A DNA stretch of 64,000 nt. It comes from Neckera pumila. Lineage: Eukaryota; Streptophyta; Bryopsida; Hypnales; Neckeraceae. The translations under genes were made by a program, and so were the position numbers. The stretch is from positions 3,353,001 through 3,417,000 of the forward strand of contig OZ018418.1 of the NCBI GenBank assembly GCA_963969595.1, in the 5' to 3' direction. Under the pieces are notes generated by a model. It had not been told where the DNA came from and did no database searches. It saw only the letters and a list, made by a program, of their open reading frames with translations. Each line of letters starts with the position of its first letter. Position 1 is the stretch's first letter. This document shows, one piece after another, positions 1 through 64,000 of this stretch.

Positions 1-5
1 TATTA

Positions 6-946
6 TTAACCCCTAAAGGACCATTGTCCCCGCCATTGTCCCTTTGGGGGACAAATGGGATTTTGGACAGGTACCTACGGGAGTATGGGCTGAATTTTTA
101 TTGTAATTTTCTTAACTTTTTTTTGGAAGATAGAAAAACTGCTAAGCTTTTTGGGAATACAAGTTTTGTTTTCAATTGCTACCCGGGAAAAAAAGTTATG
201 CCCAAATAAGCTCAAAACAGCGTTCAGAAGGCAATAAAAAAAAAAATGCAGTTTTTTTTTTTAATAAATTTCTTTCTTATAGATTATATTTTTTTCTATC
301 TAAAAAGATTTTATTCATTTCATTTGGATTTTGTATGAGAGAACTATGGACAACCTTGTTTTTTGGACACTTAGAGCATCTTTCTGAAAAATTAACTTGT
401 AGGGTTCATTTTTGAATGCAATTTTTACAATTTGTCAAAAAAAAAAGTCCCACATGGTTTAGTTTTTTGCTAGAGCAATCTCACAATTGTAATTTGTACT
501 TTTTAATTCCATATAAAAGAAATTAATATTTTTTATTTTCCTTCTATCTCATACCTACTTCTACTTAACAATTTTTTTAATAATGAAAATTATTTTTTTT
601 GAATTTGTTTTTTTGCTAGATTCTCAATTCAATTTTCCACTATAAATATTTAAAGCTCAAAACTCTGTAATGCAAAAATTTAAAGTTAAAAATGTTCAAA
701 GTCCAAAAATCCAATCCCACAATGTGCTGAAAAATTTGTTTTCTTCACTTTAAGTGCAGAAATCTTGCAATCTATGCAGTCAAAAATTCTAAATTTTTTT
801 TAAACACTCTTATACTAGATAAATGCAAGATCTTACAATTAGATTTGCAAGAAAAACAATTTTCAAATTTCTTTACTCTTTGCTATGGAAATGGCAGTTT
901 TGAATGTTTTTTTGCAAAAAAAAGGCCTAGGGCCTTTAGGGATTAA
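6..946 (+). mobile_element. TTAA-flanked piggyBac-type MITE, copy 1
   Basis: The element is 933 bp between two TTAA tetranucleotides (6-9 and 943-946). It begins CCCCTAAAGGACC and ends with the imperfect reverse complement (GGGCCTTTAGGGA). TTAA duplication with CCC-starting ends is the hallmark of piggyBac transposons. It encodes nothing convincing; the short open frames are AT-rich chance frames. Internal sequence, including the block around 290-420, is shared with copies at 8041, 37427, 41740 and 46752. It is probably a non-autonomous derivative mobilised by a piggyBac transposase such as the one whose 3' end lies at 30612. Confidence 0.75.
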
Positions 947-1235
947 ATCAATGTGACAAATAACATTTAAGTAGAATGAGTCTTTCAAAAATCCTAAAAT
1001 AAATAGGGAAGTTTGTATTTAATCTCTATCCTATGATTTTTGTTGTAGAACCAAAGTAGCAAATAATCCATGATAAAAAATATTCTTGGAGAATTTTCAA
1101 AAGTAAACAAGGAAGTTAGTACTACAATCTCTATACTTTGTCTTATATTATTTAATCAATGTGACTACCAATACTTGAGTAGAATGAGTCTTGGAAATTT
1201 CCAAAAAAATAATTGGGGAAGTTTGTATCTAAATT
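944..1235. repeat. Two-copy direct repeat (~210 bp period)
   Basis: The block starting aatcaatgtgac at about 946 is repeated at about 1157. Both copies contain a shared agtagaatgagtctt core and a following gggaagtttgtat segment. Copy 1 of the TTAA element sits at the upstream edge of the first repeat, while the second repeat has an uninterrupted TTAA at the same place, so it serves as a paralogous empty site. Confidence 0.6.
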
Positions 1236-1439
1236 TTCAGAAAACTTCTTTTATTTATAGAATAAAATGAAAAAATTTTCATAGTAAGAAATCTTTGAGA
1301 ATTGCAAAAAACAAATGGATAGTTTCTTACTTAAATGTTCACTAATTTCAAAAAAAATCAACAAAACCAGTTATTCATAATTAGGAAGACTGTAATAAAT
1401 AATTCATGATTAATTATTTTAGATGAATGGTCCTTCATT

Positions 1440-2690
1440 CTTAAAAAGAATCTTCTCTCTTTCAAGGGGTAAGGCGACTTCAAGAGGGCAAATGAAGACA
1501 ACAAAGATAGGACAATGTCCAGTAAAAGATATTTTTTTTTCAAAAGGTGACCTCTTGTAGTAAGATGACTGCGTATAGGAAGAAAGCTCAAATTCTTTGG
1601 AAGAACATTTTTCTTGTCCAGAGGCGCGTGGAGATGAGGCAACCACGAGTGGTAGGGCGACCGCTTGGATAAAGCAGCCCATTGTGGTCAAATGACCCAT
1701 AGGAGACACATGATGATTCCATTGTGGTTTTTCTTACCACAATTAATATCTCACCTAACTTCAATGGAGTAATTAGTGACCTTATTAGGAACATGCAGTA
1801 ATTTCAGTATAAGTCATTGTAGGAAGTGACCTTTTATGGCCATCCACATATAAAAAAACATTGTCTCCTTTAGAAGAGATAGGTGAGCATTATAGATGCA
1901 CTTGCAATTGATTTTGGAGTAGTCTACCAACTTCTTTAGGCTGAACATTTGAGAAATTCATAGCTAATTCATAGTCTATTTGAAAATTATGATTTCAATT
2001 GCCTTCACAAATTCTCATATTTGTCTTCACAGAGGAAATAAATTGAAAAACTTCGGTGATGGGATGATGGCAGACTCTTAATTCTGACCACAATGGGTTG
2101 CTTTACCTTAGTAGGCAACTACGCATTAGTGAAAAGCTCAAAGTCTTCGAAAGGAACATTTTCTTGTCAAGGGGCACGTGGGGATGAGGCGACCACGGGT
2201 TGTGGGGCAACCACTTGCAGTAGGCGACTACACATTGGAAAAATGCTCAAAGTCTTTGGAAAGACATTTTTACTTGTCAAGGGGCGCGTGCGGATGAGGC
2301 AACCGTAGGTGGTGGAGCAATCGCTTGTAGTAGGCGACCGCAAAGAGGAGAAATGCTCAAAGTCTTAGGTAGGACATTTTATTTGTCAAGGGGCACGTGC
2401 GGATGAGGCGACCACGGGTGGTGGGGCGACCACTAGTGGGTGACCGCGGATGTAAGAAATACCAACTTCTGGACCAAACAATTTTTGTTTTAAAGAGCCA
2501 CATGCGAGTAAGGGCGACCACAGGTAGAGCAATCCAGCTTTTGGTTCAAAGAGGCGCATGCATGTAAGGGCGACCACCGGTGGAATGACCCTATTTTTGT
2601 TTAGAGGAGGTGCATGCGAGTAAGGGCGACCGTACATGCGACTGTGCATGGGGCGACCGCGCGTGGGACTACTACGAGAAGATCAAAGGT
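1440..2690 (+). repeat. CpG-rich GGCGACC(A/G)CGGGT array, with ~110 bp tandem units
   Basis: A GC-rich island in AT-rich DNA, made of variants of GGCGACCGCGGGT and GGCACGTG(C/G)GGATGAGG on the + strand. Between about 2129 and 2460 the motifs are embedded in three clear tandem units of about 110 bp, each starting near gctcaaagtctt and containing cttgtcaaggggc; a fourth unit lies near 1585. The motif family matches the arrays just inside both ends of the 20 kb hAT element at 32446-52634, so this is probably the subterminal region of a related element. Open frames here are products of the repeat, not genes. Confidence 0.7.
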
Positions 2691-3049
2691 CATAAAAGCA
2701 GAATCTAGAGAAACAACCAGCAGTCAGTTGCAATTATGTGAGGAAATGGTTTAATAGATGTTTGGTGGACTCTTTCAGTAGAAATATACTTGTCAAGAAT
2801 AGGTACATAGAGAGTTTTGTTTTTGGTTAGAAAATAGATAGCTAAAAATAATGGTAGCTACTTTAGATAGGAAAAAAAATTAAATCTCTTTCAAAAGATA
2901 TTTTGTCTCTTTCAAGGAGTACATGTGAGGAGGTTTGACTATGTTTAGCAATCAAAGAAGGAGTAACATAAAGTAGGCAAAAAGCCATTATCCTTCAAAA
3001 ATAAAGCATTAAGATTTAACTAAGAAAGTTCTCATTCCTTTATATTTTT

Positions 3050-5710
3050 CAATTCATTTAACACTGTCACATAAATTTTATAAAGAAAAAACAGGAGATA
3101 GAAATTTTAAGTAAGAGCTTTTTTCTTTATTCTTTGAAATTATCTAAGACCTTTCCTATTCATGATTCATATGTCACTTTGAATGTACGAATAAAAAATA
3201 AAGGGTGGTGATTTAGGTAAAAAAAATTCTCTTAATGTTTTCAATTTTTTCTTTGTGCTACTCATGAAACTTTTCTATCATATTGATTTTAAAAGTAAAA
3301 AATAAAAGGTGAAGATTTAAATAAGAATTTTTCCGGGTTATTTTGAGATTCTCAAGGATTCATGTACCCACAATGATTTAAAAATAGAAAATAAGGATGA
3401 AGAGTGAAGTAGGTTAGTATCAATTTATTTTTAGTAATTTTTAGAGAATTATACTACTCATATACTACTTTTCACTTTCATTTTAAAAACAAGAATTCAA
3501 AAATAGAGATTTAATTTCTATAAATTTTTAAAGTGCCCTTATACGTTTGAATTATTTGTCACATTGATCTAAAAATAAAAATAAAAGATAGAGAGTTGTA
3601 GTAAAAATTTCACTATTTATTTTTTGCAATTCTCTTAGACTCTTTCTAATCATGATTTATTTTTCATATTGAATTTTAAGTGAAAATTAAAGGTGGAGAT
3701 TTTAAGTAAGAACTTCCTTTTTATTTTTTTGCAATTCTCAAAGAGTCCTTACACGATTGAATTATTTGTCACATTGATCTAAAATAAAACTAAAAGGTAG
3801 AAACTGAAGTAAGAATTTTCCTTTTTGATATGAGCAATTTTCATAGTCTTTATTATGAATATTTGTCATGTTGGATCTAAAAATGAAAACTAAATTGTGG
3901 AGATTTAACTACTGAAGTAACAACTTCCTTGTTTATTTTTTACAATTCTTTTAGAGTCTTTATAATCATAAAGTGTTTGTCATTTTGATTATGTAAATAA
4001 AAAATAAAGGTGGAGATTTAAATTCAAACTTTCTTTCTTTTTTTATGTTATTGTCCAAGAGTATTCCTAATTCCTAATTACAAATCATTTAATTGTCATG
4101 CTAATCTTAAAAATTTTAACTTTACGATAGAGATTTAAATAAGAATTTATCCATGAAGTCTTGCACTTCTCAAAGAATCATCCTACTCATAAATTATTTG
4201 TCAAATTGATCTAAAAATAAAAATTTAATGGTGGAAAATTAAGTAAGACCTTATTCATTTAGTATTTGCACATTTCAAAGTATCTTCCTAATCACAAGTA
4301 AAGTGTTGCATTGATTTAAAAAATAAATTGCAGTTATATGAGAAAAAAGATATCTTTTTAATTTTGAACTATTTTCTAAGAGCCCTCAATTCCTCATAAT
4401 CATCAATGATTTGTCATGTTGGTAATTATAATGTAAAATAAAGGGTGAGATTGAAGTAAAAACATTTTCATTTATTTCTCCAATTCTCTAAGACTTCTAA
4501 TGATGATGATTTGTCATTTTGATTTATAATTAAAAAGAATGGATAGAAATTTTGAGTAGGATCTCTTCTATTTATTTTTTGGAATCTTTAAAAAATCATT
4601 AAACTCATGTATTAGTTGTCATGTTGATTTAAAAGTAAAAATAAAGGGTGTTGAATTACTTAAGAACTTATTCTTGTAGTTTTTGTAATTCTTAAAGAGT
4701 CCTTTCAATTTTGAATAATTTCTCATATTGATTTTTAAAAAAGAAATACAAAGTGGATCTTTAAGTAAAATTTCTTTTCATTTTCAACAATTCTCAAAGT
4801 TCTTCTTAATAACAAATTATTTTTCACTTTGATTATTAGTTACATTGATTTCAAAATAAAAACAAATGGTAGCAAGTTAATTGAGAAAGTCTCTATTTAT
4901 TTTTTGTAATTCTAAAAGAGTCTTTTTAATTTTGGGTAATTTGTCATGTTGATTTTAAAAATAAAATAAAAGGTAGAGATTTCAATAAGAACTTGAGAAC
5001 TCCTCCATTTATCTTTTACAATATTCAATAAATGATCCTATTTCTGTATTATTTATAACGTCGATTTAAAAAAAAATTTATATGGGACAGATTAAAAAGA
5101 ATATACCCAATTATGTTTGCAAATCACAAAATAACATCTTTCTCATGTGTTATTTGTGGCGTTGAATTAAAAATAATACAAATAAAGGATAGATATTTAA
5201 ATCAAAAAGTTTCTATTTTATTTCTTGCAATTTTCCTAATTTCTTTCTTATCATGAAGTATTTTCAATTTAATTTTGTAAAAATAAAATAATAGATGGAG
5301 ATTAAAATGAAAGACTTACTCATTTATTTTTTGCAATTCTCACTAACTCATTCTATTCAAGTATTATTTGTCACATTGATTTTAAAATTCAGCATAAAGG
5401 AAGGAGAATTAAATAAAAAATTTAACCTTTAATTTTTGCAATTTTCCAAGATTCCTCAGCTCTTCCTCATTACAATTTATTTGTCATGTTGATTTTAAAA
5501 ATAGAAAATAAAAAGTGATGAGTTAGATAAGGACTTTTATATTTGTAGTTCTCAAAGAACCTTTGTAATCATGTATTATTTTTCACTTTGATATTTCAAA
5601 TAAAATTGAAGGGTAAAGATTTAAGCAAATGCTTTCTTTAAATTATTTGCAATTTGCAAAGATTCATCATAAACAAATAATAGTTAAACCTAATTTTTGC
5701 AATTTTTGCC
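3050..5710. repeat. AT-rich satellite, ~105 bp period, about 22 degenerate copies
   Basis: A core reading approximately tttgtcac(a/t)ttgat(c/t)t followed by aaaataaaa, ggtagagatt and a taagaactt block recurs about every 105 bp (for example near 3558, 3768, 3978, 4412, 4512, 4616, 4943, 5369 and 5482). Copies are diverged and all run in the same direction. The array lies between the two oppositely oriented GGCGAC arrays, so it appears to be internal filler of the hAT-type element ending at 6389. No coding potential is seen. Confidence 0.75.
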
Positions 5711-5739
5711 TTTTGAATAGCGATTGAATTTGAAGAAAA

Positions 5740-6200
5740 TTGGATTTGAAAGAGATTGGATTTTTTCTCCTACAATTGTCCTTTCACCTGTACTTGTGTA
5801 GTCCCATACATGCACTTGCCCCTTCACCCGCGGTTGCCCACAAGCATTCACCCCTTCATCCGCAGTCGCCTACAAACATTTTCTCCTTTACTCGTGATCG
5901 CTTACAAACATTTGTCCTTCACCCGCGGTCGCCACATGCACTCGCCCCTTCATCCACAGTCACCCTTTCACCCATCCATGGTCGCCTTTTCACCCGCGGT
6001 TGCCCCTTCATCCGCAGTCACCCTTTCACCCATCCATAGTCGCCTTTTCACCCGCGATCGCCCCTTCACCACTTGCGGTTGCCACCTTTGTACTCACCCT
6101 TCATCCGCGGTCGCCGTTTCATCCATCCGCATACGCCTCCACCTACAGTAGCCCTAGCTTGACCTACATGTGCCTCCACCCGCAGTCGCCCTGCTGACGT
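5740..6200 (-). repeat. CCCGCGGTCGCC array (subterminal, inverted)
   Basis: More than twenty copies of the (a/c)CCCGC(G/A)GTCGCC motif follow one another every 15-30 bp. This is the reverse complement of the motif at 1440-2690. The array abuts the hAT-type terminus ending at 6389 exactly as the array at 32640-33010 abuts the left end of the 20 kb element. Dense, regularly spaced subterminal motifs are typical transposase binding sites in hAT and CACTA elements. The proline/histidine/serine-rich open frames across it are repeat artefacts. Confidence 0.7.
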
Positions 6201-6389
6201 GGTTCTGGATTTCCACGTCAACTTTTAAAGCCTGCCACGTAGCCTAAATCGAGTTACCATGGGGTAAAATATTTTACCCTTATGCGACGGGATGTGACGC
6301 CTGTTTGACACTTTGTCTTATACAACACGCGACATCAGACATCCTATATGACACCAAACCTCATGAACATGTCAGACAAGACAACCCTG
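6201..6389 (-). mobile_element. Terminus of a second hAT-type element
   Basis: Read on the - strand from 6389, the sequence begins CAGGGTTGTCTTGTCTGACA and stays closely similar for about 190 bp to the left end of the giant element at 32446, including the tttggtgtcatatagga block, the paired aaaatatttta/aaaaaattta stretch and the ccacgtcag block next to the GGCGAC array. The 8 bp beyond the end (6390-6397, ctattata) would be the target duplication. The other end was not found and may lie outside the window or be deleted. Confidence 0.7.
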
Positions 6390-7859
6390 CTATTATAGGT
6401 AGCTAAAGGTTGAAGTATTGGTCATCTTTAGCATAGGTTAGTTGTAGAATCTTTAATTTATTAAATAAATATTTGTTTATGTTTGAAGAATAGATCTTTA
6501 CAATCATCATTCATAAGTTGTATATTATTTTCTATTGGCAAGCTTGAAATGATGATAATTTGCAAGAAAGTATTGGCCCTAACATATTTTGTGCTTGTAT
6601 ATTAGTAAATATGCTTTCTATTGCACTATTAATAGTCACTGTCATAGATAGTAAAATAGTACTATGCAATGTCCAAGGCATGGATCAATTCCATATTTGT
6701 TAGCAAATGTTCTTCTCCTCTCCACCCATTCTAATACAAACTGTTGGATTTGTCTCAAGTTTTGAAATTTGGAGGATCTACAAAATCTTTACATCAAGCT
6801 AAATCTAATAAAATGTGTTGCTTTTCTAGATATGGATAATAGTTCTTTGGTATATTTTATAATTCATTAGTATGGAAACCATGCTTTCTTTTCAATTTTG
6901 AAAAGATGGTTGATTAATCTCTTTATGTAGAAAGAGCCATTTAGATTTATGATATGAAATTATTCAATTTTGACCATTTCAATATTGTAAAACATTTGCC
7001 AAGATTTGTAAAGGTTTTCTACAAATAGTTTGCTCATACCCTATTGTAAAAACCTTTGCAATCTTTTATGAATAGAACTTTCTATTTGTGCTAGTTTATT
7101 GCATTTTAAACCTAAGATGTGAAGCTATGAATTTATTTAAGTTAAAAATTGAATAAAATATCTTTTATTTTGAAAAAGACCATGACTTTCACATCGCGTG
7201 TCCAGAATGGCACAAAACAAATCCATGCAGTCTTTTGTATATAAAATTTTTCATTTATACCAAGAACGCAACCTCTCACACTACTGTGTGAAAGTTATTG
7301 AATTTCAAAGTTTTATAATTAATTACAAAATTTAAACATTATTTTTACTTTTTTTTTTATTGTGGCAAAGGCACAAGGTACACTAGTTATTTATGATGAG
7401 ATACTCATAGTCTACCAAAATGTCCAATAGACTTTACAAATTCAACAACTCATTCTCTATAGCTTTAATTTGTGCTTAGAAGACAAATAAACTTGCTATG
7501 CATACTTGTAGTTCTAAAAGGGTTAGAAAGATAAAAAAGCCAAAAAATTATAAGGACCTAAGCTTATGTTATAAAAAAACAAAAAACAATGAGATCAAAT
7601 GTTGAAGGATCTTTGTTTCTTTTTTATTGAATTCTATAGTTGATTCCTTCTATAGCTCTATATAGCAATATTTGTAGCCTCTATGAATTTGATCCATTGA
7701 ATCCCTTGTAATTAAGTTGAATCCTTACAAAACTATGCACTCATCCAAAAGTAAAGTATACATAAGAGCACACTATTGAAAAAAAGTTAGTCTTGCAAGA
7801 CGGTCATGCCACAAATTTGATTAAATTTATAAGAATCCCAAAAAATTAAATTATTATTG
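6390..7859. other. AT-rich spacer, no gene recognised
   Basis: No open frame of useful length and no repeat structure I can define. The DNA is AT-rich with scattered homopolymer runs. Confidence 0.5.
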
Positions 7860-9711
7860 TTAAAAAAGACTCTAATCATGGGACCAAAAAAATGAACCTA
7901 AAAAACGCAATAGAAATTTTGGGCAAGACGTGTGAGTACAGATTTCAAAAGTTTAGGCTGAAATTAAAATAAAAGGTGGTTGCGAGGAATATATTTCATA
8001 TGCACTAAAATTCATGACATTTGGAAATGTGAGTCATAACTTAACCCCTAAAGAACCAAGGTGACTTTCCTACCAAAAACCATTCAAACTGTCATTTCTA
8101 TTGTAAAGAAAAAAGGGTTTTAAAAATTGTTTTTTTTTGCATATACAAACCATAAGATCGTATACTTCACTAGTATATGAATTTGTGGAAGAAATTTCAA
8201 AAACTTTGACTATGTAGATTGCAAGCTATATACATTTAAAGTGAAGAAAACAAGTTTTTTTCCACCTTGCTTGACTATATTTTTTGGCTTTGAATCTTTT
8301 TAGCTCAAATTTTTTGCACTATTGGTTTTGATTTTTTACTTATTATATTAACTAATTGAGTTGAGAATATACTAGAAAACATTTGGAATAAAATCACTTA
8401 ATTTTCAATCATTAAAAAATTATTAAGTAGAAGTGGGTTCAAGATTGAAGAAAAAACTAAATTGTTTATAGCTTCTAGATGGAATTCAATCACAATCATC
8501 CCAAAAGTGGGATTGTTCTAGCAAAAAAATGTAACCTTGTCTAACAAATTTTTTTGGAAAATTCCAAAAATTCCATTCAAAAATGAATTCTATTTCATCA
8601 AGAAGATGCTTAGGTTGCCCAAGAAACTAAGATTGTCCATAACTTTCTCATTATTAGTCCAAATTGAATGAAACAAAGCTTCATATGTAGACAAAATAGT
8701 CTTTGAGTTAAAAAATTGAAAAAAGAACATTTTGATTCTTTTTTTTTTTGTGCTACCCGCAAAATTCCATTTTTACTTATTGTGCCATAACTTTTGCTTC
8801 TAGACATCAATTATAACAGAAATTATATCTACTCACAAAGCCTTTGCAAAAATATACAACCTCAAAAAATTCCAAACAATATATTTAAAAATTGAGACAG
8901 TAGGAACATGCCCGGATCCAAATTGTCCCCCGAGGGGACAACCGGTCCTTTAAGGGTTAAACAAGAATATGATACTGTTTAATCTTAACTAGGCAATTTG
9001 GGGAAAAAAAAAGAAGAATGAAACAACAATTTGCAATTGTTTGTTTTTAAGAATTTAAACATAAAAAACTTTGAGTAATCCCATTAAACTGAATGAGGGA
9101 AATGTTATGAAGATTTTTAGTGTAGAGGTAGTTATAGATTGTGTGCTCTAGAATATTGTTTGAAGTCCTTTATCTTACTCAATTTTTAAAAGTATTATGA
9201 AAAAGTGAAATCTGAAACTGTAGAGTGTTAATGAAAACATCAAAACCATTGGAATTGGCATTTTTCAATTCTATAAATCAATTATAGACAACATTGTATT
9301 TTGAATAATTGTCTACTATGGTGTACTAACTATTGTTTCCATATATGTTGAACAATACCAGAAAAAGACAAATTTTTAAAACCAATAGGAAACTTGTCTA
9401 GAAAAAAGAATCCAAAGAAGCAACATCATTTTGGACATTAGTTCATCAAAAAGTGAGCTAGTGAAGTGCAGGTGCCCTGTATTTTCTAATGCCAATATTT
9501 TTTTTCATTAATTGAGAATGCAAAAATTTAGCAAGGCACATAGTGGAAATTTCTAAACATTTTCCCTCATGTTCTCAAGTCAACATACTACAAAACTTTA
9601 TGGTTAGATGTGTCCAAAAAAAAAAAGGTAAAGAATCTTGTACTTGTACTAAGCAAGAAATTTTTTTCTAGATTTTAGATGAAACATAGTCATTGATATG
9701 AAGGGGTTGAA
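7860..9711 (+). mobile_element. TTAA piggyBac-type MITE, outer copy split by copy 2
   Basis: The left part (about 7860-8040) matches the left part of the element at 10655: a block with gaaattttgggcaag, then atttcatatgcac and atttcatgacatttggaaat. The right part (about 8961-9711) matches the right part of the same element, including the cattgg(a/g)attggca block, the tatgttg(a/t)acaat block and an ending aaggggttga. The inner element at 8041-8960 separates the halves. Boundaries are approximate because the outer copy is diverged. Confidence 0.6.
8041..8960 (-). mobile_element. TTAA piggyBac-type MITE, copy 2 (nested)
   Basis: About 912 bp between TTAA at 8041-8044 and TTAA at 8957-8960, with ends CCCCTAAAGAACC and GGTCCTTTAAGGG. 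Its interior is similar to copy 1 in reverse: the strip near 8590-8700 is the complement of copy 1 around 290-420, and the tgtcccc/gggggaca palindromic motif near the 5' end of copy 1 appears near 8925. It is inserted in another member of the same superfamily. Confidence 0.75.
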
Positions 9712-10654
9712 AGGAAAAAGTTGATGCCAAAAAAAAATAAAAAAAAGTTACATTTTGTCATATTTTTCCTTCTGGATCAGCAATTGAACAAAAAATTGAA
9801 TATAGACGAGCCTCACATATATTGAAACATATTGAGACGTTTGAAGACGATTTATTACTAATGTACAATAAAAGTTCCTACCCGGATTCAATTAGTCTAA
9901 AAATTCTCTCAAAACGGTCATGACATTCTAGAGAGCACTTTGGTACCAGCCTCTACTTCGACCTATTCCTGCAAGAACACTTGCTAAGTTAATTTCATTT
10001 CCGTGGATATTTCAACCTTCTGTTATTGAAAATGATAATGAGTTGTCACTGCTTAAAAAATAGTTGAACGTTTCTTTTAATGCAGTGGTTTCCCATTTGT
10101 TCAAAAATAAAAAAAAATAAAAATAAAAAAAAATAATAGTTGAACAATTGGGAGTAGAAAGAAGTATTGAATGATTCAAAAAAGCTATTCTAAGATCATA
10201 TAAGGTAGGAGGCTGTAATAGCAACCCTCTCCTTCAAACCCTATAATTAGTTGTTGAATGGATTGCAAGTGATCCTTGAATGGACCACTTTAGCTATTGA
10301 ATGCATCAAAGCAAAATGAGTTTTCTATTGCAAAAGCCAATCATTGACCTTGATTTCCTCAAATTACTTTAGAAGTTGCAAGGGACAGGTTTTGGGAGAC
10401 CTAGAGGGCACAAATAGGTACCTACAATAGAGATCTTTGAAAATAAATAACTAATTCAAGAATGCTTCAAAAAATATGAAACCACTTGTGTTATGTTTGG
10501 CATCTACTTTGCTTTCTCTGAAAAATAAGCTAAAAATACTCTTGACCATGCAAACCTATGAAAAAGGCAAATCAGCCCTTAAAGGATCGCATTTAGATCC
10601 TCCTACCTTACTTCAAAAGACATGGGTACCATTTTCCAATCCCACAACAATATT
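9712..10654. other. AT-rich spacer, no gene recognised
   Basis: It contains an A-rich low-complexity run at about 10105-10137. No supported gene or repeat. Confidence 0.45.
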
Positions 10655-11585
10655 TTAACCATTAGAGGACCATTATTTTTTTTTTGGCAACATAGAAATT
10701 TTGGGCAAGTACGTGTGACTGAAGATATGTATATTGTGGGCTCAAATTTTTATAGAAGGTGGGGAAGAAGAACATCTTTCATATGCACCAAATTTCATGA
10801 CATTTGGAAATACAAGTCAAAAGTTATGGCCTAATATGTTGTTTGTTTTTCAATTCAAGCAATCCGGGCAATCCGGGCAGATTTGGAAAAATCACATTTT
10901 TCAAAAATAATAACTTGAAATTGGTTTATTAGATTTATGCATACATGGAAAGCATTCTATTTTGATGAATGAGTCAAACGTTACAAAGATATTTGGTTTG
11001 CAAGCAATTATGGATTGTTTACACCAAAATATACTTTGAAGTTGTTTATTTCAATCAATTTTCAAAAAAATTTCATGAAAAAAAATGTAGGATGTAGATT
11101 GTTTATTACAACATTGCAACCATTGGGATTGGCAATTTCCAATTCCACAATTAACTTCCTAACAATTTAGTGTTTTGAACCATTCTCTATTTCTCTCTAC
11201 TTACTATTTTTATCCTATATGTTGTACAATTCCAAATAATCAAAAAATTTCAAGCATGTAGCCAACTTGCCCTGAAGAATGAATCCCAAGAAGCACAAGA
11301 ATTTTAGATTTTTTTTCATAAAAATCTGACCTTATGAAGTGCAGCTGCCCGATTTTTTGCAGGGCCAAAAAAAGAACTTTTGCCCCTTTAAACGCTAATA
11401 TCTTCCAATTTACACAATGGAAATTTCTGAAATTCTTTCCGCACATTCTCAAACCCAAACATTGCAAGATCCTACAATTACATGTGTCTAAAAATGATAT
11501 TTAAAAAAAATTTGATACTTGTACTGGAAATGGCAGTTTTGGAGCATTTTTGGTAAGAACCTAGTCAAAGAACTGTAGGGGTTAA
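10655..11585 (+). mobile_element. TTAA piggyBac-type MITE, copy 3
   Basis: TTAA at 10655-10658 and 11582-11585 bound about 923 bp. The left end reads CCATTAGAGGACC, a diverged form of CCCCTAAAGGACC; the right end is ctgtagggg before TTAA. The interior belongs to the same subfamily as the outer copy at 7860-9711 and differs from copies 1 and 2 except at the ends. No coding capacity is seen. Confidence 0.7.
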
Positions 11586-12690
11586 CTTTGTGGGAAATAT
11601 AGCGCGGGTGATTGCACAATACAGCTTTAAGAATTGTTGTGTTTTGGAACACTATTTTTGAGTTGATACATTATTCTAGTTTTTTATTTTTTTTCCTTTA
11701 ACTTTTAAAAGACTGGGAAATGTAAATACATTTTATTCCAGAAGTTCCATGACTCGCCTTCCAACCCAAAAAAAAAAGGTTATAAAATGGTTCGGCACAT
11801 AAAAGCGTTTAATGTTTCAGTTAACTTGTTTGAGAGTATGAGGCGAAATTGAAAAGAAATTCCACCATCTGCATTGCAAAATGTCTGTTAAGCATGGTCA
11901 AGCTGAACCCCGGACTACACCAATTTTTATGAAATTACGACGATGAGGTAGGTTAGCAGGATTTGGGATTTTCTGCAAGGAATACTATACCCACGTTTAA
12001 TGAACTCACCCATTTTTCACGATGTTCAGAGAAACACTTTGTAGTTGCTTTGTCGAAAGCCATGTAACGTTGGGATAGGAAGTTTGGTGCAGAGGGTTTT
12101 TAGAACGATTGTCTATTACATCAACTTCATGCCTTCATTTAGACATAGCTGACATTTCATTTATTAAAAACTATTTTTAGATAAGATGATCTAATTTTCT
12201 ATAACGCCATTTACTTGATTTGTAATGCATTGTTAGCAATTTCTTATGTTGAAATAGTTTTTTGAAGTAGCAAAAAGTTAAAAAACATAGGAACATGCTT
12301 TAATGTCATAGAACTTCACTCGAAACAATTTGGTAAGTTGTAAACATCATGACCATAAACATTTTTTCCTTACTGAAAGAAGAGAAGCAATCCTAAAAAA
12401 CGTTATTCCATCACTTGATAATTGAAGACCAACAATTGGTTTGTAGTTCAAAAATTTTACGTCACCTTTAGTCATCAAAGTTTGAACTTCAAACGAGTGA
12501 ATGCAAATTGTCAAAAATATACATTTCCATTGCTAACAAAGGTGTAATATGCAGCATTGGTTGCTTGATGATTAAACGCGTCTTCTTGTCCTGCATAGTT
12601 GTGATTAGCCTATGACAACAATATTTCTTTTCAAATCACACTATAACGTCTGTTCTCTAATATGGTTTGTTCATCAAGGAGTAGCACATT
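11586..12690. other. Non-coding stretch with a possible degenerate copy of the ~400 bp repeat
   Basis: No gene is recognised. The segment near 12003-12070 (aactcacc, cgatgtt, agccatgtaacgttg) resembles the start of the better-preserved repeat unit at about 12700, so one diverged unit probably lies here. Confidence 0.4.
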
Positions 12691-12699
12691 TGGGCCCTA

Positions 12700-13488
12700 T
12701 AAACTCACCTCTTTAGAACGATGTTAAAGAAATGCACATTCTTGTTGCTGCCATGAAAGCCATGTAACATCATTGTTGTCAGCAGCATTGGATTTGATGT
12801 TGAGGGTGCAAACACAAAGTTTCATGCACGTCAACTTGAAAGTCGTCTTCTGACATTGTAGACCTATAATTGGTAGCCAAGTACTTGTACGTATTAAGTT
12901 CATGTTTTTGTTAACACTGTTTAGGTGTTTTTTTTTGCCTTCTTCACAGAAAGGTATGTGGAAAAAGGTAATATGTTGAACAAACTTATTAACACAGGAA
13001 AATGCAGACATGTCATTGGACATTATACAAAGCACGTTTAACAGTTGTAGATATCTTTAGCACATTTTAATTTTAATTTTTTTGATCCCTACAGTAAGGC
13101 AAACCGTTCTTCCCAAACACATAAATGGAGTGGAAGAAAAACACATCATTGTTGTTGCAATTAAAGCCATAGAACATTGTTGTTGTCAACAACATTTAGT
13201 TCAATGCTTAGGGTGCAAATACAGACTTTCATGCATGTGAACTTGAATGCCATTTTCTGACATTGTCAACCTATACTTGATAGCCCACTCTTTTGTACCT
13301 ACAAAGTTCATCTTGTTGTTAACGCTTTTTAGGTGTTTTGTTTGGCCATCTCCACAAATAGGTGTGTGGAGAAATGTATTATGTAGACCAAACTTTTGAA
13401 CATTGGAACAGAATGACACGTCATTGGACATTCCATAAAACACGTTTAACAATTGTAGACATCTTTAAATTTTTTTTTAATTTTTATA
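12700..13488 (+). repeat. ~400 bp tandem repeat, two clear units, interrupted by a solo LTR
   Basis: Unit one (about 12700-13100) and unit two (about 13105-13488) align along their length: both contain aaagccat(g/a)(t/g)aaca, gggtgcaaa(c/t)acagactttcatgca, gtcattggacatt and cacgtttaacaattgtagaca(t)ctt blocks. The second unit stops at the 5' boundary of the LTR at 13494 and appears to resume after 19969, where cccctatagttaggcaaa corresponds to ccctacagtaaggcaaa at about 13087 in unit one. Short open frames here are conserved only because the repeat is duplicated. Confidence 0.65.
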
Positions 13489-14596
13489 AGATTTGTCGCA
13501 ACATAGGGCAAGCAAATTCCCAATTATACTCCCAAAAACCTCTCTAAAGTATAACAAATTGACTCTAAAGATCAAACCCGCAAGATTCTGTGAAGTATCT
13601 AACTTAATTTGGTCTCTAAGCTCAATCAAAATCCATATTTCCCTTTCCGGTCCTAACACCACAACCCGGAAACACAACAACACCGAAAACTACAATTAGA
13701 CCTTTCTCTCCTTTCTCAATCCGGCCAACTATCTGATCCGGTCTGATCAACTCCTATTCACTCTTATTCTTATCCGGTTTAGTTTTACCTTTGTTTCTTC
13801 ATCAGAGGGTTTGCCGCTTGCTTTTGAGAGTGGCAGGCCCGCCACTCCTTCCGTGACTTATAGTGGTTGAAGACCCACTTTTCTATCCTCCACTCTCCTC
13901 CACTAATCCGGATCCGATTTGATCCCTCACAGCCATCCAGAGAACTCTCCGGATCACAGGTCACACAAAACCCCCCCGTATGATCCTCTCATACTACAAC
14001 GACCTTAGCGCCAAATTCCGTCTATACAAAGTCTGGCGGTTACAAGTGTACTCGTCCGTTCCAACAACAACTAAAGTTCTTCCGTTTACCAACTAGGGCA
14101 GTGAGATCTCTCAGGAGACTGGACACTCAACCGGATTTTCCACCCAGGAGTTTTAGAGCGACTAAGGAATCCCTCTCTATCCGCCTAGCCTAACAACAAC
14201 TCTCTTGCCCCAAAACCTAAACCTTAGAAGTGTTGTGGAACTGAAATCCACTCCCAATTCTTTCCCAACCCGCTTACTTGTACATAAGATCAAAACAAGA
14301 ACACCAAAGGGAGAAATCACATCCAAACCAACTTGCGCCTTCCTAACTCCTCACCACACAACCCTGCCACACACGAGAGAGACACACAACAAGAAGCTAA
14401 CAGAAGACACAAACAAAATTTGGGCGAAAAGACTCGCAGCTCCCAAGAAGGGACTGACTTATTATATACAACTTGATTTACAAAGGCAAAAAGGCCCTCG
14501 GAAATCCGCGTGGGACATCTGGGTCCGATCCTAATCGGCCAGACCGAGTCAACATCCGATCCGGTCCTAACTATCTTACAAAAATTACATTCCTAC

Positions 14597-16256
14597 CTAC
14601 TCTCCAACTCCCCCACCCAGAGTAGGACTCTTGGGTTCCGCGGGCAGTTGGTTGATGACTTCGGTCAAGTTCCTGCTTCGCTCCCCGGCAGCAGGATCCG
14701 GAATATCTGATCCTGGCGATGAATCCAAATGAATTGGTTGTTCAGGCCCAGGCCTTTGTTGACTCTTCTTTGACTCGGGAGTCCAATCCTTGGGCTCCCT
14801 CGGATTTGATCCTCCTGTCGCGAAGGAATCCGGCAGCAAGAGGTCCAAAAGTTGGATCTCTTGGGAGTATATGGACTCATTCAGGTTCTGGCTGCTGATG
14901 TCCATCCGAATGGCTGCCTCCTTGGCCGCCACCATTGTCGCTTCCACCCGATCGGTTAGGGTCCGAACTATCAGGGAATCAAATACTTTCTTCTCCTCAT
15001 GTATTCCTTTGTTGAATAACTCCGCCTTGACAGCGGGGGATCCGGACTCTCCGAGGGTGGCCTTCACCATCTTGGCCACCTTCCAGGTTGCTTCCGCCAT
15101 TTCCCGGACTGTGGCCTTGTCCTCTTTGAAGGCAACCATCTTGGCCTTCAAAGTGTTGACTTCCTCCTGAAGCCGACGAATCTTCGCTTCTTGCTTCCGG
15201 TGCTCATCCGGATTGGAGATGTACTGTGCCACTTTACCCGGTAGTCTGCTATCTCTCGGCGCACCCACTAGCTCTCCCATACTAGCGAGGATCCTCCTCT
15301 TGATCTCCCAAACTGTTTGTATTCCACAGAGAATAACAGTCAGCATATTGAACGGGTCATTCGGGTCTTTGGCCTCCGGCATCTCCATGTCCGGTCCTTG
15401 TTTAGGAGTAGACCGGTCAATAGGAGGGGTTCCTCTCTTATGAGGAGGCATTGTCTTCATCTGCCTCCTCGTTCTGAGGTGCTCCTCCTCATCTTCCTCT
15501 TCTGTCTCAGATTTGGATCCGGTTACGTCCTCCGATTCGTCATCCGAACCCAACTTCCTATACTTCATGATGGATTCTTGAATGTTCCATGTCTTCTCCT
15601 CCGTCTCGGTGAGGAGTTGGTTGTGCTAGTAGAGGTGAAAGAGATAGGGACTCAATGGAGTGGCCCTAATCTTTCCAACCCTCGTCACAAGTTGGGACAC
15701 TAGATCGCAAAAGATCCAGGCCCAGTTCACCTTCCGTTCCCCGCTCAGGGCTTCGGAAATGATGTTGCCGATGGTCATCGTCACCCTTGTTGGCTTCTCC
15801 GAGTGGATGATCAGAACCAGGAATTGGAGAAGGCGAAGGTGCCGGTTGTTTATGCAATCCGCGACTGCATACCCGTCCTTGATGCTCGGCTCCCCATGAA
15901 ACTTATCATGGATGAATTCCGCCCTTTGTGCTGCCATGTCGGAACCCCCTAACCGGAAGTTGTAGACCTCTCTTCACCTCTCTTCTTCCCACTCGGTTGA
16001 GTGCTCCCGGACAGTGTTGTCAAATTGATTCGACATTTTTCCATTGAGCTCTCTCACCATCCGCTCTTCCCTAAACCCCCGTGGTTTATCCATCAACACC
16101 AAACAGCCCATTGTGTTGAGATCCTCCATGAGCTCGGTCCTTGCCGATTCCTCGGAAGGGATGACCGGAACTACTTTTCGAAGCTTAATCTCGGAGGAGG
16201 AACTGGGTGCTCCCGGTTTGCTCTTACGAAGCTGAGGCTGGACATGGACTTGCTAA
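14597..16256 (-). pseudogene. LTR-borne gene, copy A
   Basis: Copy A of a gene found inside all four LTRs of this window. I do not know its function; the first ~200 residues resemble in layout the 'putative plant transposon protein' domain of plant transposon-derived proteins, and this identification is tentative. The reading frame can be followed from about 16256 to 14597, with a TGA near 15980 and a TAG at 15626-15628, directly after the conserved PLSPYLFHLY motif. The second half, from 15568, is charged: an acidic stretch with Glu runs, a Lys/Arg/Glu-rich region likely to form a coiled coil around residues 120-220 of that part, and a Pro/Ser-rich tail. No clear ATG in frame remains at the 5' end. 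It is the most diverged of the four copies. Confidence 0.6.
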
Positions 16257-16482
16257 CTGGACCCTTCCCAGTCGCTACTTCACTCTCTCTTAGCCGCACG
16301 TCCCGTTCCTCACTTTCTCTCGTCCAATCTCAACCGGAAGACAACACAAACCTACAGTCCACACAAGTTCAACCTCTCCTGCACTCTGATGGACCCGTCT
16401 TGAAGTTTCTACTCACACAACGGCTCTGGCGCAGACGAAGGCGTTAAAGTGCTCAAAATCAGCTCCAAAACTTGAGGGAAGT

Positions 16483-19400
16483 TGTTGTACGCGCAGTCTA
16501 GGCGTAAGTGTCCTTAACACAAAGATGTGCTAAGATAACACGAAATATCGTCCCAAGGAATTCTAGATGTTATTGCAAACTAAGGTTATCCGGATATCTC
16601 TCTAAAACAAATCCCAAGCAGTCCGTGACTCAATCTTTTTATCTTTGCTTCTTTAGGATAATACTAACTTCCGGAATCTAATCTGGATTTGTCCTTCTCC
16701 GGAATCCGGTAACTCTCAATCAAAACTCTAGTTTTCTATACCCCTGTTTTACCTTCAGGGGGTCCACTATTGGTCTTTTAGAGGGGTAGGGACTCACCAT
16801 TCGTAGTTCAAAACACGCACATACACAAAGACACACAACTCTCTTCCGGTATTGCTGCAGGGAAGAGGCAAATAATGATCCTCACAGCTCTTTGGATGAT
16901 CCTTTCGGAAAGCAGGTCACTTAGAATCGATTTTCTACTCCTTCACTACAATGACAGATCAAGTACCCGAAACCGGTAGCAATGTTGTTCAAGACTCTCA
17001 TACTGATCCGGAAGTTAGCAGGTCTTCCAGTAGAGTAGCGACTTCCTCTTGGCGGGCGCTTACCTCCACACAGGTTGAGAGCCGGACTTGCTTCCGCTAC
17101 TCAATCAACCGGATTACTATCCCAGCAACTTAAAGACACAATGCACTAATCCTCCTTCACAGATCCAAAGTTCTCTCAAATGCCAACTACCAATCATACC
17201 CAGTGCACTTAGAACCAGGTTCTACTTCCGGAAAACCCGAGACGGATTGAATTCAAAGCAACCAAACAAAAACCTATCAAACTAACTACTTCCTCCGCAA
17301 TTTCTTTACGCTGCTCCCTGCCTTGGACAGTGGTGACTTCACTGTTGTGCTCTTGGTTTGTGCCCGGGTGATGATCATGCACCCTTGAGGCAGAGTAGCC
17401 TTGTCTTTCGACTCCCTTCCGGTTTTGCATTCTTCCTCCTCATCGTCCGAAATCTCAAACGGAATTTTGTTGCCCTTAGGCGGAGAAGCTTGCAGCATGT
17501 ATGTGAACCTCTCCGGATAACTCTGAGCCGGGTTCTTGATGGCTCCCGATGGTCCGGCCAGGTTACGACAAACTATAGACTTCGGTGTAGCGAAGATTGT
17601 AGCTCCAGTTGGTTGGGTCGGCTCACCTGTAAAAAAGGTGAGCCTCGTTCTCGGAATCGAGTCTTTTGCCTTTTCCAGTGTTGAAGCTTCCGGTACTGTC
17701 ACCACAGCTCTTACCGTTCTCACCGAAACAGATGTTCCGGTTCCCTTCTTTTCGGACATCAGGGGCATATTAGTCTCATTGATCAACATATCTTGTCCCC
17801 TTACCAAATTCTCCTTCGGAACTGTTTCTTTGGCCGGAGTCTGCAAGTAATTCTGGGCATCTGCAACTTCCGAAAAACCATCAAAATCCAACTCCCTCCC
17901 CAGGTCAAATTGTCTGAGCAGCTGCTGCATCTCCACCAACACCTTCTCCATCCGGGCTTGGTAGTCCATGAGCACCCTCAGCACATTTGGTCCGGATGGG
18001 TGAGCTTTGTCTGTTAGCTTGTCAGTGAAGAGCCGGGCTCGTAATACTTGCTCCGCCGGAGCTACCACCAAAGTTGATAGATTCTGGACGAGGTTGGAGG
18101 CGCATGCCTCCTTTGTCCTTGCCACCTCTAGCTCGCTCTCCAATTGGGCCACCCGGGATTTGAGATCCATCTTATCCTGCTACAGATTTTGGATATGGAG
18201 CTCCTGCACCTTCAGTGCCCCTGTATCCGTCCTCTTCCGGATCGCGTCCGCTATCTGTTCTAGGCAACTGACTCCCAAGAGTGTTATTGCCTCGCTAATG
18301 TACTCCGCCATCTTGTTGTGGATCAACCGACACTTGTCGGCCCACTTATGTCCTCACTCCCAGAATTCCTTTATGTAGTCATTTTTTGGATACTCCAGTT
18401 GCGGTTTGTCATCCGTCACCACCTGCTTGCCTTGTGCAGCCTGATTCGTCAACTTCCGTCTCTGGATTCGCTTGTGAGTCAAGGGCGGCTGCTCTGATTC
18501 CTCCTCTTTGGATTCTCCTGTGACTGGTTGGTTCGGTTGGACTTCTTCCGTAAACCCGTGCTTTAGGACTTCTTCTCCATGGATGTAAGCATGCATTTTC
18601 GGCTCATTCAAAACCTTCTGCTAATGGTAGAGATGGAAAAGATACGGGGTGAGTACGATAGCCTTCCCGGAAGTTGCGCGCGCGACTAATTTGGAGACTA
18701 CATCCATAATTAGTCTTCCCCAATTCCCCGGCTGGCCTTCCATTGCTCCAAATATGGTGCTCGCTACTGTTGCCGTAACCCGGGTAGGCTTCTGCAAATA
18801 CAAAATCGGAATAAGGAACTCCAGAATCCAGCTATGCCTATCTTTGATACAGTTGTGAATACTGTAGCCCTCCTTACTATGCACCAGACCCCGAAACTTA
18901 CTCTGCCCGGTCCTATCATTCCGGGCAACTAAACCAAAACCGGTATTCCAAAACGAATACACTTCCGCCCAGATGTCCTCCATCCAGAGTTTGGGCTGGC
19001 CTCTCACAGTCAGCTGGTAATAATTCGGAACTCCTACTACAAGTTCCGCAATGATCATGTCATTCTTCAAACTCCAGGGGCGTCGCAATAATTCAGCACA
19101 TCCTATCGTCTCTAAGTCCTCCTCTAAGTATTTCCGGACTTCTAGATCCTTCGGAATCATCGGAGACATCATCCGGGCCGGACCTGCCATAGTGTACCAA
19201 CTCACTAACCCGGTGCAATTGGCACCAACCTCACTAATCTCTCCCTAGCGCGGTTCTAACTCACCACACTTTCGCTCTCTAAGCGCACACCACAAGTACA
19301 AGAAGAAAGAGATGGAAGAAATGAGAACTGCGCCCTTAGATACCCGACGGTTGGCCGACAGTTCCCTAGAGGAATGGCTATGAGACAGTTCCCGTAACAG

Positions 19401-19650
19401 TGCCCTAGGGGGTTTGGGCCGAAAAGCTACTGGTCTTAAGTTTTTCGAATCCGTCTTCCGTCCTACGGCTTCCGTCTTAACCGGAGTATTTATCCGGTTT
19501 AGGAATTATAACAATCCAGGTATCAGCTATTTCTAATTTCCTTCTAATTGACCCGGATTCTTGGAAACTAATAATAAATTCAAAAAAACTAGACTATACT
19601 AACCTAATTTTCTCCAATTTTCTATCTACTGGAGTTTTTGTATCCCAACA
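16483..19650 (-). mobile_element. Solo LTR (nested) with 5 bp target duplication
   Basis: On the - strand it starts TGTTGGGATACAAAAACTCC (19650) and ends in GTACAACA (16483); the flanks are gaagt at 16478-16482 and gaagt at 19651-19655. Length is 3168 bp. It is inserted in the upstream half of the outer LTR. Its 5' region is clearly homologous to the + strand LTR starting at 22371 through the leader (for example gaaatagctgatacctgg and the aagtgtggtga block) and the gene. No internal retroelement sequence follows, so it is a solo LTR. Confidence 0.9.
17286..19190 (-). pseudogene. LTR-borne gene, copy B (best preserved)
   Basis: About 635 codons from the ATG at 19190 (MAGPARMMSP) to the stop at 17286. 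The N-terminal ~190 residues carry motifs shared by all copies: RRPWSLKND, GVPN, VRGQPKLW, EVYSF, GYSIHNCI, KPTRVTATVAS, and LTPYLFHLYH. Then follow an acidic/Lys-rich linker, a predicted coiled coil around codons 340-400 and a Ser/Thr/Pro-rich C-terminus ending in a basic tail. One frame runs throughout, interrupted by stops at 18621-18623 (TAG), a TGA just upstream of 18354 and TAG at 18180-18182. At the last site copy C still has CAG. Function is unknown; coiled coil and basic tail suggest a structural or nucleic-acid-associated protein, but this is inference. Confidence 0.7.
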
Positions 19651-19969
19651 GAAGTAAAGGAGTGAAAATGGAGACGACCAGCCTTTATATAGTCCCAGGA
19701 CCTCTGGCTAGTCATCATGACCTTTTCCGGTCCGGTCCATAGTAATCCGGTTCAACCCTAATCCGATCCGAGATAAGTTCCGGATGTGATTCCGCTCCCG
19801 AGTACTAATACTCTGATCGGATTAGATCCAGTTTACCCCTTATTAGATTAGCTTTTTCTATCTTCAGTTCTCTTCTGCCTCCTAGCAGGATCCGGATCCT
19901 AATTACTTGTTTCCGTTCCAACTTTTAGGTAAGCAAAGGAAAACCAAAAATTCTGGTTGCGACAAGATT

Positions 19970-22370
19970 CCCCCTATAGTTAGGCAAAATGTTTTTCCAG
20001 AATAATATAAAGGAAGACTGATAGCTAGCTTACAAAAAATAGTGTTTCTTTACTTATCATCCCTAAAAATTATATATTGTATGTGTAAATCTAAAATTAA
20101 CAAAACCCAGAAATCTTTTCTTGACATTAGTCCACTTCTTATGTTTTTTTTTAAAGTTTGTGCCTCCGTACAACATAGAATACAAAAGGCTTTCCAAGGA
20201 ACTAAGAAATAGAGTTGTTCATATTATTTTTTTTAAACATTCTTGACTTCTCATGAAATAATATGCATTGAATGACACGAGAGTCATGCGGTGTTATACG
20301 GCAAGTGCACTAATGGCTTCTCTATTTTTTTAAACAAAATGAGTCCATACATGACGTTACAAATTAATGGTATTGTGGTCTATGAATTGCTTTCCGTATT
20401 TTACAAGAAAAAATTTTAAATTAACAATTGGGATAAATATTTTTTGGTTCTTCAAAAAATATTATTTTTAGGAAGTACTAGGAAGACTAGGACTATAAAA
20501 GAAACCTGTACAACAGAAATCAATACTTCGTAACAACACACTTATAAAGATTAACGTTAAGAAAATATATATATTTAAAAAATGTTCATTATTAAACAAA
20601 TGACTTGTGGTGTTTTACGTTACAATTCTAGAAGTTGATGACATGAAAGACTAAATTGCTCTTGAAATCAATTTTACGTGTATTCATATTCAAATTCTAT
20701 CAAACCTCTAAAATCCCAAAGCCATTTTTAGTCAAAAACAACTCAGAACTTCCAGTTCAGCTGTGTTCATCAAAGATAAGAGTATTTTTTTCTTAGAATA
20801 ATTCTTTAAGATAAAGTAACATCATATTGAAAAGATAATTTGAAGGAGTCCATTCCTATAAATGGTTGTCGGGAACTGGCGCCATTCGTGGCCCTAAACG
20901 TCATGGTATGTATGCACGGAGAAACTTAAAATTTTATTCTGGCATGTTCAAACTAGGTTCTTTAGTTTCCATAGCTAATTAATTAATTAATTTATTTTTG
21001 TTAGAAGACTGAAATAGTACCTAAAATTTGAAATGGGGTCTACTTTTTTTCATTTAACTAGCAAACTACAAACATTTAACATTATTTAAAAAAAAGGGGG
21101 GTTCCACATTGGGCAGAAGGAAGGAGGCGCTTCATCACTGGACTATGCGATCACTGTTCTTTTTCCAACTTGTTTGTATTTAAAGAATTGAAAATAAATA
21201 AATAAATAAATTAGAAAGTGTAAACCAAACACATCTTTTCTACTTTTCCAGCTTCATGAAACAAACACTGATTTTATCGTCATCAACCTAACCGAAGGAT
21301 ATTTCTGCCCTCGTTGCCTCAATTTTTGAAATTAAAAAAATTTGAGCAATCACAAGGCCTGTCTTCTTTTTTAACACTCATATTCAAAAACTTTTAATAC
21401 AATTTCAACGTTCTTCCATCATGACGTTCCTGATTTTCTTCAAATCAAGGACTGCCACTACCTTAATTCTCGCGGTTTGGCCGCGGGTCAACAAGCAGAC
21501 TCAACCCACTCCCGCTTTGCTAAAGTCAAACCACATATGACCGCAACCAAGCATCCACGTGGATCTGAGGTCACTTTCTCTATGTTTTTGCTAACGCAGC
21601 ACTGTTTCAATAAATGACAACCAATGCATGCACGTCTTTGTAGACAATTTATTGTTTTAAATCGGTCATCTACCTAACTTTAGAAACATCATCCAAATTC
21701 TAGACTTCCTTGGCCATTGCTTCTGTGACGCCACTCTGTTCCAAGGGGTATTGACGTCTTCTCTTCACATCCAACAAAACGTCGGTTTCTTATAGTGCAC
21801 ACTGGAGACGATTGAAAACTGCATACAAAGAAGGAAGGTTGAATCCACTCCCGTTTGGCCCTTCACAAGCTCCTCAATGATATAGGCTTAGAAGAACAAT
21901 GTAGCTTTTGCGTGCTTGCAAACACAGCATAAAGGAGATTCTAATTAGAATGAAGAAACAAGAACTTCTTTCAGTATTGCTAGTACAAAATTCAAAGAAG
22001 TCCAAAGAATTGGTGTGTGCTTTCTTCAAAGTTGTTGTCACTTTCAAGTACCAATGGCATGTCAATAATGAAAACTCTTGGGCTCCAATCATCTTCTATA
22101 CATGGTAGACACACAAATCCATCCTTGCACACAATGCCCAACTTCAGTGACAAAAACGTAGAAGGCCTCTTTGTTTTATAATGTGCCACAATTGCTGAAA
22201 CTATTCCAGTCAGCACTTGAAACAAAGTAATTTTTTTCACAATGGACTGCATTACCTGCTACTTTATGAACCACGGATTTACAATTTGATTATGCAAATT
22301 TCAACACAACATCTCTGAAGACGACAGCAAGCACAATAATTAAAACGCCTACGACAAATCTAAAAGAAAT
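19970..22370. other. AT-rich region, no gene recognised
   Basis: The first bases complete the interrupted ~400 bp repeat unit. The rest has low-complexity runs and some moderately GC-richer patches (for example 21450-21600). A - strand open frame at 21992-22252 could encode 86 residues, but I see no domain and no copy elsewhere in the window, so it is not called as a gene. Confidence 0.45.
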
Positions 22371-25300
22371 GTGGGAATACGAAAACTCCAATAGATAGGA
22401 AATAGGATAAAATTGGGTTAGAATAGTCTAATTTTTTTGAATTTGTTATTAGTATCTAAGAACTTGGGTCAGCTACAAAGCAATTAGAAATAGCTGATAC
22501 CTGGGTTGCTAGGATTCTTAAACCGGATAAATATTCTGGTGACAAATGGAAGCCGTAGGACGGAAGACGGATCCAAAAAGCCTACGATTGGTAGCCTTCC
22601 GGCCTAGAGGCCCTAGGGCACCGTTACGGGAACGGTCTCATACCCGTTCCCCTGGGGAACTGTTGGCTAAGCGTCGAGTACTTAAGGTCTTCGCTCCTAT
22701 TCTTTCTCTCTCTTTCTTCTTGTACTTGTGGCGTGCACTTAGAGAGTGAAAGTGTGGTGAATTAGGACCGTGCTAGGAAGAGATCGGTGAGGTCGGTGCC
22801 GATTGCACCGGATTAGTGAGTCGGTAAGCTATGGCAGGGCGGCCCGGATGATGTCTCCGGCAATTCCTAAGGATCCGGAAGCCCGGAAGCACCTGGAGGA
22901 GGACTTAGAAATAATAGGATGCGTTGAGTTGTTACAGCGCCCCTGGAGTTTGAAGAATGATGAAATCATTGCAAAACTTGTAGTGGGAGTTTTGAATCAG
23001 TATCAGTTGTCTGTGAGAGGCCAACCCAAGCTCTGGACAGAGGACATATGGACGGAGGTATATTTGTTCCGAAAAGCCGGATTTGGATTAGCTCCTCGTA
23101 ACAATAGAACCGGGAAGACTAAGTTCCGGGGTCCGGCGCACAATAAGGAGGGATATAGTATTCATGATTGTATTGAAGATAGGCGTAGCCGGATTCTAGA
23201 GTTTTTTATTCCGATTTTGTATCTGAAGAAGCCGAATCGGGTTACGGCTGCAGTTGCGAGCACCATATTTGGAGCAATGGAAAGCAAACCATTGAATTGG
23301 GATAGACTTATCACGGACGTAGTCTCCAAGTTAGTCGCGCGTGCAACTTTCAAAAAATCCACCCCGCTCAGCCCATATCTTTTCCACGTCTACCATCAGT
23401 AGGGTTTTTTGAACAAATCAGAGCTGCATGCGTACATCCATGGAGTGGAGGTCATAAAATACAAGTTTACGGAAGAAGTCCAACCGGATCAACCCGTCCA
23501 AGGAGAATCTAAAGAGGAGGAATTGGAGCAGCTACCCTTGACACACAAGCGGATCAAGAGACGGAAGTCCACGGATCAGATTACACAAGGCAAGTAGGTG
23601 ATTACGGATGACGAACAGCAATCAAAATATCCGGAAAATGAGTACATGAAGGAGTTCTAGGGGCGCGGACATAAGTGGGCCGATGAGTGTCGGTTGATCC
23701 ACAATGAGATGGCGAAATACATCAGCGAAACTATGACACTCTTGGGAGTGAATTGCTCGGAGCAGATAGCTGACGCAATCTGGAAAAGGACGGATCCATG
23801 GACACCAAAGGTGCAGGAGCTTCGCATTTGGAATATGCAGCAAGACAAGACGGATCTCAAATCCCGGGTAGCCTAGCTAGAGAGCGAGCTAGAAGTGGCG
23901 AGGACAAAGGAGGCAGACACTTCTAACCTCGTCCAGAATCTATTGGCTTTGGTGGTAGCTCCGGCGGAGCAAGTGTTAAGAGCTCAGCTTTTCATCAACA
24001 AGCTTACGGACGAAGCTCACCCTTCCGGACCAAATGTGTTGAGGGTGCTCATCGACTACCAAGCACGGATGGAGAAAGTGTTGGCGGAGATGTGGCATTT
24101 GCTGGGGCAACTTGATCTAGGTAGGGTGATGGATTTTGAGGGTTTTCCGGAGGTTGTGGATGTCCAGAATTATTTGTAGACTCCGACCAAAGAAGTAGTA
24201 TCGGAGGAGAATCTGGGAAGGGGACAAGATATGCTAATCGATGACACCAATATGTCCTTGATGTTCGAAAAGGAGGGAACCAGAACGTCTGTTCCGGCGA
24301 GGACGGGAACAGCTGTTGTGATAGTGCCGGAAGCTTCAATATCGGAAAAGACAGGAGACTTGATTCCAGGAACAAGGCTCTCCTTTCTCACGGGTGAGCC
24401 CACCCGCCCAACTGGAACTGCACTCTTTGCTACACCGCAGTCCGTGGTTTGTCGTACTTTGGCCAGACCTTCGAAGGCCATCAAGAACCTGGCTCAAAGC
24501 TATCTGGAGAAGTTCACTCACATGCAGCAGGCTTCTCCGCCCAAGGGCAATAAGATTGCGTTGTAGATCTTGAATGACAAGGAAGTAGAATGTGAGAACG
24601 GAAGGGAGTCGGAGGACGAGGCCACTTCGCCTCAAGGGCACATGATCATCACCCGAGTGCAGACCAAGAGCACGCCGCTGAAGTCACCACCAACTAAGGT
24701 AAGGAGCAGCGTGAAGAAATCAAGGAGGAAGTAGTTAGTTTGGTAGGTTTTTGTGTTTGCTTTTTGAATTTGTTCTGCCTCGGGTTTTCTAAAGGTGGGA
24801 CCCAAATTCTTAGGAGGCCACCGGCTTGGGATTTTCGGTTATCACGGATGTTAGTTTGATTGGCCACCTTGATTTCCAAGTGTGCCTTTTTTGCTTTTCT
24901 GCTTTGTTGTGGGGTTTTTAAAAGAGGGCAAGCTTGTTGCCCTCTCATTCCATTCCAGCCCATTAGAGTACATTATTTCTTATGTTCTTTTGCTTTCTTT
25001 AATTTGAGACCACTTGTGGATATTTCTAGATCCGGCTATGTGTATGAGTAAGAGTATTTGCAAGAGTGTTGAAGTGTGAGGAAGATGGATGAGGAGGATT
25101 CCGGATTTAAGTCAATTGGGTGATATCGGTAGAGGGCAATTGTGAGAGTTCTGGATATGTAAAAGAGGATTAGTGCACCATATCTGTAAACCGCTGGAAT
25201 AGTGATTCGGAAGAGTGGAGTGGATGCGTTTTCGGAACCTAAGAAGAGCTTCATGCGGAGATAAGCGACCGCTAGCAAAATAATCCCCACCACCGGAAGG

Positions 25301-25847
25301 CCTGCCAACTGCCAGATCAATCTGAGAGTCTTGAACAGAAGCGCCACTATCGGTTCCGGGTGCTTGATCTGTCGTTGTAGTGAAGGAGTAGAAAGTGGAT
25401 TTTGAGTGACCTGTTTTCCGGAAAGATCATCCGAAGAGCTGTGAGGATTACTATTTGCCTCTTCCCTGCCACAAATCCAGAAGACAGTTGTTTGTATATT
25501 TGTGTGTGTGTGAGTGTTTGAACTACAAGTGGTGAGTCCCTACCCCTCTAAAAGACCAACGGTGGACCCTCTGACAGTAAAACAGGGGTATAGAAAACCA
25601 AAGTTTTGATAGAGAGTATCCGAATTCCGGATAGACGAAACCGGATTGGATTCCAGAAGGTAGTGTTATCCGGAAGGAGAAAGAGTAAAGTGATTGAGTT
25701 ATGGATTGCTTGGGGTTTTGGTTTGGAGAGACCTCCAGGTAGCCTTAGTTTGCAATAAATACCTAGAATTCCCTGGGACAATATTTTGTGTTATCTTAGC
25801 ACATACTTTGTATTAAGAATACTTACGTTTGGACTACGCATACAACA
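22371..25847 (+). mobile_element. LTR of a Ty3/gypsy-type retroelement (gene-bearing)
   Basis: Starts TGTGGGAATACGAAAACTCC at 22371 and ends catACAACA at 25847, four bases before the primer-binding site. Length is about 3.48 kb. It is homologous to the nested solo LTR at 16483-19650, including the 3' end (cctagaattcc, gttatcttagcaca, cttacg). Because a primer-binding site and gag follow, this is the 5' LTR of a partial element. It contains the LTR-borne gene at 22831-24734, followed by about 1.1 kb of non-coding LTR. Confidence 0.85.
22831..24734 (+). pseudogene. LTR-borne gene, copy C
   Basis: Collinear with copy B across its whole length. The ATG at 22831 is followed by a one-base deletion relative to copy B, so the start is out of frame with the body, which reads from about 22840. 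In-frame stops lie at 23400-23402, 23595-23597, 23658-23660, 23874-23876, 24177-24179 and 24564-24566. Comparison with copy B shows CAG to TAG at 23595 and 24177, TGG to TAG at 23658, a CAA/CAG-type codon to TAG at 23874 and GAG to TAG at 24564. The N-terminal domain motifs (QRPWSLKND, VRGQPKLW, EGYSIHDCIEDR, VASTIFGAME) and the coiled-coil half are retained. It is a non-functional copy of an unrecognised gene. Confidence 0.7.
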
Positions 25848-25851
25848 CTTT

Positions 25852-25872
25852 TGGCGCCGTTGCTGGGGATCC
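25852..25872 (+). promoter_or_regulatory. Primer-binding site, tRNA-Asp type
   Basis: TGGCGCCGTTGCTGGGGATC lies four bases after the LTR end. It is complementary to the 3' end of plant tRNA-Asp (which predicts TGGCGCCGTTGCCGGGGATC) with a single mismatch. This is the usual priming tRNA in many plant Ty3/gypsy elements, and it fixes the 3' boundary of the LTR. Confidence 0.85.
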
Positions 25873-26006
25873 TGATAGATTATTGTTGACCTAGGAGACA
25901 AAGCTGAAAGGTGTCAAGACGGAGAGAGTTAAGTTCCTCGTAAGAAATATCTATGGAGTGCAAAAATCAGCAAAGTAAGATTTTGTAGAATATCTAGCCT
26001 TTACTT

Positions 26007-27240
26007 CATGAGTAGGCCTCAAAGAGGGACTCCAGTAGGACGACGTTTTGCATGACTAGAATAAGTAACCAGGAGGACCGTGGTACATGGAATCCCAACA
26101 TCAAAATTAGAAGAGGACTTAGTGGTTGTTAGACCGAAAGTACGTCTGGAACGTTCCAGTAGTTCGGAACCAGTGGTAGAACCAGAAGAAGCCAAAGAGG
26201 AGTCTAATAGAGAATCCGACTCCCTACCTGAGGTAGAGCCGGTATTTGAGGGAGCAGGCGTGATGGTGAACAACACTCATCTGAGATACAATAGGTTTCG
26301 GAGAGACGGAAGTAAGGATGTTGATGACTGGATGGGAGAGTTTGAGGCCACTGTTGTAGCAAATCATGAGGATCCAACCTCTAGGCAGCAAATCTTCCAA
26401 GGATTAATGAAAAAGGTAGCCCTCAGATGGTACCAAGATGTTCCGGATGCGAGCCGGGAGAAATAGGACCAGCTGAGGGAACTCTTCCTCCGGACGTTTA
26501 GAGAATTCAGTAGGGAAGCAAGAGCGCTGGGGAGACTTAGCAAGGTGACCATGCGTTCCAACGAGTCAGTGAGTTAGACAGAGGCACCTGGAAGACTGTC
26601 AAGGTAAGAATGGAGAATGATGACTCCAAGAAATTCATGAAGAGCATTCAAGAGTACCTTGAAGCAATCAAAGTCAACGTGGCGGAGAATCGGATGCCGA
26701 GACGGATTGTATCCACAACCCGGTCAAATGTCTGGTGCGCAAGATGTGGAAGACCAGGTCATTACGCGAGCGAGTGTAACCAAGGACCCCAGAAGCAGGT
26801 CCACTTTGTGGATGAACAAGGAGTTTTCTACACCCTACCGAAGACGGAAGAATACAAAGAACAAGTGAATCCGGTGTTCCAGATCTAGACGGGTTACGAA
26901 AGAGGGAAGGTGCCTCAGCAGCTGATCCGGACCAACATGAGCCCACATGCTGTCACAGCCAGATCTAGTCAAGGTAATTATCCTCTTCTAGGTTTCCCCC
27001 CAGATGCTGTTTTTTGTGTGGAAGCCCTCATCATTATGCCAATAATTGTCCCCATAAGGGACATGGACAAAGAGAGCCTCTGACCTTATTGTGTTAGAAC
27101 TGTGGAGTATACGGACACAACATTGGGGAGTGTCAAAAACTACAGCAAGCACGGAAGATTTATAGACAAGTAGAAACTCCACCTAGGAACCAGACTGGAC
27201 TCAATTACGGTTCTACAACCGGAATTGAAAATCCGGAAAA
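26007..27240 (+). pseudogene. Degraded gag with zinc knuckles
   Basis: An acidic N-terminal part (26080-26270) leads into a capsid-like retrotransposon gag domain around 26280-26530, with DVDDWMGEFE, a QIFQGLMKKVALRWYQD block and ELFLRTFREF spacing typical of plant Ty3/gypsy gag. The zinc knuckle CARCGRPGHYASEC (C-x2-C-x4-H-x4-C) is encoded at about 26735-26776. In another frame two more knuckles follow: one at 27008-27049 and one at 27092-27133, the latter with a TAG between its first two cysteines. Frames shift at least twice and a TAG replaces an expected Trp near 26464. No protease, reverse transcriptase or integrase follows. Confidence 0.7.
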
Positions 27241-27361
27241 GTGACAACCAAAGGTGGAGCTTCCGGAAGTACAACAGGGTCTTATTTGTTGAGTAGAAAC
27301 CCGGAGTTCCACCAAGGATCGGATAGATAAACATAGAAGTAGGGATCGAAAAGAAAGACGA

Positions 27362-27439
27362 AGATCTAGATCTGAGGCCATAAGTACAGATCCAGATCTA
27401 AGGCCATAAGTACAGATCTAGATCTGAGGCCATAAGTAC
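27362..27439 (+). repeat. Three 26 bp tandem repeats
   Basis: Three consecutive 26 bp units starting agatc(t/c)agatct and ending ggccataagtac. They sit at the downstream end of the gag remnant just before the junction with the inverted LTR at about 27480. Confidence 0.85.
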
Positions 27440-27489
27440 AGCCCGGAACAGATGTGGAGGTGTAATCTTTCTAGATGTTAAATGAATTC

Positions 27490-30400
27490 TATAGTTGGCA
27501 GATCTTCCGGAAAGGTGGGGGCTTCCTTGGGCGGGCGCTTACCTCCGCACGGCTTGACAACCAAACTCGCTTCCCCGCTACTCTGTGATCCGGACCACTC
27601 TCCTGGTAATTTAAAGACACTGTGGACAGCTCCTAAGTCAACAATCCAACAACATTCCAATAGTACACTCTCGATTCAGACCGCATTCTCCTAAATCCGG
27701 ATTCTTCCTCACCCGTCCTTTCTTTTTAACACCCCGACTACAGATCAACACAATTCGGATACACCGATAGAGCCAAAATGCACACCCAAGGGCTCAGATT
27801 TTGAAAAGGAAATGAAATACAATTGAATATCAACTAGGAGGGAATGATGGGCAACTAACTTGCCCGCCCTTTAAAAACCCAAAACAAAACCAAAGTCAAC
27901 ACCTTAAAAGGGAAAAAGGGCTTCCCACAAACCGGGCCAACCGCACACACCAAGGAAATCCCGAATAAACCAGAAAGTCCTTATCCCTAAGTTTTCGAAA
28001 ATTGGGCCCACGCTTCGAATTCGATTCTGGAACTAAACTATCTAATTCTAACCCACCTTTTACAAGTAGTTCCCTTCTAATTACTTGTATACCCGGGATT
28101 TCTTTGAACTTCCGGCCCCCTATTTGGTTGCTGGCTTACCGGAACTCTTCGCTAGCGTCATTTTGGTGGCTCAGGGCGGATTCTGACGGGTCGCAGGAGA
28201 CGTCTCATCTTCCTCCGTATCCTCTTCAGACTCTGATCCTGACTCAAATTCACCGAACTCGGAGTCTTCAATCTGTTGTTTCACCGGCTTCTTAGCTTCC
28301 GATTTCCGCTTCTCAGACTTCCGGAGTTTCAGTTGCTTCTCTGGCTCCACAATCTTGAGTCCTTCATCCGGACCCGTGACCTCGGCTTCCACTATTTCTG
28401 TCCTCTTCTTCACCCAAGTTTCCGGCCTAGTTTTTGGTCTCCCTTCTGGAGCCGGATCTCCCAAGTCAATCAATTCTCCACCCCGTGCTGGCGACGCTTG
28501 CCACATGTGAGGGAATCCCTCCGAGTATTCTCTCGCCGGGTTTACCGTCCCCAAATCCTCTAACAAATGCCTCCGGATCGGCAACCTCTGCCTAGCCTTT
28601 CCGATTTCCCTCGGAGACTATGAGGAAGGGACAAAAGTGCTTACCGTGCCCTACTTCGGGAACTGACTTGAGGAAGGCGCTTTAGGTATTTTAAACAAAG
28701 ACTTCAGACCTGGATCCTCTTGTGCCCCGGAAGTTCCTGCTCCGTGTTTACTTGGGGACTCCATGAAGATATCCAAAAGTGGTCCAAAGTCCTCCTTGGC
28801 CACATCCAAGTGCCCCAGCAACTGTCGCATCTCGTCCAGAACGATCTTCATCTTAGCTTCGTAATCAACCAGAACTTGCAACACTCTTGATCCGGTAACA
28901 ATGCCGTCATTCTCGAGTTTCTTCGTATAAAAAGCAGACCGGATAATCTGATGTTTCGGTTCTTCTACCAACACCCTCAAATCCTTGACTAACTTCAGGG
29001 CATCCATCTCTTTCTTCGGGGCTGAGAGCAACTGACCCACTGTCCAGTGGAACTTATTCTTGTAGTGATCCCGTTTCGCCTTAAGCAGCTCGATCTGCTT
29101 GTCCTTCTCTTGGAGTAATGCCGGATCCAGTCTCTTCCGGAGTTCGTTGAAGATCTGGTCCGTCTCTACATTCAACTCCTTGGCGATGCCCGTGACCACC
29201 TCTGCCATGTCGGTGTGCAACTTCTGACACTGCACCATCCATCAGGTTCCGGCTTCATAGAAGTCGAGTTCATCAAAAGTTTCCGGTAGTGGCTGGGTCA
29301 GGTACGGATTCGGTTCCGCCACGTCTAGACTCATTCTTTGTACGTCCGGATTGGTGGTCTTCTGACTCTCCTTTCTCTCCAGCGACTTTGGTTCCGGATC
29401 TTCCTCTTCTTCTTCTTCCTCTTGTGGCGTTTCTTCCGTCAGCTTCAACTCTTCCGTGAATCCATATTTCAGGATCTGCATCCCGGTCTCATAGGCTACT
29501 TGTTCCTGTGGGCTCATAAAATCAAAATGGTGGTACATATGGAACAAGTAGGTGCTGAGCGGACTCTGCTTGGCTTTGTTGATACTCCCCGCCATCTTCT
29601 TAACCTTCTGGTGGATTATGGTCGATCAGTTCACAACCCGGCCCTTGATTGCTCCCAAAATCGTACTTGCCACTGTAACCGTAACCCTCGTCTGCTTTTC
29701 CGGATACACGGTAGGAATCAAAAAATCTAACAACCGCCTATGGCGCTTGTCTATGCAGTCACTAATGGCGAAACCCTGCTTGTGGTGCGCCGGTTTCTTA
29801 AACTTCCCGTCGTAATACTTGTCCGTCCGGGTTGCATTTCCAGATTCAATCTGTTTGAATCCATAAGTTTCCGCCCACATCTTTTCCGTCCAAGAGGCCC
29901 ACCGACCCCTTGCCGTCGTTTTAAACTGATTTGGCGTTCCCATAATCAGTTCACAAAGAAACTCCTCACTTCTAACTGTCCAGGGGTGCCGGATCAACCC
30001 AATACACCCTATATTGAAGAGATCTTCTTCTAACTCTAAGTATTCAGCGGAATCCTCCGGAACGACGGGGTACAGGAGCTTGATAGTGGGAACAGTCTTT
30101 TGGCCCTGCGCCGACATTCCTTCCGCCATTTGAAACTAAAATCCGATGCAATCAGCACCCTCCTGTTTTTCTCTCCCTATTCGATCTAACTCACCACTCT
30201 TTCACTCTTCTAAAAACGCAATCAAAAAACCTGTAAGCACACACTTCCACGAGCGGAAGAAAGAGGGAGAAAATGAAAGATCCATGCGCTTAAGTACCCG
30301 GCCAGCAACCGACATCCGTTGGTCCGGTCACTTAATGCGCCGCCATTGCAAACGGATCCCTAGATTTCGTAGGTCGGACCCCTAGTTCGTAGGTTGCTTG

Positions 30401-30609
30401 AACTCAGATCCCATTTCGGTTTACGGATTCCGGCATAAGTACGCATCTTACCTATTCTATAAATATTAACGAGCCGGAACTTTCTGACTACCTAGTTTCT
30501 ACTAGATGTTCCGGTTTTCGGCTTTACTACCACAAAATTTTGAAAATGTTTATAGAATTGATCCTAAACTAACCCGGATTTCTAAGTATTGATATTACGT
30601 GTTCCCACA
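27490..30609 (-). mobile_element. Truncated LTR of the same family, inverted (copy D)
   Basis: On the - strand it starts TGTGGGAAC at 30609, contains the LTR-borne gene at 28171-30129, then the conserved non-coding block with ggcgggcgcttacctcc (27530-27550) that also occurs at 17053-17072 in the nested solo LTR. It stops near 27480-27490, missing roughly the last 500 bp of the LTR relative to 16483-17020. It faces the gag remnant of the + strand element, so the junction is a rearrangement or deletion breakpoint. At 30610 it interrupts the piggyBac-type transposase frame. Confidence 0.7.
28171..30129 (-). pseudogene. LTR-borne gene, copy D
   Basis: One frame of about 653 codons from ATG 30129 to the stop at 28171, with in-frame stops at 29626-29628 (TGA where copy B has TGG), 29242-29244 (TGA) and 28651-28653, and possibly another near 28620. 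The N-terminal domain has RHPWTVRSEE, GTPN, ARGRWASW, HHKQGFAISDCI, KQTRVTVTVAS and YLFHMYHH. Unlike the other copies there is no stop after the YLFHxYH motif. A Glu-rich linker and a Lys/Glu-rich coiled-coil region (about 28700-29200) follow, then a charged C-terminal segment. It is diverged from copies B and C at many residues but collinear, so the gene was under coding constraint before decay. Confidence 0.65.
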
Positions 30610-30611
30610 AG

Positions 30612-30974
30612 TGGCACCAAGTTTTCTTTTTCCTTGTCGACACTAGCATCGTGAACATGTACATCATTTATGTGGACAAGTGCAAGGTGCGAGATCCTCC
30701 AAAGCGTCCTATGCCACATTTGTAGTTTCGTTCTAAATTGTGCAAATCATTGACTGCGAGATGGCTACAAAAGAGACCTACCAAATTCAAAGAAGTACCC
30801 CGCAATAGGTGAGTGTGCTATCCAGCATTTACAAAGGTCCAAAATCCTTGCGTGGTTTGCAATGATGGCTCACTGCCATTGACAAGACCTAAAACATATT
30901 GCCCTACTTGTGGCAATAAGTTCATGTGTTGGCAAAAAGGATGCTTCCAAAAATACCATAAAAATCTTTGTTGA
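30612..30974 (+). pseudogene. piggyBac-like transposase, C-terminal fragment
   Basis: One frame of 121 codons to the TGA at 30972-30974, with two internal stops (TAG near 30717, TGA near 30807). It begins with a hydrophobic VFFFLVDTSIVNMYIIY segment, the form expected near the end of the piggyBac DDE domain, where a conserved Asn-Ala/Met-Tyr follows. It ends in a Cys/His cluster: PCVVC, TYCPTC, FMCWQKGCFQKYH, and a final Cys, which matches the C-terminal zinc-binding module of piggyBac transposases (C-x2-C, C-x2-C, C, CF-x2-YH). The 5' part was cut off by the LTR at 30609. The TTAA right end at 32134 completes the element. This is the probable source family of the TTAA MITEs here. Confidence 0.7.
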
Positions 30975-32137
30975 GATGATGTTGAACAAGTAAGTGTCAA
31001 TTATACATTCATTTTTTACAATGTTGGTGTTTGGCCATTTTTCATTCACAAGCAAATGTTGCAGTGAAGGCTACTTTTAATTCAAATGAAATGAAAAACA
31101 AAAAGGATTATTATTATGAATTTAGAATGATTTTAGGATATTTTTTGGCAATACCTACTACTTTTCAAAAGAGTTTTAAATATTTAGAATGCTCAAATGT
31201 TGTTGTTTATGGCCTCCTAATATTTTTTATTTTACTTGTAGGAGATATGCCATCACTCTAGAGTTTGAAGCATTTTTTTGCAAGCTTTCTGTGCAAGCAC
31301 TACTCTCTATCCATCCTAAGAGCGTACCTCATGCTTCCAATGACTCCTATGTGGTCTCCAAGTCCACATGCATGGTATAATGCCATTTATTGGGAAACTA
31401 CAATGATGGCAATTGATTGAAGTAGATGAAGGACATTTTGTGAAGGTGGGGAGCTCCTGTGTTTCCAATGTTGGGAACACAGTGGAGAACATGCTAGGTT
31501 TTACAAAGAACATCATGGACCCGTTTTTGGTAGTTGCCCAATGGCATTTTCCTTTTTGTTCATACCGTAGGTCTTTGAAATTGCATAGAAAGGAGGTGAA
31601 GTTTTTTTTTCAAATTATTTTTTGAGGATCTTGTGAATAATGACTGCATCTTTCTATCTACTGTTGGGATTTTTCAGATTTGAAAGAATGGGCTACAAAA
31701 TCTCAATGCAAAAATAAGTATTGTGTTGTCATTTTTCAGAACATAGTTGCATTGCAAGATTTTTTTGGAAGTCTTGTAAGTCTCCAAATCTTCTGAAAAT
31801 TAGTGGATATGTTTCTAACATGATCTAAAATATGGTGGATTTTTAAATTCAAAGTTTGTAGTGCAAAAAATTTCAACAAATGGCGGTCGAAGTCATCTGC
31901 AATTTCAGGGCAGCACACAAAAAAACTTTTGCTCAAACTTTGAATGCAATTTTCTCCCAATCCGTACGGTCAAACTTGATGAAATTTTTACTACATGATC
32001 TTGGTCAAGTTAAGTACAACACCTTATAGTTACATTTTTGAAAAAAATGTTTTTTCTGGAGTTTTGGATGAATGCAACAGAAATGGCAGTTTTCAGTGGT
32101 TTCTGGCCAGAAAATGCCTTGGCACTTTGGGGGTTAA
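30975..32137 (+). mobile_element. 3' portion and right end of the piggyBac-type element
   Basis: Downstream of the transposase fragment the sequence ends with gaaatggcagttttcagtgg, ggcactttggggg and TTAA (32134-32137), closely resembling the right ends of the MITEs at 10655-11585 and 6-946. A moderately coding-like stretch at 31250-31560 is not recognised; its open frames are short. Confidence 0.6.
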
Positions 32138-32445
32138 AATGAATGAACTCCGGTGGTAGAAGTTTCAAGCAGGTCTTTGGGATGAAAATGTGGACATCAA
32201 GAATTACCTTGTCACCATTTTCTTTGAATTACTATGGGAAATTCAGTTACATTTCCATATGAAATCAGCCATTTTTCCAATCAAATCTTTCTTTAGCCTT
32301 GCAGTTTAAGAGTAGTATACATTTTCTAGACTCCACAATGTACCTTGAGAAACGTGCACTTCTTCAAACACAACCACTCTATCAAAACATCAATTACATC
32401 CATGATGTTAGCAAAGGAATCTCCCTCATCTTTACTTATTACAAA
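32138..32445. other. Flank of the giant hAT element
   Basis: Short unique stretch between the piggyBac right end and the hAT left end. On the - strand 32326-32445 reads without stops and continues artificially into the hAT terminus. It might be an interrupted exon, but nothing is recognisable. The last 8 bp (attacaaa, 32438-32445) are the proposed target duplication. Confidence 0.4.
32438..32445 (+). repeat. 8 bp target duplication, left
   Basis: The octamer attacaaa lies directly before the CAGGG left end and is repeated exactly at 52635-52642 directly after the right end. Confidence 0.8.
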
Positions 32446-32639
32446 CAGGGTTGTCTTGTCTGACATGTTCCTGAGGTTTGGTGTCATATAGGACGTTTGA
32501 TGTTGCATGTTGTATAAAACAAAGTGTTGAACAGCCATTGCATCCCGCCGCGTAAAGGTAAAAAATTTACCCCGCAGTAATTCAATTTTGACTACGTGGC
32601 AGGCTGTAAAAATCGACATGGAAATCCAAATCCACGTCA

Positions 32640-33010
32640 GCGTTGGCGACTTCGGGTGGGGGCGCGTGCAGGTCTAACTAAGGCAACTTTGGGTCCAAAA
32701 ATTTAGGGCAACATTGTGTTTAGGCTGTTAGGCGACCTTGAGTTGAGATTTGTGGACGACCTCGGGTTCACAATGCTGGGCAACTTTGGGTTCAAAACGC
32801 TGGGCGACCTTGGGTTGACAATGCTGGGCGACTTTGGATTCAGGTGCAACCTTGGATTTAGATGTGACCTCGGGTTCTGTAAAAGGTCGACTTCAGGTGA
32901 TTGGCGACCTCATGTGAAAAGAGGGGCAATGTTGGATTATAAAGTGACTACGGTTGACATTTTTGTAGGCGACTGCGGATCCAAGAGTGACCGCAGTTGT
33001 ATCCACGAGG
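32640..33010 (+). repeat. Left subterminal GGCGAC(C/T)T(C/T)GGGT array
   Basis: About fifteen copies of GGCGACxTxGGGTT-type motifs spaced about 15-30 bp apart, all on the + strand. It begins immediately after the ccacgtcag block of the terminus. The same block and array order occurs, inverted, at 5740-6389. Confidence 0.75.
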
Positions 33011-33465
33011 GCAATTGAGGATACAATTCTGCAAAATACATTTTGTTTTTAGGAACTTCTATAGTTTACGTTTTCTATAGTATATCTTGGACATTTTTAA
33101 GTTAAAGCCCTCTCTCCAATTGAAAGACATAATCCAATATGAGTCCACAAGAATAATATCAATAATAATTTTTTATATATTAGCAGTAGCTCACATACAT
33201 TGGTGTGAAGGAGACTCCAACTAAAGTTGTATTGGCATTGAATTTCTATAATTAGGCTTTGATCATCATCAAACCGCCAGAGATAAAAACAACAAAAACA
33301 ATTCAAACCATATTATGTATTTCTCATTGTAATTGTCTAACATGCCTGTTGAGGCACTGGAAAAATACTCACAAATAAGCTATTAAGCAAGGAACTTTAG
33401 CTACAAATCTTCAAAATAGAACATTTAGGCTAAATCCTTATGACAATACTACATTGCATGCACAT

Positions 33466-36400
33466 CTAGTCCTCGGGTGTGAAAGTTGAATTGCTTGGCA
33501 CTTCATCAGCATCAGGGTCCGTATCTTCATGCAACTCTCTACTACTATTGTTGTTGCCGGAGCTCTTGTTCTCGTCATCTTCTCAGGGTACTAGTACGTT
33601 TTGTACTTCACTTTCTACCTCAGAGTTTAGATTTCGTACTTCAATATCCACGCCATCTGTGCCTTCTATTTGCACCAATCATTTCATGAGCCTGTTCACA
33701 TTGGTCAGTCCATTAATGTTAGGTGTGGGATGTCGTCCTTCTCTGCTTCATTGTCCAACATTTTGGGTGGAACATCCCGCACCCATGCTATACTGTTGGA
33801 CAACTTGGTTGGCATGTTCATGATTCTTGTGTATCTTCTCCTCAAATTTTCTAATATGCTTTTTGCCTCTACCTTTGTCAGTCCTGTACCTACGCACTTC
33901 CAATGACAAATCTCCAGGACCTGACATCGATGATGGTTGAGTGGGTTGTGGAGCTGAGCCACAGCCTTCTTCATCAATGCTTGCTAGTGCACCTCAATGC
34001 CCCCGCAGCCGTGATGGTGGGGTTGATGAACTTGGTGCAGACCTCCTGGCTGTAGGCAAGTTTGTGCCTCTTCCTTGATTCAAGACCACATTGCGGTTAA
34101 TGGGCAAAACACTTCCCAATGCCACATTGTCATTGAGCTTGTCAATTTCAGATGTTCAAGTGGCAGCTATGTTGAATACTGCAGGATTTGCAATTCTCTC
34201 ATGTTCGACCTCATCGACGATAGTTTGCTGTTCTTGACGCTCGCTTCTCACTATACCTTCTGCAGCGCTGTGGAGATTCATTGGCATTCTCAAAGGCGAC
34301 TGAGTTGGTACCGATAATCTCGTCTGTGGTTCTAAATTTGGCATTGGAATATGTACGTCACCGTTGTTGTCGTCAGGACTTCTTTCCCTCGATGGCGGGG
34401 TATTCTTTGTCATATCTTCATGCCATACACAGATGCGCACTTGTTCTAGAGAACGTAGGACCTCTTCCTCAGCAGCACCGTCCTCATTATTGCCATCCAC
34501 AAACATGTTTGGAAAAAATCAATGTTGTCTAGGTGGACTGTGCTGAAAGGGGATCATTGCAGCCCATTCATTATCGCGCAAGCGCTCCTCTTTGTCCCTA
34601 CAGTTCTTGTTTTCTTGCATGAAATCAGGAACCACCTCCTCTTTGTCTCTTGAAGGCAATCTCTCCTTGTGGTCTGAAGCGTCATCCGCATCTAAAAGGA
34701 GCTGCTCATAGAAAAGGGCTGGATTGTACCCACGTGTCTGACATTCAAATTTGTTGTTTGCGTAGATATACACCAATGTATTTGCCTTGGATGTCCTCAG
34801 GCAGTTCCGCACTTTGTTGTACACAAACAAATACATGCTCCAATTCCTTTCACATGAAGATGCAGAGCACATCAAACCTAGAATTTTCTTTGCTATCTTT
34901 GAAAAAGCATTGCCACCCACTGGATTCCACCACTGATGAGGCAACAAGTTACATTCATTGACATCGGGAGCCTCCAATAAGGGGTCGAAAGGCCCTGTCA
35001 TTTCTTCAAATTGCATCAGCTCATCCATTGCTTCTAATGCCGACACTCCTAAAGACTGACTCATTTTCCGTATGACTCAATTCAAGGCTCGCTTGGCTTG
35101 GCCATCGCCAAGAACTTCTTGGACATCTGCTAGAAATGGATTCAGGAGTGCCCCGCATAGTGCAAGTCTGTATGCATCAACTTCCAATGGGCGTCAAATT
35201 GCTTCTCATATTTGTCTGCCAACACTAGATCCAACCAAAATGACGCTTGCTTCAAATTATACATGTGGGTTTTTAATTTCTTCATTATTATCCAAGCTCG
35301 AGGCATGGCCGGAATTTTTCCATCAAAATGACAAAGAGCAAGGAGTACAAGCTCTACCATTTGCAAGAACTTCTTATATTTTATTCAAAACGCCTTCGAA
35401 TGAATGTTATGATGGATTTGTCTTGCTCGGACTTGAAGTATGCATCCATTTTTCCTCCTCACCAAATTGAACTCAAATTGCATGTCGTTGTCATCATTAT
35501 CACGAAGTGCAATGCTTGCTTGCAATCTACCAATTGGTCTATCATTGGGAAGTTGGTGGCGAAGCGTGTTTCAGAAGGAAGTCGCAAGACTTTGTTGGGT
35601 GACCACTTCCGAAAAAGAACCAACGTGAGTTGATACTTCTTGATGTAATTCACAATATCCCTACACTCCTGTATCAAATCTTTCATTGATTGAGACTTTC
35701 TCCAATCTTTCAAAAGTAAGTCCAAAATGTGTGCAACACACCCCTGTCTATACAAGTGAGGGTATTTTTCTTCCAAGCTTGTCATAGCCCCAGTCATTAC
35801 TGCAGCATTGTCCGTACATAGTTGGACAATGTTCAAAGGGCCCAGCTCGTCTATGTAATTCCCCATCTTCTCCGTCGTATAAGCAATGTCCTTTTTATCT
35901 CCAGTGTTATCTAACAATCCCAAAAAGACATCCCCGGCAGGACAGACCAGCATCATGTTCAACAATGGACGGACATTGGTATCCAACCAACCATCCGAAC
36001 AAAAAGTCGCCATGTATTGATTGAGTTTGTAGTCCGCTCAGAGACCACCTTCTTAACGACTTCCATTTTGACATCTATCATCTTTGTTCGCACTATGTTG
36101 TACGAGGGCAAATGGTACACAAATCCAGTTGCAGCTATTTCCTTCACTGTGTTTACAAAGGCGGGATGTTGCACGACATTGAATGCAATGTTGGCCTCAT
36201 AAAAGAAGGAAGCCCATGTCTTATCCAACTTCTGCCTCAGGCCCACTTGTAACGCCTCATCCATATTTCTTTGACGGGAAACGGTTGGCCGATTAATCCT
36301 TCTCTGGACCATTGCAGATGTGGAATCAACTGAATCAGAGGTAGGGGCTAGTGTTTCATTTGTACCACTAGGATTTGCAGAGCCTTCTCCCTCAATGTTT

Positions 36401-36650
36401 GGTGAGGTGGAACAACAGACTCATCAGCGTTGCCGATAACCGGATCTTCATACATCTCTTCATAGCTCATGGATTTAGGGACAACCCCCTGAGAATCCCT
36501 AAACTTGTTAGGTACAATCCTAGGCATTTTCTTACAACGATCTGACGTGTTTGAGCCACCAAATCCAAAATGACTAAATGCCCTCTTCTATATAAATGTT
36601 TTGTTCCACCCTCAGAATATGCATTTTTGAGGATAGGCAGAAGCATCATT
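33466..36650 (-). pseudogene. hAT transposase (BED, DUF659, hAT dimerisation), decayed
   Basis: Order on the - strand: a BED zinc-finger remnant at about 36540-36640 (SEGGTKHLYRRGHL, with the expected C-terminal CKKMPRIVP segment in a second frame); a DUF659/RNase H-like core at 35459-36013 (SDGWLD, ...CPAGDVFL..., TDNAAVM, and a GCVAHILDLLLKD motif); and the hAT C-terminal dimerisation domain at 34519-35064 (WWNPVGG, LGLMCSASSCERNWS, LVYIYANNK). An acidic, Ser/Asn-rich tail continues through 33705-34506 to the TAG at 33466-33468. At least two in-frame stops (TGA) interrupt the tail, and frames change between 36013 and 36460 and around the BED region, so it cannot be expressed as one protein. 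Length, about 1000 codons, fits the family with a long tail. It defines the superfamily of the 20 kb element. Confidence 0.85.
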
Positions 36651-36959
36651 CTCAGTGCATGGTACTAGCCAAGGGTCCCACTCTTTTGTGTCTCTATGTG
36701 TATCATTTGCACTATTTCCCCTACCATCGCCTTATCCAGCCATCTTGTTTATCTGCAATACGTTCAACACAAAATTGTTTAATCAATGAACCTTATAATG
36801 TATAAGAAGTAATGACAAAGTCCCTTGCTAAGAGTGTTCTTCCGAACCCGTCAAAGCAAGGTTATTGCCCTCCAAAGAACCAAAACGTTTGCAAGAAGCC
36901 TCTTTCAAAGATTCAAGTCAAAAGTCTAATTTTCAAAGCAAGGTGACAAGGAAAGATTG

Positions 36960-37270
36960 CCCCCCCGGATTTATAGTGACGGACTTCCAGGACCCAAGGT
37001 CGCCCCATCAACAAGTGCGGCTTTATAGTGACGAACTTCTAGGACCCAAGGTTGCCCCATTAAGGAGTGCGGGTTCAGTAGGGGCGACTTTGGTAAAGGG
37101 CAACCTCGGGTACCTTGAAGCAGCGACCTCGTTCACTTGCAAATAAAGGGCGGCCGCGGGTATACTGACGCGACCTCGGTTCCTGTCACAATCAAGAGCG
37201 ATTGCGGCTATATGGGCAACCGCGGGTCTTATAGCAACCTCGGATAAAAGAGAGACCGCGGGTGTTGGCG
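36960..37270. repeat. Internal GGCGAC-type array
   Basis: CpG-rich cluster of the same motif family as the terminal arrays. The first part (to about 37060) has the motif on the - strand (gacccaaggtcgcc); the rest has it on the + strand (ggcgacttt, ggcaacctcggg, accgcgggt). It lies just upstream of the transposase start, so it could be a promoter-proximal or former subterminal array. Confidence 0.6.
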
Positions 37271-37426
37271 AAAATCGATTGATGAAGTATATCAACACTT
37301 CATTAGCTCTATGAAATCTCAAGTATGATTCAAATTCCATTTGTTGGAAAAAAAAAAGGTCTGGTTCAAAATAGGGCTATATAATGATTTCGGCGGAAAT
37401 TGTGAGATAGTAGAAGACTCTAGATT

Positions 37427-39113
37427 TTGAACCTCTAAAACACCAATGCCTTTTTTTTTTGCATATAATCAGTTAAGACTGCAACTTCTATAGCATAGAT
37501 TAAATAATGTGGAAAGGGTGTTTTATGCTCATATAACCATAGAATCATATACCTAACAGGTAGGACAATGTGTGCAACAAAATTCAAAAATTTAGACAAC
37601 AGAGATTACAATAAATTTGCGTTTCCACTTTAAATTGAAAAAAAATTATTCCAAAGCACATTGCAAAAGAACATCAATAGATTTTGAGCCTTCATAAATT
37701 TTTTTTGAGCACTTATAAATTTTGAGCTTTAAATCTTTGTGGCGGAGGATTGGATTTAGAGTCTATGATCCAAGAAAAATAAAGAAAATTGATTTGTCAT
37801 ACGCCACAAAAATATTATCATTTAATTGCACAGGGCCTGTTTTGAGCCTCTTGGAATTTATTCCAAACCCTAAACCAAAAGCCAACATTTTGATAAGTTG
37901 AATCAGTTCTTTTATATTATAACCATACAAATTTGAACTACGCATGTAACTGATGTAAAAGATTGCAGAAGAAAATAAATAAAAAATCGTTTAATGATTC
38001 AAAGATTATAATCTTTGATCATCTGGTTGTTAGAACTATGCAAATCTTTGTTGACCAACTGTAAAGGCTTGGCGGTTTAGGTACTGGGTCTTTTCCAATG
38101 CAATGGTTCACTCTGTATGTTCCAAAAAATTTATAAATAAAAACTATGCAAATCTCTGACTTCTCTTTTTGCATATGGAATCTAAAAAATTGAAGACAAA
38201 AAAAATATGCGATTGACAAGCGTAACAAGTACAACCCTATTTAATTTTTGACTTCTCAAAAATGTATTATATACTTTTTGAAGATGAATTTCTAGTGTGA
38301 TTTTTCTTCTAAGATTTTGGGTTTCTTTAAGGCTCATTTGCAGAAGCCCTTAATAATACAAAAAGTCAATATTGCAATGGGTACCTTGGCACCAAATCTT
38401 GAAAAGAGAAATCGAAATCATTCATTTCCAATATAAAATTGTTTAAGCTACAACTAAACTTAATAAATAATTTTTCAGAATTATAAACTACTAAAAATTG
38501 CAATTTCATTAGGCTCTTTTTAACTTCTATCTTTATTCAACACCACATTAGGATGCTTGCGGCATTCAGAGATGTAATAGAATTACGTTCAAGATAGAAG
38601 GAAAATCTATGGTACTAGTAATTCTAAGATGGAATTAAATTGCACTAATCTGAATGGTGTGATGTGTCTAGCAAGAAAAATAAACCACATGAAAATTTGT
38701 TGAAGAATTACTTCAAAAACCGCAATCATTAATGAATTATATATGTTAATTTTTCAAGAACATGCTCTAATTGATTGACAAGCAAGATTGTCTATAACTT
38801 CCTGAAAACAAATCCAAACAAAATGAATCAAAATGAAGCTTTCAATGTAAAAAAACATATAATGTATGAGGAAAATATATATTGAAAGAAAAAATTATTT
38901 GAACATATATCCATACTTTGTTTGCCTCTTCTCTCCTATTTTGAGCGTTTTTGGGCATGTGTTTTGTTCATTTGCACCAATTGCACCCCAAAATAAATCA
39001 ATTTTACTTTCTTCAAGAAGAGTTCCAATAAATCATGGCAAACATGGAGACAACACGTACATGCATGATATCACACTTCTCACCCAAAAAGACTATATGC
39101 CTTAAGGGATTAA
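37427..39113 (-). mobile_element. TTAA piggyBac-type MITE, copy 5, with an internal insertion
   Basis: Reversed relative to copy 1. The right boundary is TTAA at 39110-39113 after gccttaaggga. The left boundary is a mutated TTGA near 37427 followed by acctctaaaacaccaatgcc. The part 37440-37740 matches copy 1 around 650-920 in reverse (cacattg, taaagtg, aattttt, agcataga), and 38690-38860 matches copy 1 around 290-500 in reverse. About 750 bp between the two halves (about 37760-38520) has no counterpart and is probably inserted DNA. Confidence 0.55.
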
Positions 39114-39783
39114 ATATTTGATAAATGATAATAAATGTGTTGTTCAAAATTATAGTAAATATAAAATTGACTTCTATAAATTGATACTGGGCTGTATTTT
39201 ATGTAATTTTGATTTTTTATTTACATCCAAGTTTGGTGTTGTAGCCGGCATACAATGCTTGTGTCATTTTAAACATATCCATTTCTTCTACACCTTCTAT
39301 TAAAACATTGTCGAGCTTTCATTTTCTTCTTTTAAATTGCAAAATTCATTATCATCAATTTCAAAATTGTTTCATCACAAAATTGCCTTCAAAGAAAAAT
39401 GAAAATAAAAAAAATTCTTTGATTTCTTGTGTTCTCATTTTCTTTTATTTTGTGTTTTGTCAATTTCTGCTTAATACTTATAGACCCTTGTTCAAGCTTC
39501 TCATTTTTGTATATATCATTACACATTTATATATGCCTACAAAAATGTAAAGAAGTTGACAATCATAGACATTCATGTCTATACATTAATTGGAAATTAT
39601 ACAAATCATAGAATTCAGGCTCATATACATTTAGGCTCGACAATGAAGTACATTGGATTTACCATATTTGCTAAGAATTTTCAAAATGGATAGTACACTT
39701 TATTATATTTACATGCACAGGGTAGTGTATAGTCCTACAACAACCCCAACAACAAAATTGTGTCATATAACATCCACCTTGCC

Positions 39784-40110
39784 CTAATAATTCCTCTTCT
39801 TCTTCTCCATCTCGACAAGCACCGCTATTTCTTCCATCTTAATGTTGTTATTTGAGCGCTCCCAATCTGAAAAAGTAGGATCAAATTCCCAAACTTTCCA
39901 AAACAAATTCTGTCAATCAAAATCAACATGGCAGTGGATAATGGCCTCTTCCAATTTCCTTTCGTAGCTCTTAAAATAAGCTACCCTCTTTTGGAGCTCC
40001 ACTAATTCATTAGAGCGCATCTCATTTTCCCCAGCACAATCCTCCAAACCAGACACATCCATGACATAGTCAAGGGGTTTTTTGTTGTTGATTCCTTCAA
40101 GAAAATTTAA
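39784..40110 (-). pseudogene. Unrecognised coding remnant, charged and probably coiled-coil
   Basis: On the - strand a frame of about 109 codons ends in TAG at 39784-39786 and has one internal TGA near 39915. It encodes LDYVMDVSGLEDCAGENEMR, then a Leu/Glu/Lys-rich stretch (ELVELQKRVAYFKSYERKLE), an aromatic segment with W-x-F-DPTFSDWERS, and a final MEEIAVLVEMEKKKRNY. Amino-acid composition and codon use look coding rather than random for this AT-rich DNA. It is divergent to the kinase fragment directly to the right. I do not recognise the family. Its heptad-like region recalls the coiled-coil gene at 43680-44992, but I cannot align them. Confidence 0.4.
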
Positions 40111-40140
40111 CCTTGATTGTGTTTACTCCAACATTGCTTT

Positions 40141-40783
40141 TCAATGTCCTTCAAAGTGAAGCGGCTGAGGAATCATCCGGAGGAGAAAAAAAAAGTTAGC
40201 TTGTTTCGAAGATACAAGGTAAAGATGGCGTGGGCTTTAGTGTATGTGACACATCTTATACACAAGTCTCTGGTGTTACACAATGACTTGTCCCCATGGA
40301 ATGTAATGTTGCATTTCTTGATTATTCAAATGACATAATTCACATCAAGATTTGTGATTGGGGAATTTCAAGTTGTTTTGACAAAAAGCCCCATCACATT
40401 ATGGCTACCCCGATGTGGATGATTGGAAACGACAAGAGCGACAATGTTGGTGGGTGGCTTTGGAGTTGTTCTATATATATGGGCCTCAAAATTCCGATAT
40501 GAGCATAGAGATTATGCAATCAATACAAAAATATGCGCAGCACTGGTACTCGTATTATATTGAGAAATTGACGGAATGGATGAGGATTGGAGATATGACT
40601 GACTTTGACCCAGATTTATTCAAAAATGCCAACGGATCTAGGTTCTTTGCTTATAAGTTGGATCAACTTGTGAACCTTGATCCAAAGAAGAGACAAACAT
40701 GCATTGAGGTGACGAACTCGCTCATGGCTGCACCATGGTGCATGAAGCCCACCGAAGCAGTTTTCCGCGACTCGCCTCTATAG
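40141..40783 (+). pseudogene. Protein kinase-like fragment
   Basis: Three frames joined in sequence encode the C-terminal two-thirds of a protein kinase domain: the catalytic-loop motif VLHNDLSPWNVML (HRDLxxxN replaced by HNDLSPWN), a metal-binding ICDWGIS (DFG replaced by DWG), a weak activation segment, then WWVALELFYIYG, which corresponds to the APE/F-helix region, and a terminal helical region with LVNLDPKKRQTCIEV, the usual conserved Arg region. The invariant Lys lobe is missing. Frameshifts lie near 40320 and 40430; the end is TAG at 40781-40783. The catalytic Asp of HND and the Asn are retained. It lies inside the 20 kb hAT element, so it is likely element cargo or a captured host gene. 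Confidence 0.65.
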
Positions 40784-41739
40784 AAGGAGTGTACAAGTTC
40801 TTATGGTGAGGGTAGCACATGGAAGGAATGAAAATGTTGGCCTTGTTGTTTGCCTCTATTTTTGTAATATGGTATATGAATCTAGAAAAATACTTCTTAT
40901 CATGTGCAATGTCATAAATAAATCTAGTATTGTGTATGCAGTCTGCCCAATTTCATAGACTGAAGCTTGAAGCTTGATTTTGTTTTGGAAACTATCTACT
41001 ATATTAGATTGCAATGTGATTGGAATTGTTCACTTGCAAACTATTGAGTGTACCCAATTCAGAAATCCATATATCAGTCAATGGATGTTGTTGTAAGATT
41101 TGTTTTCCGCATCACTTATTTTATGTGATTATTTCAAAAGAAAACATTAATCCCTTCAAGTTTATGAGTGCCATTTTGAAAGAACGATTGAAGCAAAAGA
41201 CATCTAAAATTCAAAGAATCGTTATTTCCATTTCATCAAGATTTGTGATTAGAAATCAAGACCCTAAAAAATTAGTTATTTTTCATCCCTTAAATACTTG
41301 TTATGTAGAATTATAGAAGTTAATTTAGAATTGAAGGAAATTCTAAACCGTAAATAGCTTTTAGAGGGAATTGGTACAGTAGTAGCTGGTATCCACAGTG
41401 AAATTGTTGTTCTAAGAGATCACAACCTTGTGAAACCTATAAAAAAAAGATGTTTGAATCATGAGCCCTCAAGGCCGAAACGCCAATGCTACTTGTACCA
41501 CGAGTGCTTATAATTTTAAATGACTTGTACCATCACCGTTTCTTAGAATTATTCATTGGAAAGTTCCCAATTTGTCAATATGACAATTACATCTAGTGAC
41601 CAAGGAAATAGTAGATAATTGATATTGGTATAATGGGATAGGCTAGGTTGAGCTCCAAAAAAAGTTTTTGGAGTGAATTACTTACTGTCAATTTAAAGGG
41701 TAAAGAAAATACTAAATATTGTGGGCAAGCCATATTGAT
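40784..41739. other. Non-coding stretch within the hAT element
   Basis: No gene recognised. The open frame at 41020-41316 (98 residues) has no identifiable domain and lies in AT-rich sequence; it is not called. Confidence 0.4.
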
Positions 41740-42180
41740 TTCGGCTGTCAAAGTTGAAATAGAGTAAATATCCTATATGAAACTCTGAACTGTTTTTTTT
41801 CTTTAAAGTTTTTTTCTTATAGATTTTTTTTTGGCTCTCTAAAAAGCTTTGATTCATTTCATTTGGATATTTTATGAGACACTTATGGACAATCTTGTTT
41901 TTGGTCACTTAGAGCATCTTCCTAAAGAAAAAAACTTGCAGAGTTGAAAAATTCTTTTACATATTTGTACACATACAGATGATTGAAGGACTAGACTTTC
42001 CTAATAGATTTAAAACAAGTACAAACAACAAATATCATACATGTATAACATGCTTTAAAAAAGGTGCCCAAATCTTTTTTGATATTTTTGATAAATTTAT
42101 CAAATGTATTTTTGAATTATTTTTTAATACAATTTAATTTTTCCAGACACTTGTAATCCCTAAAAGCCCTAGGAATTAGG
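41740..42180 (+). mobile_element. Partial TTAA-type MITE, copy 6
   Basis: The stretch from about 41800 to 41950 matches copy 1 at about 260-420: ttcttatagattttt, aaaaagctttgattcatttcatttgga, and tatggacaatcttgttttt followed by cacttagagcatctt. The ends are not recognisable, so it is a fragment. Confidence 0.5.
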
Positions 42181-42689
42181 ATAGAAATACAAATGTATTA
42201 GAAAATATAAGTTCTCAAACTTAATTTGAAGTTTTCATCAAAGAAGAGAGTACAAAGTACAAAAAGTAGAAAGCATCCGTATGGTAAAGTTATTAAATTA
42301 TTTTTAGCTTCTTTTAAAAATTCCTTTTGAAAAAAAATTAATCCCAAATATTAACCCCAAAAATTAACCCCAAATACATTTTCTATCTTCTGCATACGCT
42401 TTTTTCTGGTATTGGTCAAAATTGTGGTTTCTATTGATTTGTAAAAAAATGCATAAGATCTAATAATGAAAATACCAACCCTATTCTGTAATAGTAAGTT
42501 TTTCAACAATAGTCAAATCTTAACACTTTGTGCTATTTCTCTTATAATTTAGGTTTGACTGTAGTGATTTGAGTTTTGCCTACAAATATTGATCAAAATC
42601 CAACCCCTTTGAAAAAACAAAATAAAAAATTCAGAACATGCCTCCTTCTCCCCAAGAAATCTGTCCAATTGGAAAACTTCCAACCAATT

Positions 42690-43170
42690 TTTTTTTTATT
42701 AGCAATCTGGTGCAAAATATGATTTAATTTTATGGCCTGGCACCACGCCTATAGGAAAAAATGGTACTAAAAAGGTGCAAAATTGCTAGAAAGCTTCAAA
42801 TAAATTCAAAATCTTGGATGAAATCGCCAAAGTGGAAAAAAAAATTGAACTAGGATATATGTGATATGCAAGGCTTTTTGTTTTGGACTTTCTAGTGCTT
42901 TATTGCACTAGAAAAAATAATCTGGCACTAAAATGGTAAAAAAATTGGCAAAAAAATTGGTTGAAATCATCCTAAAAAATTCAAAGTACAAAAAAATACT
43001 AGATGAAATCGCCAAATTTTGAGTGGAAACCCAGTTATAGACATATGATATGTATATTTTCTATCTGGTATAGATGAATGTTGAAATTTGGAGCACCATT
43101 GTAACATTCAATATTGCCACTTTGGCACTTCATTAAAAATGGGAAAAAAAACCAAGCTTCCTACATATAG
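42690..43170. repeat. Short duplicated AT-rich block, ~180 bp period
   Basis: The phrase gatgaaatcgccaaa occurs near 42818 and 43000, each preceded by aaattcaaa(a/g) and followed by a run of A and a gaaat-type segment. The last 60 bp (actttggcacttcattaaaaatggg) resemble the outer end of the long terminal repeats at 58811 and 62600. This may be a decayed member of that element family. Confidence 0.35.
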
Positions 43171-43189
43171 TTGCCATGGACCCATACCC

Positions 43190-43360
43190 GCATTCGTCTA
43201 GTACACGCAATCGGGATGAAAAGTCCCGTATCCGCGTTTTTCAACAGTTCGCAGTCAAGATGAGAAGTCCCATACTTGCGTTTGCCAAGAACTCAAGGTT
43301 GCTTCCATGGCCTCACTTGCACCCACTACAAACCCGTACTCGCCTCCTTGTGACTTCGAG
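43190..43360 (-). repeat. Internal GC-richer island with CGC-type motifs
   Basis: Motifs such as cccgcattcgtc, cccgtatccgcg, cttgcgtttgcc and acccgtactcgcc are spaced through about 170 bp. They are weak, reversed versions of the GGCGAC motif. The island precedes the coiled-coil gene on the + strand and may be its old promoter region or another internal array. Confidence 0.4.
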
Positions 43361-43679
43361 TATTAAAGCAATCACTTAAATCTGCATTCTCCACTTCTGG
43401 CTCTGCATATTGACTGTCATCTACCTAGAAGTGGCTGACTGCATACACATGGGCTAGGGGCTTGAATTGTGAGGGGGATATGTTGTCCCTTTCCTCCTCG
43501 TTTCCGGAACTTATTTTCATGCTTGAGATTGATTTCACATCTTTTTATGGTAAATGATTTTATTTTTGTAAATGTGAATTGCAATTGCTTTAGGGTTTTC
43601 TTGTTTGTGTAGAACGGATTCATTCTTAGATCATTAGACAAAATACCTAATGCAGCATTCTCGATACAAAGTGATCATT

Positions 43680-44992
43680 ATGGAAGACGAGACTCCACCA
43701 TTCCCGCCTACGTCACCCGAATCGCTAACTCGGCTCCAAAAGAAGGCGCTTTGTGATAAGGATCAAAAAAGAATTAGGAAAACCTATAAAAAGCATGAGG
43801 CTATCCTTTTGCATAAAAAAATTAAGGCTTTGGGGGGTTGGATCCTTGCCTTTCCAAAACAACAGTTTTGCTTTGTATCTTGTCCAAATGGTGTATGCCA
43901 AGCGTATATTGAAGAAGGAGGTGGATTGGACGACTTTAAAGGAGCTCCCTAAAGGAAACTATCCTGCCAACGCAACAATCCTGATCGAAGCTGCTATACT
44001 TGATGCCAAGAAGAAGTTGGCATTAGTTAAGCCAGGGAAGTTATGCATTCTTAATGAAGAGGTAATGTGGTCGGATGGTTCTAGCTCCGGTAGCCACACC
44101 CATGAGTACGACGGGTATGATTGGCAAAGTGAGGACAAAAAATATGTTGTTACAAATTGGTATAAGAAGGGCTTGAAGTCGGAGGTTGACAAGAAAGGAA
44201 AGAAGAAAATTGAGGAGCTTAAGATTGTATCTGACATTCCCAAACAAGGTATAGAAGATGTGGAGGAAGTGGAAGTGGACAACGAGTTCCATGAGCGCAA
44301 TGGCAATAAGAGCAAGAATGATTCAGATGACGATGTGGAGATGTTGGGCGCTAAGATTGCAAGCGCAAGAATATATTTATGGGAAGCGACTACGGAATTG
44401 AAAGAATTGAAAGAACAAGAACTTTCAGATTTGGGCACCCGAGAGTATGTGTTATCATACAAGTGAGAATTAGAGATTGTGAATAAAGAGGTAGCTGCAA
44501 ACGACAAGTACTTGGTTGCTTTGAAGAAAAATAAAGATAATTATTTGAACAAGATAGCTGATGGCGCGCTCACATGATGGATGATGTCATAGTGTATAAA
44601 AAGAAACTCAAAATCTTGGAACGCGATCGTTTGAGGCTATAGTATGAAAGGCAAAGCCTGGATGTGCAAGTAGCTTGAAAAGAAAATGAGTTATACACAA
44701 CTGCTGTAGAACATTTGTTGCAGCTAGACAATTTGGCTATGGCTCCAGGGTATGGTAGTAGCCTTGAAGAATTAGCAAAGCTTTGGAAGTTGGTGAAGCT
44801 GCACAAGAAAAAAATTGAAGTGCGTCTAGAGGAGTATTATGAACTGAAAGTCAAACGTCATTTTAATAAGGATTGGATGGCGTGGAGCAGAGCTATTAGA
44901 GGTGCACTATCTGTAGAGCTAGAACAGATGGGGCCGGAGCCAAAAGAAAGCGACTATCTCAGCATTAGTGGAAGCATGAGGGATTATTGTTA
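43680..44992 (+). pseudogene. Coiled-coil protein gene, element cargo, function unknown
   Basis: Starts at MEDETPPFPPTSPES. The reading frame changes at about 43855, and the main frame continues to the TGA at 44464-44466, with the C-terminal part in a third frame to the TAA ending at 44993. Features: a basic N-terminal helix (RIRKTYKKHE), a short VYAKRILKKEVDWTTLKE motif, a region with an acidic Ser patch (NEEVMWSDGSSSGS), a Lys/Glu/Val-rich stretch with predicted coiled coil from residue ~140 on, and a C-terminal Lys/Leu-rich helix ending SISGSMRDYC. The YAK..KE.DW.T.KE motif is shared with the RING gene at 49323-51798. No enzymatic domain is visible. Confidence 0.6.
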
Positions 44993-45214
44993 ATAGCCCA
45001 GTGCAAATTTCCCGGTTCGCGCACCTTTTTTGATGTCCATTACTTTGAATATGAAATATAAAGTTTTCTCTTTCAAAAGTGTCCCTGAATTCCCATGTAT
45101 ATAATGACTTTGAAATTGGCTTATGTCCTTATAATCCCATAAGGATGTGAAAAAGCACCATGACATTTCAACACATTAGTACTTGAACACATTGTTAACC
45201 TCTGCAGTGTTCTA

Positions 45215-45375
45215 CACTAGTAGAAAATTCAGATTTTTTGTTGATTTGGTCGCGTTGATCGAGGTCACTTTTTTGTTGATTTGAACAAAAATCAACATAT
45301 TCTATTCAAATCAACAGAAAATTGACCTTGATCAACGCGACCAAATCAACAGAAAATCTAAACTTTCTACTAGTG
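45215..45375 (+). mobile_element. CACTA-type MITE, complete
   Basis: A 161 bp near-perfect palindromic element starting CACTAGTAGAAA and ending TTTCTACTAGTG. The arms pair along about 70 bp (ttgatttggtcgcgttgatc against gatcaacgcgaccaaatcaa) and leave a short centre. The 3 bp flanks are both cta (45212-45214 and 45376-45378), the duplication size expected for CACTA transposons. Confidence 0.85.
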
Positions 45376-46751
45376 CTATGACTATGTTTTCATCGGTGCA
45401 ATTTGTAACCTTCCATTTTTTTAAGAAATACTAATTTTTTTCTAAAAAATAGTTTTTCAACATATGTAACATTCGGATGTAGTAGTATGTTGTCTTGAAA
45501 GCATTTGTTACAAAATTTCAAAAGTTCCCATCGCAAGATTTGCAATATATAAGCATTCAAATGAAATAAAACTTTTTTGAGGGGCCCCCCAAAAGCTTGG
45601 CAATTGCACTACGGAAGCTTATTTTTCTATGGAAAAATGTGCATAATGGTAATGCTTCTTTGGATTGTTTTTCCTAGACATATGGGTGTCATGCTTGAGA
45701 TATTTCACATCAATTGGATTTTTACAAGATATAGGAAAGAAATAGTGAGTATAAAGAAAGAATGAACATGATTTGAAATATTGAATTGTTAAGAATTTAT
45801 ATATGAAATAAAAAAGACCAATCCTAGTAGTGGCAATGTTGTAATGAACAATCTACACCTAAGGTTTCTATTTTCTTCGAAAATATTGGAACTTGACTTA
45901 AATAAAGGACTTTAAAGTATATTTTTGAATACAAAAACAGTAATTGACGTTTATAGAGTTGAATGTCTCTAATGTTAGATTCATTGATTTCATGAAAATT
46001 GATTGACTCAAAGTCTTTGTGAATAAAACTCTAGAAAACGGTGTTGCTATTTCTTGTTTATGAAGAAAGTGAATTATTTAAATTTGCGCCAGCTGTCCAA
46101 GTTCAAAATCAAAGTAAAAAACTATATATTATTGGATATCTTGGATAATTTTATATTGAGAAGTTATAAAAATTGTTGGACCTTACAATGATTCCTTGTC
46201 TACATCTTCTATTAAAATTGGGGCCCAAATATAGAAATCTGTAGTGACATTCATCATGCCCAAAATGACTATGTAGTTAATACTCTAGAAATGCATGTTT
46301 GTTTTGTAGGAGTTAATGGATTAGTATCTTTAACTATTTTCTTCATGAGAATGTCAAATGTCATCTTCTTTTTAGTCAGAGAATATTTATTTTATAAAAA
46401 AAAAGATAGTAGTAGCCGGAAATAAGGGTAGGAATCTTTTATGCACAAATATTATAAGACTGCTTAAAGTTTATTGTATTTGAATTTTATGTTAAATTAA
46501 AAAAATCCCGTGGATTATTTTATTTTATTTTTCAACCTTTCCTTTGTTGAAACTAAGAGTATCCATTCTTTTGGTTTTCCTTATTAAAGAATGTTTTCTT
46601 TTATACAATAAAATAAGAACATTTGTTAATTTATACAAAAATGTTCTGGATATCTATTATAAGAGCTAAAATGAAGAGCACACATTCTCTTGCATTCTAC
46701 TATTAGATTTTTGTCAAAATCATGAATACCTTGTCTATTTTTTTTCCCTAA
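45376..46751. other. AT-rich non-coding stretch within the hAT element
   Basis: No gene, repeat or element end recognised beyond homopolymer runs. Confidence 0.4.
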
Positions 46752-47695
46752 ATAACCCCAAAAAAACCATTATCCATTTAGAGGACATTTAGAAATTCAG
46801 GCAAATACGTATAGGTTGGGTTCTTCTCATGATCACTTTTTGCAACTGTTTTTGAAGATAGGAGAACTGATAATCCCTTTGGGAATATCATTTTTTTATC
46901 ATCCTCTGCCATAAACAGAAATTGTGCCCCCAAAAGCTCAAAATAGGGGAGAAGGGGCAGCCAACAGAATTTTGCATTATTTTTTTATAATTTTTTTTGC
47001 AACATATATTATATTTCTTCTTAATTAAAAAGCTTTGATTCATTCTATTTGAATTTGTTCTAAGAAAGTTGTGGGCAATCTTATTTTTTGGGGACTTAGA
47101 GCATCTTTTTGAATAAAACAATGTGTAGGATTCATTTATAAATGTAATTTTTACAAAAATGAAAATAAAATAGGTCCACGTGGTATAGTTTTTGTGCTAG
47201 AATAATCTCACCATTGGAATTATTGAATTTTAATTCGATATCATGGACATCAAAAATCCATATTATCCTTCTATCTTGTACCTACTTGGCTACTTGTATT
47301 TAACAATTTTTTAATAATGAAAATAATTTTTATTTTATCTTCTTTTTCTTGGTAGACTCTCAACTCAATTCTCCCCTATAAAATAGAAAGATTTGTAGGT
47401 CAGAACTTTGTAGTGCATGAAATTAAAGTGCATAATGTTCAAATTCAGGAAACTTGGTTCCACAATATGCTAGAGAATCACCTCATATGTAGTTCAAACA
47501 GAAATATCTTGCAACCCATGCGATTGGAAATTCTTAAATATTTTCCACACATTGTCATATGACTTACGTGTAAGATCCTCCGCTTAGATATGAAAAGAAG
47601 AAAAAAATTCAAACTTTTTGGTAGTCCTTGCTATGGAATTGGCTGTTTTCAGTTTCTTTTGGTAGGAAAACAGCCTTATTTGTTTACGGGTTTAG
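46752..47695 (+). mobile_element. TTAA piggyBac-type MITE, copy 7
   Basis: Same direction as copy 1 and close to it internally (46800-47300): gaagataggagaactg, gggaatatca, aaaagctcaaa, then aaaaagctttgattcatt and cttagagcatctttttg. The left end reads aataaccccaaaa and the right end gtttacgggtttagg; the TTAA on both sides is degraded. It is nested in the 20 kb hAT element and contains no gene. Confidence 0.6.
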
Positions 47696-49322
47696 GATAA
47701 TGAAATTCATAAGCAAAAGATACTCATTTGCGTTTCTTATTATGTTTTTTATTTTCTTTCTAAAACCGTAAACCATTGTTTATTTTCTGATAGTTGAAGT
47801 AAAATTTACAATATGAGAAGGAAAACACCTGTTTTCTTTTGTTAATAGGTTTCGATATACATCTTTTTAAGAATGACAACCTTCTTTATATTTTTTCTTT
47901 ATTCCCAAAAGACTTTTTCTTTTAGTTTATTATGTTTTCAATATTTAAACAAAATAAGTACTTATTACTTTTTTAAATAATTGTAGACAATTCCCAACTT
48001 CCCGTACACATAAAAAGAAATGCACTCACTTAGTCACTTCCTTTCATTATTAATTTATTATGTTCCAGCTTTTTTTAAATAAAATGCTATTGTTAATTTG
48101 CTATTTATTTTTCTTGGAGTTTCTAATTCTTTTTTTTCAAACAATGAACACCCTTTCTAATTTTTAATACTATTTCCGAATTTTGTTGGAAGAAAGTGAA
48201 GGCCTTAACCCTCTTCCGTTTTTAGATTTGTGAATAAGTATTTCTTGTATAGTTGTATCAGAAGAGCACCCATTTTGTTTCACTATTATCAATATTATGC
48301 TTGATTGAATTTTTTTTTGGAAGGCAAATTGTCTTTATTGTTTTCTTTTATGAATGAATGTTATTTATTTTTACATAAAAAATAGTCATTTCCATTTAGT
48401 ACTATCCAAATCTTTTTTTTTGATAAGAATAAGAATCCTTCTGGATTTTTTATTGTGAAGGGTTATTTATTGAATAAGCAGAAGAGCACTGCTTTTCTTG
48501 CATTATTATGTTCTTCTACTTATTTTGGAAACATCATATTTCTGTTCATTGTCTTTCTTCATGAATGAATTATTTTAATAAGAAAGACTTCCATTTTCTA
48601 AAGTGATTCAATTTCCTGCAGATTTTTAATAAAATTGCAAGAGTCATTAATTTTAGAGAAAACAATTGAAACTTTCTTGGATCCCACCAAGAGGAGTGTA
48701 GCACCCATTTTATTGCATTATTATGTTCCTATATTTATTAATTTTTTTAAGGAATTCTAGAGACTTTGCTTCATGAAAAGAATAACACATATTTTATTCC
48801 ATTATTACGTTCCAATACATGTATTTTTGAAATAAAATCCTTTCATTTTTTGGACCATTTCCTCTTTCCTGTACACGAAATCAAGAATGGGAAGAACATG
48901 CATCGTTTACTTAGTTTGGCTTCACGTCTTGGAAGTTAATTTTTGTATATCTACATGGAATGATAAGAATAGAAAGGCCCTTCCTTTTGTTATTATTAGT
49001 CTATTATAGTTGATGATTTATGGAAAAAGAATAAAAACACCAATTTCTTTCTCGACGATATATATTAACGCAAAAATGCACAATCATGTGAAGCAATAAA
49101 GGTAGTATTTATTATATAAAATCAAAGCATTATAAAATTGCTTTGCATAAGTACAAAATTGTAATACAAAGCCATAGAAGTGGAATGAAAAAGGAATACT
49201 AAAGCACTACATACTACTCGACTAGGCGAGCATGGATATTATATGATCCTATATTATTGAGCCACTTCGGATTTCTGTTATAACGCAAAGCTGATCTGAA
49301 AGTGAACGATTCTTGCAAACAT
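47696..49322. other. AT-rich region with a degenerate repeat
   Basis: The phrase (g/c)cattattatgttcc recurs in diverged form around 48050, 48505, 48715 and 48800. No regular period is clear and no gene is seen. Confidence 0.35.
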
Positions 49323-51798
49323 TTAGTTGATAACAATTTTGTTGTTTACTGAACAGCTTCCTTCACCACGTTCATAATTGGATGACTCTCCAACCCCAAG
49401 CTTGCGCTTTGCATGAGTTCGTGATGCTGGTCCATCCACGTTCAAAATGGATTCCAAGACATTGGAGTCCTTCAGAGCTTGGAGGGTTCTCATTGTCTAT
49501 GGAGAGTGTGCTTCCAAAAGATAGTCAAGTGCTTGACTTTGGTAGTAAGGTCCATATGTAGAGTCCAGATAAGCCATACTAGTCAAATCTTTGATGGAGG
49601 TATTGTCATCTTGATTGACCACCCTCTTCCCGTCTAAATCCCATCGGTGACTTTGAGGATGAGGACCCCACTTGAAAGTTGCAAAGCCTTTATTAAAATA
49701 ACCTCTGAGGCATTGGAAGAAAAATGACCTCTTCCCTTCATGTTGTAGACCTTCTCCCATCAGCCTTGGTGCAACTGCCGCAACTTCTGCGGGATCTGTC
49801 TCCCAGTTCAATTGGAAGCTCAAATTTCTAGATTCTTAAACATGTAGCCCTTGTTGCCAACTCCAAAGCAAGTCTCGCCCCTAGAGTTTAGAATCTATCA
49901 TGTCGAGACTGTGCTCCCAGGAAGGTGGCATGTAAGTCATCAAGCTGAATAAAGCATACAACCAATCATGGAATGGTGCTGAACATATCACGCAACGTTG
50001 TCTAATCAAACATTGTGTGCTGAGACATTGCGGATGGTACATGTGTCTACAAGATCCAAGTGCCCACCCTCCTTTGGGACCAAATGGGTCTAGACATATG
50101 GGGCATTTGGTGTGGTCCAAGACAAAAGGTGCAATCTTTGGCCACTAGAGCTGTTGTTCCTTCTCTATCAAGTGGCTATACTTTTGATTCTCATGGTCCC
50201 AACCCATTTCTTTCCAATTTACTACAGTCTTTCCAGGCACTCTCCAACGTGGGCATGTCACTGGAAAACATATTATCGAGCAATGCCCAAGATGCAAGTC
50301 CATTCTCCCGTTTCGGAGCATTTGCAACAAAGTTTTTCAAAACTTTATCCAACTCTTGAGCAATTTCTTGTGATCTATCCACCAAAAGAATGCACGCGAC
50401 TTTCCAACTATAATATGTGGCCGCCAATTGTGCCAACTGTGTGGTGAGTGTATTGTTTTCCTCTTGAAGACCCAGTATTTTCACGGACAATACGGGATGT
50501 GGAATTGCAGGAAATGAAAGTGAATCTTGGGTCCCTTGGAGTTGATCACTCATCATAGCAATATTGTCTTCCATGATTGTAGCAAGAGGTGCATTTGGAA
50601 GAAGTGAAGAATGCTTGATACGCTTGGTAGGAGGTGAATGGTGAAGGACGTCACTTGTGAGGTCTCCTACAACCTTGTCCAATTGATGTGGATTGTGCTT
50701 GACAAAGGCATCGTCCATGTCCGACAAAGTCAACGTCTCACGCTCCTTGTCTTGTAGGCGTTGCAGTTCTTTGGACTGTTGAGAAATGACAGCATTTTCT
50801 TCATTGCAATTAGATCGCAGTTTTTGGATATTTGATTGCAGTGAAGCAATTGTTGTGTCTTTGGCCTTTAAGAGATCAAGGGCCTTACATAGAGCTATAG
50901 TGTTGTCAGCGACAACTGCTTGTGACTGAGGAATGGGAGTACGGACAACTGTTTGTATAGGCATGTTATCGTTCGGGCCGAAGTCAAAGACGTTGCTTGC
51001 ACCCGGTGGTGCCAACAATGGTTGTAAAACGGTCATTGAAGGTGATGCAAGTCCAATTTGGTTGGTGGAGTGCCGCACCTTTGAGGGATGTTTTATTCTT
51101 CGTCCCCATGATGATGAAGCAGCCTCGACATTTTGAACTTGAACCTTGGTGGACTCGACAGGTTGCTCCCTAACTCGTACTATTTTGGGGGCTTGCGTGC
51201 CATCGGAATCCTCATCTGGTTTTGATTCCTCAGTGTGAACTTTAAAAGTTTCAATGTTTTGACAATCACTACGAATATGGCCTAAACCTCCCTCTGGGAA
51301 TGTCAGGACCCCTTTTGGATGTGCTACATATAGACTTTCTTTCATTGTGCACCAATCAAATTCTTTATTCACGGCCACTTTAGCGTATTCTCCTCTGGCA
51401 ATGAATAGAGGGACCTCATTCCTCTCTTCAAAAGGGATTATGTAGAGGACCTGGTACAATTCCACGCATCTTTGAACAAAAGCTGGAGTTTCACAATACT
51501 TTAGATTCGCCTTATTGGTGTGCTTGTTGTAATGATGGCGCCATGCTGGAAAGAACTTTTGGATGTGGCACCATTCAATGTAATCTTTGCAGATTTGCAT
51601 TGTCCACGGCCCTTCTTCTTAGTTCCAACCTTTAAAAGCGAGGTGATTTGCACTATTCAGCATATGCCATCGCTTTCGGTGAATGGTGCCTCTGCGCTTC
51701 TGGCCCTTATCTTTGATAGCCTTTCTGACATTACTAGGAGTGTTGTATGTAGTGTGCAAAAGAGGAACTGACCTATCACTGTTTCCTACAGCAGCCAT
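49323..51798 (-). pseudogene. RING-finger protein gene with coiled coil, element cargo
   Basis: Likely start MAAVGNSDRSVPLL at 51798. A TAA interrupts at 51619; the frame continues from 51600 to 50191. It includes a helical N-terminal domain, the EYAKVAVNKEFDWCTMKE motif, an acidic/Ser linker and a Gln/Leu-rich coiled coil at about 50700-50860. A one-base frame change near 50220 leads to a frame that continues to the TAA at 49323. It encodes a RING-H2 finger with C-x2-C-x14-C-x-H-x2-H-x2-C-x10-C-x2-C (CPIC...CRHMYHPQC...CVIC, 49970-50110), then YMPPSWEHS and a WETDPAEVAAVAPRL domain. Stops at 50145, 49881, about 49840 and 49497 are TAG or TAA where Gln would fit. RING-H2 proteins are often E3 ligases; that role here is inference. 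It lies next to the right end of the hAT element. Confidence 0.65.
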
Positions 51799-51959
51799 TG
51801 GATTTGTTGGAGAAACAATATTCGCGGTAACAAGTGGCGTGAAAGAACTCAAGAAGTAGTGAATATTCAACTTGAAGGTAACGCATGCAGCCACGTAAGG
51901 ATGCAAGACCAGAAGCCTCAACATTGAAGAAGTTGACAAATGCCGCATGGGCGAGTGAA

Positions 51960-52634
51960 CTTATAAGCGGTGCAAGCTCTGGTTACAGAGGGCACGTGCA
52001 AATGAAGCAATCGCGCGTAAGGCGACCTCATGTCATTTAGGCGCGTGCAGGCCCTTCACAGGCGACTTCGAGTCTGAGAAGCGACTTCGGGTCTAGACGC
52101 GCAAACTCGAGTACAAAAAGGGCGACCTTGGTTACCGGATAGGCAACTGAGGGTCCAAACTTGGCGATCTTGTCTAACAGCAGGCAACCTTAGATCTAGG
52201 AATCACGACCTCGGGTCCTGGGAGGGCAAGTGTAGGTTGCAGTGGGCAACATCAGGTTATCCTTGCTTACCCGCAATCGCCAAAGGTTTGGTCGCCTCGA
52301 CACCCAATTGCCCACCTAGCCTCACCCGCCCGGTCGCCTCCATCGCAGTTGCCTACCCGTGTTTTTTGTATCCGCGGTTGCCCGATATCCGCAGTCTCCT
52401 ATCTGAGGTCGCCAAATCCACGTTTGCCCTAAACCCGCACTCGCCACATCTGTTTGTGCCCCAAAATGTGCCACGCGGATGCCACATGGCGTCCAGGTGG
52501 CGTAGGTCAAAGGGAGATAACTTTTAGGAAAGTCATAGGTAATTTTGACCTTATTGGACATTGCAAGGGGTCTACTGGACGTCATGTGACGTCTAATTGT
52601 TGCGCTCATGGCGATGTCCGGGAAGACAACCCTG
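51960..52634. repeat. Right subterminal arrays and right end of the hAT element
   Basis: From 51960 to about 52255 motifs run on the + strand (ggcgacctcatg, gcgacttcgggtct); from about 52262 to 52470 they run on the - strand (acccgcaatcgcc, cggttgcc, gaggtcgcc). The terminus from 52480 to 52634 has no array and ends in agacaaccctg. The last 20 bp pair with the left end at 32446. The motif reversal at about 52258 gives the array an inverted-repeat organisation. Confidence 0.7.
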
Positions 52635-52642
52635 ATTACAAA

Positions 52643-53149
52643 GCACTATAGCCAGAAGAACTGACCCTCCACATATAAGCATTGCTTGCAAAGTACTCCG
52701 TAGTACACTTCATTCCCATTATAGCAAACTGAACAATTTTGTGGCCCTAAAATTAAATTGAAATTAATTGAGTGTCATGGAGAAAGCACCTTATACCCTT
52801 CAACAATTTATATGCTAAGCAATTTAGCTAATTGTCCAAATCTATGATAACTTCATGATATTAGTCCATGAAGTTCATTCAGATGCACGGCGTAATACAT
52901 GTGCTTCCTCCTTCTAATTACAACATGTACAACCACTGGTTCTATATCTCGAAATTAAGAACTCCACTCATACTGAAGCTAAGGCTAATTGTATGCATTT
53001 CTTTAGTCACTGTATAGTAGATATTGATTCTACTAAGCCTTTGACCAAACTAGACTGCCTCTAAAGATGAATTTCATTTTTTGGTCTAGAAATTGATATA
53101 TTATTTATTGAGTGTTCTTTCCGGAACAGCTTCTTTGCAAGTTCACATG
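52643..53149. other. Flank of the hAT element, no gene recognised
   Basis: AT-rich; no open frame of useful length on either strand. Confidence 0.4.
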
Positions 53150-53700
53150 CTATCCTAATTTTCTTTCCGAACACGGCAACAGTTCGACATGCACGACATT
53201 TAAGACATCTAGTAGCCCCTCCTTTGTCAAGTAAAGTCTAATAAAGTCAACTTTAAGTTTGACTATCAAATAACTTTCATTCACCGTCCATATTAAAATG
53301 GCTCTCAATGTGAACATTTTCTCCCCCTCCGATTTTGACATATTTATTACTGGAACACCACTCCAAAGCTTCAATAGATCACAAATAAGAAGACGCAAAA
53401 TCACATCAACAACCTCTGCTGTAGTTGCTTTTGGACCGCAAATTAGCATAGCTTGGGACATGAAATTTTTTGAAGTCAGCAGCCACGGGGGAAGGTTATA
53501 AACTGTAATGAAGAAGACCCACATTGAGTGCTTGATGGCGTTATTCTTAAATGAAATAATGCCATCTCCAACTAGTCCAAGTCGAAGATTTGTCTTCACT
53601 TCCGCAAAGTTGGGATGGTTCCAATCTATATTCTTCCAATGCAAACTGTCTGAGATAGACCTAATATTATATTCATTAAAATGGAGGGTTTGTGGACTCT
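53150..53700 (-). pseudogene. CACTA transposase (tnp2) fragment
   Basis: The frame covers the central block of the plant tnp2 transposase family: WKNIDWNHPNFA, NLRLGLVGDGI (family form RNLRLGLASDGF), SMWVFFITVYNLPPWL, LICGPKAT, and LRLLICDLLKLWSGV, MFTLRAILIWTVN. Downstream the frame shifts: TKGG-type codons and a cluster of Cys codons (expected GWSTKGxxACP) appear in another frame near 53180-53230. The start and the rest of the transposase are absent, so this is a fragment of a CACTA element. Confidence 0.8.
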
Positions 53701-54203
53701 CAAACTAGTCTTAGGTATTTGAAGACACAACAAGTGACATGCATGGGCTCTAATTTAGCTCAAAAATCACTCAATTAATTACTCTAAATCATCAATTTCC
53801 ATTAAAATGAGAGCCATGCAAATAGTGAATGCCTTCCAACAAATGTTGTTATGTTTCATGTCAAACATTCCATGTGTTTCGGAGACATTGTACCCATTAA
53901 ATGCAATAACAAATACATGAATACAATATATGGATTGCACTTGTGATATAAATATAGCAAATGTATCACCAAAACATAAATTATCTACTATAAACCTATA
54001 TTTACGAATTCAATTCTTAAAAGTAAATTGTTACTTGTTTCAAAAATCAAAATCAAAATGTCCACATTCATGGAACACAAAATGATGTCTTTCACGTGTA
54101 TTCAAAAACATACTATAGACATATAAATGACAATTAATACACTACCCTAAACCTTATAGTAACAACACATTGAGTTTCTTCCCAACCACCATTGTGCTAA
54201 AGA
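53701..54203. other. Spacer, no gene recognised
   Basis: AT-rich sequence between the tnp2 fragment and the next gene; nothing definable. Confidence 0.4.
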
Positions 54204-57039
54204 CTAAGGATTTTCAGCCAAACTCTGCTTGATGATTTCAATTTGAATAGCAGGAATCTTCATTGTGTAGTCATTGGTTTCTTTTTGGGTCCTAGACTTC
54301 CACGCTGTCATAACAGCATCCGTGTGTTGCCAAAGTGGCAATTCCATTTCATCAATCCTCCAATGTAGACCTCTTTTGCTGTCCCATCCAGTGTAGAAAT
54401 TTGGAATATCCCCATCTACTGCTGTGGGATGGAAGTATTGAATGAGCACATAATTTGGATGTAGTGGATCTCTGTGAGGATGAAACAACACCCTTGCATT
54501 ACATTGGATGCAAGTCATTCTCCGCAGGAACAATTGCCACAAAGTACCCTTCGAATAGATCTCAACCTACCCTAAAGGATGGTTGTGGCTGACCACTCAA
54601 TGGCCCAACGTATGCATCATCCTCTCCAAACTCTTCATGATCCTCGCCGTCTTTGTCTAATTCATCCACTTGAGTCGCTTGAATACGAGTAGTTGGCCAA
54701 AATCCATTCTTTAAAACGGTAGAATTTGGTAGTGGTTCTTGAAGTGCTACCTTCACATCACACCAATAGTGCACTATATGCTCCAATCGTCTTTGCCATT
54801 CCTCAATGCGGTCTTTGTTGCACAAATCATCCCAGTATTTAATAAACCAAGATATACCCTTCAAGATGTCCTCCGCATCTTTTGTTGGACTTGGCAAAAC
54901 TGCCAATGGTACTCCACGGGGCCACAAACTCTTCCTCTCCAAATCCTTGTGCCATAGTTTCCTATCGTAACCTACGCCTTTGGGCAACTTGTCCAAGTCC
55001 GTGCACTTCAATTTGTACTTCATGACGGGACAACCAGTTGAATGAAGGTAGAACTTCACTTGCTGGGGTTTTGTGTGCCCAACCATGATATCACTGCCGT
55101 CCAAAAATGACCCTTGAATGAAAGCCTTAAAACCAGGCACTTCTATAAGGTGAGGGATAGTGGGAATGGATTCCACATCCATGAACAACTTCATAAGCGC
55201 AGGAATAGTAAGGAAATTCTCCTTCTTCAACAACATACTCCATCTTCCAAAGAGTGCATCAATGTCGTCATGAGTATGACCCACAATCATGAAGTTCACA
55301 TACACTTCACAAATAATCTTGTTTGCAACCAGTAGAGACTAGTAGCAACAAACATATCTATTCTTGTTGTCCCCAATGGCATTGGCCATTTGCACATTCA
55401 AAATGGGCGATAAAGGCATAGCTGGAACCAAATTCTCTGGTGGTGGGGATAGTGAGGCTTCATAGGTCTCTGCGCCCTTCATTAGCGCCTTTGACAATTT
55501 GGACAACCCTACCCCTACAAATGATTGCCAAGAAGAAGACTTTGGTGGCAATTCCAAATCTTGCAACAACTTTGCCATGGAGCCAGTGGTATAGTTCAAA
55601 TCGTGGGAAAACATATCCAAGCCATAATGCACGTATCAAAGATCAGCATGACCATGCGCAATCATGCCAGTCACAGAAACAGGCAATTCCACAAGCCCAT
55701 CGAGTTCTTTAGTCCCATGAGAGAAGACCGGAGATGCAGTTTTGGAATGGTCCATCTTGTCATGCATGATCGTCAGACACTCATGTAGAAAACTATGCGG
55801 CTGATAACAATTTGCATAATATAGCTCCCTATGCACACGAGTAATAGCCAAGTAGCTGTCTAGCCTCCTTGCCCATTTCAGAGCCCTTTGAGATTCAGCA
55901 AAGCAACCTTTTTGGAGCTCTTGTAATTTATCACAGACCGAACACCGAGCAAAGTTATCTCTAGGTTTCTTAACCTCGTACTCTGAAAACTTTGAGGACC
56001 TAATCTTGCTCAAGTTCAAAGTTGAAACTTCAGCCAAACCAAAGGCCACATTAACTTCATTGATTTCTTTCATCTTTCCCTTCCATTGAGAGTTAGGGGG
56101 AAGACACATGGACACGACTTTGTCCCCTGATTTCAGAGTTTGGATATAATGTGGCATGTGATCCGCTTCCTTGTCTAGGATGCACTTCGGCGTTGCCGCA
56201 GCTTGTTGAGTATGCTTCCTTAGCTTCACCAATCCTGTATTACCGTGAAGACGCGCTTCTTGATTGTCCTTCCAGTATTTAAGGTAGCGGTAGGATGTGG
56301 CCTTTGAGACACCAGAAATATGCATCCATGCTCGCATGCACACACTAATGCGTTCAATGGTCACCATCTTCCTCCCACGTGCATAAAAATGAACTGATCT
56401 ATGCACATCAGTCTTCACATGGGACTTGAACTTAAATGAGGAGCTTTGGTACATGCGTTCATGGAATGCATGAACTTTCTCCCTTGGAAATGGCTGAACA
56501 CAGTTTTTGCTGCAGCAAACTTTGCTGGACACGGCATTGATGGACTCCTAAGTGAATAACTTCTTACATTTGAGGACCGTTACGCGTGATGGATTTTGAA
56601 GAAGACTTGTATAAAGCTGAGCAGATGCTAAAGGCGGAGGATTCAGAAGACGAGTTCTCTGTGAATTGTAATTGTCTTGGATTTCATGGTCTTGCAAACT
56701 TGCCCCGAAGCAATGGACTTTGTCAATTGACCAAGTCATCAAATAGTAAATCCTCTCTTCGGGGATGTCCACTTTTGAAAACGTCTTGGTAATGTGCATA
56801 GCTATGTGAGTATCACCTAGGGGGCCATTTGCACCAAGAACAAGATCTAAATTGACACTGTGGCAAGTACCTTTGCCGACTAGTACACCCTCATCATTAT
56901 ACAAAGTCACAGACCTTGTATTCCACAGACGACAAGGAATTCCTTTGCATTCTGGAATGTCCTCACTCATACCTTCTGCTTTAGAGTCTTCATCGTCTAA
57001 AAACTCCATATAGTCAACCTTAGAATCAGAGGAACTCAT
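54204..57039 (-). pseudogene. Putative transposase resembling DUF7869-type proteins
   Basis: From the ATG at 57039 one frame runs to 54562 with in-frame stops at 56548, 55636 and 55339; a frameshift then leads to 54204-54542. Total about 940 codons. The N-terminus is acidic, followed by a module (CRLWNTRSVTLYNDEGVLVG...NGPLGDTHIAM) that resembles the DUF8039-type module of plant transposon proteins. Next comes a helix-turn-helix-like ISGVSKATSYRYLKYW, then a DUF7869-like core with RCSVCDKLQELQ, a MHDKMDHSKT motif and the characteristic GHTHDDIDALFGRW. The C-terminus holds an acidic segment and WETD-like tail. DUF7869 proteins are found in transposons and probably have an RNase H-like transposase fold; this assignment is from motif recall. 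It is a decayed copy. Confidence 0.65.
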
Positions 57040-57437
57040 GACTTCAATCTGCAAATCAAAAGACAAACACACTGTGAACGTAGGTCAAGGATTTGAGTTC
57101 CCTAACGTTCAGCTTGAATTGAGCTTAAGGATATGTGTATGTTCATACACAATTCCACTACAAGAGATCATACAAATCTAAATAAATATACCTTATAGAT
57201 TTTGATGATTAAAATATATGGACCAGTGTATTGTCAAAATAACTCTTCAAAATAAATAAATCCAAATCAAAGCAATTCAAGATTAACATCACCTCCCTGC
57301 ATTGTCATGGCACTCTCCAATTATATGATAATATGGATATGTGTTTTCATAAATTGAAACAAATTGGATTGATTTGAAGCACTGACTACACCCTACTCCA
57401 TCACTACTACATATACGTATTACATTATGTACTAATC

Positions 57438-57830
57438 AGCTCGACTCGAGCTGACATCCTTTTAGAGTGTAAGAGCAGTCACAAATGAAGTGATTAGTAA
57501 TATTTCTGAATGTATTACATAATTCCTTGTATCCTTATACTTCTGTGAATGCATCATTAAGATTAAGCCTTGTTATTCGAGCTTAATCCTAGTTATAGAA
57601 GAATCATTATTTGGTTGATGTTAAATTAAGTATATTGAAGCTCGAGTCGAGCTGAGTATGTAGACTACACCAATTGAGTATATCTATATGAACATTAAGC
57701 TCGAGTCGAGCTGAGTACGTAGCTGAGTATGTTCATACGATCATTAGGCTTGAGTTGAGATAAGTATGTAGACCACATCAATTTACTTCTTGGAGTTCAT
57801 TAGCTCAATTTGAGCTGATTGGTTCCGGAT
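57438..57830. repeat. Palindromic GCTCGAGTCGAGC repeats, ~53 bp spacing
   Basis: The palindrome AGCTCGA(C/G)TCGAGCT appears at 57438-57452 and about 57638-57652, then at about 57698-57712, with degenerate copies near 57748 and 57802. The last four are spaced about 52-58 bp apart and share gagta(t/c)gta and tcat(a/t) segments. They lie upstream of the putative transposase gene and may be subterminal protein-binding sites of the element carrying it. Confidence 0.6.
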
Positions 57831-58810
57831 TTTTCGAAGATGCACAACTCTTGTATGTTGGTGATGTTATCCCGGGTTTTACGGCGACATTTCCGGATAT
57901 TATCACTATTAAAAACAAAGGCTGCACCACCCAACACGATAATTCTACTAATAATTGCACAGAATGCAAAATGATATACACGGATTATCATTCCATCGCA
58001 ATGTATGCTACAAACAGCTTTATAATATCTATGACACTCTCTCCGCACTGGACCAGATCATTGACCTCACTCATTCATCTCTGCTGTATATAGACAAGAC
58101 ATAAAACTGTCACCATTCACAACAGGAAATGCAAGTTGCTACACCCCTAACAGAAAAGGGTAAGATATACCGCAAGCAATGTGAGATGGAGAGCCTCCTG
58201 CAAGCATTTGTTGGCAAAGAAAATTCTCTATCCAACGTTCTTTTAGTCCTTGTTGTGCTTCCGTATGACTCAATGAACTGTTCAATAACCAGAGAGAGGC
58301 CGAGGTACCTCAGAGCTCATACATAAGACAAGAAATAATGAAGAGAATTTTGGGATTGAGGATAACAACGTCCAGCCGGCTTATTCGCAGGAACTTGCGG
58401 GCGGAAATAGAATGGAGCCAAAAAAATTCAAATACCGATTTTGAATGCTAGTATTTGGAGGATGGCTGAATATAAAATAATTCCCGGAATTGGAAAAGAC
58501 TTTGCAGCTGCTGCTCCAAAATAAGGCATCTAAGGCATACAGTATTTGAAGATAGGTTTACCACTGACATTGTGGGCTAGTACTTACCTCTAAGGCTTTT
58601 GGAAAATATTTAAAGTGTTCATTTAAGATTACTATTCCGAAGGCATGGCATTCTATACACAACAAGTCTTGAGTTTTAATAAACAATGGGACAAAAATCA
58701 TAATTTCTAAACCCTAAATTCTAATCCCTAAAAATCCTAAATCCTAAATCCTATCCTGAACACTAAATCCTGAATCCACATCATACAACATATAGGGGGG
58801 AAATGGTAAG
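57831..58810. other. Non-coding stretch with degenerate CCCTAAA-like repeats
   Basis: At about 58685-58770 the phrases aaccctaaattct, aatccctaaaaatcctaaatcctaaatcct recur. This resembles interstitial telomere-like or promoter-type sequence and is too degenerate to call a telomere. No gene is recognised. Confidence 0.4.
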
Positions 58811-59564
58811 GCAATTTTTTTTTTGGTTTTCGAAGTGCCAAGATGGCGATCACTTCAAATTTGGTGAAGCATTTTATTTCTTCGTACATCCATCTTTTGT
58901 ACCTTAAAACACTCATCAATCAAATTTATACAGTTTTTGATCCAAAATTGACAATTTCATCCATACTTTAAATTGGATTGGAACTTTTCTGGAGAAAAAA
59001 GATTACTTTTTAATGGAGAAAAAACCATTTTTGCTTAGAATAGTGCTTTTTGGCTCCATTTCGCCTTCCAAAAAGGGCAAATCTACACCCAATGTTTTTG
59101 TACTGTTCCAAAAACATTAGATATTTAGTGTAATTAAAGACTACAAAGTTCATTTAGAGTGCAGATTCAAGTCTATCCGCAAATTGCCCTAAATTAAAAC
59201 TCCTACTACTTGTCTTTTCATCGATTAAAATAGAATGATTCAAAGTTTTTCAAAGTTTATATAAATCTAGAAAAGCAAATTCAAATTTTTTTTCTTAAAA
59301 AGGTTTCTCCCAAATCTGCCTATATTGTCCGGCCTTGCCAAAAAATTACATGTCATGCAACAACTTAATCTATAATTATAACCAAAAGAATAGTTGTGAT
59401 AGGCTTTAAAACTACTCTTCTAGTACGTGTTCTGCAAAAATTTAAAAGTACAAAAAATTCCATTCGTATTGAGCTGTCCAAAATATCTTTATAGCCAACA
59501 ATTGGAATTTAGGACTTTAGCGTTTAAGCTAAAAAATTGTAGTCAAGAAATCAATGCTGAATTA

Positions 59565-60440
59565 TGAGCACCTTGAATTTGTAACCCAATATTCTTGCTT
59601 TCCTACATAAATAAAAAAAAATGAATAAGCCATGACCTCTACTTTATAGACCTCCCACCCTCAAACTCATGGAATTTGATGGATAAGAACATCCAAAAAA
59701 AATTACTCCAAACTTATTAAATTGGATGAATGTCAATGTTCAAAAAAATATGTAGAAGTTGGAATACATCTAAACATTTATGATTTATTAGCGCCTTCAA
59801 TTTGTGGCCCAATATTCTTGGTTTGTTACGTTAACCAAGAAAAATTGAATAAGCCATGACCTATACTTTATGGACCTTCCACCCACAAACTCATGGAATT
59901 GGATGGATATTGACGTTTAAAAAAAAATGTAGAAGTTGGAATACACTTAAACATTCAAGATTTATGAGCGCCCTTAATTTGTGGCCTAATATTCTTGGTT
60001 TGCTACATAAACAAAAAAAATTTGAATAAGCCATGACCTGACCTTCCAACCCCAAAATCATGGAGTTGGATGGATGTCAATGTTCAAAAAAATATGTAGA
60101 AATTGGAATACACCTAAACATTTATGATTTACGAGCGCCTTGAATTTGCGGCCCAATACTCTTGGTTTGCTACGTAAACCAAATAAAATTTAAATAAGCC
60201 ATAACCTGTATTTTATGCACCTCGCATCCCCAAACTCATGGAATTGGATGGATGTTGACGTTCAAATAAATGCAGAAGTTGGAATATACCTAAATATTTA
60301 TAATGTATGAGCGCCTTGAATTTGTGGCCCAATCTCCTTGGTCTGCTAGTATTTGAACTGAAAAAATTAGAATACACCATGAATTGTATTTTAAAAAACT
60401 CCCAACCCAAAATTCATGAAAATTGATGGTCACAAACGTT
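59565..60440. repeat. ~175 bp satellite, five copies
   Basis: Units start near 59571, 59788, 59965, 60137 and 60311 with (g)cgccttgaatttg, continue with ggcccaatattcttggtttgctac, ataagccatgacct, actcatggaattggatgg and gtagaagttggaatac, and are about 172-177 bp long except for a longer first unit. It lies inside the element with long terminal repeats. Confidence 0.8.
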
Positions 60441-61289
60441 TTTATCTTCCCCTTGAATTATAAGCAACAATTTAATTTGCTATATGCCCATTTAGTTTTA
60501 CATAATTATACAGGGATTGTACTCTTTTAATTTAGGGGGCTTCATAAAATAGCCACACACAGACATTGTTGATATTTTCACTTGAAAAGAATGGTCAAGA
60601 AATTTTCAAGTTATTTTTTATTTTATTATTTTAAATTAAATGCAAGACTTATGACTTATTGACATATGTCCATTTTTGGTTTATTCATGTGCACATGAAT
60701 TAAAGAGATTTAGAAAACAACCATATGGCAAATCTCGTTAAAATGGAGCCATTCCAAAAGTTTGGCACTTTTACAATTCAGACCGACCATTTTGAAATCT
60801 ACACTTGTCATAAATAGTTTAAAGCGGCCATTCTGAAATCTATATATGTCCTAGATGGTCAAAATGGCACGCCATCAAAATGGAATGCAAAATACTACCA
60901 TTTTAACAAAATTCCCCATCCGTGCACTGTATATTAATGGCTACCAATATCAAATGTCATGGATACTTGCACATGAATGATTAAAATGAAATTGAAGCTG
61001 TAAATATTCTTTGGATTTAAGTAACGCAATAATAATCAATTCATATCCATTTGATATTCATCTCCTGACCATGTAAATTAGTAAAAACTTTAGGGACTAA
61101 TTTTTTGTAATGAAATGCTTGTTCTTGTAATGAAATGTGATTTAATAACACAAAATAAAAATGCTTTTGAATTTCATATCTTAAGATCATATAGAATTTT
61201 TGTATTCTTTACATTAAAAAAACATTCAATAATTTTGAATCCAATAGTCCGCATTCATTACTCCTAAACAAATGATTGATTTTTTTATT

Positions 61290-62080
61290 GTTGCTTTAAA
61301 TTACGGAAGGAGAAAGTTACTTCCATGTATTTATGAGTCCTAACTCCTTATAGTATTTACAACTTTTGGAGATTCTCTTGGCGTGCAATTTATTTAAAAT
61401 TCTATGACTTTTGCCTATTGGAATACTTAAAGTACAACCCGTGAACAAATGATTTTTTGTTCCTTGTCTTGACGTAAAGATAAAAAAAAATTTAGATCAA
61501 TATTATTATGAATTTCAATTCATTGTAATTTTTAGAACTTGTTGCGATTTTTAAGCTGTGCATTATACTAGTAGTTCTAAAAACTTTGCACATTTGAATA
61601 CTTAAAGTGCAGTCTATGGAAGAATCCCTTCTTTTATTAATTATTTGAATATAAGCGAATAGAAAGTTACGTCAACAAATTACTGAAATCTAACTCTTTC
61701 ATATATTTAAAATTTCCTGGGATTCTTTTGGCATTGCATTTTGCTAGGAATTTCATGACTTTTGCCCTTTTGAACACTTAAAGTACAACCTCTAGACAAA
61801 TGATTGTTTTTTTTCTCTTGTTTTAAATTAAGAAGTAGAAATTTAATTCCACGTATTTATAAATTCTAATGCCTTGTAGTATTTACGAGTTGTTGGGGCT
61901 CATCTTTATAGTATTTACAATTTGTTAAGGTTCATTTTGCAACCGCTTTGCTAGAAATTCTATGAGTTTTGCACATTTGAATACTTAAAGTACAACCCAT
62001 GAATTAATGGCTGTTTTTTTAATTATTTTAAAATAAATATATAATAAATTAGTTCCACATTTTTATGTGTTTAAATTCCT
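61290..62080. repeat. ~180 bp second satellite, about four copies
   Basis: The phrase tttgaatacttaaagtacaacc recurs near 61415, 61598, 61775 and 61980, each following ttctatgacttttgc-type sequence and preceding a caaatgattttt or equivalent T-rich block. It is diverged and again inside the long-terminal-repeat element. Confidence 0.7.
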
Positions 62081-62600
62081 TGTAGTATGTGAGAATCTCC
62101 ACAAGTCTTTGAGACATTCTTTTGCCGTTTCTTAGCCAAATTATTTTTCTGGTGCAATTGGGCACTGCAAAGTCTACAAAAAAAGCCCTCTTCATGGATA
62201 GGTAATGTCGCTTTAGCACATATCACATGCTTTTTATTTACAATCTGGTGATTTCATCGAACATCTCATTAAATTTGAAATTTTCTTAGTAATTTCATCC
62301 AAGTTTTAGGGTTTTTTCTATTGCAAGCAATCCTTTTTGGGGGGCAAAATGGAGCCAAAAAGTACCATTTCATAGTGAAAATCTTTTTCTTGCCAAAAAA
62401 AGGAATCTTTTTTTGCCAGAAAAGTTTAAATCCATTTTCAAATGTGGATGAAATCCTCAAATTTGGATGAAAAAGTGTATGAATTTGATTGAAAAGTGTT
62501 TTACGATACAAAAGGTGGATGTAAAAAAGAAATAAAATGCTTCACCAAATTTTAAGTAATCGCCATCCTGGCACTTTTTCAAAAATCCTAAAAAAAGGGC

Positions 62601-63309
62601 TAGTTGCAAGTGGCACAACAAAGCCCAAAAAAAAACTTCTTGATACCTGGGCTCCTCTTAGGACCTGGCTCCTTCGGGTACCTTGGGTGGTCCTGTTATC
62701 AAGGCTTTAATACTGAGGTCAAGTTTATTCCATGGCCAGTAGGGTTGGAACTTGTTATACCTGGAACCCGAAAGCGGAAGATTTTTTCTCGGCTACGTTC
62801 TGAAACTTCTAAGCGCATTCTGAAGTTGGTTGCTTGTTGCTTTCGCTGTGCTTGTTGCTTCCGCTGTTGTTCCTTCTTGTGATTTGCAAAACTGGGCGTG
62901 ATTTGTGGTAGGCTATGCGTGATTTTCTAGTGCTTTTTTGTTGTCTTCGTGTCAATTACTGGGCTCCTCAGGGTCGGTTTCTTAGAAAGCGTCCGAGGTT
63001 TGTGGGCTGGAGAGCAATTGTTTTTTTGCATTTGGGATTCTAGGTTTGTAGGCTTTTGAGAGCGACTACAGTTTCCGCAATTGGGGATTGGGGCTTAGAG
63101 GCTGCTCAGGTGGTGGTCGTTCATTTTTATTTTGAGGTTTGGTGACTGCGGACTGAGATTAGGGTTTTGAGCTGCAGCGAATAAGTGAGCTGCTGCTGAA
63201 TGCGGGAGTTGGTGGAGCGCGATGCGACAGTAGCGGCAGCTTTGAGGTGCAAGGCAACAGCGCAGCGGCAACATGGCGGGAGCGGGAGGTGCTGCAAGGC
63301 AACGCTGAG
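62601..63309 (+). other. Possible 5' exon of a gene running off the right edge
   Basis: The base composition changes abruptly from AT-rich to mixed, with G/C-rich purine stretches, at about 62640. Near 63170-63300 there is a GCAGC/GCGG-rich run, then ATGGCGGGAGCGGGAGG and, nine codons on, a TGA, followed by GAG|GTAAGT (donor GT at 63310-63311), a good plant 5' splice site. The downstream 700 bp is T-rich like an intron. The ATG frame stops at once, so it could be an untranslated leader. The open frame at 62604-62882 has no domain. This is a weak call. Confidence 0.3.
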
Positions 63310-63769
63310 GTAAGTTTGTTTCATTCTCAAGTTGGATTCATTTCTTTCATTTTCAAGTTGGGTTCAAGAATTGTTGGCTTCTGGTTTTTGCTAGCTTCCT
63401 ATATTTACAATTAGCTTGCGTTTCAGAATTTGGGGTTTGAAGTGGGGTATTGGAAACAGGGGTAGTGTTGTACAAACTTTGGTTGCATTTGGAAGTGCAC
63501 AAGTGTGAGTGTTTGGTTTTCTAGAGGTTTTTTTCGTCAGGCACGAGCGGAGCCAAGACAGAACCTAAATCCTAAACCCTCATTGAATAGCAGTCAGAAT
63601 TCTTTAGCTAGGGTATGAGATCTCTGTAATTGCTAATGCTAATGCACAAATTTTGTTGTTTTGTTCTGCATTCTTTGGCTATTTCTCCCTTGGTCACATA
63701 ATGAAAACGGTCGTGTTCATTGCTTGTATTGATCTAAAATGAAGTACTGGGATTTTGAATTTCACATTA

Positions 63770-63865
63770 CCATTGGTTAAAGGTTTAGGATTTAGGTTTT
63801 GAATTTTGCATTACAGTTGGTTAAGGGTTCAGGATTTAGGTTTTGAATTTTGCATTATAGTTTGT
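63770..63865 (+). repeat. Tandem aggatttaggttttgaattttgca repeat
   Basis: Two clear copies of a ~55 bp unit (ttaggatttaggttttgaattttgcatta) plus a third partial copy (gtttaggattta) lie in the region downstream of the possible splice donor. The motifs resemble degenerate TTTAGGG-type repeats seen at 58690 on the other strand. Confidence 0.7.
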
Positions 63866-64000
63866 TTAGGATTTATGCAGTGCAATTTGTAACTTTGCCC
63901 AGATTATTATGCGAGCGGCATTCTCTTCTTGTCCTCCTTTAAGCAGATAGTGAAATGGATTCAGGAGTGTTGCTGATCTGTACTAAAGCATTGAAATTCA

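Follow-up and report, generated by a model that had tools for sequence, protein, structure and literature searches.

A large hAT-superfamily DNA transposon with a recurring RING gene in the moss Neckera pumila

Described hAT elements and the limits of element A

Cut-and-paste elements are commonly regarded as small and minimal, and those of the hAT superfamily carry short terminal inverted repeats of the CARNG kind; the VANDAL elements of Arabidopsis belong to the Mutator-like superfamily. In the accessible text of a survey (2018) of 276 plant hAT sequences, the longest consensus measures 7,144 bp and none is recorded in Physcomitrella (PMC6027215). Plant hATs (Repbase plant set) share short terminal inverted repeats, an 8-bp duplication and a hAT transposase with the element described here, but stay within that length compared with 20-30 kb and recurring accessory genes in the present family. 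Tol1 and Tol2 of medaka are likewise cut-and-paste members of the hAT superfamily; in the available part of their description they differ in being 4.4 and 4.7 kb long and in consisting of a transposase and terminal repeats (PMC10175614). ToxhAT/ToxTA of fungi (14 kb) is also a large DNA transposon with cargo and was formerly called a hAT, but the excerpt at hand reports a TA duplication and 74-bp ends, on which its authors place it in Tc1/mariner (PMC12506042). VANDAL, in the accessible portion of its description, likewise carries several genes and has tandem repeats in noncoding sequence, but its accessory protein is a different one (PMC10398659). Pack-TYPE hATs hold gene sequence between hAT ends, but the extract available defines them as non-autonomous (PMC8903248). 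No report of such size together with such genes was among the 8-20 best-ranked papers listed per search on large hATs and moss hATs, which is no proof of absence, with preprints and most subscription papers outside the collection searched. In our reading, the present family is a giant branch of the hAT superfamily that carries multiple genes. With high confidence, element A represents a single, decayed copy of a large DNA transposon of this superfamily whose ends, transposase and RING gene recur; we infer cut-and-paste movement by the transposase and, more weakly, accessory roles for the RING protein and two others.

The window is a stretch of 64,000 nucleotides (C11:3353001-3417000), and the genome searched comprises 339.5 Mb in 18 contigs. 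Element A occupies window positions 32446-52634 (20,189 bp without the duplications). Its left end opens with CAGGGTTGTCTT (32446..32457, plus strand) and its right end closes with the exact reverse complement (52623..52634, minus strand), giving perfect 12-bp terminal inverted repeats of the short hAT type. The target-site duplication ATTACAAA at 32438..32445 has an exact copy at 52635..52642; by chance, two fixed positions would agree over 8 bp in 1 of 65,536 cases. Genome-wide, the 12-mer CAGGGTTGTCTT occurs 201 times (116+85), compared with 24 (15+9) for the reversed control. An earlier note on this DNA had pointed to the inverted ends, the matching octamers, arrays of the same motif within each end, a hAT transposase inside and an unusual length. 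These observations are confirmed: the ends and octamers are exact, GGCGAC-type motifs lie in both arrays above the level of shuffled sequence, transposase domains are matched in a gene that is broken, and ~20.2 kb stands against 7,144 bp for the longest plant consensus in the accessible part of the survey (PMC6027215).

Copies of the element and its subfamilies

Left ends homologous to that of A are present in four further loci (c57, c37, cC1, and c2). Copy c57 (C11:5765048-5785356; 20,309 bp) has the exact duplication GGTACATT and matches the window in the order right end, 52635 to 45378, 45212 to 43657, 40151 to 32446, left end, at 85.5-90% identity, with ~0.9 kb standing where the window has 40152-43657; it is colinear with A throughout, nested inserts and one 3.5-kb stretch excepted. 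The deleted copy c37 (8,436 bp) has both ends and the exact duplication CCTGGAAC; it retains 2.0 kb on the left and 2.3 kb on the right, has lost the middle (34553 to 50299) and has gained a 3.9-kb insert. Copy cC1 (C1:37270629-37293779; 23,151 bp) shows both ends, both halves and a long middle insert. Its flanking 8-mers are unequal (TTTGAGGC and CTCTTTGC), which counts against the reading of one mobile unit and might result from ectopic recombination. Both c57 and cC1 track A across both halves at 85-91% identity, cC2_32 tracks it from the right end (41958-52637), and in c34 (L034 and L047) 52188-48528 is joined to 41227-40152. With c2 (13,576 bp), a family member also drawn from the 12-mer list, A has only the ends in common, nested repeats aside. 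The end pair c1, taken from the 12-mer list, was rejected as an element. No intact copy was seen among the copies examined, and A itself is a decayed, dead copy.

The two ends of A could in principle stem from separate hAT insertions that landed by chance within 20 kb of each other. A further left-type end at window 6389 indicates that ends cluster here, and c1 elsewhere is such a chance pair. The exact duplication at A speaks against this reading, as do c57 and c37, in which left and right ends are paired in the same way between exact duplications; it is excluded because c57 is colinear from end to end and has its own duplication GGTACATT, and we give it practically no credence. The earlier note had read A as one hAT-type element and proposed a search for further copies with these ends. 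Such copies were found in c57 and c37, and that reading is supported. The recurring gene set of the interior and the broken state of this copy had escaped that note.

The RING gene described below distinguishes a second subfamily, in which it has ~68-69% DNA identity to that of the window. Right ends of this subfamily read CAGGGTTTTCTT (L012, L013, L016, L019, L026, and L033), and the single third-group member, L020, ends in CAGGGTTTTCTG. At L012 CTTCTGAG comes directly after the right end (C11:12068686). A genome search with CTTCTGAG+CAGGGTTTTCTT gave four matches at two or fewer mismatches and one for the reversed control. One of the four, at C11:12038416, is exact, in the correct orientation, and past the transposase match at 12045883; the element thus delimited runs from its left end at C11:12038424 to C11:12068686 (30,263 bp) between exact CTTCTGAG duplications. 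Another match, at C8:3808959, has TTTCTTAG and then the end sequence, and the right end of L019 at C8:3837481 is followed by TTTCTTAA, giving a C8 element of about 28.5 kb. The interior sequence of these 30.3-kb and 28.5-kb elements was read at the RING locus only. For L016, no left end was found at two or fewer mismatches near the expected position. The 8-bp duplication is exact, with four different 8-mers, in A, c57, c37, and the 30,263-bp element; it agrees at 7/8 positions in the C8 element and at 6/8 in c2, and is lacking in cC1.

End pairs only ~350-370 bp apart also occur, for example L008 (C1:18834421-18834782). The duplication is exact at L008 and 7/8 at L004, and we regard these two pairs as miniature relatives of the element.

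Genes between the ends and the source of the length

The broken hAT transposase gene (34159..36420, minus strand) is read in four pieces: a first piece at 36420-35962, one with DUF659 at 36037-35462, one with the hAT dimerisation domain at 35076-34522, and a last piece at 34518-34159. The gene has frame breaks, and a single in-frame stop parts the last two pieces. Pfam matches are DUF659 (PF04937, 1.2e-25) and Dimer_Tnp_hAT (PF05699, 2.4e-06), and a PDB search with a relative, P0010, gave a match to Hermes (E 0.0033); the dimerisation domain and RNase-H-like core of hAT transposases are both represented. The motifs DGW, TDN, CxxH, and CERNW are readable in A, and we take them to be the catalytic motifs. 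The pieces in cC1 and c57 show 74-84% protein identity (two short overlapping matches aside). Among 96 relatives, those named by organism come from land plants and the alga Chara braunii, apart from a single fungal match (E 9.6e-5) and a metagenome bin named Bacilli bacterium, which we have taken for misplaced plant DNA. The Physcomitrium patens relative has 44% identity across 21% of the query.

A broken RING gene (49356..51792, minus strand) lies near the right end, with an N-domain and coiled-coil part at 51618-50194, the RING finger at 50144-49884, and a C-terminal part at 49835-49500. Other copies show the two ends, the transposase, and the RING gene together again, and in the order found in A. 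When all 63 RING fragments were paired with the best 70 of 151 transposase matches, at least 23 of the 49 RING loci had a transposase on the same strand and 3' within 40 kb, and 26 had no transposase among those 70 matches within that distance. The other arrangements are nearly empty (same strand 5', 0; opposite strand 3', 0; opposite strand 5', 1), and random placement gives a mean of 0.93 pairs and a maximum of 5 in 2000 runs. At C10:17123370-17140611 a RING relative (42%) and a transposase relative (41%) also share a strand, with 14.7 kb between them; this pair is the most diverged, and the RING-transposase association may be old.

Between the first two subfamilies the median dN/dS of the RING gene is 0.26 (187 non-independent pairs, 17 and 11 loci, with groups assigned from RING DNA identity and without L020 and the duplicate L011), and inside them it is 0.55 and 0.57, values in which decay inflates dN. 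The first of these values shows the signature of purifying selection between the subfamilies. In 30 RING loci (L009-L038) 188 stops were counted, 137 of them at positions where P0001, the RING protein, has W, Q, or R; the count takes in both L010 and L011, which have identical stops. The stops are mostly unlike between copies, with the commonest positions recurring five times. Stops that are copy-specific and mostly at W/Q/R sites fit genes that were intact at insertion and then underwent largely C-to-T decay. The predicted structure of P0001 (9-row alignment, mean pLDDT 47) reaches fair confidence only for the N-domain, for a single coiled coil, and in some of the C-terminus, and a fold search with it against the PDB gave three matches, the best at E 6.7.

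Typical hATs measure a few kb, a size that does not define the superfamily, compared with 20.2, 20.3, and 30.3 kb here. We considered that an ordinary 5-kb hAT (32.4-37.4 kb) was enlarged by later unrelated transposons, its length being an accident of this copy. Nested inserts are real in A, c57, c37, and cC1. A ~165-bp hairpin insert at 45213..45377 is missing from c57 and cC2_32; a 0.94-kb TTAA-flanked insert is present in c57 and cC1 (site at window 37472) and absent from A; a 0.89-kb stretch of A and c57 is missing from cC1; and cC1 has an insert of ~5 kb that, judged by eye, resembles a Copia retrotransposon. The interior of A also contains AT-rich interspersed repeats. The RING gene and its inner flank nevertheless recur at about 86-93% identity across many copies, and the stretch with another gene, ORF43, at 86-88% in cC2_32 and c57; the RING gene starts ~0.6-0.9 kb inside the right end at the loci of three subfamilies that show both, and it was under selection. 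Enlargement by accident is improbable on these grounds. Without the recognised inserts, A and c57 are estimated at roughly 17.5-20 kb, still far more than the longest surveyed plant consensus (7,144 bp); nested transposons contribute length, not most of it. The 0.94-kb insert has CCCTAAGGG-like ends beside TTAA and is piggyBac-like by its look.

Further genes lie in the interior of this long element. ORF43 (43638..44993, plus strand) is a broken N-domain gene without a Pfam match over the cut-off. Its single relative in the protein collection, P0106, also without a Pfam match, has an N-domain in common with the RING protein (50% across 123 residues). An ORF-Z remnant (39916..40122, minus strand) was matched to c57 by reading translations; cC1 and c57 hold a larger part including the N-domain, which is common to the RING protein and these two further genes. 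A remnant of a protein-kinase-like gene (40152..40783, plus strand) lacks the segment before 40152 that is present in c34, where the Pkinase match (2.9e-4) is under the curated cut-off; the piece had no match to PDB sequences at E 0.01. We judge it unlikely that ORF43, the kinase-like gene, and the RING gene were captured from the host and ride along as Pack-type passengers. Plant hATs and other elements are reported to capture genes in the available extract of PMC8903248, and the kinase-like gene, found in A and c34 and not seen in c57 or cC1, is distributed as might be expected for a passenger. That extract, however, defines Pack-TYPE elements as non-autonomous, whereas transposase pieces lie within A, c57, and cC1 and the RING gene accompanies the transposase; the RING gene was constrained, three genes have one N-domain in common, and, as weak evidence, none of the nine RING relatives bears a host-gene name, most being unnamed.

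Motif arrays and possible roles of the accessory proteins

The left subterminal region (32446..32990, plus strand) holds a motif array with matches at ~32646-32969, the right subterminal array (51972..52440) has the motif in both orientations, and an internal GGCRACY array (36990..37264) lies directly upstream of the transposase gene. Counted on both strands, GGCRACY occurs 8 times in the first kb of A, 10 times in the last kb, and 5 times in 36900-37400 (maxima of 3, 4, and 2, respectively, in 1000 single-base shuffles per stretch), compared with 3 times in the remaining 17.7 kb. It is enriched at all 14 right ends tested (first subfamily, 7; second, 6; third, 1), with 6-13 per 700 bp compared with maxima of 2-4 in 200 single-base shuffles. 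This conservation suggests a putative binding site, most simply of the transposase.

By analogy with known hAT biology, the transposase would excise and reinsert the element at its CAGGG ends, and it would probably recognise the GGCGAC arrays inside them; as a guess, either the transposase or the N-domain proteins could bind the arrays. The RING protein and the two N-domain proteins may be accessory proteins of the element. Their targets might be its arrays or proteins of the host, with counter-silencing or help in transposition as examples of a function, and the RING protein might take part in marking proteins of the host or the element with ubiquitin. Selection kept the RING gene during the active period of the family, and the copies died later, probably for the most part via C-to-T decay. 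Tentatively, and with slightly less than even confidence, we propose that this 20-30 kb hAT branch has a core of a RING E3-type protein and two N-domain proteins, which travel with the transposase across subfamilies and would form a dedicated accessory system working through the GGCGAC arrays at the ends and the transposase promoter, either as a transposition aid or in ubiquitin-based counter-silencing.

A related reading, which we consider rather doubtful, is that the arrays and N-domain proteins would form an anti-silencing system working like VANC of Arabidopsis VANDAL. The multi-gene make-up, the presence of arrays upstream of the transposase as well as at each end, and several related proteins without transposase domains are in its favour, and the targets of VANC are tandem repeats in noncoding parts in the accessible portion of PMC10398659. 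VANC target repeats are described as diverging rapidly, however, whereas three subfamilies retain the GGCGAC core at their right ends, a pattern that agrees at least equally well with binding sites for the transposase. A hAT lineage that keeps a RING gene across subfamily divergence indicates that modules of several genes, 20-30 kb in size, can arise and persist in this superfamily. It offers a system to ask how a hAT transposase copes with such length and whether transposons turn ubiquitin ligases on the host, and the gene set is a handle for detecting such elements in other plants.

Some further observations concern contig C11 and the surroundings of element A. C11 (12.3 Mb) is 3.6% of the genome and contains 23 of the 49 RING loci, an excess that a non-recombining or sex chromosome would explain. 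Two of these loci, C11:11709045 (minus strand) and 11816517 (plus strand), have equal scores and identical stops and lie ~107 kb apart in opposite orientation; the transposase matches are mirrored too, and the pair is probably an inverted duplication. Within the window, the left-type hAT end at 6389 (82% over 250 bp), for which no partner end was found, belongs to a region (1473-6389) with AT-rich ~105-bp units between two motif arrays. Inverted copies at 16.5-19.65 kb and 22.4-25.8 kb are ~80% similar, and their two scanned open frames had no Pfam match. Adjoining element A, window 53153-55338 holds a piece of a CACTA-type transposase (PF02992) and a DUF7869 piece.
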